Notes under the pieces: generated by a model | The model's input: the letters and a program-made list of their open reading frames with translations, nothing else | Databases searched by the model: none | Told to the model about the DNA's origin: nothing | Translations under genes and position numbers: made by a program | Source of the DNA: a virus | Length of the DNA stretch: 36,327 nt | Direction: 5' to 3' (one strand) | Virus record (IMG/VR): IMGVR_UViG_3300038701_001548 | Coordinates: 1-36,327 of that record | Shown: piece by piece, positions 1 to 36,327 of the stretch | Layout of the letters: each line of letters starts with the position of its first letter | Position numbering within the stretch: the first letter of the stretch is position 1

Positions 1-1806
1 AGGGAAGACTTATCTACAGAAACTGCCGCGCTCACAAAAGTTCAAATGTTTACTGAACAATCTAATGTTTCCGATTATGAAACTATTGAATTTGATTTCG
101 GTTCAGGTCAAACGTATTTTTTGTTGGTTTCAGATAGAAATATATCAGTTTATAAGCAGGGGGTTTTTCAAGTAAACATACCCTCAGATTATTTGGAAGC
201 TGATTTAGAAGAGATTGAGTATACGCAGAGTAGCGATACCATTGTTCTTTTCCATGAAAATTATCAGACTAGAAAAATTGTGCGCGGTTCGCAGGATGAT
301 ATTTGGGATCAGTCTTTAGTTGTTTATGAAGTAATACCTAAGCATGCTTTCACCCCTGTTGTCGAAGAGCCTTCAGCAACTCTAACTCCGTCAGCGATTT
401 CTGGAACAATAAAATTGACTGCTTCTGCTGCTGTGTTTGCTTCTTCTGATGTAGGAGGTGTTATAACTGGAAACGGCGGAGAGGCTAGGATAATTGAGTT
501 TGTATCCACTACAGTTTTAGAAGCCAGGGTGCTCATCAATTTCATTGATACAACGGCTATTTCTGCTTCTTCATGGGATATTGAACGCGGATATGAGGAC
601 GCTTGGTCAGATGAGAGGGGCTGGCCCAGGACAGGAATTTTTCATCAACGCAGACTTGCTGTTGGCGGTTCAACACAGTTGCCCAATTTTCTTTGGTTGT
701 CACGGATAGGCAGATTTTTTAATTTCGATGAAGGTTCCGGATTGGACAATGAGGCGTTGAATATGCCGATCGATACCGATCAGGTAAATACAATTAAACA
801 TTTAATGTCTGCTGACAGATTAGAGGTGTTCACGAGTGATGCCGAATTTTATGTAGCGGGCAACCCGTTAACCCCGGAGAATTCCAGTATACGGAGACAA
901 GACAAACGCGGCATAAGTAATGTTCCTCCTGTGTTTGTAGATGGCGCAACGATGTTCGTTCAAAATAGCGCGGATATTATAAGAGAATATGTATTTGATG
1001 CTATCAGTGAGAAATACGCCGCAAATAATATTTCATTAATCTCTGAACATTTAATAAATAGCCCTGTAGATATAGCACACCAACGGCCTTACGGGAATCA
1101 AGACGCAGATTTAGTTTTTGTTGTAAACTCGGACGGGACTTGGGCTGTTCTAAATACTTTAAGACAGCAAGAACTTACTGGATGGGTCAAAGGTTTCAGT
1201 GATTACGGCAATTTAGAAAAAGTCGGATATGACGGCGGAAAAATGTATGGAGTTACTGCTATTACTGTGGATGGTGTAGACAAGAAGTATTTAGTGTCAT
1301 TCGATCCTGATCGCAGATTGGATTGGTCTGTTGTTCTTTCTGACGTTTCACTGCAAACTGTTTGGTCTGGTTTGGACCATTTAGAGGGTTTTGAAGTACA
1401 TGTTATTGCTGATGGGTATATTGAAGAGGGAACCTTTACAGTAACTGGTGGATCAATAACAATAAATCGTCCATCCTATGAAGTTCAAATTGGCATTTTC
1501 TACTCACCTTCCGTGAAACCTAATCCCCCGGAAAGAGAATTGCCGGATGGAACTATGATAGGGGAAACTAGGCGTATATTGAAAACGTCTTTAGAATTGA
1601 GAAACTCATTAGGGGTAATCGTAGGCGGGAGAAAAATTTCGTTCCGTAGATTTGGACAGGACATATTCGATGAACCCCTTGAACCTTTCACTGGTGTCAA
1701 AGAAATAAGACATTTAGGGTATAACAAGGAGCCTCAAAATGAAATAACTCAAGATGAACCTCTACCATTTGAGTTGTTGTCTCTTATTCAGGGAGTTAGC
1801 GCATAA
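1..1806 (+). CDS. Tail tubular protein B-like (nozzle), C-terminal part of a gene cut by the window ends
   Basis: The reading frame is open from base 1 to a TAA at 1804-1806. It continues the gene that starts at 35650, because bases 4-129 repeat 36199-36324 in the same frame. Joined, the product is 783 residues, close to the size of T7 gp12, the nozzle of the short tail. Its place after the gp11-like gene and before the internal virion genes supports this role. The segment contains the part after the N-terminal arm, with the strand-rich GSGQTYFLLV region that follows the head of such proteins, and the motif RRLAVGGSTQLPNFLWLSR. The stop overlaps the next ATG, indicating translational coupling. 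Codon 1 here reads Arg where the other copy reads Gly, a probable contig-end error. The assignment rests on recognised sequence style plus synteny. Confidence 0.85.
   Translation, partial: REDLSTETAALTKVQMFTEQSNVSDYETIEFDFGSGQTYFLLVSDRNISVYKQGVFQVNIPSDYLEADLEEIEYTQSSDTIVLFHENYQTRKIVRGSQDDIWDQSLVVYEVIPKHAFTPVVEEPSATLTPSAISGTIKLTASAAVFASSDVGGVITGNGGEARIIEFVSTTVLEARVLINFIDTTAISASSWDIERGYEDAWSDERGWPRTGIFHQRRLAVGGSTQLPNFLWLSRIGRFFNFDEGSGLDNEALNMPIDTDQVNTIKHLMSADRLEVFTSDAEFYVAGNPLTPENSSIRRQDKRGISNVPPVFVDGATMFVQNSADIIREYVFDAISEKYAANNISLISEHLINSPVDIAHQRPYGNQDADLVFVVNSDGTWAVLNTLRQQELTGWVKGFSDYGNLEKVGYDGGKMYGVTAITVDGVDKKYLVSFDPDRRLDWSVVLSDVSLQTVWSGLDHLEGFEVHVIADGYIEEGTFTVTGGSITINRPSYEVQIGIFYSPSVKPNPPERELPDGTMIGETRRILKTSLELRNSLGVIVGGRKISFRRFGQDIFDEPLEPFTGVKEIRHLGYNKEPQNEITQDEPLPFELLSLIQGVSA
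4..129. repeat. Terminal overlap, copy 1 (circular closure of the map)
   Basis: These 126 bases are identical to 36199-36324. The three bases before this copy (AGG) and the three bases after the other copy (CTC) do not match, so they look like contig-tip errors. The repeat lies inside a tail gene and keeps its frame. This fits a circular or circularly permuted assembly, not a T7-type direct terminal repeat, which would normally lie outside structural genes. Confidence 0.9.
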
Positions 1807-2378
1807 TGGCCACAGCAATTGCAGCAGCGGCTTTATCCACAACAGCGACAACGGCTCAAGTTGCTGCTTTGGCAAGTACTATAACTACGGGGTTTCAGAT
1901 TGCTGGCACCGCATTTTCTGTAATATCTTCAATTTCAGCCGGAAATGCAGAAGCCGACAGAATAGAAGCAGCAGCACACAACAATTCGGAACAATTGAGA
2001 TTGGACGCCGCATTAACTAATGCGAATTCAGAAGAACAAAATCTGCAGGATATGAAACAATTAAAGTTAGTTCTTGCTTCTCAAGATGCTTCTGGAAGGT
2101 CGGACGCTTTGATGGAAGATAGTTTGGCTGAAGCAGCAAAAACTTTCGATATTCGTAGATTTAGTTCTTCTACTGAAGCTTCAAGGTTGTTGAACCAATC
2201 ACGAGCAGAGTTAAGTATGGGTAAATCTGAGGCGGGCGCTGCTAGAACTAAAGGATATACTAGGGCAGGAGGTTCGTTGTTCGATTTGGCCTCAGGTATT
2301 TCTAATAGAAGATCAACTAGAGGGACGATCCCCAAAACTGGATCAAAATTGAAAATTGTTGGATTGGGCGGAAGATAA
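1806..2378 (+). CDS. Internal virion protein, T7 gp14-like (ejectosome)
   Basis: This 190-residue protein has an Ala/Thr-rich hydrophobic N-terminal stretch (about residues 5-50, including AQVAALASTITTGF) that could insert in a membrane. A charged, probably helical middle (about 50-140) and a Gly/Arg-rich basic tail follow. Length, composition and position directly after the nozzle gene match T7 gp14, which leaves the capsid during infection and forms the outer-membrane part of the DNA-ejection channel. The ATG at 1806 overlaps the preceding stop (TAATG). The next gene starts immediately after its stop. Synteny is the main evidence; sequence similarity alone would be weak. Confidence 0.7.
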   Translation: MATAIAAAALSTTATTAQVAALASTITTGFQIAGTAFSVISSISAGNAEADRIEAAAHNNSEQLRLDAALTNANSEEQNLQDMKQLKLVLASQDASGRSDALMEDSLAEAAKTFDIRRFSSSTEASRLLNQSRAELSMGKSEAGAARTKGYTRAGGSLFDLASGISNRRSTRGTIPKTGSKLKIVGLGGR

Positions 2379-4022
2379 ATGGCCGATAGATTTATAAACG
2401 AAGAGATCATCAGAGTTTCTAGAGCGCCTAGACAGGTTCCTGCTAGATCGAATTCAATGGATGAGTTATTTTCTGTTTTAAATAAGTATATCTCTGATTC
2501 GGTGTCAAAAGTTCAAGATGACTTGGATAAAGAAATGTTCCGTAAAGCGACCATTGCGGGACAAAAAGCTGCTCTAGATGGAGATTTTGAAAGAGACCCA
2601 AGAAACACTATAGCTTCTAATGCTTTCAATAAAGCTGGTTTTGAGACCCTTATTAATAAATCTAAAGTTGATTTAGACCTTGATTTAGAATCATTGATGC
2701 TCGACCCAACTCTTTCCCATAATCCGCAAGCGCTTAGAGAGAAAGCTAACAGTGTCATTGCTAAGGGTTCTGAAGGTCTGCCAGCAGAATTAATACCTAA
2801 TTATAAATTGTACGCAGAGAGTAAATCGAATGACTTAGAGATTAAAGCTAATGTTAACCAAAAAGCATTGCTTTTGGACACAAATAAAGCGGAATTTGAA
2901 AAGTCACAATCCCATGCTGTCACCCGTATTACAAATTTTGCTGAAAATGGCGATTTGGCCGCGTTATCTCGCGAACAAGCTTTATATATCAGTTCATTAG
3001 AAAATCAGGGACCTATTACACTTGGTGGGACAGGAGTACTGTCTCAAGAAGACATTGCGTCTCAAATAAACATGATGCATAAAGAAACTCGTAAAAATTT
3101 GGTGTTGGGCGCATTTAGGCGCAAACCTATCAGCGGAAAGATGGCTTTCATTAAAGCTTTTAGGAACACTAATTTTGCTGAAGAGGTTAAGGAAGCTTCG
3201 GGCGTAACAGCTGGAAGTTTGACTGCAGACGATAAACGCGCTATTGAAGATGCTATGATGTCTGATCTAAATGCAGAATTGGCCTCTGAGAACAAAAAAG
3301 AAGCAAAGAATAAAATAGCTTTGAAACGTAATGCAGATGCCGCTGCTGGGATTTTTTATGAGAACCCCGCAGATGATAAAGCTTTTGAGCTTGCTAAAGA
3401 ATTAAACCCGCAAAAAGTTGGAGTGTATATTAAATACAGAGAAGACAGATTAGCGGGGTCTAATCCATTTCAGATTAATGAAGCTTGGACTAGACTTCAT
3501 AATGGCACTCTTACTCGCGAATGGCTTGAGGAAGGTTTGAAGACTGGTAGCATTGACGGCAGTGATTTTAATTCTTTCTTGGACAGGGTGAACAAACGCG
3601 AAGAAGAGTATCCGTTTGTTTCTTGGCCCTCATGGAATGCAGAAGGTGGGTATTTAGATAGACTTAAAACAGATTTTCCCGAAAAGACAGACGCTTTTGG
3701 TCGTACCATAAGGAATACGAAGAATGCTAAACTTGCGCAACAAATTCGCAATAGAGTTTTTGATGATGCAAGAGACCAATGGAAAAAATTTCAAAATGGC
3801 GAAGAAGGTGCAGAACGTCCAGATATTTTAAGGTTATATGCGCTCACTAAAAATGACGTAACTAAAAATTTTGATTCCGGCGAAGGGGGCAAAAAATCTG
3901 AATTACCCTCTAAATATCAAGATAGTCCCAAGTTACTCGCAGACGACATTGATTCTGGGCTTATTAGTAAGGAATTAGGCCGAAAATATAAAGAAATTTT
4001 GAAAAATGAGAAGGGTAAGTAA
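2379..4022 (+). CDS. Internal virion protein, T7 gp15-like
   Basis: This 547-residue protein is highly charged and predicted to be largely helical, with no signal peptide, no transmembrane segment and no catalytic motif I recognise. It is the second of three large genes between the tail nozzle and the tail fibre. In T7-like phages that slot encodes the gp14-gp15-gp16 ejectosome. T7 gp15 is somewhat larger (about 750 residues), so this is a short version. The start codon immediately follows the previous stop and the stop is directly followed by the next ATG, so the three internal virion genes look translationally coupled. The functional name is an inference from order and size. Confidence 0.6.
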   Translation: MADRFINEEIIRVSRAPRQVPARSNSMDELFSVLNKYISDSVSKVQDDLDKEMFRKATIAGQKAALDGDFERDPRNTIASNAFNKAGFETLINKSKVDLDLDLESLMLDPTLSHNPQALREKANSVIAKGSEGLPAELIPNYKLYAESKSNDLEIKANVNQKALLLDTNKAEFEKSQSHAVTRITNFAENGDLAALSREQALYISSLENQGPITLGGTGVLSQEDIASQINMMHKETRKNLVLGAFRRKPISGKMAFIKAFRNTNFAEEVKEASGVTAGSLTADDKRAIEDAMMSDLNAELASENKKEAKNKIALKRNADAAAGIFYENPADDKAFELAKELNPQKVGVYIKYREDRLAGSNPFQINEAWTRLHNGTLTREWLEEGLKTGSIDGSDFNSFLDRVNKREEEYPFVSWPSWNAEGGYLDRLKTDFPEKTDAFGRTIRNTKNAKLAQQIRNRVFDDARDQWKKFQNGEEGAERPDILRLYALTKNDVTKNFDSGEGGKKSELPSKYQDSPKLLADDIDSGLISKELGRKYKEILKNEKGK

Positions 4023-7000
4023 ATGTCAGACGAGGAATATACCAAGTATCGTCTTGAAGCGGACCGTCAGGCCCTATCAGATGAGGTCCGAGCTACACTA
4101 GTACCTGATGGCCCCGCCGATACAGGCCCCGGTGCGACGTCTGGAGAGGACGACCGTATAGGGATATATGATGAGGACGTCTCGAGAGACCTGCCCTCTC
4201 TTAAGTTCAATGAAGGTGAGCCAGATTTATCCACTTTAGATGCAGATGAGTTGTCCAATATGGTGTTCAATCGAGTGTTTAACGGAGGCCTCACGGATTT
4301 AGACCCGAATTTAGAAGGTTTTGGGTCATTGACACAAGGTCCGGGCGTATCGGCAAGGCAGCAGATCGATGAGAAATTGGGGACAGGTTTTACGAAATCT
4401 AAATTCGGGTCATCCTTAGTGGATATTGGTATTTTAGATGTAGTACCCGGAGTTGATTTTGGTTTGGCGATAGATGATTTGGCTACTATTGAATCAAAGA
4501 AAACTTCTGGATTAGATGTTTCTTTTGAGGAAGAATTTGGGGCTAGGATGGCAATCCCTTTGTCCATTTTAGGAGCGGGAGCGGCTGGTAAAAAGGCTGG
4601 CGGGATCGTCGGAAAGGCTTTAAAATCCGTTAGAAATCTATTTCCTAAAAAACTTGGGGTTTTGGAGCAGTTGGAACAAGAAGCCAAAGCCGCGACTGAT
4701 AAAGCGAACGCGGCAAAAGAAGTTACTAAAAAACGCCAAAAAGAAAACGTAACGGTCACACAAGCTCAAAGCCAACAAATTGGAGACGAACTTACCGGGT
4801 TTTATTCGTGGGCTGGGGATGACATCGCTGAGTATTTGCCTAAAAAAGCGATGAATATTAACCTTGAAAATTATGAAATTGCGGCTGACGTTAAAGCTAC
4901 GATGGTTGCAGTAACTGATAATATAAACATACCTAAGGATGTTAAAGCTTGGGACGACACTTCTTCTGCAGGACAAAAGCTTGCCGATGATTTAGGCTTA
5001 GATAAAGCTTGGTTGAAGAAAACATATGATAAATTGGGTCGTGTTGATGAAGAAGTACATGCGGCCAGGGTAATGTTGGCACAATCCTCACATTCTTTAC
5101 GTAAAATGGTAGATGGATATTCTCCAGACATGACTGCTTCTCAAAAGAGTTTGTTTTTGGCTTCCGTACAGAACCATGTAGAAAACATGAAGTATGCCAG
5201 CGGTATCGTTGCTGCTCCTGGTAGGGCATTGAATTCCCAAAAGATCAAAGTCGCTGTTAAGAGTGAAGACATAGCACGTATAGACGAAGTTATGTTAGAA
5301 TTCGGAGCAGGTCGTGTAGATGAGTTAGCCAAAGCCCTGTCTAAGGCAGATACCCCAGAACTTCTTAACTCTATCGCTAAGCGGGGGGTTCGGAGCAAGT
5401 GGTGGGATTCGATGACGGAGTTATATATCAATTCTTTGTTATCCGGCACCAAAACTCTTGCTATCAATGCAACAGGCAATGCCCTTTTTGCTTTTTGGCA
5501 AATCCCAGAACGCGCTTTGGGCGGGACTATTAGCTCATTAAGAGCTGGAGCAGGCATGATGGGCGGCACCCCTCAGCCTATTGATAGGGCTTATGTGGGC
5601 GAATCAATGGCCATGATGTATGGAATGGTTGAAGGTGTGTGGGATGGATTAAAGATCGCGGGACGTTCTGTCAGAACTGGAAATCCGTCTGTTGCTGGAG
5701 ACCCTACAAGAATTGAGGGTGTACGGAATAAAGCCATTTCGTCAGAAAATCTTCAATTGTCTGGCATGATGGGCGGGTTGGCTGATGTCACCGGAGCAAT
5801 CGTCAGAACTCCGACTACGGTTATGTTGGCGCAAGATGAATTTTTTAAGCATTTGGGCCGAAGGATGGAAATAAATCGTCAGGCTTATTCAAGTGCCATG
5901 TCCAAAGGAGGATCGACCAGAGATAAAGCTGTTGAAATTTTAAGGTACCGTTCTGATGTTCCAGATGAGGGCATTGAAGCAGCGAATGATTTTGCTAAGT
6001 ATATCACTTTTCAGAATGAACTTGGGCCGAATGGCAGAAAAATTCAAGCTTTGACAAATACCCCTATTTCTAGATTTAAAATACCAGCTTTTAAATTTAT
6101 TGTTCCGTTTGTTAGAACTCCTATCAATATTTTCACTGCAGGGGCCGTTGATAGAAATCCCGTTTTCGCTCCTCTGACGAACAAGTGGAAGCAAGCCATG
6201 GAAGCTGGAGGGGCAGAAGCAGACATGGCTTTCGCTAAAATCGGTTCTGGAACAGCAATTGGAGCGTTTATTGCATATCAAGCTTCTCAGGGGAACATAA
6301 CTGGATCAGGGCCTTCGGAACCACGTCAACGTAAAGCTTGGGCCAGAGCAGGTTATCGCCCATATTCAATTCGAACTCAAATTGGCGAAGAAGCCGATGG
6401 TTCCCCCAAATATGAGTGGAAGCAATACAGTAGAGTTGAGCCGATTTCATTCGTAGTTGGTGCCGTTGCAGACGTGATTGATTTTTACAAATATTATGAT
6501 CAAGATGACCCTACAAGAGAAGGCGAATTGACCAACATTACTGCTATGGTAGTCGCTGCAGTTGCTGAGAATACAACTAATAAGACTTTCATGACAGGTC
6601 TCAGTGATTTTTTCAATGTTATGGAGGACCCAAAACGCTATTCAGAAAGATGGATTCAACGTTTTGCTTCAACTGTTGTCCCTAACGCTATGAGAGATTT
6701 ATCTGTTGCGAATGACCCCTATGTAAGGGAAATTGATTCTATTGTACAAGCTATTAAAGCTAAAGTTCCTGGATTGTCTAAAGACATGCCTCCCAAACGT
6801 AATGTTTGGGGCGAACCGCGCTACCATGATGATGGATGGTTTCTCGGGGCACGTAGCACTTTTTTACCTGTAAGGATTTCTGAGGAAAGTAGAGAGCCTA
6901 TTGATCACGAAATTGTTAGGCTTGCTGTTGATGGCGTAAAAGACCCTGCTACTGGTAATGTGCAGGTATTCCGTGATGCTTTGGTAGAACCCCCCTCACG

Positions 7001-7340
7001 TGATATAAAAGGGGTACCACTAGATGAGTGGCAGTATGACCATTTGGTCACTCTGGCCGGACAGACCATTGAGTTAGATATTTGGCAAGACGGAAATCCG
7101 GCAAATCAGAAAACCATTTTGAACAATATGGTGAAATCTGATTTTTATAAAGAACGATCTGATGAGAATAAGTCAATGATGATAGCTCAAATACACAGGT
7201 CATTCAATCAAGCCGCGATACATGAGCTTAGGCGTTTAGATGAGGGCTTGAATGCAAAATTATTAAAACAAGAAGAAAATAAAGAAGCCGCGTTAATTGA
7301 TTTACAAGAGGCTATTGAAGCTTCAGAGGAGTTTAGGTAA
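4023..7340 (+). CDS. Large internal virion protein, T7 gp16-like
   Basis: This 1105-residue protein is the largest in the window and sits last in the ejectosome block. The N-terminal 60 residues are acidic and low in complexity. A helical Lys/Ala/Glu-rich segment lies at about 215-245. A central region (about 460-560) begins WWDSMTELYINSLLSGTK and contains several hydrophobic stretches, a style seen in large phage virion-associated proteins (LPD38-like domains). I see no convincing lytic transglycosylase motif, unlike T7 gp16. The stop overlaps the ATG of the tail fibre (GTAATGG). The DNA for residues about 10-60 is more GC-rich than its surroundings and partly resembles the PurZ linker at about 17.95 kb. 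Confidence 0.65.
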   Translation: MSDEEYTKYRLEADRQALSDEVRATLVPDGPADTGPGATSGEDDRIGIYDEDVSRDLPSLKFNEGEPDLSTLDADELSNMVFNRVFNGGLTDLDPNLEGFGSLTQGPGVSARQQIDEKLGTGFTKSKFGSSLVDIGILDVVPGVDFGLAIDDLATIESKKTSGLDVSFEEEFGARMAIPLSILGAGAAGKKAGGIVGKALKSVRNLFPKKLGVLEQLEQEAKAATDKANAAKEVTKKRQKENVTVTQAQSQQIGDELTGFYSWAGDDIAEYLPKKAMNINLENYEIAADVKATMVAVTDNINIPKDVKAWDDTSSAGQKLADDLGLDKAWLKKTYDKLGRVDEEVHAARVMLAQSSHSLRKMVDGYSPDMTASQKSLFLASVQNHVENMKYASGIVAAPGRALNSQKIKVAVKSEDIARIDEVMLEFGAGRVDELAKALSKADTPELLNSIAKRGVRSKWWDSMTELYINSLLSGTKTLAINATGNALFAFWQIPERALGGTISSLRAGAGMMGGTPQPIDRAYVGESMAMMYGMVEGVWDGLKIAGRSVRTGNPSVAGDPTRIEGVRNKAISSENLQLSGMMGGLADVTGAIVRTPTTVMLAQDEFFKHLGRRMEINRQAYSSAMSKGGSTRDKAVEILRYRSDVPDEGIEAANDFAKYITFQNELGPNGRKIQALTNTPISRFKIPAFKFIVPFVRTPINIFTAGAVDRNPVFAPLTNKWKQAMEAGGAEADMAFAKIGSGTAIGAFIAYQASQGNITGSGPSEPRQRKAWARAGYRPYSIRTQIGEEADGSPKYEWKQYSRVEPISFVVGAVADVIDFYKYYDQDDPTREGELTNITAMVVAAVAENTTNKTFMTGLSDFFNVMEDPKRYSERWIQRFASTVVPNAMRDLSVANDPYVREIDSIVQAIKAKVPGLSKDMPPKRNVWGEPRYHDDGWFLGARSTFLPVRISEESREPIDHEIVRLAVDGVKDPATGNVQVFRDALVEPPSRDIKGVPLDEWQYDHLVTLAGQTIELDIWQDGNPANQKTILNNMVKSDFYKERSDENKSMMIAQIHRSFNQAAIHELRRLDEGLNAKLLKQEENKEAALIDLQEAIEASEEFR

Positions 7341-8911
7341 TGGGAATACAAATCAATGATACAACTCCGTGGGTCCAGTACACACCTTTAGCCGCACAAG
7401 TTGTGTTCACTATCCCATTCGAATTTTTCGAAGATGACGACATTCAAATATACTTCGATGATGAGGAAACCCCAGAAAGCTCGTCCAATTACTCTTTAGT
7501 CGGTGCCAACACCAACGGAACGAAGGAAGCAACTTTCACAACTGCGCCTGAATCGTCCGGAGTTGTGAAATTGACTATTGTGCGCGACACTGAAGTTAAA
7601 CGTTCTTCTAATTTCGCCATTTCTTCAGATTGGACAGCCGACAACGTAAATAACGAACTAAATCGACTAACTATGATGGTCGCTGAACGCGAATTAGAAA
7701 GAGCAAGATCAGTTGAGTTACTTGATACTTTTGGTGGAACATTTTCTACAAAATTACCTGCTGATATTGATACTGCTAATAAAGTGTTGGGAGTCAATTC
7801 AAGTGGTGACGGATTTGAAATGTTTGATAGTCTATCAACTTCGGCCTCAAATGCAGCTGATAGTGCTGCTGCTGCTTTAGTGAGCGAGAATAACGCGGCC
7901 ACTTCTGAGAATAACGCGGCCACTTCTGAAACAAATTCATCTGTCAGTGCTGCCGCCGCTCAAGCTGCTGCTGATAGTGTAGCGTGGGAGGTAGTGACAG
8001 TTGTTGCTGGTGATAGCCCCGTCACGGCTGAAGCTGGGAGGATGTATGTTTGCACAACGACTGCTGGTGCTATTACTATCAATCTTCCTTCTATTGCTGC
8101 TGTAGGTGAGCCTACTTCTATTGCTGTCAGGAAAGAAACTGGCGATGCAAACGCTGTTACAGTTAGCCCTGATGGTACGGATGAAATAAATGGAACATCC
8201 TCATATGTAATTGACGGAACTTCCGCCCATAGTTTTTATGCTGATATTGACGCTACCCCAGATAATTGGGCTGGTATCAATATGGGAGGAACTCTCTCAA
8301 ATCCGTTCGTTGAATTGTTCGAAGATACTGTGGATTTTACAGCCAATATCTCAACGTCAGTTACTTTCGCGGGAAACATCTCTACTGAGAATGCTGCGTT
8401 TGTATCGTTCAATGGCCTAACTCAACACCATGATACTTATGCCATCTCAGGGCAAACTCTATCCTTTCACGCTAAAGGTGATCCCGGCACTCCTGCTGTT
8501 GTGCCAACAGGTACTGATACTATTGAGCTTCATTACTTTGAGACAGTGGCTATTGGTGTTCCTGCTGACGCCTCAGTAAGCGCTGCCAAATTAACAGGCC
8601 CCATGTACCAAGGAGCTTCTACAGATAACGATGGTTCATTTGATTTGTCTGCTGGTAATGATTTTCGGTGGACCCCTACTGGTGCCGATCAATTACAGTT
8701 CACAAATAAATCAGAGGGGCAACGGGGACAAATTCTTTTAGTTAATGCCTCTAATTATGCTATCACTTTTGAAGCTGATATTTACGGTCCTACAGATGCT
8801 GCTACTGATCTATCCGTTACGGGTACTTATTTAATTAGTTATTGGTGTACAGATGGGGTTGATGGAACTGATGTTTACATCTCCTACTCTGCTGCAATGG
8901 TGGATATCTAA
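7340..8911 (+). CDS. Tail fibre with T7-like N-terminal anchor
   Basis: This is a 523-residue receptor-recognition protein. Residues 1-130 resemble the T7 gp17 N-terminal domain, which attaches the fibre to the tail (PWVQYTPLAAQVVFTIPFEF near the start, then a DDEETP segment and DWTADNVNNELNRL). Residues about 165-215 form an Ala/Ser/Asn-rich stretch with a duplicated 7-residue unit (ENNAATS), typical of trimeric coiled-coil shafts. The remainder is beta-rich, with a generic fibre module at about 215-330 and no recognised enzyme. T7 gp17 is of similar size (553 residues). It overlaps both neighbours by one base (TAATG), so it is part of the late operon. The N-terminal assignment is firm; the receptor is unknown. 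Confidence 0.85.
   Translation: MGIQINDTTPWVQYTPLAAQVVFTIPFEFFEDDDIQIYFDDEETPESSSNYSLVGANTNGTKEATFTTAPESSGVVKLTIVRDTEVKRSSNFAISSDWTADNVNNELNRLTMMVAERELERARSVELLDTFGGTFSTKLPADIDTANKVLGVNSSGDGFEMFDSLSTSASNAADSAAAALVSENNAATSENNAATSETNSSVSAAAAQAAADSVAWEVVTVVAGDSPVTAEAGRMYVCTTTAGAITINLPSIAAVGEPTSIAVRKETGDANAVTVSPDGTDEINGTSSYVIDGTSAHSFYADIDATPDNWAGINMGGTLSNPFVELFEDTVDFTANISTSVTFAGNISTENAAFVSFNGLTQHHDTYAISGQTLSFHAKGDPGTPAVVPTGTDTIELHYFETVAIGVPADASVSAAKLTGPMYQGASTDNDGSFDLSAGNDFRWTPTGADQLQFTNKSEGQRGQILLVNASNYAITFEADIYGPTDAATDLSVTGTYLISYWCTDGVDGTDVYISYSAAMVDI
7886..7927 (+). repeat. Two tandem 21-bp units inside the tail fibre shaft
   Basis: A 21-bp unit beginning GAGAATAACGCGGCCACTTC occurs twice in a row with no mismatch and encodes two copies of ENNAATS. 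A degenerate third copy (GAAACAAATTC) follows. The unit length is three heptad-like steps per repeat, so copy-number change would lengthen or shorten the shaft without a frameshift. Confidence 0.9.
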
Positions 8912-9561
8912 TGACTACTAGAATTTCAAAAGGTCAGCTTGACCAAGATGTCATAGATTTTATTCTAGCACAAGGCGGAACTCCGTCATTTGCGGGTTTA
9001 ACAGGAAATGCGACAGATAACGCTAGCCTTGCTGGTGAGTTAAATGGCAAGTGGGATACCCCGGCCAACTCTGCAACTTTGTTAAGTATGTCAGCGGTTT
9101 TTACTGCTGCACTAAAAACGACATACGATAATGCTTGGGCCACTCCTGCGAATGCTGCTGTCCTTACCGCAACAGAAGAAAGCTTTACTACTGCCTATAA
9201 AGCTAGCCTTGATGGGTTACACACAGTGGCCTCTACAGGTCTTTATTCAGATTTAGAAAGCACAGATAAACCAGTCTACAGGCTCACAAATTTCACGGCT
9301 ACTGATGATCCTGACGCGAATGACGACACAGGTGCAGGATATGGGGTTGGCTCTCCTTGGTATAATGTTACCGACGATACCGCTTGGCTGGCTTTAGATG
9401 TAACCGCTGCTACTGCTGTCTGGAAACAAATAGACGCGGTCCAAGTATCAGATAAAGCTGATAATGGTATTACCACTGGTATAACGATTTGGAAGGGCAC
9501 AGCTGCTCAATTTGCAGCTATCACCCCCGCTGCGAACCAACTCTCAATTGTGATAGGTTAG
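8911..9561 (+). CDS. Putative tail fibre/tail appendage protein
   Basis: This 216-residue protein is rich in Thr, Ala and Asn. It carries a [20 protein letters not shown] motif at about residues 108-127. This 'G-x-Y-x-D-L-x-x-x-K-P' module is common in phage tail fibres and collars. The first 100 residues contain repeated short Ala/Asn phrases ([16 protein letters not shown]), suggesting a fibrous helical repeat. No enzyme motif is visible. It starts on the stop of the tail fibre (TAATG) and is followed two bases later by the next gene, so it belongs to the same adhesin block. A role as an auxiliary fibre or fibre-attached protein is inferred. Confidence 0.6.
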
Positions 9562-9562
9562 T

Positions 9563-10432
9563 ATGTTTGGAAACAGAGTAAAAGAAACCACAACAACCAC
9601 TGGAACTGGTGCGCTTACTTTAGCAGGTGCCGTTTCTGGGTTCAATTCTTTTGGCAGTCAAATTGCTGATGGAGATATTGTTGATTATCTGATCCTAGAT
9701 GGTGTAAATTCTGGAGATTGGGAAACGGGTGCTGGAATTTATACAGCGTCCGGAACTACGTTGGCTCGAACTGTTGTTGTTTCAAAATCAATATCAGGTG
9801 TAGTTTCTAATTTCCCTGCTTCTGGTATTTCTTTGGCTGCCGGAACTCACACGGTAGCTATTGCGCCAAAAGCCGAAAATGTGATGGGCGGGACCAATAC
9901 AGCAGCTTGGGACGAAGTATCGAACTTAGTCGAAGAAGGGCTTATGCCGAGCAATGTCTCGAACACAAAAGACACCTGCGGGCGAGGTAATTTATCTGCG
10001 TCTTTTTTTCCTGCGGTGTTTATTGTCCCGACAAAAATAACAAAATTAGGCATCTGGATAACGGTTGCGGATGCGGTTAATACCGAGAATAGAGTAGCGA
10101 TTTACGGCCTTGGTCCGAGCGGCATTCCTGGTCATCTCATTGCTGAGACCGGGGATTTAGATATGGCGACAGTCGGTGAGAAATTTGAGACATTATCGAC
10201 CCCAATTCTTCTTCCTGTCGGGATATATTGGTTAGCCCATAAGTACGCCGGAACCACTGCCAATGTTAGGGGGTGCGGACCGGGCGATTTTACCAATCCG
10301 TTTGGTTTTATGAAAGATAAGCGCCCGGCGTCTCTAAAAAAGTCTTTGGACGCGGGCGCTTTCCCCGACCCCGCCCCAACCAGCGGGTACACCTCTGAGG
10401 ACTATATTCATCCAGTGCCAATTTATGCGTAA
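9563..10432 (+). CDS. Putative tail protein with conserved N-terminal virion module
   Basis: This protein has 289 residues. Residues 1-110 begin [19 protein letters not shown] and continue through [12 protein letters not shown] and [10 protein letters not shown]. This arrangement recurs at the N-terminus of many phage tail-associated proteins. Residues about 130-289 form a separate beta-rich region with several Gly/Pro turns ([12 protein letters not shown]). It could be a receptor-binding or carbohydrate-binding module, but I do not recognise a family. It lies between two other appendage genes in the late operon. The N-terminal assignment is fairly safe; the C-terminal role is not known. Confidence 0.6.
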
Positions 10433-10441
10433 GGGTATATA

Positions 10442-10963
10442 ATGGGACAAGTTAATTTTATCGACAAAGGTATTCACCTCATTAGGCATGTAAATGCCCA
10501 AGGCTATCGCCTCAACCAAACCGACGGGGTTTGGCAAACACGGGATGGAGATGAGGATGCTGTAAATACTCTCATTGCAGAGTTTGACCCATTGCCCATA
10601 GCACAAGTTGAAAATATCAAAAAAGTCAAAGATATTGCTGAAGCAACAAGGCTTAGATTTATAACACCGGGTTCTGGTAAGAGTATGACGTATTTAAGAA
10701 AAGAACAGTCTGCCCGTGCATTTAAAGCTGCTGGGTATACGGGCGATGCTCCTGAAATGATCAAAGCAGTATCTATCGCTAACAATATCACTGCTAAAGC
10801 TGCTGCTGATTTGCTGATCGCTAAAGCAGATGCTTGGGAAAAGATTGGTGCCTTTATTGAGCAAATAGAAGAAGCTGCTACTAAAGCAATCGAAGAAGCT
10901 ATTAGCTACAAGGCTTGTTCAGTAATAGCTGAAGACGCTATTGAAACTTTAGAAGGTGTATAA
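10442..10963 (+). CDS. Putative tail fibre assembly chaperone-like protein
   Basis: This is a 173-residue soluble protein. The N-terminal 50 residues form a small beta-rich part (GYRLNQTDGVWQTRDGDE). The rest is a long alpha-helical, Ala/Lys/Glu-rich region starting at about residue 58, including ITPGSGKSMTYLRKEQSARAF. This arrangement resembles small chaperone or accessory proteins encoded after phage tail fibre genes. There is a ribosome-binding sequence (AAGGGTATATA) just before the ATG. The stop overlaps the start of the next small gene (TAATG). Function is inferred from layout only. Confidence 0.45.
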   Translation: MGQVNFIDKGIHLIRHVNAQGYRLNQTDGVWQTRDGDEDAVNTLIAEFDPLPIAQVENIKKVKDIAEATRLRFITPGSGKSMTYLRKEQSARAFKAAGYTGDAPEMIKAVSIANNITAKAAADLLIAKADAWEKIGAFIEQIEEAATKAIEEAISYKACSVIAEDAIETLEGV

Positions 10964-11136
10964 TGTCTTTTTGTGAAGAAGTTTTCGCCACTGTTCCTTT
11001 TGCCACTTCGCCAGGAGACAATATCTCTCTTACTGATGCGGTTTATTTTGGGAATGTAAAACCCGACGTAGTTTATTTTGAAAGTCAAGAAGCGGACAAA
11101 ATTTATTATGGACCAGATTTGGTGTATGAAAAATGA
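10963..11136 (+). CDS. Small protein of unknown function between tail genes
   Basis: A 57-residue frame runs from the ATG that overlaps the stop of the preceding gene (TAATG) to a TGA that overlaps the ATG of the following gene (ATGA). The overlaps on both sides leave little doubt that it is translated. It carries a triple 'VYF' pattern (DAVYFGN, DVVYFES, DKIYYGP, DLVYEK) repeated about every 10 residues, which could be a short beta-solenoid or strand repeat. It is acidic and has no transmembrane segment. A tail-tip or appendage cofactor for the next gene's adhesin is a guess from position. Confidence 0.7.
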   Translation: MSFCEEVFATVPFATSPGDNISLTDAVYFGNVKPDVVYFESQEADKIYYGPDLVYEK

Positions 11137-11996
11137 GTATTTTTAATCCAGCTATTTTCAGTAAAAGATACACGAGGGCCACTGGTGGTGATGCCCCTCC
11201 TATTGACGTAGGAGATTATCGTATTCATACCTTTCTTAGTAGCGGTAACTTTGTTGTCGAGCGTGTGGGTAACGATAACACCGTAGAATATCTCGTCATC
11301 GGTGGAGGAGGTGGAGGTGGTGGTAATGGCTCATCGTCCGGGGGTGGGGGTGGAGGAGGTGGTGGTTATAGAAGCAACGTGCTTGGAGACCTATCCGGTG
11401 CCGGTTCAGTTGCCGAACCTGTAATGTTAATCACCAAAGGAACATTCCCTGTTGTCGTAGGTGCTGGGGGCAGTAGTGCTTCAAACGGTAATAACAGTAG
11501 TTTTAACGGTATAGTTTCAATAGGCGGTGGGGCTGGTGGTTCGTTAGGTGGAGTTGCTCCTATTGGTGATGGGTTTGTCGGTGGTTCATCGGGCGGTTCA
11601 AATGGTAGTTCTACAACACTTGTACCAGGGACAGTAAATCAAGGTTCAGCTGGTGGTCGTGGAACTGGTGCAGGGTTCGTAGCAGGTGGAGGTGGGGGTG
11701 GTGCCGGGGGTATTGGTAACAACTGGTCTCCCCCAGACGGTGGAGGCGGTCTATCAAGTAGTATTGATGGTTCTGCCACCATAAGAGGTGGTGGCGGTGG
11801 TGGTGGTACTAATGCTGGCACTGGTGGTGCAGGTGGTGCAGGGGGAGGTGGTGCAGGGGCTAGTGTAACACCAGCAGGTATTTCAGGAACAGCCAACACT
11901 GGTGGGGGTGGTGGCGGTGGTGGTCAGACATCCACAGCAGTTGGTGGTGCTGGCGGCTCCGGTATCGTCATCATTAGATATAAATTCAAGGGGTAA
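11133..11996 (+). CDS. Glycine-rich tail adhesin
   Basis: This 287-residue protein has about 50 N-terminal residues of ordinary composition (an attachment part). It then has a glycine-rich domain starting at the phrase VEYLVIGGGGGGGG and repeating Gly runs of 5-9 residues separated by short loops. It ends with GSGIVIIRYKF, a closing strand shared by many phage Gly-rich domains. Such domains can form polyglycine-II helix bundles, as in the distal gp38 adhesins of some T-even-like phages, where the loops between Gly runs bind the receptor. The opposite strand shows a long proline-rich frame that is only its shadow. Its location after the fibre genes suits a receptor-binding tip protein. Host range could vary through these loops. 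Confidence 0.75.
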   Translation: MSIFNPAIFSKRYTRATGGDAPPIDVGDYRIHTFLSSGNFVVERVGNDNTVEYLVIGGGGGGGGNGSSSGGGGGGGGGYRSNVLGDLSGAGSVAEPVMLITKGTFPVVVGAGGSSASNGNNSSFNGIVSIGGGAGGSLGGVAPIGDGFVGGSSGGSNGSSTTLVPGTVNQGSAGGRGTGAGFVAGGGGGGAGGIGNNWSPPDGGGGLSSSIDGSATIRGGGGGGGTNAGTGGAGGAGGGGAGASVTPAGISGTANTGGGGGGGGQTSTAVGGAGGSGIVIIRYKFKG

Positions 11997-12001
11997 GTAT
12001 C

Positions 12002-12313
12002 ATGAGCTTAGACGAAGTAAGTAAAGCTATTGGAAATCTACAGTCTAAGGCTGAAGATAGTATCAAGCAGCGTGAAATACTATCAAAAAAGATAGATGAA
12101 GGCAATAAAGCTGTGGCGGATTTAACCTCGATAATAAAAGAGCATGTGGCTACTGTCGAGCTGCGCTTAGCTTCTGGATCAGAACAAATGCAAGAAAATA
12201 AAAAAGACATTGAAGGCTTAAAAAAATTCAGAACACGTGTTTATATTGCTGTAGCTGGAACTACTGGAACAGGAACAATTGCGGCTGTTTTAACTAAATT
12301 GGGATTAAAATAA
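12002..12313 (+). CDS. Small coiled-coil membrane protein of the lysis cassette
   Basis: This 103-residue protein has a charged helical N-terminal part of about 75 residues (coiled-coil heptads in AIGNLQSKAEDSIKQREIL and onward). A basic stretch (KKFRTR) follows, then one hydrophobic segment at about 80-100 (VYIAVAGTTGTGTIAAVL). That topology, with a soluble coiled coil and a single C-terminal membrane anchor, occurs in phage accessory lysis proteins. It starts five bases after the adhesin stop and overlaps the next gene by one base (TAATG). A holin, antiholin or spanin-like function is possible, but no lipoprotein box is visible. Confidence 0.5.
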   Translation: MSLDEVSKAIGNLQSKAEDSIKQREILSKKIDEGNKAVADLTSIIKEHVATVELRLASGSEQMQENKKDIEGLKKFRTRVYIAVAGTTGTGTIAAVLTKLGLK

Positions 12314-12768
12314 TGTTGATCGAATGGTTCAGGTTTGTGTCAAATGATGTTGCTACGTTGAGCATTATTTCCATTGACAAACAGTTTTTTGGGTTTGGCC
12401 TTGAAGACGCGTATCAAAAGATTAAAATCCCTGGCAAGACAAGAATAGCTGCAGGTACGTATGACATCCATTTACGCGACGCTGGGGGCATGAATATCAG
12501 GTATGCAAAGAAGTTTTCTGACTTCCACGAAGGAATGTTATGGGTTCAGGATGTTAAAAACTTTGAGTGGATTTATCACCACATAGGCAATAATGCAAAA
12601 CACACCGAAGGATGTGGGCTTGTTGGTTATGGTTGTAATCGCGACACCATGACAATTCAAACCAGTACTAAAGCGTATAGTGATTATTATAAAATAATTG
12701 TCGATGCTGCACGGCGCAAAGAACTTAAAGTGACTTACATTGATGGAGACAGGAAAAATGATTTTTAG
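12313..12768 (+). CDS. DUF5675-family protein, candidate cell-wall enzyme
   Basis: This 151-residue protein matches the pattern of DUF5675, a family found in phage lysis regions. The signature is an HxGN followed by a TxGCxLxG stretch, here HIGNNAKHTEGCGLVG at about residues 91-106. The N-terminal part has FGFGLEDAYQ and KIPGKTRIAAGTYDI. The conserved His and Cys, and resemblance in layout to L,D-transpeptidase-like folds, suggest a peptidoglycan-acting enzyme, but activity is unproven. It lies between the coiled-coil membrane gene and the holin, and overlaps the holin gene, whose start (12758) lies before its stop. No other endolysin candidate is visible in the window, which raises the chance that this is it. 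Confidence 0.6.
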   Translation: MLIEWFRFVSNDVATLSIISIDKQFFGFGLEDAYQKIKIPGKTRIAAGTYDIHLRDAGGMNIRYAKKFSDFHEGMLWVQDVKNFEWIYHHIGNNAKHTEGCGLVGYGCNRDTMTIQTSTKAYSDYYKIIVDAARRKELKVTYIDGDRKNDF

Positions 12769-13132
12769 TGCAATAGCTTCAATACTCGGTTCACCCGCTG
12801 TCATCAGTAAAGGTATGGAACTAATTGATGACGCTTTTGAGAGTGACACGGAAAAGCGTGAGAGCAAGACAAAAACAAAAATCCAGTTACTTCAGGCATA
12901 TGCCCCATTTAAATTGGCGCAACGTTATATCGCCCTGATGTTTTCGTTTATTTTTTTAACGAGTTTTTTCATCGTACTTGTCATGACTTTAGCGGACATA
13001 GGCGATCCGGAAAAAGTGTTCAAAGTTCTCGACCAATTTAAAATTGGTTGGGTTATGACTACTATCGTTTTATTTTATTTTGGCGGTGGTTTAGTCGAAA
13101 GTATTGGCACGACTAAGAATAACAAACCTTAA
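12758..13132 (+). CDS. Holin, three-transmembrane GTA-like type
   Basis: This 124-residue protein starts at the ATG at 12758, preceded by an AGGA sequence four bases upstream. An upstream TTG in frame would add six residues but has a poorer context. It has a possible short hydrophobic N-terminus (MIFSAIASILG), a charged helix, then two clear membrane segments at about residues 57-80 (IALMFSFIFLTSFFIVLVM) and 97-115 (IGWVMTTIVLFYFGGGLVE). The KLAQRYIALMF entry and the FYFGGGLVES exit resemble the three-TM holin family described for gene-transfer-agent-type lysis cassettes. A holin would form the inner-membrane hole that triggers lysis. The stop codon shares TTAA with the stop of the converging primase gene. 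Confidence 0.7.
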   Translation: MIFSAIASILGSPAVISKGMELIDDAFESDTEKRESKTKTKIQLLQAYAPFKLAQRYIALMFSFIFLTSFFIVLVMTLADIGDPEKVFKVLDQFKIGWVMTTIVLFYFGGGLVESIGTTKNNKP

Positions 13133-15243
13133 ATAACGGTACCCAAACCTTTGCGTACGGCTAACTTCCGTACGCGTACGGAAGAATCGCCAACTTTACG
13201 TACTTTTGACTCATACCCCAACGCAGTAAGTTTCCTTCCCCATGTAACTTCGTTTAATACGTTTTTATACCCCATTGCTTGGCCCCACTCCTTATAGTCC
13301 GCATACAATTCTTTAGATGGGGTCCCTTTAGCGTCAGACGTTATCCTCTCTGTGCGCCAATAAGCAACTGGATCATTTTCTAACATATACTGATCAGCTT
13401 CTTCGTGGCTGGAGTCAGGTTCTGCGAAGCCCCCTCTCTCATACAGCGCCCTAAGGGACGACACCCATAAGCGCAGAATACCGGGGCGCTCTTCTCTTAG
13501 CTTACGGTCCAAATCCGTGTCGGCATTAATCACTTTTCTCGGGCAGACTAAAATCATGATCCTACGGCGTAAAGCACCTGATGAGTCACTGGTTGCTGGC
13601 ATTTCATTAACTAATTCTAAAAATCTAGTGCCTAAAACTACATTATTTTCAGTCTCACCATATAATTTACGTATATCAATCGGGTCTTCACCAGTTATTT
13701 TCTTGAGATAAGTATCAGACACCAAATTAAGACGAGACTGCTCACCGCTAATATTAAGAAGCTTTCCCACCAATGAAGTGCGTTTACGCTCGTCATTAAG
13801 ATCAGTAATACCAACAGAACCGATCGCATCAGGATCATGCATGTTACGAAGTACTCTAGCAACAGTCCCCTTACCATTTCCACCTGGGCCTTTGAGGAAT
13901 AAAAGTTTTTGAAAAGAAGTATCGGGTATAAGGCTGTGGGCGCAGTATTCATTCCATAGATCGATCGCCTTTTGGTCAGCATTAAATGTCTCCTCTAAAA
14001 CTTTATTATATAACGGGCATTCTGCTTCGTCATTCCATTCAAAGTCTAATTGGTGTATTAGTTGATGGTCTGGGTCGTGTTTTTCTAATTCACCCGTCAT
14101 GAGGTTTAGAGTGCCATTCTTAAGACACACACGTTGACGCATGATATCATCTTTTGCTTTTGTATTTGGCGTGTATCCGAAGTTCCTAACATCAGTTAAC
14201 GTGTGAGCGATATCCCTGGCTGCTTTTGCTTCCCGTTGCGTCAGCATTTCATTTGTGGCATACATATCTTTCATGGCGGAGTTTAAGTCTATTTTTGGCC
14301 AATGGCCATCCTTATATCCTCTTAAGATACCTTGAACACACCTAACATTGTCCTCGCCACCGAATTCATCAATAAGCCAATTGGCCATGACCCGCTCTGG
14401 CGGGATTTTCTTTTTTGGTTTGGCGTTATCCGTCATCCCTTTATCTCTGGCGGAGTTGATCCAACCTTGTATCGCTTTAGATGAACCGGGCCAATTGTAC
14501 TCCTCGCCCGCCCTGACGCAAGCCTCTAATTTTGCTCTTTCTATTCTTGTATGGATATCATGATCTTCCCATCCACGGGCCACTAAATTAGCTGCAGCAG
14601 AAACGCAAGTATCATGAGTATTGCCTCCTCCGTCCACGCCCAACCAAACCATTGTGTTTAGATTATTGAAGTGGTCCGCTTTGTCGTGACAAATTGCAAC
14701 TATTTCATCTATAACTGATTTTGATATTACTGGTAGATCGCCCGGTTTTACATCCAATAAGTCAGACGTGTCCCAAGTATAAGGTTCAAGTGTCTCCGGG
14801 TGAACTGAAGGGGGCACCACTGTTTGTGACCCGTGACACAAAATTTCAACTGAAGGTCGGGGGGCGGGAGTTCTGCCTATCATCCGTTTCAATTTGGTGT
14901 TTTGTATTTTCGGATCGGCCAACCCGAAAATTGTCAGTCCTTTTTTACCAACTTTAGATGAAGTATTTTTGCCCACAGCATACAACACCGGGTCAATCAA
15001 TTCGTCATCATCAACGTCTATCGCAATTAAAATGGTGTTTTCTATAAGGGTTTTAGTCCCTAGAGCTAAACCTATATTGGAATTCGGGTACTTTTCTCCC
15101 CATTCATCCAATTCTTTGTCAGTGGGTGGCCTGTCGCAATATTCTTGCCACTTGTTAATTGCTGGACGTTTCTTTCTCTCCATTATTGGTATAGGAGATA
15201 ATCCAACGTTTGCGTATTTTTTAGCTTCCTTCTTGAAATCCAT
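13129..15243 (-). CDS. Bifunctional PrimPol primase and superfamily 3 helicase
   Basis: This 704-residue protein has two domains. The N-terminal 200 residues match bifunctional primase-polymerases: SPIPIMERKKRPAI near residue 16, GLALGT at about 58, an acidic IAIDVDDDE at about 73, and SVEILCHGSQTVVPPSVHPE at about 128. The C-terminal half is a D5/P4-like SF3 helicase with Walker A GPGGNGKGT at about residue 450 and further motifs KLLNISGEQ and FLELVNEMPATSD. It should prime and unwind DNA at the fork. It is the last gene of the minus arm. Its start overlaps the end of the helicase gene by 23 bases, and a GGGGT sequence precedes the ATG. There is no separate replicative helicase in the window, so this is the probable replisome motor. 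Confidence 0.88.
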   Translation of the reverse strand: MDFKKEAKKYANVGLSPIPIMERKKRPAINKWQEYCDRPPTDKELDEWGEKYPNSNIGLALGTKTLIENTILIAIDVDDDELIDPVLYAVGKNTSSKVGKKGLTIFGLADPKIQNTKLKRMIGRTPAPRPSVEILCHGSQTVVPPSVHPETLEPYTWDTSDLLDVKPGDLPVISKSVIDEIVAICHDKADHFNNLNTMVWLGVDGGGNTHDTCVSAAANLVARGWEDHDIHTRIERAKLEACVRAGEEYNWPGSSKAIQGWINSARDKGMTDNAKPKKKIPPERVMANWLIDEFGGEDNVRCVQGILRGYKDGHWPKIDLNSAMKDMYATNEMLTQREAKAARDIAHTLTDVRNFGYTPNTKAKDDIMRQRVCLKNGTLNLMTGELEKHDPDHQLIHQLDFEWNDEAECPLYNKVLEETFNADQKAIDLWNEYCAHSLIPDTSFQKLLFLKGPGGNGKGTVARVLRNMHDPDAIGSVGITDLNDERKRTSLVGKLLNISGEQSRLNLVSDTYLKKITGEDPIDIRKLYGETENNVVLGTRFLELVNEMPATSDSSGALRRRIMILVCPRKVINADTDLDRKLREERPGILRLWVSSLRALYERGGFAEPDSSHEEADQYMLENDPVAYWRTERITSDAKGTPSKELYADYKEWGQAMGYKNVLNEVTWGRKLTALGYESKVRKVGDSSVRVRKLAVRKGLGTVI
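13165..13184. repeat. Perfect 20-bp palindrome near the convergent gene ends
   Basis: The palindrome CTTCCGTACGCGTACGGAAG lies inside the last codons of the primase gene, about 35 bp from the point where the plus and minus arms meet. Related GTACG copies occur just beside it. It could form a hairpin in transcripts from either strand and help stop converging RNA polymerases, but no T-run follows. The palindrome itself is certain; its role is not. Confidence 0.8.
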
Positions 15244-16642
15244 TTTTTACCCCGTCAACTACTGCTTTTGCTACATTATCCTTGCGCAATAACGCGTCAC
15301 CCGCTGCTGCTTCAATTTCAGAAGAAATCAAATCAACATATAATACGAATTCTGCGTCCTGCCCGTGTCGGTGTGGTCTATCTTCGGCTTGTATCCTCGC
15401 ATCATAATCATAGGTCGCTTCAAAAAATGCCACAGTGCTGCATCTCATGATGTCATTACCTAATAAAGTGTGTCCATATTTTGCTGAAGTTATTTGACAA
15501 ACTATAACTCTTGATGTGTTATCGTGTTCAAACTTATCTTTTTGTTCTTGTAACTCTTCTTCTGTCATTTGTCCTTTAATCCATGATGGATTAAATTCAT
15601 CCAAGTCTTTTATTAATTTGTTAACAGAATGTCTAAAGAAAGCAAAAACTATAAGCTTACCTTCAATCTCGCCCAACAACTCTTTAATTGCTTCGGTTTT
15701 AGGTATTTTTCCTCCAATTTCTATCGCTTCCCCTTCCTCGTTAATAATGAAACCAGATGAAATTTGTTGCAACTTCATCATCTGAGTTACGACCATTCCT
15801 GCTTCAATCTCGCTAACTTCTTCAGAAAAGCCTTTTATTTCTGTAAAGAAATCCTTTTTCATGTTTAAATAGTGTTTTTCTTGGTTTTTACTTAACCCGA
15901 CCATACGTTTTGTGTGTATTTTTGGGGGGAGGTCTGTCCAGTCTTTCTTTTTGGCCCTAAATGAATGTGGTTGTAACATTTCATTCAACGCTTCTTCGTT
16001 TTTGGCCCCAACTATCTGTTTACCTCGATATCCACCCATCTTACAATATTTGTTACGGAAAGCAAAATAATTAAAATTATTGATCGCCCCTATAAACCTC
16101 AATTGTGCCCATAAGTCATGCGGCCCTTGAGAAACAGGCGCTCCAGATAAAATGCGTCTAAACGGAGAGAACTTACTTAGAGCTATTAGGTTTATAGTTC
16201 GTTTTCCATTATGTTTTTTGATGGATATGCTCTCATCCAACGTAAACATACAACGGTATTTTTTCATCACTTCTTCTGCGGCCAAAACTGCCTTTGCTCG
16301 TCCAACAGCGAAACCCTCATAGTTAATGATCCAGATGAAGGGTTTGTTTTTCGGTTTAGGGGTCTCGGGCCACTTAACGACTTCTACTTTTTCACTTAAA
16401 CCCCAATTTCTTATTTCATTGGACCATGTTTGTTTTAAACTCATGGGACAAACAACTATTAAACCTCTCACTTCATCTTTAACAAATAACGAAATAAATT
16501 CGTTGAGTACAACAGCTGTTTTCCCTAAACCCATTTCCATGAAATACGCGAAACCGGGCAACATCCACGCCCGATTTGCTGCTACGGTCTGTACTTCGTA
16601 GGGTTCCCCCTTAAGAACCCACATTTTCAACATCCGTATCAT
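15221..16642 (-). CDS. SNF2-like superfamily 2 helicase
   Basis: This protein has about 473 residues. Walker A MGLGKT is at residues 37-42, then VVCPMSLKQTW (motif Ia), TLDES at 134-138 (motif II), and LSGAPVSQGPHDLWAQLRFI (motif III) at about 167. The second RecA lobe has LIVFAFFRHSVNKLI and the motif VI region RIQAEDRPHRHGQ near residue 425. This is the arrangement of phage SNF2-like DNA translocases, which act in replication, recombination or fork remodelling. The start is uncertain: ATGs at 16642, 16633 and 16622 are all possible, and the last has the best upstream GGATG. It overlaps DatZ upstream and the primase downstream, so the three genes are probably co-translated. Confidence 0.85.
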   Translation of the reverse strand: MIRMLKMWVLKGEPYEVQTVAANRAWMLPGFAYFMEMGLGKTAVVLNEFISLFVKDEVRGLIVVCPMSLKQTWSNEIRNWGLSEKVEVVKWPETPKPKNKPFIWIINYEGFAVGRAKAVLAAEEVMKKYRCMFTLDESISIKKHNGKRTINLIALSKFSPFRRILSGAPVSQGPHDLWAQLRFIGAINNFNYFAFRNKYCKMGGYRGKQIVGAKNEEALNEMLQPHSFRAKKKDWTDLPPKIHTKRMVGLSKNQEKHYLNMKKDFFTEIKGFSEEVSEIEAGMVVTQMMKLQQISSGFIINEEGEAIEIGGKIPKTEAIKELLGEIEGKLIVFAFFRHSVNKLIKDLDEFNPSWIKGQMTEEELQEQKDKFEHDNTSRVIVCQITSAKYGHTLLGNDIMRCSTVAFFEATYDYDARIQAEDRPHRHGQDAEFVLYVDLISSEIEAAAGDALLRKDNVAKAVVDGVKNGFQEGS

Positions 16643-17183
16643 TAGTTGGTATTCTAGAAGTAACTTCCATACCTAAATGTGGCGCAACGTACTTATCCCA
16701 CAAAGTATTTTTTGTTTCCCTATCTTCTAACCAAGGGAGGTTTTCCCATGCTCGATTTAATCTCTCCATTGAGTTGACTAAAAAAGGGGTAACTGATTTA
16801 TTTCCTAATTCTATTTCATCTGTCAAAAAGAAACATTCATCTAATAAATCAGCACATTTTATGATAGATTTGATTTCATCAGATAGGATCAATTGTGGGC
16901 CGAAACGTCTTTGTGTTTCGCTGAACCTGTACGCTCCCATTTTTTCTTTGTCCGAAATGTTTCTTTTTACTGGCCCCGGAATATCAGACATAAAACATTC
17001 ATCGATGTCATGGTACAATGCGGCATGGGCCAAAAAACCTTCGTCAAATCCGAGCCAATAACCTAATTGTTCCGCGTAAATGGCCACGTAAAAAGAATGT
17101 TCCGCCACGGATTGTGTTCTAATTGTTCTTGCGATGCCCCATCTTGGAACAAAAGCTAAATCTCTGTATTCTCGTTCAAACAT
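16611..17183 (-). CDS. datZ: DatZ-like HD-domain dATP triphosphohydrolase
   Basis: This 190-residue HD-domain protein starts at the ATG with a strong GAGGAG six bases upstream; the longer in-frame start lies in the terminator and is unlikely. Metal ligands are His29 (SVAEHS), His58-Asp59 (ALYHDIDE) and Asp112 (KCADLLDE). The N-terminal FVPRWGIARTIR keeps Trp15 and Ile17. In the cyanophage S-2L enzyme the equivalent Trp and Ile shape a pocket that accepts adenine and excludes the 2-amino group. The predicted reaction is dATP to deoxyadenosine plus triphosphate, clearing dATP so that aminoadenine is used instead. It sits just downstream of the PurZ gene and an intrinsic terminator. A YfbR-type 5'-nucleotidase is the alternative, but the PurZ neighbour favours DatZ. 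Confidence 0.82.
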   Translation of the reverse strand: MFEREYRDLAFVPRWGIARTIRTQSVAEHSFYVAIYAEQLGYWLGFDEGFLAHAALYHDIDECFMSDIPGPVKRNISDKEKMGAYRFSETQRRFGPQLILSDEIKSIIKCADLLDECFFLTDEIELGNKSVTPFLVNSMERLNRAWENLPWLEDRETKNTLWDKYVAPHLGMEVTSRIPTNDTDVENVGS

Positions 17184-17201
17184 TACATTCTCCTCTCTAT
17201 G

Positions 17202-17223
17202 AAAAAAGGGGGCCGAAGCCCCC
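17202..17223 (-). terminator. Intrinsic terminator between the purZ operon and datZ
   Basis: Read on the minus strand, a perfect GGGGGC / GCCCCC stem with a TTCG tetraloop is followed by six T residues. It lies after the 145-residue gene (stop at 17232) and just before the ribosome-binding site of datZ. Partial read-through would set datZ and helicase expression below purZ, or a promoter between them is missing from view. Confidence 0.92.
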
Positions 17224-17231
17224 ACTAGTTA

Positions 17232-17669
17232 CTAGTTAAACGGGTAAATCGGGTTCCCCAATTCACGTGTTCGTTTGTTGTCTTGGAAGAATTTAACCCC
17301 TGTTTCTTTGTGAGACCATATATAAGAAACAAGACGGTTGTTTTCTGTCCAATTGCCGTGGAAAACGAAGTCTTTTTTAGTAACGGTATATTCTTTGCCA
17401 TCAATTTTCATCGTGACTTCTTTGTCTGTCCCAATATCTGGTTCAGGTTCTGCTTTTTTGATGACGTTGAATTCTCTCCACGCTAAATCGCGCAATTTTG
17501 AGTCCACTACAAATGGGACTAGCCCACGTATAACTGGCAACTCGGGAAGACCTGATTGTGTGAATGCGTCAGGGTCTTCCGGGTCAAGTTGTCTGATAAC
17601 CTCAACCAACTTCTTGATTTTTTCTTCTTGCGGGATTTCTGGTAATGGTTCGTTGCTTTCTTCAGTCAT
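17232..17669 (-). CDS. Conserved phage protein of unknown function, downstream of purZ
   Basis: This 145-residue protein starts at an ATG whose ATGA overlaps the stop of the PurZ fusion, with AAGGA eight bases upstream. It is acidic at the N-terminus (EESNEPLPEIPQEEK). The recognisable middle is LPVIRGLVPFVVDSKLRDLA and the C-terminus is KDFVFHGNWTENNRLVSYIW. No transmembrane segment or known catalytic motif is visible. Tight coupling to purZ suggests a role in the same nucleotide or DNA-replication process, but I do not recognise a family and make no functional claim. Confidence 0.7.
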   Translation of the reverse strand: MTEESNEPLPEIPQEEKIKKLVEVIRQLDPEDPDAFTQSGLPELPVIRGLVPFVVDSKLRDLAWREFNVIKKAEPEPDIGTDKEVTMKIDGKEYTVTKKDFVFHGNWTENNRLVSYIWSHKETGVKFFQDNKRTRELGNPIYPFN

Positions 17670-19099
17670 AGTAATTTTCCTTTCATAACATTCCACGCTA
17701 TCATCATCGCGAAATTTGCTACATCAGCGGCTTCAAGAAAAATCTCAATAAAGTTGCCACCACGGATCGCGTCTTTCAACTCGTCCACTTCATCAAGTAA
17801 TCTTTTAAATAAAACGTCCACATTGCGTTCTTCCCATCCGCCTTTATGGTCATTTTTTCTGAGTTTGTGTTCCATTGCATGGGCCAGCATCATGACCTCG
17901 CGACGTATGGGGGCAGGGGTCTCGATATGGTCGCTCTCCCCGGACGTCGCATCGCGTCCTGGTCTAGATACCCTAGGCGCTATAGGCGTAGCGGACGTCG
18001 TGTCCTCTACGCCTCCTGGGGGCTTAGCAATAGTCCCGCCCGTCACATAGGGTTTAACGTTTGCCTCTTTTGGTCCAGTACCCAAATAAATATCTGGATT
18101 GATTTGTTCCTCATGATTGACGGCGGATATTTTGCGCAACAAGTTTAACAATTCTTCTTGTTCACAGTAATTAGCGAAATTTAAAAATATGCTTGCTGGT
18201 CTTACACAGGTTAACGATCTATGATATTGAATTTCAGAGAATGTTGCTACTCTCCTTACCCGTTTAGTAACGGTGGTTCTTTCAGGGCCAAGTTGTAAAT
18301 CGTCCCACGTTTTTTCAACCGAATCAGGATAGAATGGACCACTTGTTCCTATTTCTTTTCCTTCTTCATCAACAATGTTCCCTACCCGTATGGGGTAAGT
18401 CCTTAGGGTCATATGCACATTACCTAAGAATGAAGGGTGAACGCCCGCATCTGACATACCTTGAGCTACCGACACTTCGCGTGACGTACAATAAGGATAA
18501 GAAAGGCCCCCATTTAAACCTAAATCCACACCTTGCGGTATTTCCATAAATACCGTCGACCCTTGTTTCATTTTTAAATTTAAATCGACATCTGCTATAG
18601 AAAAATTAGGAGTGTTTTTGTCTGGGAAATTTGGGAAAAAGTCTCCAGCTAGAATGCCGCTGCGTTTAACTTTATCGGCTAGAGCAGCGCCGACCCCTTT
18701 TTGGGTGGATGCTAATTTAGTGGCAGCAGAATCCCTATGTTTTTCACTATGCCTATGCATCGGTAGGATTATGGCCGCACGAGGATGGATATAAATTCTT
18801 TCGGGGTTAACTTTTAATTCAGTAATTTCTTTTATTAAAAGTTCTGGGTCGATGATCGATCCTGCCGACAAGAAAATTTTACTTTTTTCATTCAGCACTC
18901 CGGAAACCGGGAGATGGAAACATATAAAACTACGTTCCCTATCGATGTAAGTATGTCCAGCATTTGGGGCCGCGTTTGTAACTGCCAAATCAAAAGTGTC
19001 GCGCTTCGCCATGTAACCAGAATAAAGACCTTTTCCGGTTGAGCCAAATTGTCCGTCTATGATGCAATTAAACTTCCCTTTTGCGAAAAATTCAGTCAT
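17666..19099 (-). CDS. purZ: PurZ-MazZ fusion: aminoadenylosuccinate synthetase joined to a nucleotide pyrophosphohydrolase domain
   Basis: This is a single 477-residue frame. Residues 1-352 are an adenylosuccinate synthetase homologue: the P-loop GQFGSTGKG (16-24) replaces the bacterial GQWGDEGKGK, so the catalytic Asp of PurA is Ser20, while PNAGHT (45-50) keeps the catalytic His49. That Asp-to-Ser change marks phage PurZ, which joins dGMP and aspartate to make the precursor of dZMP. Residues 353-398 are a Pro/Thr/Gly linker. Residues 399-477 have HKLRKNDHKGGW and a MazG-type ExxE...ExxD set (Glu437, Glu440, Glu456, Asp459), like the dATP/dGTP pyrophosphohydrolase MazZ that yields dGMP. The ATG overlaps the upstream stop. 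Two Met codons (403-404) after GAGG could permit separate translation of the second domain. Confidence 0.88.
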   Translation of the reverse strand: MTEFFAKGKFNCIIDGQFGSTGKGLYSGYMAKRDTFDLAVTNAAPNAGHTYIDRERSFICFHLPVSGVLNEKSKIFLSAGSIIDPELLIKEITELKVNPERIYIHPRAAIILPMHRHSEKHRDSAATKLASTQKGVGAALADKVKRSGILAGDFFPNFPDKNTPNFSIADVDLNLKMKQGSTVFMEIPQGVDLGLNGGLSYPYCTSREVSVAQGMSDAGVHPSFLGNVHMTLRTYPIRVGNIVDEEGKEIGTSGPFYPDSVEKTWDDLQLGPERTTVTKRVRRVATFSEIQYHRSLTCVRPASIFLNFANYCEQEELLNLLRKISAVNHEEQINPDIYLGTGPKEANVKPYVTGGTIAKPPGGVEDTTSATPIAPRVSRPGRDATSGESDHIETPAPIRREVMMLAHAMEHKLRKNDHKGGWEERNVDVLFKRLLDEVDELKDAIRGGNFIEIFLEAADVANFAMMIAWNVMKGKLL

Positions 19100-19352
19100 T
19101 TTTATCTTCCTTCAATTGACGTGATGCTAGGGTTGCGTATCCGGCGATGTCATCCCAATGATCATGGAGAGTGTGATCACCAGCAATGATCCTAGCTATC
19201 TTTGTTGAAATTAAATCCAAAGCTTCAAGTAACACGGGGTCCGTGATTTTTTCTCGTGCTATTGCTTTGATTGCTTGAGATACGCCCGATAATTCTGCAA
19301 AATCGCCATGAACTGAACCTCTTTCTTCTAAAAGTTCCTCAATCAACCCCAT
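19092..19352 (-). CDS. DUF6378-like phage protein
   Basis: This is an 86-residue soluble helical protein. The segment EELLEERGSVHGDFAELS at the start, then IAGDHTLHDHWDDIAGYATL near the end, match a small family frequent in phage nucleotide-metabolism regions (DUF6378 pattern). Its conserved Glu and Asp residues resemble those of all-alpha nucleotide pyrophosphohydrolases, so a MazG-like relation is possible but unproven. The frame is open much further upstream, but that part shadows the nuclease gene, so I place the start at the ATG for MGLIEELL. No good ribosome-binding site is seen; translation may be coupled, as the start overlaps the end of the nuclease gene. Its stop overlaps the ATG of the PurZ fusion. 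Confidence 0.65.
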   Translation of the reverse strand: MGLIEELLEERGSVHGDFAELSGVSQAIKAIAREKITDPVLLEALDLISTKIARIIAGDHTLHDHWDDIAGYATLASRQLKEDKND

Positions 19353-19752
19353 AGATGATTCTGCGTATGATCGCGTCGATGTTCCAGGTTTCCCCTCTTC
19401 GTTTTGTTTGGATAAGGGTTCCATGGTCTTCGACATGGGTTGCATCGGCGCTTGTTCCAACCCAAAGTTCCCAATAGTTAGTTCGAATTTTAATACACAC
19501 TGCCCATCCGACATAACCCCCAACTCTGCAGTGCTTCCTAATCCACCTTCTTTGTAATTCAGTAAGCTTAATTTTCTGCCCACGGGATGTTGTATATTTA
19601 AGTTCCACCCATGCAAGTTGAAACTGAGGTGCTTTAAACCACGTATCAGGACGTCCTTTGTTGTGGTCTGCTGTGTTGGCTTCTGCGTGGTATCCAAGTT
19701 GTTTGGCATCTTTCATTAACTCCGATCTAAATGAATTTTCATTGGTGGCCAT
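19339..19752 (-). CDS. PD-(D/E)XK (VRR-NUC-like) nuclease
   Basis: This 137-residue protein has a compact nuclease core: FRSELMKDAKQLGYHA helix, then GRPDTWFK (Asp36) and WVELKY (Glu50, Lys52), which form the PD-(D/E)xK signature. A basic helix KLTELQRRWIRKH and VGGYVGWAV follow. Small proteins of this type in phages act on branched or structured DNA, for example in Holliday junction or recombination processing. It follows the DNA polymerase gene after four bases and has AAGGA nine bases before its ATG. The motif is clear; the exact DNA substrate cannot be told. Confidence 0.78.
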   Translation of the reverse strand: MATNENSFRSELMKDAKQLGYHAEANTADHNKGRPDTWFKAPQFQLAWVELKYTTSRGQKIKLTELQRRWIRKHCRVGGYVGWAVCIKIRTNYWELWVGTSADATHVEDHGTLIQTKRRGETWNIDAIIRRIIYGVD

Positions 19753-19756
19753 GATT

Positions 19757-21529
19757 TTAATCCTTCAACCAATTTGTCCCGAATGAAGCTTCCTCCCAAT
19801 TAATTCCAGTTTCTGAGTCAACTGCCATGGGCACATTCATCTGAAATACATCGTCCGGCCCAAATGACTCCATAATTTCTTTTGCACGTTTGTCTTGTTC
19901 TTCACAACCATATGGTACGAACCAATCTAACTCATCATGCACCTGTAAACGGAGAGTACAGTCTCCCCCTTGTGATTGAAAATACTCTTCTACTTCAACC
20001 ATTTTCAATTTTGTGATGTCAGCACTGGACATTTGAATAACAGCATTTCCGGCTTTGTATGCGGCCCTAAGATCAGGGAAACGACGCCGACGACCCAATT
20101 TAGACCGAACATACCCTCTTGTTCTGCCCCAATGTTCACATTTCTTTAAAAATTCTTTCGCTTCTGGCACCATTACGTCATATCTTCTACGGTACTCTTT
20201 CGCTTCTGGCACTGGTATTCCTAAAGAATTTGCCAGAGTTGGCACACCCATTCCGTACACCATTCCAAGGTTCATTCTTTTGGCTGTCGGGTCCCGCTCA
20301 ACGTCAAGCATTTTAGCAATAGAAGAGTGGATATCAATAGGTGGTTCCGATCTATATCCATCGACAAGCATGGGCGCTCCAGTGTAGTCCGTAAACACTC
20401 TGAACTCTTGTTGTGAATAATCATTTGCCGACCAATAAGTGCCTTTTTCAGCTTCAAATATTGATCTGAAGATTGGTGCGAGAATTTTGTCACGTTTTGG
20501 TACCTGCTGCATGTTGGGGTCAGAAGACGATAACCTTCCGGTCACTGTGCCGAAGTCATCCATTTTTAGTTGATTAAACGTACAGTGTACTCGCCCTTGC
20601 CACAAATGCCTTTCCAATAAGGGGTTGATAAAGGAATTTTCCATGTTAGTAATTTTCCGCGCTTGGATAATTGAACTTCCAAGTCCGAATGTTTTAAGCC
20701 AGCCCTCAGTGAATGAGGGGTTCCCCTTGGGAGTGAGAGGCCAATTCGTGTTCCCGGTGTCTGTAAATAATTCAAGTAATTTGGGGCGCGATCTAACATC
20801 TTCGATACCGATTGGAAGCATATTCGCGACAATCTCAAGTTTTGAGGACATCGCGTCTCTGACTTTTTCAAGTACCTCTTCGTTGACCGGGACACCGCGT
20901 CGCTCCATGTTGAATAAAATTCGTATAATTCTGCATTCGATACCGTGCAACAAAGATAATCCGTCGTTTTCGATGTAATCATGTTGTTTTTTCCATACTT
21001 GCCAAGTAGAAGTACCATCACCTTCTGCATAAGAAACACCTATTGGGTCATTACCTTCTAATTTATGAAAATGTTCCATTTGTTTGTATGTAGGCTGACC
21101 ACCAAATTTTTGGGCCAAATATTCGTACATGTCCTTAGATTTTTTAACTTGTACGTTCATCACAGTGGAACATTTTTCTAGATTGTATGCGCCTTGGTTT
21201 TCATCGATCAGTGATTGGTTAATTTGGGTGCACTCGATAGGGCCGTTTATTTCCAAATCGTGGGACTTGCACATATGCATATCAAATTTGAAATTGTGGC
21301 CGATTTTCTTTATGTTGAAATTTGATAACAGGCTAGAGACCCACTTCTCTACGGGTTCTGCATCTAGGTTACCGCCTCCCTCATGCCGTACAGGGAGATA
21401 GAGCGTCTCGTCAGAACCTTCGCCCCACGTGACCACGTGACCTACGATTTTATTTGTTTTCCAATCTAAACCGTCTGTTTCACAGTCATAAACAATTGCT
21501 TCGGCTTGTGATAAATCGGGTAAATCCAT
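19757..21529 (-). CDS. dpoZ: Family A DNA polymerase with proofreading domain (DpoZ-like)
   Basis: This 590-residue replicative polymerase starts at the ATG preceded by GAGAGGA; an in-frame ATG 30 bases earlier lacks a site. The 3'-5' exonuclease domain is intact: ExoI DCETDG (15-20), ExoII HNFKFD (78-83), ExoIII YAEGD (167-171). Polymerase motifs are A DYSQQEFR (370-377), B with Lys417 and Tyr425, and C VHDE (530-533). There is no 5'-3' exonuclease domain. Leu421 sits where E. coli Pol I has Phe762. PolA-type enzymes with exonuclease encoded beside PurZ are called DpoZ and favour incorporation of aminoadenine. Without phylogeny, DpoZ rather than generic phage PolA is an inference from the neighbours. 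Confidence 0.85.
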   Translation of the reverse strand: MDLPDLSQAEAIVYDCETDGLDWKTNKIVGHVVTWGEGSDETLYLPVRHEGGGNLDAEPVEKWVSSLLSNFNIKKIGHNFKFDMHMCKSHDLEINGPIECTQINQSLIDENQGAYNLEKCSTVMNVQVKKSKDMYEYLAQKFGGQPTYKQMEHFHKLEGNDPIGVSYAEGDGTSTWQVWKKQHDYIENDGLSLLHGIECRIIRILFNMERRGVPVNEEVLEKVRDAMSSKLEIVANMLPIGIEDVRSRPKLLELFTDTGNTNWPLTPKGNPSFTEGWLKTFGLGSSIIQARKITNMENSFINPLLERHLWQGRVHCTFNQLKMDDFGTVTGRLSSSDPNMQQVPKRDKILAPIFRSIFEAEKGTYWSANDYSQQEFRVFTDYTGAPMLVDGYRSEPPIDIHSSIAKMLDVERDPTAKRMNLGMVYGMGVPTLANSLGIPVPEAKEYRRRYDVMVPEAKEFLKKCEHWGRTRGYVRSKLGRRRRFPDLRAAYKAGNAVIQMSSADITKLKMVEVEEYFQSQGGDCTLRLQVHDELDWFVPYGCEEQDKRAKEIMESFGPDDVFQMNVPMAVDSETGINWEEASFGTNWLKD

Positions 21530-21539
21530 TGTTTCCTCT

Positions 21540-21734
21540 CTAAGAAATTGCTTGTTCATATATTCTGTTCAGGTTTTTCCACATTTTGCCCGATATAAAA
21601 ATCTCGGACCCAATTTCCTCATATTGCGATCTTATGTCAGAAATAAACTCTTTATTCCATCCACGCAAATCGCAATCGCGTATCGTGTTTAGAATTTCCA
21701 TGAGGCGTTCTTCTTCCTCAGTGTTTATTGACAT
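21540..21734 (-). CDS. Small acidic protein of unknown function
   Basis: This 64-residue protein starts at an ATG preceded by a good GGAGAG, six bases away; a longer in-frame start is a shadow of the HNH gene. It is charged and helical (INTEEEERLMEILNTIRDCD), with a C-terminal IFISGKMWKNLNRIYEQ. No membrane segment or known motif is seen. It lies between the HNH endonuclease gene, whose last bases it overlaps, and the polymerase gene. A link to the polymerase is only positional. Confidence 0.65.
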   Translation of the reverse strand: MSINTEEEERLMEILNTIRDCDLRGWNKEFISDIRSQYEEIGSEIFISGKMWKNLNRIYEQAIS

Positions 21735-22015
21735 TTGTCTCTCCGTATTTGATTTTCTTTGTGCGAGACTTGTTCGAGATGGTCTGGGTTGACGCAGCAC
21801 CGAACCCGGCACGTATGATCGATTTGCGCATTTCTTCTAATTCGTCCCACAAAGGCAGTATAGGAGAAACGATGGGCTGCAATGGTTTGTCCTTTAATTG
21901 AGAAACGTCCATATCCACCTCCTCTTCCTGTGCCACTGTCGCTCCCTGTCCATAACCAACACCCACTGTTTGGTTCCGGTGAAACATGCGACATAAATCT
22001 TTCAACAATACCCAT
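21725..22015 (-). CDS. HNH homing endonuclease
   Basis: This 96-residue protein starts at the ATG at 22015, with AAGGA six bases upstream. It has the phage HNH_3-type order: GCWLWTGS near residue 19, GYGRFSIKGQTIAAHRFSY, then QIDHTCRVRCCVNPDHLEQV with the catalytic His and the zinc/structural Cys-His residues. Such free-standing HNH enzymes cut DNA and often lie next to, or inside, DNA polymerase or replication genes of phages, promoting their own spread. Here it sits between the ssDNA-binding-like protein and the polymerase block. I see no intron or split gene around it. Confidence 0.85.
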   Translation of the reverse strand: MGIVERFMSHVSPEPNSGCWLWTGSDSGTGRGGGYGRFSIKGQTIAAHRFSYTAFVGRIRRNAQIDHTCRVRCCVNPDHLEQVSHKENQIRRDKCQ

Positions 22016-22026
22016 TTTAATCCTTA

Positions 22027-22136
22027 TCGTAGAACACATCTAGGTGTAAAAACACTGGGAAAGATGCATCATCGCCTAATACTTTTTAAAATTATTCTCT
22101 TTCGGCCTAGACATTCCAATACAATGTGTTCTACGA
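22027..22136. repeat. Perfect 13-bp inverted repeat in the gap upstream of the HNH gene
   Basis: TCGTAGAACACAT (22027-22039) is the exact complement of ATGTGTTCTACGA (22124-22136). The arms enclose 84 bp of AT-rich sequence with no gene, between the terminator of the ssDNA-binding-like gene and the start of the HNH gene. It could be a footprint of the endonuclease gene's insertion, an operator pair or a transcript structure. Confidence 0.85.
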
Positions 22137-22167
22137 AAAGAATGGGGGGAGGCAGCAACTCCCCCCA
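22136..22167 (-). terminator. Terminator after the ssDNA-binding-like gene
   Basis: On the minus strand, a 9-bp stem (TGGGGGGAG / CTCCCCCCA) with a 7-base loop is followed by ATTCTTTTC. It lies about 40 bases past the stop of the 280-residue gene and before the HNH and polymerase genes, so it separates the early transcript into two parts. The T-run is short and interrupted, so termination may be incomplete. Confidence 0.75.
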
Positions 22168-22206
22168 CCCCTCAACATTCAACAGCGCGGGGTAGCACTA
22201 AGAATG

Positions 22207-23049
22207 TTATACGTCAGACCCGTCGCCATAATCCGCACCTTGGGGATCAGCTTCTTGTGATCCCTCGATGTCAGCAATGTTGAGTCCTTGTTCTGAGAAC
22301 TGTTCGTAGAGTTTTTCGCATTTATTAAAGAGTTCTTCATCCTCAACAAAACCATCGGTTTCAATGCGATAATTGCGGAACTCTTCGCCTGCTCCGTTCT
22401 GATCAACAATTGATGTCATGCGGAACTGCAACCCATATGAAGGGGCTTCGATCATTTTGAGCTTGCCCATAAACTTACGAGCAACGGTGACAGACGACCT
22501 TTGCAGTGTAAGCACACAAGGTGAAAGATCAGGACGTTCCTTAATCCAACACACTGTGCTGTACATTTTTGTGGCTGCAGGTGCGGAATCCGGATTTTCT
22601 GGATCACTTGAACCCCAAGCACTCAACCCGCTTTCTTCAACAGTTTCTTTTGTTTCCCAGGTAACGGTTTTTTTGATGTCCTTGTAGGGTTGGACTTCAA
22701 ATTTTTGGTTCGGCGGGTTCCAGTGAACACCATCGTCAGCACGGGCCAAAATTCCGCCACCAGAATGGCGAGGGTTCCACAAAATAAAGCGAATATCGGA
22801 ATAAATAGGGATGATAGTAAGTTCATCTCCAAGTTCCTCTTCCATGATATTGTGATAGAATTGGCCAGGACGACAATCTCCGTTGTTCACTTCGTCCGAC
22901 AATGATTGCAACAAAACAAGTCGCGGAATTTCGACATCAGAATTACTAATACCTTCTGTGCCCCTTCCCGCTTTATTCTGCATGAATGAAGGCATCTCAG
23001 GTAGATTGCCCTCGGTTTTTTTCGCTACTGCTTTCTTAGCCATGACCAT
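22207..23049 (-). CDS. Putative single-stranded DNA-binding protein
   Basis: This 280-residue protein has a Lys/Ala-rich start (AKKAVAKKTEG), a globular middle with several Trp residues and strands (VEIPRLVLLQSLSDEV, ELTIIPIYSDIRFILWNPR, FMGKLKMIEAPSYGLQFRM), and a strongly acidic tail ending in ADPQGADYGDGSDV. An acidic C-terminus after an OB-like core is typical of phage and bacterial ssDNA-binding proteins, where it recruits replication enzymes. The start could be 23049 or 23043; the AGAGGA lies close to the first and at normal distance from the second. Position before the polymerase block fits. No family signature is decisive. Confidence 0.55.
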   Translation of the reverse strand: MVMAKKAVAKKTEGNLPEMPSFMQNKAGRGTEGISNSDVEIPRLVLLQSLSDEVNNGDCRPGQFYHNIMEEELGDELTIIPIYSDIRFILWNPRHSGGGILARADDGVHWNPPNQKFEVQPYKDIKKTVTWETKETVEESGLSAWGSSDPENPDSAPAATKMYSTVCWIKERPDLSPCVLTLQRSSVTVARKFMGKLKMIEAPSYGLQFRMTSIVDQNGAGEEFRNYRIETDGFVEDEELFNKCEKLYEQFSEQGLNIADIEGSQEADPQGADYGDGSDV

Positions 23050-23081
23050 TTTCCTCTCTGTGGCTAGTTAAAATTTGTGAA

Positions 23082-23333
23082 TTACGTTACGCGTCTAGAA
23101 CGCCAACCTTTCGTGGCGTGTAAATAATGTTCATGTGATCCACTATTATCAAAAAAGATGATTCTTCTTTCATAAGTGCCTTTCGGGGTGTCACCAACAA
23201 CGTGCTCAAATACTCTGTTTTTTCGACGATTGTTGATTTTCTTCGCTTTTTTGAGGTAATGGCGCGCCATCATATTACTTGTGCGCTTTTCCTTTGTGCT
23301 GTCGGCTTTTGCTAAAATGCTACTTTTAGACAT
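23082..23333 (-). CDS. Small basic protein of unknown function
   Basis: This 83-residue protein is rich in Lys and Arg (YLKKAKKINNRRKNRVFEHV, KGWRSRRVT at the end), with an AAAGGTG ribosome-binding sequence before the ATG. A charged helix is followed by a short strand-rich part (ERRIIFFDNSGSHEHYLHA). The composition would suit nucleic-acid binding, but there is no known motif. It lies between the ssDNA-binding-like gene and a 177-residue unknown, all in one minus-strand operon. Confidence 0.6.
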   Translation of the reverse strand: MSKSSILAKADSTKEKRTSNMMARHYLKKAKKINNRRKNRVFEHVVGDTPKGTYERRIIFFDNSGSHEHYLHATKGWRSRRVT

Positions 23334-23334
23334 G

Positions 23335-23868
23335 TTACACCTTTGTCATTGAAGTGTTGTCGTAGTACTGACTATTAAACAACTCATCATCAAGTTCTTT
23401 TGCTTGAGATAAGAGGTCTTTGGCCAATGCTGATAAGGTCGAAGAATTAACAGTTTCTTGGATAATATCTCCAAGACCATTTTCACGTAACCATTCGTAA
23501 GCTTCAGCTTTCTTGTCCTTTTTGATGGACGCCCTAAGTTGAGAACTGACCGTGAACCGAAATCCGATTTTGTCGAGCGTGATCGTTTTTAAATCTTCAC
23601 TCTCAAATCGCTCTGGGATGGTTTTCTCTTTAAGCATGACCTTTGCCGCATTCACAGATTTAGTCAACTTGGAAATCTTATCATGGAAGGTAAAAATTCT
23701 GTTGAACCCCACCAAAAGAGAAGCCGTTTTTGCGGTTTTAGCCTCGTCAAAGGCCCAGAAACGCATTTGGTTGATCACGCCCTCAACCGCGTCCAAAAGA
23801 TGTCCTGTGCTAATATCACCATCCAGAACACGTTTATTTAGTTCTTTTATAAATTCGTCGTTCGTCAT
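23335..23868 (-). CDS. Unknown helical phage protein
   Basis: This 177-residue protein starts at an ATG with GAGAGGA eight bases upstream. It is largely alpha-helical, with DISTGHLLDAVEGVINQM near the start, FHDKISKLTKSVNAAKVML in the middle and a C-terminal half containing EAYEWLRENGLGDIIQ. The C-terminal part (about 110-160) resembles conserved proteins encoded near the ssDNA-binding gene of other podoviruses, but I cannot name a family or a role. Confidence 0.65.
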   Translation of the reverse strand: MTNDEFIKELNKRVLDGDISTGHLLDAVEGVINQMRFWAFDEAKTAKTASLLVGFNRIFTFHDKISKLTKSVNAAKVMLKEKTIPERFESEDLKTITLDKIGFRFTVSSQLRASIKKDKKAEAYEWLRENGLGDIIQETVNSSTLSALAKDLLSQAKELDDELFNSQYYDNTSMTKV

Positions 23869-23881
23869 TTTGTTTTCCTCT

Positions 23882-24202
23882 CTAATAATCGGCTATTTTA
23901 AGTTTATAATAGCCTCTGTTTTCCCGGTCCCATTTTAGCGCCGGAATACTGCTAACCCCCTTTACGTCGGTTAAAACCCAAATAGCCATAGCTATGGCCT
24001 CAGGTGCACCAGTTAAAAGGAGAAAATCTCTGTTCATATTGAAGTTTCTAAGTTTGGCTTTCATAATGTCATGAATGACCATAATTCTGTCTTCTGCGTC
24101 ATCAGGAAACGCGTCACGTTCAATTAAAGAAATAAGTTTTCCATGTTTTTTAGCTTTATTGAAATTCAACTTACCATTATTTTGAATTACGTAAACTGCC
24201 AT
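23882..24202 (-). CDS. Unknown conserved phage protein
   Basis: This 106-residue protein starts at an ATG with AGAGGA five bases upstream. The C-terminal half, DFLLLTGAPEAIAMAIWVLT followed by PALKWDRENRGYY, is of a type I have seen repeatedly in phage early regions, where it is annotated as hypothetical. It is soluble and has no catalytic signature. A strong hairpin lies just upstream in its leader. Confidence 0.65.
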   Translation of the reverse strand: MAVYVIQNNGKLNFNKAKKHGKLISLIERDAFPDDAEDRIMVIHDIMKAKLRNFNMNRDFLLLTGAPEAIAMAIWVLTDVKGVSSIPALKWDRENRGYYKLKIADY

Positions 24203-24223
24203 ATTTTCCTCTCTAAAAACTTA

Positions 24224-24266
24224 CCGCACCACTGGCTTCTTGGAGGAAGGGGGGTCAGTGGTGCGG
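24224..24266 (-). terminator. Strong hairpin in the leader of the 106-residue gene, terminator or attenuator
   Basis: The arms CCGCACCACTG (24224-24234) and CAGTGGTGCGG (24256-24266) are an exact 11-bp pair with a 21-base loop. On the minus strand the stem is followed by TAAGTTTTTAG and then the GAGAGGA site. A second, weaker hairpin (TTATCACCGGGAGGCGATAA, 24269-24288) lies beside it. Together they could attenuate transcription that starts at the promoter candidate near 24.3 kb. Confidence 0.6.
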
Positions 24267-24295
24267 CATTATCACCGGGAGGCGATAACCACATC

Positions 24296-24322
24296 TTAAT
24301 ATATCTCCCTATGCCTAGTCAA
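24296..24322 (-). promoter_or_regulatory. Candidate sigma70-type promoter, minus strand
   Basis: TTGACT (24317-24322) is followed on the minus strand by TATTAA (24296-24301) after 15 bases, or by TTAAGA after 17 bases. It would drive the two-hairpin leader and the genes from 24202 down. The -35 box is near consensus; the -10 spacing is short or its match poor, so this is tentative. Confidence 0.4.
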
Positions 24323-24335
24323 TAGGGGATAAACG

Positions 24336-24419
24336 TCAGTGCATTCCTTCAATCAGAACAAGGGCCGTGATAAACACTACCAGAACCACCAATTGAATTT
24401 TCCACTCATGATTTTTCAT
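24336..24419 (-). CDS. 27-residue single-span membrane peptide
   Basis: The ATG is preceded by a good AAGGAG, six bases upstream. The product begins MKNHEWKIQ and continues with a hydrophobic segment of about 14 residues (LVVLVVFITALVLI) ending EGMH. The frame has a single transmembrane helix with charged or polar ends. The size is too small for a confident family, but the ribosome-binding site and membrane pattern make a translated peptide likely. It could disturb the host membrane or bind a host membrane protein. Confidence 0.6.
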   Translation of the reverse strand: MKNHEWKIQLVVLVVFITALVLIEGMH

Positions 24420-24432
24420 AATAACTCCTTAT

Positions 24433-24770
24433 TTATAAGACCCGTCCGACTACATATCGACTACGTATGTGACTACGGGTCCGACTACATATCTCGGTAT
24501 AGGACGACGCCCGAGGGGACGGGGCCTCTGGCCATCTGACTACGCATACTACGTATCGAGAGGGGTCTCTCTGCGAGGAGGAGCCAAAAGAAGGAAGGAA
24601 AGAAAAAACACTCCTCCCTTCCTTTTTAAAACCTCTAAAAAATAAAAGAAAAATACGTAGTACCTGTAGTAAGAGAGGCCCTAAGGCCCCGTACGTCTTT
24701 GGTTTTGGATATGATTTAAAACCCGTAGTCAAACCCGTAGTCAAACCCGTAGTATCTGTAGTCACCATTG
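24433..24770. repeat. Structured repeat copy A: concentric inverted repeats
   Basis: This block of about 330 bp without a long gene contains nested inverted arms. Left GACTACGGG (24471-24479) pairs with right CCCGTAGTC (24722 and later copies). ACGGGGCCT (24519-24527) pairs with AGGCCCCGT (24684-24692). ACTACGTAT (24548-24556) pairs with ATACGTAGT (24653-24661). AAGGAAGG (24591-24598) pairs with CCTTCCTT (24617-24624). The innermost pair is followed by TTTTT on the plus strand, like a terminator. Copy B at 27.54-27.87 kb has the same order with partly changed bases, and shares exact stretches. The block also provides the minus-strand promoter neighbourhood for the 27-residue peptide gene. The end of a tiny gene overlaps its right edge. 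Confidence 0.85.
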
Positions 24771-24839
24771 GACTGACAATGCTAACACAATAAAAACGGC
24801 TAGAATAAACAAATACCAGTCTTTAAACATTTTATCCAT
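24762..24839 (-). CDS. 25-residue single-span membrane peptide
   Basis: The frame MDKMFKDWY is followed by LFILAVFIVLALSV and ends QW. AAGGA lies close before the first ATG; a second in-frame ATG gives a slightly shorter product. It is the second tiny one-helix peptide in this stretch, after the 27-residue peptide on the other side of repeat A. Both have a charged, aromatic N-terminus before the helix. It overlaps the 43-residue frame upstream by 40 bases. Confidence 0.55.
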   Translation of the reverse strand: MDKMFKDWYLFILAVFIVLALSVQW

Positions 24840-24931
24840 GTTCCTTTGTTTCCTTGTTGAGTGACTACCACTTCACACGATCTCATATCAGCTTCTAGTT
24901 CTTCTATGCTCATATGTTTCAAGTTCGACAT
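24800..24931 (-). CDS. 43-residue small protein of unknown function
   Basis: The frame starts at an ATG with AAGGATG about eight bases upstream, directly after the stop of the 80-residue gene. The product begins MSNLKHMSIEELEADMRSC, an acidic helix, and then a short strand-like part (EVVVTQQGNKGTWIKC). Start signal and gapless packing support translation. Nothing is recognised in it. Confidence 0.5.
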   Translation of the reverse strand: MSNLKHMSIEELEADMRSCEVVVTQQGNKGTWIKCLKTGICLF

Positions 24932-24932
24932 T

Positions 24933-25175
24933 TTAATCATCCTTTATGAGGGAGGTTATGGACTCAATGTGTCCTCCGGTATTTTCGTGGTAGGTTTTTA
25001 CCACTTCACAAGTGTTTAATGTGTTCATATCATTTTTAACTATGTCTCTCTTTATATCTACGCCCCAATCGCCCATTTTTTCCGCGACTTCTAATGTAGA
25101 TGGAATTCTCTTAAGAAAGTTTTTCAGTTCATGATATGCTTTCCATACCATAAATCTTCGTGTTTGTATTTTCAT
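24933..25175 (-). CDS. Small protein with possible winged-helix segment
   Basis: This 80-residue protein starts at an ATG with GAGGGG six bases upstream; a longer in-frame start is a shadow of the next gene upstream. The segment FMVWKAYHELKNFLKRIPST then LEVAEKMGDWGVDIKRDIV resembles a small helix-turn-helix of the LexA N-terminal style (helix, Pro-Ser/Thr turn, EVAEKMG). It could be a DNA-binding regulator of the early genes. The similarity is short and seen by eye only. Confidence 0.5.
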   Translation of the reverse strand: MKIQTRRFMVWKAYHELKNFLKRIPSTLEVAEKMGDWGVDIKRDIVKNDMNTLNTCEVVKTYHENTGGHIESITSLIKDD

Positions 25176-25205
25176 GTCAATCCCCTCTCTATTTTGACAC
25201 CTTTT

Positions 25206-25236
25206 TAGCCCCGCACCATTTCTGGCAACGGGGCTA
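25206..25236 (-). terminator. Stem-loop between two minus-strand genes
   Basis: TAGCCCCG (25206-25213) and CGGGGCTA (25229-25236) form an 8-bp perfect stem with a 15-base loop, after the stop of the 216-residue gene. On the minus strand the stem is followed by AAAAAGG, not T, so it is not a classical intrinsic terminator. It may protect the transcript end or work with Rho. Confidence 0.45.
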
Positions 25237-25254
25237 ATCCGGGGGCCTGTAGAT

Positions 25255-25905
25255 TTAAGCTGCTTTTTCTTTCTTTTCAGCTTTAGGTTTAGGTTTGGTT
25301 TCTTTCGCTTTTGCTGCTTTAGCATCGGCGGCTTTTTTCTCACGTGCCTTAAATTCTTTATCGGCTTCGTCAGACCTAAGTTTAGCGGCTTGTGCGGCAT
25401 TCTTGCCATGGAAAGTAGGTGCTTTATTTTTCTTAGGGTCAGCGTTATGTTTCTTTTGACGAGTACGGATCATATTGCCGAGGTTCATACGACGCATGCC
25501 ATGATTAAGGTGTTTCCAGCGATCATAGCTGATGTCGTTTTCTTTGGCGATTGAAGCGAGTTCTTCGTCAGTTTGGCCAAGGAGTGCGTTCGCGACGTCA
25601 TCACCGTTGTTCATGGCGAATGATCCGGAGGCTGTTTTCACGCGTTTGTCGATTACGTAACTTTCGCGTTTGCTGTCGTCAACCGCTTTCCATTTTACGG
25701 ATTTTTCGGATAGGTCATATTCTTTGCTGTCGATTTCGACAAGGAAGCGTTTTTCTTTGGTGTCTTCACCGATTACAATACCCGTGCCTTTGCTTGTGAA
25801 GACTTTACGTCCAACATATTCACCGGGAACCCAATTGCGTACTGGAGCTGGTTTTTCAGCTTTTTCGGCTGGTTTTTCTGTTTTAGAGGTTTTTTGTTTC
25901 GTCAT
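25255..25905 (-). CDS. Basic accessory protein, paralogous to the 181-residue protein upstream
   Basis: This 216-residue protein starts at an ATG with AGGAG eight bases upstream. An N-terminal Lys/Glu-rich arm (about 1-25) precedes a small beta domain (GEYVGRKVFTSKGTGIVIGE, like a KOW/SH3-type barrel). Then NNGDDVANALLGQTDEELA and YDRWKHLNHGMRRMNLGNMI follow. The C-terminal 55 residues are Ala/Lys-rich with PKPKAEKKEKAA at the end, a style seen in histone-like or nucleic-acid-binding proteins. The W-x-HLNxG-x-x-x-MN-x-x-N pattern recurs in the gene at 26267-26812. No known enzyme is visible. Confidence 0.65.
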   Translation of the reverse strand: MTKQKTSKTEKPAEKAEKPAPVRNWVPGEYVGRKVFTSKGTGIVIGEDTKEKRFLVEIDSKEYDLSEKSVKWKAVDDSKRESYVIDKRVKTASGSFAMNNGDDVANALLGQTDEELASIAKENDISYDRWKHLNHGMRRMNLGNMIRTRQKKHNADPKKNKAPTFHGKNAAQAAKLRSDEADKEFKAREKKAADAKAAKAKETKPKPKAEKKEKAA

Positions 25906-25947
25906 CTTAATTCTCCTGAGGTTAAAGTGTATCTGTATTAAAGCTAC

Positions 25948-25976
25948 ATTAAAACATGGCATGTGAGGTTTGTCAA
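25948..25976 (-). promoter_or_regulatory. Sigma70-type promoter for the 216-residue gene
   Basis: On the minus strand TTGACA (25971-25976) and TTTAAT (25948-25953) are 17 bases apart. The predicted transcript starts near 25941, about 36 bases before the ATG at 25905. The spacer contains CCTCAC and CATGTTTT, elements also found in the upstream region of the 75-residue gene near 27.1 kb. Confidence 0.72.
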
Positions 25977-25997
25977 GTCTCTTTGCCCGTTTTTAAA

Positions 25998-26189
25998 TCA
26001 CTGTATCCACCTGTCTGGGCATTCTGGGCTATCACAGTTCGTGTGTGGGTACCACATGGCGAGGTCTCCTGCGTTCCGAATGTCTTCTGGGGTTTCCATC
26101 TTATATGCGGTAATCCCCATCATATTTAGTTGTTCTTTGGCTCGTCGGATGGGTTCTGAGATTAGAGCTTCGAGTAGTGTGTTTGTCAT
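25998..26189 (-). CDS. Small protein of unknown function
   Basis: This 63-residue protein starts at an ATG with AGAGGAA seven bases upstream. The N-terminal half is a helix (TNTLLEALISEPIRRAKEQL); the C-terminal half is WYPHTNCDSPECPDRW, with two Cys, a His and acidic residues that could hold a metal ion, but there are too few ligands for a clear zinc finger. It lies between the two paralogous accessory genes. Confidence 0.6.
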   Translation of the reverse strand: MTNTLLEALISEPIRRAKEQLNMMGITAYKMETPEDIRNAGDLAMWYPHTNCDSPECPDRWIQ

Positions 26190-26244
26190 TTTGGTTCCTC
26201 TCTATTTGGCTTGCTCATCAGTACCTGCTTGCCGGGTCAGGTAG

Positions 26245-26262
26245 ACGGGGCTTGCGCCCCGT
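26245..26262 (-). terminator. Hairpin after the 181-residue gene
   Basis: ACGGGGC and GCCCCGT pair exactly over 7 bp with a 4-base loop, five bases past the stop codon. A second inverted pair (ACCTG / CAGGT, about 26223-26242) follows. Neither has a T-run, so this may slow polymerase or stabilise the RNA rather than terminate it. Confidence 0.4.
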
Positions 26263-26266
26263 TTCG

Positions 26267-26812
26267 CTATTTGGTTTCTTCTTGTACTTCCCAGATCGTG
26301 TCACCGATTGTCACAGCTTCTCCTCTGCGAACCATGCCGCGCAGGACGTTGCTTGTGTTCATCTGTTGTAGGCCTGGGTTCAAGTGTAGCCATTTTTTGG
26401 CTTTTTCTTCGATTTTATTGGCTTTCTGAACTTTTACCAGTAGGTCGTGGTCGGTTTTGTCTCGTCCTTTGGCTTGGGGCACTGCTGTATGTGCTTTAAG
26501 GGCCGCTGCTACCTCGTCACCGCAGTTCTGCTCACTGCCGTACCGTTGTCGGTATTTTTTCTTGATCAGGCCTCCGGGTTCTAGTCCGTCTTGCAGCATT
26601 TCGTCCCCTACTGCGGCCAGTGCCATGTCCAGTGGGAGTGGGAGTTGTTGGTTTAGTTCTTCTATGAACTCGTCCCAGCCTGTAAAGTCGAAGTCCTCAG
26701 GGATCACCAGTGTTTCGATTTTCTTACGTCCTTCGAAAAAGTCCATCGCTGAACCATCTTTATTCTGCTTGACGCGCGTCACTTCGTGTGTATGTTCTGT
26801 TGTGTTTGTCAT
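26267..26812 (-). CDS. Accessory protein, paralogous to the 216-residue protein
   Basis: This 181-residue protein starts at an ATG with GAGGGG seven bases upstream. The N-terminal part is acidic (IPEDFDFTGWDEFIEELN), the middle has SEQNCGDEVAAALKAH and the C-terminal part KKWLHLNPGLQQMNTSNVLR. The last two match NNGDDVANALLG and WKHLNHGMRRMNLGNMI of the 216-residue protein in the same order, so the two genes share a domain of about 80 residues and probably arose by duplication. Its N-terminus is different, and there is no Lys-rich tail. Function is unknown; the common domain may bind nucleic acid or a host factor. Confidence 0.65.
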   Translation of the reverse strand: MTNTTEHTHEVTRVKQNKDGSAMDFFEGRKKIETLVIPEDFDFTGWDEFIEELNQQLPLPLDMALAAVGDEMLQDGLEPGGLIKKKYRQRYGSEQNCGDEVAAALKAHTAVPQAKGRDKTDHDLLVKVQKANKIEEKAKKWLHLNPGLQQMNTSNVLRGMVRRGEAVTIGDTIWEVQEETK

Positions 26813-26813
26813 C

Positions 26814-27041
26814 TTAAATCCCCTCATGTTCTGTAGGCTGGACCACACCATGTACGTCGATCACGCCACGTGGGAAAAAGTCCACAATATGGTTGATGTC
26901 TTCGTGCGTAGTGCAAAACCTTGAGCCAAAAAACTCAAACGCTTGTTCGCGACTCGATACTGCTGCTACACAGTCTTTATCGAATACGACGCCTTCAATC
27001 TCGTGACGGTGGTCTTGTCCAAAAGTTACGTATACGGTCAT
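26814..27041 (-). CDS. First gene of the minus-strand arm, unknown function
   Basis: This 75-residue protein starts at an ATG with GAGAGGAG about eight bases upstream. It is a small acidic protein (VYVTFGQDHRHEIEGVVFD, FFPRGVIDVHGVVQPTEHEG) with His-rich ends. It is the leftmost reader in transcription order, closest to the divergent intergenic region, so it should be expressed first. Proteins in this position in phages often modify host functions, but nothing in the sequence identifies one. The stop lies one base from the start of the next gene's ATG. Confidence 0.6.
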   Translation of the reverse strand: MTVYVTFGQDHRHEIEGVVFDKDCVAAVSSREQAFEFFGSRFCTTHEDINHIVDFFPRGVIDVHGVVQPTEHEGI

Positions 27042-27090
27042 CTAAAGTCTCCTCTCTAACGATGGGACGTTGCGCCCCGATCTACGAACA

Positions 27091-27119
27091 AAAAAACATA
27101 GGTGAGGTATAGCTGTCAA
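27091..27119 (-). promoter_or_regulatory. Candidate early promoter/operator upstream of the first minus-strand gene
   Basis: TTGACA (27114-27119) is on the minus strand; the -10 box is not clear (TATGTT at 13 bases or a T-run at 17). The surrounding pattern ACTTGACA, ACCTCAC and ATGTTTT is shared with the promoter at 25948-25976, which makes a common regulator or polymerase contact likely. The first gene starts about 50 bases downstream. Confidence 0.5.
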
Positions 27120-27540
27120 GTCCTGCATAAACAGAATAGGGTTGCACGGAACGCATGACCCAAGAAACGAGGAGTACGGAAGGAAACACGCGCCCACACA
27201 CGCGCGATCCGAACTAGGCTACAACTTGGAATGTGATCGAAGGATTGGGGAGAGGGTGCCGAGAACCGAGACCAGTGGCTAAATTTAATTATCAAGTTGA
27301 TTGGTACTAATATTATTTAATGAGGTACTCGGATACCGCGTCACAAACCCCTTTACATCCTATACGGCATACAGTTCTGAAGTGCGCATGGCGTCGTCCC
27401 ATAGTACGAGGGTGCCGCATCCCGAGCGTCTGCAGAAGGGACCCAGGGACCCGAAACAAGAATAGAATTTTTGCGCATATATACAGGAGGGGTCACGGAT
27501 ATAAGTTTTACGGGCCACGTGCATCGAATCTAGGAATACT
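27120..27540. other. Non-coding divergent region, part 1 (candidate origin region)
   Basis: About 420 bp between the early minus-strand promoter and repeat B contain no supported gene. I see an AT-rich stretch (27281-27320, with AATATTATTTAAT), a GC-rich patch with ACGCGC repeats around 27190, a duplicated GAGGGTGCCG (about 27254 and 27404) and small hairpins such as GGTA-CTCGGA-TACC near 27322. Divergent transcription, an AT-rich core and neighbouring inverted repeats are what an origin region would look like, but no initiator protein site is identifiable. Confidence 0.5.
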
Positions 27541-27874
27541 AACTACAGGTTGATCAATAAGAACTACGGGTCTGACTACGTATGTGACTACGGGTTTAAA
27601 TAATATCCAAACCTCCCGTCCCTCGGGGCCTCTGGGGTCTGACTACGTATCGACTACGTATCGAGAGGGGGTCTCTCTGCGGAGATATGCCAAAAGAAGG
27701 AAGGAAAGAAAAGACACGTCCCTCCTTCCTTTTTTAAAAACTCTCAGAGGGGGGGAGGAGATACGTAGTATATGTAGTAGTAGGGGCCTTCAGGCCCCGT
27801 CCTTCTTTGGCTCTGGATATGATTTCTAATACGTAGTCGATACGTAGTCACATACGTAGTACCTGTAGTTCTTA
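27541..27874. repeat. Structured repeat copy B: concentric inverted repeats at the divergent junction
   Basis: Nested exact arms, from outside in. AACTACAGGT (27541-27550) pairs with ACCTGTAGTT (27861-27870), and TAAGAACTAC (27558-27567) with GTAGTTCTTA (27865-27874). An 18-bp arm at 27575-27592 pairs with 27843-27860. CGGGGCCT (27624-27631) pairs with AGGCCCCG (27792-27799). A 21-bp arm at 27641-27661 pairs with 27829-27849; its inner part also matches 27761-27769. AAGGAAGGA (27697-27705) pairs with TCCTTCCTT (27723-27731), which is followed by TTTTTT. GGGGCC-TTCA-GGCCCC is a further local hairpin. Copy A has the same order of elements. No gene is supported inside. It sits just upstream of the late-arm promoter. 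Confidence 0.88.
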
Positions 27875-27898
27875 AATTTCCGAAGCTTTCTGATATAC

Positions 27899-27927
27899 TT
27901 GTATCTTATATCTCTTGATGTTATAAT
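27899..27927 (+). promoter_or_regulatory. Promoter for the structural (late) arm
   Basis: TTGTAT (27899-27904) and a consensus TATAAT (27922-27927) are 17 bases apart. Transcription would start at about 27934, practically on the ATG at 27936. An alternative -10, TATACT at 27894-27899, would leave about 30 bases of leader but has a weak -35. It lies 25 bases after repeat B. It is the only clear promoter seen for the plus arm. Confidence 0.65.
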
Positions 27928-27935
27928 GAGTTATT

Positions 27936-28325
27936 ATGAAAAGCACAATTGAATACCATGAAATTCAGACCCATATTAAATGGTTCATTAAAACGGAGTA
28001 CGGGCATCTGACCGAGAGGCAAGAGGTGTTTGCCTGGAGGTATGCATTACATGGGCGCGGTATTCGGGCCATAAGGGAGGCATTCAATAGAATTAGCACC
28101 AATTCCCAGAACCAAGCATCAAATCGTATGATGAAAAAACAAAAAGTTCTGCGACGCATTGAAAAATTACTGGACATGCACAGAAAGTCTGAAATTGATC
28201 TGACTGAGGGACCCTGGAAGCATTATGGGGACAAGTTAGTAGAGAAATATAACCCAGAACCTATACCGAACAGGAAAATGAGTTTCGAAAAATTGATGAA
28301 AGCGGTTTCTGAAAATGAACGATGA
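27936..28325 (+). CDS. Terminase small-subunit-like protein 1
   Basis: This is a 129-residue protein. Residues 24-80 (LTERQEVFAWRYALHGRGIR through MKKQKVLRRIEKLLDM) follow the layout of small terminase DNA-binding domains: a 'T-x-R/K-Q-x-x-F' start, helix-turn-helix, then a '(K)V-x-x-R-I-x-x-L' helix. The C-terminal part is basic (NPEPIPNRKMSFEKLM). The gene overlaps the next one, also terminase-like, by 11 bases. It is the first gene of the plus arm. There is no obvious ribosome-binding site, and the promoter leaves almost no leader, so it may be leaderless. It could be a second DNA-recognition subunit or a regulator derived from one. Confidence 0.6.
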   Translation: MKSTIEYHEIQTHIKWFIKTEYGHLTERQEVFAWRYALHGRGIRAIREAFNRISTNSQNQASNRMMKKQKVLRRIEKLLDMHRKSEIDLTEGPWKHYGDKLVEKYNPEPIPNRKMSFEKLMKAVSENER

Positions 28326-28803
28326 AATCACTAGACACGATTTGAACACGATAGTGGACAATGGATTAGATTTGTCAGATGTAGAGATCGTGGATTTACC
28401 TATGGTCCCACACACTATAACAAGAAAACAGTTTTTGTTCATCGAAAAGTTTATGGAGTTAGAATACGACGCGGAGAAGGCTGTTATTTTGGCTGGGTAC
28501 AGAACACGGGACGCGAAGAAAACCGCAGAAACTCTGATGAAACACCCACTCATATCCGCAGAAATCGTTAGGCGGATGACTGCAATACGTGATAAATTTA
28601 ACCTCACGCAGGAAGAAGTCATGAAAGAGTTATGGTCAAGTGCGAAAGAATACGGGGAGGGTGCTTCACATAATGCGAGAGTATCTGCGCTAAGCCATCT
28701 TACTAGAATTTTGGGCGGGTTTGATAAAGGAAATGCAAATCAGAAACAAGTGCCAGTTGCAGTGAACATGGATTTCAGTTCAATTGATGAGGATGAGGAT
28801 TAA
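28315..28803 (+). CDS. terS: Terminase small subunit
   Basis: This 162-residue protein matches the Terminase_2 pattern: TRKQFLFIEKFMELEYDAEK at about 40, then AVILAGYRTRDAKKTAETLM and KHPLISAEIVRRM. An extended helical part and a negatively charged tail (SSIDEDED) follow. The small subunit recognises the packaging site and feeds DNA to the large subunit. It overlaps the gene before it by 11 bases and the next by one base (TAATG). The large subunit is encoded one gene later. Confidence 0.85.
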   Translation: MNDEITRHDLNTIVDNGLDLSDVEIVDLPMVPHTITRKQFLFIEKFMELEYDAEKAVILAGYRTRDAKKTAETLMKHPLISAEIVRRMTAIRDKFNLTQEEVMKELWSSAKEYGEGASHNARVSALSHLTRILGGFDKGNANQKQVPVAVNMDFSSIDEDED

Positions 28804-29066
28804 TGACAGTAACTAATTTAGATAACCCGCACAGGTTAATCTTGTCCAATCAAGATCGTGAGGATATGATCAATCTTTTAAAAAACACCATTTCGGCGTT
28901 AGAAGAAGGTGAAGAAATAACTTCATGCGCGGTGGTCATGATAAATAAAGGCACTAATGAAACTTTGACCGACTGGTTTAGGGGTCCAGGTTCAACAATA
29001 GCAGAAGTCTCTGGTGCTGTGGGGCTTTTACAGTATGAAATTATAGAATTTTGGAAGAATATCTAA
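28803..29066 (+). CDS. Small protein of unknown function between terminase genes
   Basis: This 87-residue protein starts on the stop of the small terminase gene (TAATG) and ends on the start of the large one. It has an acidic helix (QDREDMINLLKNTISALEEG) and then a strand-rich part (TSCAVVMINKGTNETLTDWF followed by RGPGSTIAEVSGAV). The C-terminal part resembles short proteins found in other phages in early or packaging regions. The tight spacing shows co-translation. A role in packaging is likely but unproven. Confidence 0.65.
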   Translation: MTVTNLDNPHRLILSNQDREDMINLLKNTISALEEGEEITSCAVVMINKGTNETLTDWFRGPGSTIAEVSGAVGLLQYEIIEFWKNI

Positions 29067-30550
29067 TGGGTGATGTTGATGGCATACTGTCGATTGATTA
29101 TGTGCCGACCAAAACAATCAGGAAGTTTCATAGGTCTGACGCCCCGGTACGCGGAATAAGGGGGCCTATTGGGTCAGGGAAAAGTGTTGGGTGTTGCTTT
29201 GAAATATTCAAGAGGTGTGCACAACAAGAACCGGGAAAAGATGGTAAACGTAAGAGCAGGTGGGCAGTAGTTAGAAATACCAACCCACAGTTAGAAACAA
29301 CCACAATCAAAACTTGGTTAGATTGGTTCCCAGAACATATATTCGGAAAGTTTGTCCGCAGAATCCCATACTGTCACCACATTAAATTTAATGATGTGGA
29401 AGCAGAAATTTATTTTTTAGCACTTGATAGACCTGATGATGTTAAGAAACTTCTGTCCTTAGAATTGACTGGGGTGTGGATCAATGAGGCGAGGGAAGTG
29501 CCAGTTGAAATCGTGCGAGGGGCCACGGAACGCGTTGGAAGGTATCCAAGCAAACGAGATGGAGGAGCAACATGGTATGGGGTTATCATGGATACCAATC
29601 CCCCCGACGAAGATCACTGGTGGGCGATTTATGAAGGCAGTTCTCCGTTGCCGAACGACTGGTCATTACCTATCGGATGGGATTTTTACATCCAACCTCC
29701 AGCAGCATTTGAAGAGAGAGAAGGTGGCAGAATAAACTGGATTTTAAACCCAGAAGCTGAAAACTTAGATAACCTCCCTGATAATTATTACCAGAATGTT
29801 ATGGCAGGTAAGCCCAATAACCACATACGTGTATACGTTGGAAACAAACTAGGGACTGCGATTGAAGGACAACCAGTATATCTCGATGAATGGAACGAAG
29901 ATGTACATTTGGCTAGGGAACCATTGCTCTGGATACCGGGTCGACCTATAATTGTTGGGTTAGATTATGGCAGGTCACCTGCAGCATGTTTTAGTCAACA
30001 AACAGCAAGAGGCCAATGGCAAGATATTCATGAATTAGTGTTCGGAAATCTTGGAGCAGAAAAATTTTCTAAATATTTAGTTAATGAATGTAAAATTATG
30101 TTCCCCGATACGCGCAATTTTCAATTTTATGGTGACCCGAGTGGAGATTATGGGAATGATACAGATGAACGTACATACCATGATATCCTTAAAGCAGAAG
30201 GGGTTAACGTTCGAGGAGCAGGGTCTAATAATTGGACTATCAGAAAAGAAGCTGGAGGAGCTGCATTATCTAGAATGGTTGATGGACAACCGGGCTATCT
30301 CTTGTCACCAACTTGCAAAGTCATTAAAAAAGGTTTTAATGGGGCGTATAAATATAAACGTATAGCTTCAACCAGTGGATATCATTATTCAGAAACTCCA
30401 GAAAAGAATGAGAGTTCCCACGTACACGATGCCAGACAATATGGGTATCTTGGAGCAGGGGAAGGAAGAAAGTTGATAAGGAAAGAATGGAACAGCAACA
30501 CGAAAATGAAACCGAGCAGGGCGAAGTTCAATTTCAAGGTGATTCGCTAG
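29066..30550 (+). CDS. terL: Terminase large subunit
   Basis: This 494-residue packaging motor starts at the ATG overlapping the previous stop, with GGAAGA seven bases upstream. Walker A GPIGSGKS is at residues 33-40, Walker B is LTGVWINEARE with Glu141 as the candidate catalytic residue, and the coupling stretch VVRNTNPQL lies between. The C-terminal RNase H-like nuclease has Asp in VGLDYGRSPAACF (about 295), FYGDPSGDYG and HVHDARQYGYLGAG. The domain order is that of podovirus terminases. The C-terminus overlaps the next gene by 64 bases. It translocates DNA into the procapsid and cuts it. Confidence 0.95.
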   Translation: MGDVDGILSIDYVPTKTIRKFHRSDAPVRGIRGPIGSGKSVGCCFEIFKRCAQQEPGKDGKRKSRWAVVRNTNPQLETTTIKTWLDWFPEHIFGKFVRRIPYCHHIKFNDVEAEIYFLALDRPDDVKKLLSLELTGVWINEAREVPVEIVRGATERVGRYPSKRDGGATWYGVIMDTNPPDEDHWWAIYEGSSPLPNDWSLPIGWDFYIQPPAAFEEREGGRINWILNPEAENLDNLPDNYYQNVMAGKPNNHIRVYVGNKLGTAIEGQPVYLDEWNEDVHLAREPLLWIPGRPIIVGLDYGRSPAACFSQQTARGQWQDIHELVFGNLGAEKFSKYLVNECKIMFPDTRNFQFYGDPSGDYGNDTDERTYHDILKAEGVNVRGAGSNNWTIRKEAGGAALSRMVDGQPGYLLSPTCKVIKKGFNGAYKYKRIASTSGYHYSETPEKNESSHVHDARQYGYLGAGEGRKLIRKEWNSNTKMKPSRAKFNFKVIR

Positions 30551-31011
30551 AAACGACTTGGTATGTGGTGTTTAAAAACTCCGAAAGGCGTAGATGGTGG
30601 GACATATTTACCAGAGACGGGTTTAGGCATTGTTTTGCGTTCACCAACCATAAAGGTATGTGGGTATCGGTTGAATCTCTTATTTGGCGTACACAAGTGG
30701 AATTGGTCCCACATTCAGTGTATAAAGAATATAATGTAGAAGGCATGCTTGCGTATTATATGGTTACGGGCGACAATACTATTGTTCAAGTCAGATCGAC
30801 CCCAAAACCTCATGAGCGTTCCAAAATAATTCCCTTCTCATGTGTCTCCATGGTAGAATCACTGTTAGGGATAGAGAAACATTTTTGGACCCCATATGGT
30901 CTATATAAACACTTGTCGGAGATGAAGAATGGCGACGTTATTTGGAGGAGGTCCAAAACCTCAGAGGGTCGACAATTCGAAACAGATCGAAGAAGCCAAC
31001 AAACGAGCTAA
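30487..31011 (+). CDS. Unknown protein with a possible permuted papain-like fold
   Basis: This 174-residue protein starts inside the end of the terminase gene, with AGGA five bases before the ATG, and overlaps the next frame by 83 bases. The pattern is WDIFTRDGFRHCFAFTNHKG at about 38-57 and then IIPFSCVSMVESLLGI at about 117-132, with HFWTPYGLYKHL after. A conserved His before a CVS-type Cys and a 'TP-x-x-L-x-x-x-L' end is what permuted NlpC/P60 or YiiX-type cysteine hydrolases show. The function would be peptidase or amidase-like. This is an eye-based inference with no alignment. Confidence 0.5.
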   Translation: MEQQHENETEQGEVQFQGDSLETTWYVVFKNSERRRWWDIFTRDGFRHCFAFTNHKGMWVSVESLIWRTQVELVPHSVYKEYNVEGMLAYYMVTGDNTIVQVRSTPKPHERSKIIPFSCVSMVESLLGIEKHFWTPYGLYKHLSEMKNGDVIWRRSKTSEGRQFETDRRSQQTS

Positions 31012-31165
31012 ACAAGCAGAAGATGAGCGTCGCCAGCAACAGGAAGAGTTGATCGCATCTCGTAGAGCGAAACGATTAGGCGCTGCGGGAAGATTATCAT
31101 TAGTCGGTGAACGTGACGATGAGGACAAATTGACCGGAATCCCAACCAAAAAGAAAGTCGGGTAA
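30929..31165 (+). CDS. Small charged protein before the portal gene
   Basis: This 78-residue protein has an N-terminal FGGGPKPQRVDNSKQIEEAN, a long coiled-coil-like stretch rich in Gln, Arg and Glu (ERRQQQEELIASRRAKRLGA) and a short C-terminal tail ending TKKKVG. It overlaps the preceding gene by 83 bases in another frame and its stop (TAA) abuts the portal ATG. Small proteins in this slot are common in T7-like phages but unnamed. It may assist procapsid assembly. Confidence 0.6.
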   Translation: MATLFGGGPKPQRVDNSKQIEEANKRAKQAEDERRQQQEELIASRRAKRLGAAGRLSLVGERDDEDKLTGIPTKKKVG

Positions 31166-32695
31166 ATGTCAGCTTCAGAAGAATTAAGGATTTATAGTAA
31201 GTATAAAGGTTCAAAAACTCAAGTTGAACAAATTTATCGTGATTGTTATGCGTATGCCATTCCACATAGACACGTGTTAGATTTCCCTTCTCAGGATAAC
31301 ATATCGAACGATGTTCAGATTTTTGATTCTACTGCTGTCGACAGTTCTTCTAAATTTGGCGACACTTTACATATGTCTATTACTCCCCCGGATTCCCGGT
31401 GGTTGAAGTTTTCTGCGGGGAGTAAAGTCAATGCCGATATTAAGCCCCAAGTGAATTTGTTATTAGGCCAAGGCACTGATCAATGGTTTGATTTAATGGG
31501 CAGGTCGAATTTCCAAACAGAAATCGGAGAGTTGTATGCTGATTTGGGTGTGGGGACAGGCGCGGTCCTGATCCAAAATTACGATGATGAATTATCGGCC
31601 ACCTTCACTGCGGTACCTGCCACACAACTTACAATCGGTGAAGGCCCATCAGGGATGGTGGACAAAATTTGGCGCGAATGGCACATTAAAGCAGGAGAAA
31701 TCAGGAGTAAATGGCCGAGCGTACGCATGCCGGAAGACATTGCATCGGCAGAAAGATCAGCCCCCACTACACAATTCCAAATTTTGGAAGTTACCCGTAT
31801 AAATTATTCAACAGGGGAATGGACGTATAAAGTTATTGCCATGAAAAGCGGGGAGGAACTTTTTAATGACAAATTTAAAGTATCACCGTGGGTGGTTTCT
31901 CGCTACAAAAAAGTCTCGGGTGAAGTATGGGGGCGTGGCCCACTGGTCAACGCACTGGCGGACATTAAAACTGCGAATAAAGTGGTTGAAATGGTCTTAC
32001 AAAACGGGGCGTTAGCAATTGCTGGAGTATATACAGCAGCGGACGATGGAGTTTTAAACCCAGAAACAGTAGAAATTGCCCCAGGAGTAGTTATTCCTGT
32101 AGGATTTAATGGAGGCGTAAATGGACGTTCCTTGGATGTTTTACCCCGTGCTGGTGATTTTGACGTTTCCCAGCTGGTTATTGGCGACCTTCGTGATTCT
32201 ATACGTCGCAAGCTGCTTGATACTGGGGCCGAAACTTTACAAACTGTTAGATCAGCCGAAGAAATAAGAGAACGCGCATCACGTATTGCGAAAGATTTGG
32301 GCGGGGCATATGCTCGTTTCCAGAATGAATTAATAGGCGGAATAGTTAAGAGAACTCTGCATATGTGGGGAGAAAGTGGTGACATGCCTAGAATGAAAAT
32401 TGATAACGAAGTTATATCAATAACCCACACTTCTCCTCTTTCAGAAGTTCAAGATTTAGAAGATTTAGACAACTTATCGGGCGCAGCAGCCCGTATGAAT
32501 AATATTGCTCCGGGACTTGCAGCAGTCTCCCTTAAGCCCGAAAAAGTAGGGCCATATATTGGAGAGAAGTCAGGAGTACCTCAGGAACTTATTGCTTCCG
32601 AAGAGGAAATTGTTCAAGCTCAACAGCAGGCTGGCGAGTTAGCCAGTCAAGGGGTAGATGTTTCATCAATCGCTAACGCTGTGACGAGTAAATGA
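31166..32695 (+). CDS. Portal (head-tail connector) protein, T7 gp8-like
   Basis: This 509-residue protein matches podovirus head-to-tail joining proteins: RDCYAYAIPHRHVLDFPSQ near residue 26, DSTAVDSSSKFGDTLHMSIT at about 54, ITPPDSRWLKF at about 72, and the wing/stem segments AVLIQNYDDELSATFTAVP and SPWVVSRYKKVSGEVWGRGP. Length is close to T7 gp8 (536). It forms the dodecameric ring at one capsid vertex through which DNA enters and leaves. Its ATG abuts the upstream stop. The next gene overlaps its last codon. Confidence 0.93.
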   Translation: MSASEELRIYSKYKGSKTQVEQIYRDCYAYAIPHRHVLDFPSQDNISNDVQIFDSTAVDSSSKFGDTLHMSITPPDSRWLKFSAGSKVNADIKPQVNLLLGQGTDQWFDLMGRSNFQTEIGELYADLGVGTGAVLIQNYDDELSATFTAVPATQLTIGEGPSGMVDKIWREWHIKAGEIRSKWPSVRMPEDIASAERSAPTTQFQILEVTRINYSTGEWTYKVIAMKSGEELFNDKFKVSPWVVSRYKKVSGEVWGRGPLVNALADIKTANKVVEMVLQNGALAIAGVYTAADDGVLNPETVEIAPGVVIPVGFNGGVNGRSLDVLPRAGDFDVSQLVIGDLRDSIRRKLLDTGAETLQTVRSAEEIRERASRIAKDLGGAYARFQNELIGGIVKRTLHMWGESGDMPRMKIDNEVISITHTSPLSEVQDLEDLDNLSGAAARMNNIAPGLAAVSLKPEKVGPYIGEKSGVPQELIASEEEIVQAQQQAGELASQGVDVSSIANAVTSK

Positions 32696-32970
32696 CCTTT
32701 GACCCATTAAACATAAAACAACCCACAAATAACATCACCGAAGAGGAAAGACGGGAAATAACCCAACTCTTTAAACGTGCGTTGATGACGCCCGAAGGTC
32801 GTTTGCTTATTCAATATTTGAAATCTAGAACTATAGATAGGAATACTGAGCCATTTCCGTGCCCTTCTTCTAATGATGAAATGCTCCAATACTGGATGCA
32901 CAGGCGTTTCAGAGAAGGGCAGAATAACATAGTGCAACAAATCATAACCGAAGTAGATAAGGAAACATAA
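32692..32970 (+). CDS. Bbp19-like small phage protein
   Basis: This 92-residue protein has the start overlapping the end of the portal gene (ATGA). The helical middle, TEEERREITQLFKRALMTPE followed by GRLLIQYLKSRT, and the final MHRRFREGQNNIVQQII resemble the Bbp19-like domain, a small module seen between portal and scaffold genes of podoviruses. Function is unknown; an assembly factor is plausible. Confidence 0.6.
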   Translation: MTFDPLNIKQPTNNITEEERREITQLFKRALMTPEGRLLIQYLKSRTIDRNTEPFPCPSSNDEMLQYWMHRRFREGQNNIVQQIITEVDKET

Positions 32971-32971
32971 A

Positions 32972-33826
32972 ATGAGTCTGTTCAATGAAGGAGCCTCCGG
33001 TAACGGGGACAACTCTGCTAATGCCAATGAAGGCGGAGCAGATAATCAAAACCAAGACGGTCAACAAAACCAAAGCCAAGACGGTCAACAAAACCAAAAC
33101 CAAGACGGTCAACAAAACCAAAACGGAGAAAATGAAGGCCCATCAGCGTTTTTCGGTGATGATTTCGACATTAAGACCGTTCCCGAAAAATATATCAAGG
33201 ATGGAAAAGTCAATGTCAAAGCTATGACTTCTTCGACCAATGAATTGGAACAACACTTCCACAATACTAATGAGATTATTGGCAAAACTCCAGAATCTTA
33301 TGAAGTTAAATTTCCGGAAATCGAGGGGGTCAATGAAGAACGTCTTGCAGAGATGATCCCTAAAGACGACCCAATGATTACTGCATTTGGGGAAGTGTCT
33401 AAAGAATTGGGGTTCACCCAAGGCGCTCATGACAAGATTATGGGAAAAGTGGTCACTGCTTTGGTCAAATACGACAATGACAAGATGGCAGAAGAGAAGG
33501 CTGCTTTAGATGATGGGGTATTGGAGACAAATGTAAAATTCTTCAAAGCCAATCTTTCGGAACAAGGGTTCAAAGGAATCAAAGAAGTCATGACTACCGC
33601 AAATGCGGTCAAAGCTGTCGATGAACTCAGAAAGAAAATGTTGGATTCAACCATCCCCGCAGGAGACGGGAATGAGAACAATGTTGAAGACAAATTGACA
33701 GAAGAGGGACTAAGGAGTATAATGAAAAAACCGGAATATTGGAATCCTCGCCACCCCGACTATAATAGCCTTAGGGATAAAGTGGAGGAGGGTTACAAGA
33801 AACTATACGATGGAAAGCAGGGATAA
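32972..33826 (+). CDS. Scaffolding protein
   Basis: This 284-residue protein begins with about 55 residues of low-complexity Asn/Gln/Gly/Asp-rich sequence containing three copies of an 8-residue unit with QDGQQNQ, then an acidic helical body (FFGDDFDIKTVPEKYIKDGK near residue 61, later KVVTALVKYDNDKMAEEKAA). The C-terminus has YWNPRHPDYNSLRDKVEEGY, a common end of T7-like scaffolds. The internal scaffold shapes the procapsid and leaves before packaging. It lies between the portal and the capsid gene, which is the usual order. Confidence 0.85.
   Translation: MSLFNEGASGNGDNSANANEGGADNQNQDGQQNQSQDGQQNQNQDGQQNQNGENEGPSAFFGDDFDIKTVPEKYIKDGKVNVKAMTSSTNELEQHFHNTNEIIGKTPESYEVKFPEIEGVNEERLAEMIPKDDPMITAFGEVSKELGFTQGAHDKIMGKVVTALVKYDNDKMAEEKAALDDGVLETNVKFFKANLSEQGFKGIKEVMTTANAVKAVDELRKKMLDSTIPAGDGNENNVEDKLTEEGLRSIMKKPEYWNPRHPDYNSLRDKVEEGYKKLYDGKQG
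33052..33123 (+). repeat. Three tandem 24-bp units in the scaffold gene
   Basis: The unit CCAAGACGGTCAACAAAACC plus four bases is present three times in a row, with one base difference at the end of the first copy. Each unit adds eight residues rich in Gln and Asn to the disordered N-terminus. Slippage would preserve the frame. Confidence 0.92.
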
Positions 33827-33827
33827 C

Positions 33828-33918
33828 CACTGTGGCCCCTTCCCCATCTAGACTAAACGGCCCGTAACCGGATAACCGTCATTTTGTAGATTCAATTTTA
33901 ATTTTGGAGGCCACAGTG
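33828..33918 (+). promoter_or_regulatory. Stem that would sequester the capsid start codon and ribosome-binding site
   Basis: CACTGTGGCC (33828-33837), directly after the scaffold stop, is the exact complement of GGCCACAGTG (33909-33918). The second arm includes the GTG start of the major capsid gene, and the stem can continue with GG of the GGAGG site past one bulge. The 71-base loop holds no gene. It may delay or regulate capsid translation, for instance against scaffold translation upstream. Confidence 0.55.
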
Positions 33919-34746
33919 TCTACTTCAGTTGACCTAAGTTTTGTAAAACAATACGAAGCAGAAGTCCATGAAGCTTATCAGCGTCAGGGATCGAAACTTC
34001 GTAACACTGTTCGTGTTAAGAACGGTATTGTCGGTGCTGACACCACGTTTCAGAAAGTCGGCAAAGGCGTAGCAGGACAAAAAACCCGTCACGGTAAAGT
34101 CCCTGTAATGAATATTGACCACACTCCTGTCAACTGTCCTCTCAATGACTGGTACGCTGGTGATTGGCATGACAAGCTTGATGATTTCAAAACCAAAAAC
34201 GACGAGCGCAATTTGCTTGTTCGCGCCGGGGCTTTTGCTCTTGGGCGTAAAACTGACCAAATGATTGTTGAAGATGCGCTTGCTAGTGCCACTCAACAAA
34301 TCGCTGCTGGCGGCGCTGGTATGACGTTGGCTAAAGCTCTTGAAGCCGTTGAGATATTGGGCAACAATGATGTCAATATGGAAGACGGAGATATTACCGC
34401 AGTGGTCGGTTGGAATCAGTGGACTGATCTGATGCAAATCAGTGAGTTTTCTGATGCTGATTACGTTGGCGATGGCGAACTTCCTTTCGAAGGAAAGGGA
34501 TTGTTTGCTAAACGTTGGATGGGCGCGTTGTGGATGCCACACTCCGGCCTGACCAAAACGGGCGATAATCGTCTAACCTATGTTTACCATAAGACAGCGA
34601 TCGGCCATGCAATCGGCGCGGACACTACGTCTGATGTTACTTGGCATGGTGATTATGCTTCTTGGTTTATTAACAACATGATGTCACAAGGTTCTTGCCT
34701 CATCGACACTCTCGGTGTGGTAGAAATCCTTTGCGACGAAACCTAA
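33916..34746 (+). CDS. Major capsid protein
   Basis: This 276-residue protein begins at a GTG with GGAGG five bases upstream; a TTG 12 bases earlier, in the GGAGG, is not plausible. It matches podovirus capsid proteins with HK97-like fold: SFVKQYEAEVHEAYQRQGSK near the start, then KNGIVGADTTFQKVGKGVAG and VMNIDHTPVNCPLNDWYAG. The C-terminal half has YHKTAIGHAIGADTTSDVTW and ends FINNMMSQGSCLIDTLGVVE. It is smaller than T7 gp10 (about 345). It follows the scaffold gene, as usual. The GTG start lies in a long inverted repeat (see the regulatory feature). Confidence 0.93.
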   Translation: MSTSVDLSFVKQYEAEVHEAYQRQGSKLRNTVRVKNGIVGADTTFQKVGKGVAGQKTRHGKVPVMNIDHTPVNCPLNDWYAGDWHDKLDDFKTKNDERNLLVRAGAFALGRKTDQMIVEDALASATQQIAAGGAGMTLAKALEAVEILGNNDVNMEDGDITAVVGWNQWTDLMQISEFSDADYVGDGELPFEGKGLFAKRWMGALWMPHSGLTKTGDNRLTYVYHKTAIGHAIGADTTSDVTWHGDYASWFINNMMSQGSCLIDTLGVVEILCDET

Positions 34747-34758
34747 GGGGTTATTATC

Positions 34759-35034
34759 ATGGCTTATGATGCTGAAGGTCTAGTTTCCGTTTCTGTGGGA
34801 GGTGCTGTAGGCACCGCTCCTGGTAATCGGAAAAACATTTACCACTACGCTACCAATGACGCCGATACCGTTGTTGAAACGGATGGGTATTTTGATGGAA
34901 TTCTTGGCGACGGTCTAAACGTTGGTGATATCATTATCGCTTCTTTGGACGTTGATGGAACTCCTGAAATCAAGATGTATATTGTCACCGTTGGCGGGGC
35001 TGATGTCACCGTTGCTGCGATGCCTATTGCATAA
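34759..35034 (+). CDS. Small capsid-associated protein, putative decoration protein
   Basis: This 91-residue beta-rich protein contains GGAVGTAPGNRKNIYHYATN, TVVETDGYFDGILGDGLNVG and a strand-turn-strand end (KMYIVTVGGADVTVAAMP). Similar short proteins lie just after the capsid gene of many podoviruses. A capsid decoration or head-stabilising role is likely from position, but no binding motif is visible. It ends before a strong hairpin. Confidence 0.55.
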   Translation: MAYDAEGLVSVSVGGAVGTAPGNRKNIYHYATNDADTVVETDGYFDGILGDGLNVGDIIIASLDVDGTPEIKMYIVTVGGADVTVAAMPIA

Positions 35035-35042
35035 AAGTGAGG

Positions 35043-35062
35043 CGGGGGACTTCGGTCCCCCG
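35043..35062 (+). terminator. Stable UUCG-capped hairpin after the capsid genes
   Basis: CGGGGGAC and GTCCCCCG pair perfectly over 8 bp around a TTCG tetraloop. No T-run follows, so this is a hairpin that may reduce transcription downstream or protect the highly expressed capsid transcript from 3' decay. Confidence 0.6.
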
Positions 35063-35070
35063 ATCATATC

Positions 35071-35646
35071 ATGGCAAATTCAGACATTTCTATAGCTTCG
35101 TCCGCATGCGTAATGTTGGGCGCTTCATCATTTTCAGATTTTGCTGATGGTTCGGTCGAAGCAGAAGTTGCTTCGGCGCTATATAAAGATATTAGAGATG
35201 ATTTATTGGCCAGGAACGAATGGTCTTTTACTAAAGTTATTAAAGGTCCTTTATCGCAGGACACAACTTCTCCGGATGATAGATGGGAAAAATCTTATGC
35301 TCTTCCGGGCGACAATTTAACTGTCGTGTCAGTGAATGATGAAGTTGGAGATTATGACATTATTGGAGATAGACTTTACACGAATTACGATGGGAATGTC
35401 TATATAGAGTATCAAGTGGAGCCTAAAGAGGACGTATTCCCAGCCCATTTTGTCGTAGCTTTAAAGAATGCCTGTGCGGCTGCGTTTGCTGTTCCTCTTA
35501 CAGAGGATGCTAAAAAAGCTGATTATTATGAAAAAGTCGCTGAAGATAAATATAAAAAGTCCTCACGTGCGGACACCAGACAGAAGAAAAACCGTAGGAT
35601 GGGAGGAAGAAAAGGTAATCGTTTCCCTCTTACAAGGGTGAGGTGA
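35071..35646 (+). CDS. Tail tubular protein A, T7 gp11-like adaptor
   Basis: This 191-residue protein matches gp11-type adaptors: ACVMLGASSFSDFADGSVEA near residue 12, RDDLLARNEWSFTKVIKGP at about 42, WEKSYALPGDNLTVVSV at about 71, and DVFPAHFVVALKNACAAAFA at about 120. T7 gp11 has 196 residues. It joins the portal ring to the nozzle. A basic C-terminus (RQKKNRRMGGRKGNRFPL) closes the protein. It ends three bases before the start of the nozzle gene. Confidence 0.9.
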   Translation: MANSDISIASSACVMLGASSFSDFADGSVEAEVASALYKDIRDDLLARNEWSFTKVIKGPLSQDTTSPDDRWEKSYALPGDNLTVVSVNDEVGDYDIIGDRLYTNYDGNVYIEYQVEPKEDVFPAHFVVALKNACAAAFAVPLTEDAKKADYYEKVAEDKYKKSSRADTRQKKNRRMGGRKGNRFPLTRVR

Positions 35647-35649
35647 TAA

Positions 35650-36327
35650 ATGCCAGAATTAAGAACGGCGCAAACCAATTTCAGTTCTGGAGAATTGTCT
35701 CCGAGGATGCGCGGGAGAGTAGACCTAAAACAATATTATCAGAGTGCGTCATCATTATCTAATGTTTTGTTATACCCTCAAGGAGGGTGTTATGTTAGAC
35801 CTGGAATGGCTTTTGATGCCGAATTAATTGGAAATTTGTCGGAGGTGGATTTAACTGCCGGAGGGGTTGCGGTAACCACCCCCGAAGGCGGTACCCCGGC
35901 AAACCTTATAGACGGTGATCGTAGTACTTCTTCTGTTTCTGGAGCAATTAGTACAACCGACCCATTCGTATTGGTGCATATTGATTTAGGCGCAGCTACA
36001 GATGTTTCATTCATCGACACAATAGAATTCAAGTTATCAGGATTATCTACTGATGAGTTTAGGTGGCAATCTTCAACGGATGATATTTCTTTTAGTGATT
36101 TTGGTTCACCCTTAGAAAGTATTGATACTAACACGACAGATCGGAGAGCATCAGATTCTGTTAATGCTAGATATTGGAGACTAGCTAAGATCGGGGGCGA
36201 AGACTTATCTACAGAAACTGCCGCGCTCACAAAAGTTCAAATGTTTACTGAACAATCTAATGTTTCCGATTATGAAACTATTGAATTTGATTTCGGTTCA
36301 GGTCAAACGTATTTTTTGTTGGTTCTC
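35650..36327 (+). CDS. Tail tubular protein B-like (nozzle), N-terminal part with an inserted discoidin-like domain
   Basis: The gene starts at ATG 35650 and is cut by the window end; it continues at 1-1806. The first 55 residues (TNFSSGELSPRMRGRVDLKQ then SSLSNVLLYPQGGCYVRPG) are typical of gp12-like nozzle proteins. Residues about 60-198 do not belong to that core: NLIDGDRSTSSV, a VHIDLGAATDVSFIDTIEF strand, RWQSSTDDISFSDFG and ARYWRLAKIGG are the pattern of F5/8 type C (discoidin) carbohydrate-binding domains. The core then resumes at about residue 210 (IEFDFGSGQTYF). The last three bases (CTC) disagree with the other copy and probably are not real. Confidence 0.88.
   Translation, partial: MPELRTAQTNFSSGELSPRMRGRVDLKQYYQSASSLSNVLLYPQGGCYVRPGMAFDAELIGNLSEVDLTAGGVAVTTPEGGTPANLIDGDRSTSSVSGAISTTDPFVLVHIDLGAATDVSFIDTIEFKLSGLSTDEFRWQSSTDDISFSDFGSPLESIDTNTTDRRASDSVNARYWRLAKIGGEDLSTETAALTKVQMFTEQSNVSDYETIEFDFGSGQTYFLLVL
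36199..36324. repeat. Terminal overlap, copy 2 (circular closure of the map)
   Basis: The stretch is identical to bases 4-129. Merging the copies makes a circle of about 36,195 bp and restores one continuous 783-residue nozzle gene. A length of 126 bases is typical of assembly-graph overlap, so this is not evidence for physical terminal repeats. Confidence 0.9.

Follow-up and report, generated by a model that had tools for sequence, protein, structure and literature searches.

The window, that is, the whole 36,327-nucleotide stretch analysed here, comes from IMGVR_UViG_3300038701_001548, an uncultivated, circular contig of ~36,195 bp from a bacterial virus. We found that its virion genes are T7-like, with a T7-type head-tail connector, tail tubular proteins, and an internal virion protein (PF12236, E 1e-72; PHROGs 332, 394, 376, and 6651), and that no ORF longer than 300 aa matched a T7-type RNA polymerase. 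The preliminary description of a T7-like podovirus is right as regards the genes for the portal, the tail tubular proteins, and the internal virion protein, but the large ORFs gave no T7-type RNA polymerase.

Positions 16611 to 21559 of the minus strand hold a proofreading family A polymerase together with PurZ, DatZ, and a MazZ-2 domain; the genes run polymerase, nuclease, DUF6378-like gene, PurZ, MazZ-2, a hypothetical gene, DatZ, and helicase (Table 1). Every feature of the 2-aminoadenine (Z) pathway listed in the preliminary description is present on this one strand, with matches far beyond chance.

Table 1. Features of the Z module and neighboring replication genes (L026 and L027 are compared loci)
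Feature	Coordinates	Strand	Basis
Family A DNA polymerase with 3'-5' exonuclease	19757..21559	minus	PolA and exonuclease domains; OH-like clade, not DpoZ by signature
VRR-NUC-like nuclease	19339..19752	minus	PHROG 93/2165; 52% identity to L026; place as in vB_OspP_OH and L026
DUF6378-like small helical protein	19092..19352	minus	PF19905 E 4e-4; PHROG 474 E 7e-13
PurZ domain, predicted 2-amino-adenylosuccinate synthetase (residues 1-348 of 477-aa ORF 17666-19099)	18056..19099	minus	NCBIfam PurZ; S-2L pocket residues; PurZ side of tree
Pro/Thr/Gly-rich, GC-rich linker from PurZ to MazZ-2 (residues 349-396)	17912..18055	minus	
MazZ-2 domain, predicted MazG-like (d)NTP pyrophosphohydrolase (residues 397-477)	17669..17911	minus	Invariant residues; predicted fold
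Hypothetical 154-aa protein between MazZ-2 and DatZ	17232..17696	minus	Among compared loci only in L026/L027
DatZ-like HD dATP triphosphohydrolase	16611..17225	minus	PHROG dATP triphosphohydrolase E 1e-20
SNF2-type helicase, replication module	15221..16642	minus	PF00176 E 1e-23; 56% identity to L026
Prim-Pol and D5-type primase-helicase	13129..15243	minus	PF09250, PF08706, TIGR01613; 67% identity to L026

The counterpart of the nuclease gene in Ochrobactrum phage vB_OspP_OH, gp30, is annotated as a putative nuclease. The DUF6378-like gene, which neighbors PurZ time and again in MazZ-2 loci, likely starts at 19352; ORF 19092-19709 is longer, but its N-terminal ~119 aa overlap the nuclease gene in a different frame and are probably non-coding. 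The protein of the DUF6378-like gene was modeled as four helices (pLDDT 95) that found no match in the PDB, and this small four-helix model does not support the "phosphofructokinase" label that PHROG 474 carries. The DatZ-like gene starts at a GTG, with an alternative ATG possible at 17183.

The synthetase had been described as PurZ-type from its P-loop, GQFGSTGKG, with Ser for the PurA Asp, and our analysis agrees. The motif spans residues 16 to 24, its Ser20 (S23 in S-2L) occupying the position of Asp13 in E. coli PurA, and in a tree with one distant PurA outgroup, the window protein falls on the PurZ side (97*) in an OH-like sister clade (99*), with PurZ0 apart (99*). The top family matches were PHROG "2-aminooxy adenylosuccinate synthetase" (E 1e-60) and NCBIfam PurZ (NF038379; E 1e-71), the latter scoring 241.5 bits, below its curated cut-off of 300 but still best among the models matched. 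The S-2L PurZ pocket is matched at Ser20, Gly22, N46-T50, T132, R146, Q189, R238, V239, T275-T278, N307, and F308, while the dGMP/ATP pocket differences (Y21F, G130A, R244I, and Q308N) all lie at positions that vary among PurZ proteins, and Y21F and Q308N are as in phiVC8 PurZ. An IMG/VR scan with the single PurZ ORF sequence returned no matches; alignment queries returned matches.

The HD hydrolase carries the DatZ RWGI stretch, as noted earlier, at residues 28 to 31. Equivalents of the DatZ metal ligands H34, H66, D67, E70, and D119 are kept, as are all six of those for base and sugar specificity (W20, I22, and P79) and phosphate (R19, K81, and K116), together with Q29 and A32; an HD protein from a phage without a nearby PurZ has Tyr and Val at DatZ positions 20 and 22. 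Close DatZ homologues strictly keep G74; the window protein has Ser80 at that position, and a few other PurZ-linked DatZ proteins also have Ser there. In the DatZ tree, the window protein groups with PurZ-linked HD proteins, but support for the deep branch is only 38/50.

The MazZ-like domain of the preliminary description proved to be residues ~397 to 477 of the synthetase ORF, a fusion to PurZ that the description had not mentioned. It is 70% identical to the MazZ-2 of L026 (IMGVR_UViG_3300037586_002164), the closest relative, with every catalytic acid present (E51, E54, E70, and D73 of the domain), and K/E/E/E/D/N are invariant across 39 MazZ-2 sequences. The domain model (pLDDT 92) has MazG proteins as its best PDB folds (2yxh, 7yh5, and 3cra; probability 0.97 to 1.0, with modest E values of 0.05 to 0.3). 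It lies between purZ and datZ, but as part of the PurZ ORF and with an additional gene, that of the 154-aa protein, after it.

In current accounts, the polymerase of a Z phage either falls into one of two clades of DpoZ, each marked by Phe459, or is a PrimPol, as in S-2L. The preliminary description was right that the window polymerase is a proofreading family A enzyme, with PolA and exonuclease motifs, but not in taking it for a DpoZ. Its steric gate is the canonical Tyr where both known DpoZ clades have Phe459 in motif B, position 548 is Asn rather than Gly548, and DpoZ insertions 2 and 3 are missing. Leu455 is present, as is the length of insertion 1, which is also found in polymerases from phages without PurZ. 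The match to NCBIfam DpoZ (NF038380) scores 340.6 bits, below the cut-off of 500, and an AU test on 44 polymerases rejects placing the window and L026 enzymes inside the phiVC8-like DpoZ clade (p=6.8e-5); the window polymerase falls instead in a separate OH-like clade (support 100/100). Nor does it fit the Wayne-like DpoZ, which combines Phe459 with a PurZ0/DutZ context, as the gate is Tyr and the synthetase is PurZ, not PurZ0. The idea that replication relies on an S-2L-type PrimPol was dropped, there being no similarity to the window primase.

Since the active-site residues of PurZ and DatZ are almost all intact, production of Z DNA is the best reading of this locus, and we consider it probable that the minus-strand module makes Z DNA, with adenine excluded mainly by removal of dATP and with the fusion linking the supply of dGMP to PurZ. 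MazZ-2 would convert dGTP to dGMP, and PurZ, in the same polypeptide, would join dGMP to aspartate, using ATP or dATP, to give dSMP. The last steps to dZTP would fall to PurB and kinases of the host, DatZ would destroy dATP, and the family A polymerase, with dATP scarce, would place dZTP opposite T, leading to virion DNA in which Z replaces A in whole or in part. We ascribe the exclusion of adenine mainly to dATP removal, as in S-2L, because the polymerase is not a recognized DpoZ; if DpoZ, the only polymerase-level discriminator so far described, is missing or unrecognized here, selectivity would depend on that removal. Such a polymerase is compatible with Z DNA, since neither Klenow Pol I nor S-2L PrimPol discriminates between A and Z, and the datZ-mazZ-purZ triad alone brought Z into E. 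coli DNA (PMC8342488; PMC8599892). Counting against this reading are the sub-cut-off NCBIfam scores of PurZ and the polymerase, the Ser at DatZ G74, and the occurrence of the fusion in a single contig, and the literature examined reports Z in none of the OH-like clade members. The aminoadenine pathway first described is well supported by the PurZ placement, by the catalytic and specificity residues of DatZ and MazZ-2, and by a gene order like that of known and metagenomic Z clusters; the naming of the polymerase as DpoZ is not.

The polymerase could alternatively belong to a third, independently evolved Z-selective family that relies on residues other than Phe459, Gly548, and insertions 2 and 3, so that A would be excluded at both the polymerase and the dNTP pool, an explanation to which we give real but less than even weight. 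It draws on the fully supported OH-like clade, in which 39 of the 42 contigs retrieved by a polymerase-seeded scan also carry PurZ (the remaining three break off no more than 1.5 kb from the polymerase gene), while PurZ lies beside nearly none of the polymerases outside both Z clades, and most clade members have Thr, Ser, or Asn at the steric gate. However, the window polymerase itself has the canonical Tyr, Asn, and Glu, linkage to PurZ may mean co-inheritance of one replication module, and the tree does not settle a common origin of the two Z polymerase clades (support 89/62).

The second question concerns the fusion itself. At the start of the linker, which has a GC content of 60% versus 41% in PurZ and 43% in MazZ, the +1 frame reads ATGTGA/GTGA (stop/start), and the fused ORF is one nucleotide away from an unfused stop/start overlap; the junction sequence, AAACCCTATGTGACG, lies within 17,990-18,070. 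An extra base in the AAACCC just before GTGA, whether introduced in sequencing or assembly or present as a rare mutation, would join two overlapping genes and make the fusion non-biological. Consistent with this, the +1 frame has ATG-TGA at this very point and the MazZ-2 frame has GTG, so that a one-base change would restore a stop/start overlap; in L026 the purZ TGA is followed at once by the open MazZ-2 frame, which has a comparable GC-rich tail, a single TAA parts the two frames in locus L187, and the fusion occurs in one contig only, with no second case in ~200 PurZ loci or 219 phage records. Against it, the fused ORF is unbroken across its 477 codons and so are the remaining main ORFs of the module, which makes an indel error at exactly this point improbable a priori, and we regard a non-biological fusion as unlikely. 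Within the Z module, RNA structure is also strongest in the linker (fold z of -2.5 and the lowest 120-nt MFE). We considered, and rejected, an RNA element lying between purZ and mazZ, as this stretch folds better than shuffled sequences in the window (z of -2.5) and in locus L025 (-3.0) but not in L026 (-0.1) or L187 (+1.8), and the junction stretch had no Rfam match.

Finally, it is very improbable that the cluster serves only dNTP salvage during infection in a phage with ordinary A. The genes were interpreted in this way when first published for vB_OspP_OH (PMC7139368), and YfbR-like HD and MazG enzymes occur in phages without PurZ, but no salvage role is known for a PurZ that has Ser in place of Asp13, DatZ retains the dATP-specific W and I, and the three genes and a dedicated polymerase clade are inherited together.

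What sets this cluster apart is a polymerase without the marks of known Z-specific polymerases, together with two Z-making enzymes in one protein. More tentatively, a third, hitherto undescribed Z-linked polymerase lineage, found in the window, in vB_OspP_OH and dozens of metagenomic phages, might make Z DNA without the known DpoZ signature and with the gate Tyr mostly replaced by Thr, Ser, or Asn, while in the window PurZ and MazZ-2 might form a bifunctional enzyme feeding dGMP into the Z pathway. A PurZ-linked polymerase clade of this kind lets one ask directly whether Z selectivity resides in the polymerase or whether purging dATP is enough, and the fused protein, if real, offers a ready-made two-step enzyme for Z precursors.

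Among known systems, the closest relative, L026, has nine module proteins in the same order, primase included, at 34 to 67% identity, and shares the Tyr gate and the GC-rich tail on MazZ-2, but a purZ stop codon precedes its MazZ-2 frame, hence the two are unfused. Phage vB_OspP_OH (Wolominvirus OH) has the same series of PolA, nuclease, DUF6378, PurZ, MazZ-2, hypothetical protein, DatZ, and helicase, and its PurZ and polymerase each share a clade with those of the window. In contrast to the window, its PurZ and MazZ-2 genes are separate and its polymerase gate is Ser rather than Tyr; the primases are unrelated by BLASTP, the annotated structural gene sets differ, and protein identity is 34 to 43%. 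Phages phiVC8 and SH-Ab 15497 share the predicted PurZ, DatZ, and MazZ activities and a PolA with exonuclease (the SH-Ab 15497 MazZ is a DUF5664-DUF550 protein), but their PurZ proteins form the sister clade and their DpoZ has Phe459, Gly548, and insertions 2 and 3. S-2L resembles the model proposed for the window in its pool-based exclusion of A by DatZ and its non-selective polymerase, and differs in having MazZ-1 and, in place of PolA, a PrimPol for which BLASTP showed no resemblance to the window primase.

The virus contig, of 36,327 bases, carries an identical 126-base repeat at its two ends, and one tail gene continues in frame across these ends. The contig therefore represents a circular or circularly permuted genome of ~36,195 bp. 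Three nonmatching bases flank the repeat at each end (1 to 129 and 36199 to 36327, repeat included). The plus strand encodes the virion genes (terminase, head-tail connector, capsid, tail tubular proteins A and B, and internal virion protein), and this set supports a predicted podovirus with a T7-like virion. The earlier label of "T7-like podovirus" therefore holds for the virion genes (connector, tail tubular, and internal virion proteins) but not for a T7-type RNA polymerase, which was not found among window ORFs of >300 aa. A megablast of positions 12,000 to 24,000 against 50,697 phage records gave no close DNA match.

Coordinates and family matches of features in the window
Feature	Position	Strand	Detail
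End repeat, left	4-129		126 bases
End repeat, right	36199-36324		126 bases
Head-tail connector		+	PF12236, E 1e-72
Capsid		+	PF19821
Replication/Z module	13129-23049	-	
Pam3 gp33-like gene	23335-23868		
Pam3 gp34-like gene	22207-23049	-	
Structured stretch	22100-22219	-	between gp34-like and HNH genes
DUF6378 gene	19092-19352	-	
PurZ-MazZ-2 ORF	17666-19099	-	477 aa
Possible strong RNA hairpin	17915-18063		between PurZ and MazZ-2; 8+4 bp stem, z -2.5

The 2-aminoadenine (Z) pathway is already known, and every sequence motif named in the preliminary description was recovered in the minus-strand module. Its transcription order is Pam3 gp34-like gene, HNH gene, family A polymerase, VRR-type nuclease, DUF6378 gene, PurZ joined to MazZ-2, a 154-aa unknown, DatZ, SNF2 helicase, and primase-helicase. 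Nine module proteins of the closest relative, metagenomic contig L026 (IMGVR_UViG_3300037586_002164), are collinear with those of the window at 34 to 67% identity, and the annotated order from polymerase to helicase in Ochrobactrum phage vB_OspP_OH (OH) also matches. Most fetched PurZ contigs have tblastn relatives of the gp34-like and gp33-like proteins of this module, and the stretch between the gp34-like and HNH genes is its second most structured. The DUF6378 gene is a frequent PurZ neighbor in MazZ-2 loci; its protein, aligned with relatives that share invariant G, K, R, D, G, and Y residues, gives a confident four-helix model without a PDB fold match, and the "phosphofructokinase" label it bears in phage records looks wrong.

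In a tree of 131 sequences, the window synthetase lies, as had been proposed, on the PurZ side (support 97), away from both PurZ0 (99) and E. coli PurA. It belongs to a 67-row clade (99); PurZ of phiVC8, S-2L, and SH-Ab 15497 fall in a separate 55-row clade (96). By residue comparison, the domain retains Ser at the position of Asp13, together with the published pocket residues of S-2L PurZ (PMC8342488). It scores below the curated NCBIfam PurZ cutoff, which would be expected if that model was built, as is probable, on another lineage. PurZ of the same broad clade is also present on very large contigs (L028, L054, L055, L058, L064, L067, and L068, 67 to 287 kb, and L180, a 994-kb MAG contig labeled Proteobacteria), with neither DatZ nor MazZ and, in most cases, no PolA in the vicinity.

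The PurZ ORF ends in the MazZ-like domain, which carries all six residues (four acidic ones, a Lys, and an Asn) conserved without exception across 39 MazZ-2 proteins. The closest PDB folds to its model (pLDDT 92) are MazG enzymes; the match probabilities are high and the E-values modest. The linker is Pro/Thr/Gly rich and has 60% GC, a value reached by only 0.3% of 150-bp windows. At the junction, the +1 frame reads ATG-TGA at the very point at which GTG could serve as the MazZ-2 start codon, so that a one-base change would turn the fused frame into a stop/start overlap. L026 and a second contig, L187, have near-contact purZ/MazZ-2 arrangements with linker-like tails resembling that of the window. 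We found no second fusion in 151 contigs fetched with PurZ, ~50 further PurZ-bearing contigs fetched with the polymerase (partly the same contigs cut differently), or 219 phage records, and no description of one in the openly available papers searched. The fusion, as read from one contig, is more likely real than an error. The interval between PurZ and MazZ-2 may form a strong RNA hairpin in the window and in contig L025 (7180 to 7328, z -3.0); two other relatives have no excess of RNA structure there.

Of the 14 residues reported to matter in S-2L DatZ, the window DatZ retains 13, among them W20 and I22, two determinants of dATP specificity (PMC8065100); the G74 equivalent is Ser. In the DatZ tree, it clusters with the DatZ proteins of its own PurZ lineage; the deep branches are weak.

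The polymerase does not fit its earlier assignment to DpoZ, the Z-selective family A polymerase. Published DpoZ signatures comprise Phe459, which the two known clades share, together with Leu455, Gly548, and insertions 1 to 3 (PMC8599892), and all eight aligned phiVC8-type references have the three residues and insertions 2 and 3. Aligned with these, the window polymerase has Leu455 and the insertion-1 length, with Tyr at the steric gate (position 459), Asn at 548, and neither insertion 2 nor 3; OH likewise lacks both insertions and has Ser at the gate. The window and OH polymerases form one clade (100/100) apart from DpoZ, and placing those of the window and L026 inside the DpoZ clade was rejected (AU P = 6.8e-5). 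By this tree, the OH-like polymerase and DpoZ may or may not share an origin (support 89/62). Two PurZ contigs, L043 and L106, have very divergent PolA on very long branches outside both Z polymerase clades. The gate residue tracks module type, with 41 Phe and 1 Tyr in MazZ-1 loci and 41 Thr, 5 Tyr, 2 Ser, 1 Asn, 1 Met, and 1 Phe in MazZ-2 loci (window and OH counted).

Because the loci in this count were fetched with PurZ, making any linkage to it circular, we searched IMG/VR with the polymerase alone and kept the best 80 loci, so that the resulting counts, some of whose contigs overlap those fetched with PurZ, are not population frequencies. PurZ was present in 39 of the 42 fetched OH-like loci, and in the other three the contig stops 0.4 to 1.4 kb past the polymerase. 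Outside this clade, 14 of 33 loci had a PurZ match (13 with the DpoZ signature and one, L255, with a weaker PurZ-like match); 14 of the 19 without one have at least 5 kb downstream. Thus, the OH-like polymerase is tightly linked to PurZ, though it lacks the described Z marks.

We found no published demonstration of Z in the OH-like lineage in the openly available papers searched, nor a description there of its polymerase signature. The Ochrobactrum phage has been counted among MazZ-2 phages, and PolA of Z phages described as Z selective as a group (PMC8342488); a 2026 survey recognizes two DpoZ groups only, and Ochrobactrum is absent from its main text (PMC12884076). In the proposed pathway, MazZ-2 and PurZ would convert dGTP to dSMP, DatZ would eliminate dATP, and host PurB and kinases would complete dZTP, as established for S-2L, phiVC8, and SH-Ab 15497. 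The virion DNA would then carry Z in place of all or part of its A. A polymerase without DpoZ marks could make such DNA, since Klenow does not discriminate between A and Z and S-2L itself relies on DatZ (PMC8342488, PMC8065100).

Follow-up and report, generated by a model that had tools for sequence, protein, structure and literature searches.

A putative PurZ-MazZ-2 fusion protein in a virus with the gene content of a Z-DNA phage

In this paper we describe a gene in which a PurZ domain and a MazZ-2 domain share a single open reading frame. The gene lies at positions 17666-19099 on the minus strand of a viral sequence record 36,327 bases long, which we call the window. This gene probably specifies a single bifunctional enzyme, made by a Z-DNA phage and leading from dGTP through dGMP to succino-dZMP. 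A first-pass annotation had proposed one open frame uniting the two domains, and its exact coordinates hold, on the minus strand and without an internal stop. The frame has 477 codons and a stop, opens with an ATG that is preceded by an AAGGAAG motif, and is matched by the profiles of both domains. The domain bounds given in that annotation needed some adjustment: PurZ had been placed at residues 1-352 and a MazG-like domain at 399-477, whereas we find PurZ at 1-351, a linker at about 352-395 and, at 396-477, a domain that is specifically of the MazZ-2 kind. The fusion would be a new variant within a known pathway, and its frame is known so far from one assembled sequence.

The PurZ half (18047..19099, minus strand) is an intact PurZ, and it is nearer to PurZ than to PurA both by sequence and by fold. 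The NCBIfam PurZ model matches residues 11-297 of the fusion with an E-value of 1e-71, scoring 241 bits where the curated cut-off is 300; the best PurA model reaches 153 bits. PDB 6FM1 is matched with an E-value of 1e-47, and among solved structures the PurZ proteins of phiVC8 and S-2L are closest in sequence. Ser20 is found where PurA has its catalytic Asp. An alignment of 203 distinct PurZ sequences has 47 columns with at least 95% conservation, and the fusion is unchanged in every one; the aligned positions of the dGMP pocket given for S-2L (PMC8342488) also seem to be preserved in it. We infer that this half would ligate dGMP to aspartate.

The C-terminal domain (17669..17914, minus strand) is, by its sequence, an NTP-pyrophosphohydrolase of the MazZ-2 variant and not an S-2L-type MazZ-1. 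Single-sequence scans detect it weakly (NCBIfam 0.006, PHROG 8e-6), and a profile of 45 relatives leads to the MazG-like protein AF_0060 (PDB 2p06, E 8e-12). The MazZ-2 profile matches the domain with an E-value of 1e-28. A MazZ-1 profile made from S-2L and SH-Ab recovers both of these proteins and matches no ORF in the window. No other ORF of the window matches the MazZ-1, MazZ-2 or DUF5664 profiles, in agreement with the earlier remark that a separate MazZ gene is not seen. The residues Glu437, Glu440, Glu456 and Asp459 had been numbered correctly; they make up the acidic metal-binding motif ExxE...ExxD, are conserved in 99% of 87 relatives and, together with Asn462, are nearly invariant. 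No position of the fusion was equated with Arg83 of S-2L in the alignments we made. MazZ-2-like domains also turn up in 13 records where PurZ was not detected (L006, L007, L098 and L105 among them), the nearest being 52% identical to the domain of the fusion, so the domain is not confined to Z phages and its substrate cannot be read from the sequence alone. No activity assay for any member of MazZ-2 was found in the Z-phage literature searched. Another MazZ-2 (L012:2584-2994) carries a Cys-rich, zinc-ribbon-like extension at its N-terminus.

The AlphaFold2 model of the fusion (39 rows) contains both folds, joined through a linker that is predicted to be disordered. Its mean pLDDT is 85, the PurZ part is confident, and residues 354-395 have a pLDDT below 50. 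The MazZ-2 domain is modelled as all-alpha, with helices at 396-418, 427-447 and 450-472. The top Foldseek match of the model is S-2L PurZ with dGMP, followed by phiVC8 PurZ and PurZ0; the MazG-like structures 2yxh and 2p06 are also found, at a probability of 1.00 with weak E-values. The linker (17915..18046, minus strand) is rich in Pro, Ser, Thr and Gly, and it is stop-free with 78% disorder-promoting residues in the fusion frame only. Its GC content is 0.63, a level that just one other stretch of the window reaches, at 11639-11960 (about 0.63 per 138 bases). RNA structure over the linker is not notable (z of -1.8 in the window and -0.06 in the sister phage described below).

A relative of the window, L009, is its sister in both the PurZ and the MazZ-2 trees (support 88/88 and 98/71), and the contig is found almost identically in two metagenomes (L009/L010). 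Along about 9 kb the genes of the two phages stand in one order, with PurZ about 50% and MazZ-2 74% identical. Unlike in the window, purZ of the sister stops at a TGA and the GTG of mazZ-2 is in a different frame, which gives two proteins unless there is frameshifting. At L009:5075-5240, the GTG that opens mazZ-2 follows one base on from the purZ TGA, in the +1 frame; this mazZ-2 may be a separate gene or a frameshift product. Its N-terminal tail is disordered and rich in Ser, Thr, Pro, Ala and Gly, and has a 21-base tandem repeat before the MazZ-2 domain. In the mazZ-2 frame the tail aligns with the linker of the window, and the GC content of both (0.71 in the tail) is far above that of their genes. 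Its GTG aligns with codon 352 of the fusion, a GTG that reads GTGA (18044..18046, minus strand), which argues that the fusion arose in place. Most simply, codon 352 is a relict mazZ-2 start, possibly one that is still used. From two adjacent genes in the same orientation, purZ would have entered the mazZ-2 frame, the old GTG start becoming codon 352 and the disordered tail becoming the linker.

The same junction raises the question whether the fusion exists outside the assembly. It reads ATGTGACGG, and a one-base change just before it would give a purZ-frame TGA overlapping the GTG. Because the fusion is only one base from an ordinary overlapping stop and start, a single-base assembly or sequencing error is the main rival explanation: a spurious base in AAACCCTAT before the GTG would have joined the frames, and the true purZ TGA would overlap the GTG of a separate mazZ-2 as GTGA. 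Overlaps of the xTGA type end about 108 of the 242 purZ genes examined, and the sister genes are separate and in different frames, both of which fit such an error. However, GTGA is expected by chance at about a quarter of GTG codons, the error would need to lie in a stretch of some 10 bases, and seven neighbouring genes align between the window and its sister without a frameshift. We regard an artefact as unlikely, while recognising that the one-base distance cuts both ways: it makes fusion easy to reach in nature, and an artefact easy to produce.

Internal initiation had been suggested at Met403 and Met404. Such initiation is plausible, but these codons are not the best candidate, as GTG352 aligns with the start of the sister mazZ-2. 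The two ATG codons (17888..17893, minus strand) have a GAGG 5 bases before ATG404, a motif that is not conserved in L009, and the sequence before GTG352 shows no suitably spaced SD-like motif. It is plausible that some free MazZ-2 is made from GTG352 or ATG403/404. In a stronger form of this idea the protein would be fused on paper only, with internal starts or cleavage of the linker giving most of the MazZ-2 activity as free protein. The alignment of GTG352 with a real start position, the GAGG motif and the predicted disorder of the linker are all consistent with this, but given the lack of a good motif at GTG352 and of conservation at ATG404 we think it quite unlikely.

The surrounding genes help to place the fusion. 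On its strand the order is purZ, mazZ-2, one small gene for a protein without known function (17232-17696) and then datZ. The DatZ-like HD phosphohydrolase (16611..17183, minus strand) matches the PHROG dATP triphosphohydrolase with an E-value of 1e-20 and a DatZ profile with 1.9e-36; its ORF was listed from a GTG at 17225, but translation more likely begins with the ATG at 17183. A DpoZ-like family A DNA polymerase is found at 19757..21559 (minus strand; NCBIfam DpoZ E 1.6e-101), for which the DpoZ model is the best of all PolA models, although its 341 bits fall short of the cut-off of 500. The same strand also encodes an SNF2-type helicase and a PrimPol/D5 primase. PurZ, DatZ and DpoZ together point, by gene content, to a Z-DNA phage. 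Structural genes on the plus strand at 46-12768 and 27320-36230, for an internal virion protein, a head-tail adaptor, a tail tubular-like protein and a terminase, suggest a podovirus.

Directly upstream of purZ there is a gene for a DUF6378-like protein (19092..19709, minus strand), which matches Pfam DUF6378 below the cut-off (E 4e-4) and a profile built here with an E-value of 1e-20. Homologues are found in 61 of the 203 distinct PurZ loci, mostly together with MazZ-2 and 29 times immediately before purZ; L001:11487-11987 is an example outside the window. The protein is modelled as a confident four-helix bundle (pLDDT 95) with invariant K, R and D residues. We considered that this protein (P0006) might be a hidden second MazZ and rejected the idea: it has no profile link to MazZ-2, and structure searches gave no convincing solved relative. 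It is a possible unrecognised member of the Z cluster.

For an estimate of how rare the fusion is, we surveyed PurZ in IMG/VR scans, one bacterial-genome scan and phage records, taking the best 80 loci per scan. Among the matches listed there are 259 distinct near-full PurZ sequences, of which 102 have a separate MazZ-2 ORF directly downstream; eight of these neighbours are in the purZ frame, yet with a stop between. Fusion of PurZ to MazZ-2 is seen only in the window, in one of the 259. The statement that PurZ and MazZ are separate genes where both occur holds for all other PurZ loci examined among the matches listed, and IMG/VR may contain further rare fusions beyond the best 80 loci per scan. 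As a control, 16 ORFs with the known DUF5664-MazZ-1 fusion were picked up in the same way. GenBank phage records match in 217 cases, and both halves are covered only by vB_OspP_OH, as separate genes. A single-protein scan of IMG/VR gave no close relatives, and a junction pattern with indels allowed had no match there either. A megablast of 10 kb against phages found no match, plasmids had no site covering both halves, and bacterial genomes had eight PurZ-like loci with no fusion. One apparent fusion (L242:2983-4386) was rejected: the 117-residue extension of its purZ is an out-of-frame read-through into the next gene, brought about by a deletion that shows when near copies are compared, and it advises caution over apparent fusions. 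When separate PurZ and MazZ-2 rows were aligned jointly with the fusion, MAFFT misplaced them, and these alignments were excluded from our conclusions. No published PurZ fusion was found in the Z-phage literature searched, which took in few subscription papers.

By family assignment the two domains would carry out consecutive steps of the Z pathway, as had been supposed, and both look intact. The chemistry of PurZ and of S-2L MazZ has been described (PMC8342488). By analogy with their families, the MazZ-2 half would strip pyrophosphate from dGTP to give dGMP, and the PurZ half, with its residues intact, would join dGMP and aspartate, with ATP or dATP, into succino-2-amino-dAMP. DatZ would remove dATP and DpoZ would polymerise. 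Host enzymes would take succino-dZMP on to dZTP. With PurZ dimers seen in crystals and the active site of S-2L MazZ lying between two chains, the two MazZ-2 halves of a PurZ dimer could pair. Fusion would set a 1:1 ratio and keep the source of dGMP near its user, and the internal starts may add free MazZ-2. Since the linker is predicted to be disordered, we would expect proximity and a fixed 1:1 stoichiometry at most, rather than a tunnel. Tentatively, and as a possibility more than an expectation, the dGTP-hydrolysing half may pass its dGMP to the PurZ half within a single molecule by kinetic coupling or channelling, possibly with free MazZ-2 from the relict GTG, so that the phage would balance the dGTP needed for DNA against the dGTP converted to dZTP.

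The bifunctional reading is favoured by the single ORF, the conserved residues, the two modelled folds, the order purZ, mazZ-2, datZ as in vB_OspP_OH and phiVC8, the position of MazZ-2 after purZ in 102 other loci among the matches listed, the homologous junction in the sister and the lack of another MazZ in the window. It is weakened by the single sequence, the one-base distance from separate genes, the differing base-contact residues of MazZ-2 and MazZ-1, the occurrence of the domain family without PurZ and the lack of a good SD before GTG352. That the C-terminal domain is instead a general or dATP-directed dNTP pyrophosphohydrolase, with the fusion coupling pool cleaning and not consecutive steps, would fit the base-contact residues at which MazZ-2 differs from MazZ-1 (PMC8342488), the reported activity of SH-Ab MazZ on dATP and dGTP (PMC8342488, PMC12884076) and the 13 records where PurZ was not detected, but it seems very improbable with DatZ already present for dATP, MazZ-2 so often directly after purZ, and a fusion to PurZ itself, which argues for a shared step. 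If the bifunctional protein is real, it would be independent 'Rosetta stone' evidence that MazZ-2 acts directly upstream of PurZ, and a single-chain route from dGTP to a committed Z-DNA intermediate whose two-step coupling is directly testable. It would also mean that adjacent Z-cluster genes can fuse through the loss of one overlapping stop.

Fusions of nucleotide-pool enzymes are known from other Z phages, namely DUF5664-MazZ-1 (SH-Ab 15497), the MazZ fusion of PMBT28 and DmtZ-DutZ of Wayne (PMC8342488, PMC12884076). Unlike the fusion in the window, those described in these papers do not involve PurZ, and MazZ-1 (DUF550) is a different MazG subfamily. Vibrio phage phiVC8, with PurZ and p26, has the same families as the window and the same order of purZ, mazZ-2 and datZ, but the genes are separate and the MazZ-2 is just 31% identical. 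Czernecki et al. (PMC8342488) divided MazZ into MazZ-1 and MazZ-2, and both p26 and the vB_OspP_OH protein fall with the latter. In the Ochrobactrum phage vB_OspP_OH purZ (p32) is closed by a stop codon and mazZ-2 (p33) starts at an ATG of its own, and there is no linker; like the two halves of the fusion, its genes belong to these two families, follow this order and stand side by side in one frame, with a MazZ-2 that is 43% identical.

Follow-up and report, generated by a model that had tools for sequence, protein, structure and literature searches.

The window analysed here, 36,327 bp in length, is the whole IMG/VR record of an uncultured phage. The late genes (terminase, portal and tail) run rightward, and the early genes (13129–27040) run leftward. 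The early region encodes a primase-helicase (13129–15243, minus strand), an SNF2-type helicase, an HD phosphohydrolase, a PurZ-like synthetase and a family A polymerase (19757–21559), for which the best NCBIfam match is DpoZ. Positions 16611–21559 hold a diaminopurine (Z-genome) gene set made up of the PurZ-like, DpoZ-like PolA and HD phosphohydrolase genes, with scores under the curated cut-offs for the PurZ-like protein (241 bits, cut-off 300) and the DpoZ-like PolA (341 bits, cut-off 500). The PurZ ORF may carry a C-terminal fusion, as its residues 396–473 match phrog_18269, a small family apart from PurZ.

The window has two related blocks of inverted repeats. Block B (27541–27874) is situated at the early/late divergence, with the terminase genes (27936, small-subunit-like, and 28315, TerS) immediately downstream. 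Block A (24433–24770, about 340 bp) is flanked by early genes and lies 3.1 kb leftward of block B. The GC skew has its minimum near 27 kb, which would suit an origin there, but the skew is confounded by gene direction. Between the blocks, two paralogous early proteins (25255–25962 and 26267–26851, both minus strand) have the motif HLNPGMxxMNxxNxLR in common and show distant matches in Alteromonas ZP6 and Vibrio phages. The structure model of the 26267–26851 protein is partly confident and gave no fold match. A type II hammerhead ribozyme (Rfam RF02276, 43.4 bits, gathering threshold 37) is present on the minus strand at 26204–26269, between two early genes. It begins at the stop codon of the 26267–26851 gene and was not found in the related phage L008. 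About 480 bp of non-coding DNA (27060–27541) separate the early genes from block B, and this stretch is partly alignable to L008 (GGGACCCAsGG...ATTTTTGCG).

Inverted iteron arrays in blocks A and B

A dyad-symmetry scan of the whole genome placed its two highest peaks at 27706 in block B (score 34) and 24610 in block A (score 32). The next peak in the genome scored 19, and the maxima of shuffled sequences were 17–23. The nested inverted arms described in the initial annotation are present in both blocks, which are the two strongest dyads of the genome. The dyad of block B does not extend into its flanks (score 17; shuffled maximum 20). An arm pair in block B given earlier as 21 bp is exact and measures 22 bp (27640–27661 with 27829–27850), and the exact 18-bp pair was recovered at 27575–27592 with 27843–27860.

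The arms had been described as arrays of pairing sequences. They exist, but their unit is a 9-bp iteron, ACTACRKRT, which occurs twelve times per block of ~330–340 bp in a 4-2-2-4 layout. The iterons of the left half are on the plus strand and those of the right half on the minus strand, so that every copy points inward, and this segregation is perfect in the window. All 23 of the 23 strict ACTACRKRT copies in the 36,327 bp lie inside the two blocks. When all 5-mers were scanned without bias for inverted arrays, ACTAC was found six times on the left (plus) and six times on the right (minus) in block A, and six and seven times in block B. The score of these blocks was 12, and the next best place in the genome reached 6.

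The spacings of the iterons are nearly identical in the two blocks. In block A, the outer left set of four iterons (24448–24493, plus strand) has spacings of 11-12-12 and is followed by an inner left set of two (24539–24557, plus strand), in which GACTACGCAT is a one-base variant. The inner right set of two (24653–24670) and the outer right set of four (24721–24763) are on the minus strand. The corresponding sets of block B are situated at 27541–27598 (four iterons, the first detached by 21 bp) and 27641–27661 (two) on the plus strand, and at 27761–27778 (two) and 27829–27869 (four) on the minus strand. Between the halves, a core contains a conserved GCCAAAAGAAGGAMGG and a purine/pyrimidine hairpin; the core with the conserved GCCAAAAGAAGGAAGG and the hairpin covers 24583–24627 in block A and 27689–27735 in block B. 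By eye, an A-rich run follows the core on its right side in block A and in the two L008 blocks, and is absent in block B. As stated earlier, no gene is supported in either block, although open reading frames of 111 aa (24433–24768, minus strand) and 81 aa (27584–27829, plus strand) do exist in blocks A and B, on opposite strands.

The iteron switch between related phages

Among 2.9 million viral contigs, the pattern of the block core matched only two, L008 and L010, which have practically the same block sequences. Their terminase is 72% and their primase 67% identical to those of the window. Both carry two blocks at the same gene positions as in the window, so that the blocks are conserved in position. 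Blastn cannot align these blocks to those of the window. No blastn homologues of the blocks were found in phage records. In genome contigs, eight single matches to the core pattern were obtained, about the chance expectation. No further lineages with this primase were found, and the blocks are known in two independent lineages only. Two further relatives, Alteromonas ZP6 and Vibrio 23E28.1, whose Prim-Pol/SF3 primases are beyond BLAST reach, have weak dyads only, without a comparable array.

The iteron of the relative is GCTACRKRT in both blocks, and in a 21.8-kb stretch of it (L089) all 12 of the 12 strict copies lie within these two blocks. Neither variant was found in the blocks of the other phage. 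Within a genome, the two blocks are 67% and 61% identical, as against 47–49% between genomes; this likeness argues for concerted evolution, as would be expected for sites of one trans-acting protein. Because one motif has changed together at two distant places and is confined to them, the switch points to co-evolution with a single DNA-binding protein. In L008 and L010, blocks A and B have opposite orientations, so the orientation of the block is free.

This inversion and the presence of two copies are what a functionless mobile or duplicated repeat element might show. Such an element is nevertheless highly improbable, since both lineages have the blocks at the same two positions, the spacers diverge around a preserved iteron layout, and the contig searches gave no copies beyond those of L008 and L010 and chance-level matches. 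The place of block B directly upstream of the terminase genes, where a pac site is usual, would suit a DNA packaging or end-forming site for terminase, with block A as a relic. We regard this as very unlikely, because two complete copies 3.1 kb apart are kept in two lineages and block A lies within the early region.

A more serious rival is that the blocks are operator or enhancer arrays, in which a phage regulator would bind the iterons and control the adjoining promoters. A putative rightward promoter towards terS (TTGTAT-17-TATAAT, 27899–27927, plus strand) has its extended −10 promoter-like site ~30 bp from the end of block B; it was recognized by eye, its −35 element being too weak for the scan. 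L008 has a counterpart at the same place (TTGACT-17-TATGAT). The scan also gave a putative leftward promoter beyond block A, in the direction of the replication genes (TTGACT-18-TAAGAT, 24293–24322, minus strand), ~110 bp to the left of the block; the frequency of such sites exceeds that in shuffles by only ~1.3 sd. The confinement of the iterons and the concerted motif switch would fit a regulator equally well. Against this, the gap between block A and its promoter is not conserved (~110 bp in the window, ~310 bp in L008), promoter-like matches hardly exceed the shuffled expectation, and an operator of twelve dyad-symmetric iterons would be a large one. Among the part of the early ORFs that was searched, no regulator gene was recognized. 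We consider operator arrays a serious rival, although an unlikely one.

In L008, a stable cloverleaf-like RNA (z −4.2) is predicted at 6982–7082, where the late transcript begins, after the TTGACT/TATGAT promoter and ahead of the first late gene. It gave no tRNA call and no Rfam match.

Base pairing in the blocks and in other dyads

Both strands of both blocks fold far better than shuffled sequences (z −7.9 to −9.2). This would be expected if the blocks acted as folded nucleic acid, either as a structured RNA or as a cruciform or single-strand stem-loop origin of pRN1 type. Replicons of the pRN1 type, with AEP and SF3 domains, use a 100-nt stem-loop origin whose sequence is not conserved (PMC4234260).

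The earlier suggestion that pairing itself is under selection did not survive the covariance analysis. In a four-arm alignment of the two window blocks, 2 columns co-vary between arms, compared with 15 that follow descent. In nested iteron pairs, the agreement of the variable triplets is not above that after permutation (P 0.33 and 0.24), so that left and right iterons agree across the dyad at chance level. RNAalifold over the blocks gave −46.6 kcal/mol with a positive, unfavorable covariation term, whereas single block sequences fold at −113 to −150 kcal/mol. A conserved, covarying stem-loop with little sequence conservation, as in pRN1-type origins, was thus not found. Pair counts do exceed those in shuffles (19 double-change pairs versus 11.7), but the structure was fitted to the same alignment and part of the double changes is the ACTAC/GCTAC switch itself. 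The spacers of the window contribute to folding (z −3.4 to −7.6) and, with the iterons masked, remain more stable than shuffles (z −4.1 to −6.0), whereas those of the L008 blocks fold weakly and contribute hardly anything (z −0.7 to −2.3). The left outer set of L008 block A has another right-hand set as its pairing partner. Neither block matches Rfam at the gathering threshold; a sub-threshold match to L20_leader is at chance level.

Selection for base pairing was accordingly rejected as the main signal, on the columns, the permutations and the RNAalifold term, even though the pair counts favor the fitted structure. A folded nucleic acid is a rather improbable account of the blocks, and the structured RNA form of it is disfavored. 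The symmetry is best read as a symmetric placement of protein sites together with some foldable core, and not as a conserved folded molecule.

Many terminase relatives have neither the Prim-Pol/D5 primase nor iteron blocks. At 14 of 83 loci, a different dyad occupies the same junction, a giant imperfect palindrome in which the promoter and the 5′ part of an early gene of 140–170 aa are mirrored as an inverted, frame-broken non-coding copy. The arms are about 63–73% identical over up to 370 bp. The early gene is conserved and belongs to an unnamed family, and the dyad is present in all 14 of the 14 loci that have the gene; the window and L008 lack it. Such palindromes lie at 6289–7050 in Pelagibacter phage Hodr (L090), 5850–6645 in L046, 3739–4528 in L059, 3626–4007 in L015, 2899–3254 in L041 and 4206–4692 in L043, and also in L054, L057, L061, L079 and others. 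Their arms partly co-vary between relatives (24 versus 7 and 25 versus 26 columns). Strand-specific G-U wobble was rejected as evidence for RNA in the dyads of relatives, since the raw excess of 117 to 34 vanishes when arm composition is taken into account (117 observed, 112 expected). It is conceivable, although doubtful, that in this terminase lineage of tailed phages the early/late junction holds a dyad-symmetric hub for replication and transcription that forms a class of its own, with paired 6+6 inverted iteron blocks in the lineage of the window and a giant early-gene mirror in its sisters, both kept symmetric by concerted evolution.

Dyads were also seen in other settings. In L056, two adjacent dyads (4076–4380) are situated just upstream of a Prim-Pol gene with a different helicase domain, AAA_25. 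Ochrobactrum phage OH (L105), another PurZ phage with a DUF5906 primase, has two strong dyads (748–981 and 1674–1824; scores 33 and 23) near its divergent junction. The 55-bp terminal repeats of Vibrio 23E28.1 and Ochrobactrum OH could stem from overlaps in the assembly and were left unused as evidence for genome ends.

The primase-helicase and a possible two-site origin

The 704-aa primase-helicase of the window belongs to the P4 family, with a score of 162.6 bits against TIGR01613, 'phage/plasmid primase, P4 family' (cut-off 108.7). It contains Prim-Pol, D5_N and SF3 domains and a DUF5906 match, and at the C terminus Pox_D5 scores 20.8 bits, under the cut-off of 21.4. The nearest PDB sequence is 7ola (E 3.7e-14), in the helicase region, and the N terminus matches pRN1 ORF904 weakly (E 0.045). 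The AlphaFold model is poor (pLDDT 34). The C-terminal 75 residues (630–704) are the least conserved part, with 44% identity between the two lineages versus 78% in SF3. This divergence is as expected if the specificity had shifted, but it is not proof; fast divergence would also be expected without such a change.

P4 needs two cis sites, ori and crr, that are a few kb apart, an arrangement shared by the two blocks. Related enzymes are self-loading initiators that recognize short repeats. One of them, SaPI Rep, binds such iterons as what appear to be two hexamers, and SCCmec Cch2, the closest homologue of which is SaPI5 Rep, binds its iterons through the C-terminal domain (PMC7581432). These systems resemble the phage in their P4-family/D5-type primase-helicase and in having several short iterons. 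They differ in that the phage has two separate, strictly inverted 4-2-2-4 blocks far from the rep gene, and in that the replicon is a complete phage with its own PolA. Phage P4 alpha shares the C-terminal family TIGR01613 and is a winged-helix initiator that binds origin repeats (PMC4234260). The likeness drawn here is one of the protein and of the two cis sites. Alpha has a Toprim primase in place of the archaeo-eukaryotic Prim-Pol of the phage. The pRN1/BIP-1 origins share the architecture of Prim-Pol, SF3 helicase and C-terminal DNA-binding domain as well as a large foldable element (PMC4234260), but they lack iterons, whereas iterons dominate the phage blocks and pairing does not co-vary.

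The paired inverted blocks are most likely where the phage's own P4-type enzyme begins genome replication. The presence of a P4-family primase-helicase and of short iterons confined to cis sites (23 of 23) agrees with such replicons. The blocks do not adjoin the rep gene: they lie at 24.4 and 27.5 kb and the gene at 13.1–15.2 kb. This distance of 9–14 kb counts against an origin, as SaPI and pRN1-type origins adjoin the rep gene, and so does the absence from block B of the A/T-rich run beside the core of block A, P4/SaPI-type replicons having an A/T-rich unwinding region between their iteron sets. Further points against are the occurrence of the blocks in only two independent lineages and the weak dyads of Alteromonas ZP6 and Vibrio 23E28.1.

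We give about an even chance to the view that the blocks form a two-site iteron origin like those of P4 and SaPI, with hexamers loading on each half. Blocks A and B would be cooperating nucleoprotein assembly sites of one replicon, either both as iteron origins or as an origin and a cis-acting helper site. Each half-block presents six iterons in one orientation, the halves facing each other across the hairpin-prone purine/pyrimidine core. The C-terminal domain of the primase-helicase would bind the iterons, and one hexamer would load per half-block, a stoichiometry that we infer from the fit of six inward sites. The enzyme might then melt the core and prime in both directions, and the family A polymerase would extend the primers. 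The need of P4 for both ori and crr would explain why there are two blocks, and the free orientation of block A fits a helper site. The two HLNPGMxxMNxxNxLR paralogues encoded between the blocks are alternative candidates for the iteron-binding protein. The initial guess of a cruciform origin is supported in part: an origin is the best-supported function, but it would act through protein-binding iterons and not through a proven cruciform. Baculovirus hr and EBV dyad symmetry elements are likewise repeated palindromic arrays that serve as origins and possibly as enhancers, by analogy only, the viruses and their proteins being unrelated to the phage.

Few Prim-Pol/SF3 phages have a mapped origin. 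If the two-site origin is correct, the blocks would provide a precise origin code, in which ACTACRKRT versus GCTACRKRT marks a change of specificity that arose in nature between two related initiators. They would also offer a clean system for studying the loading of double hexamers onto iterons in a symmetric array, with a second site whose role would be open to a deletion test.
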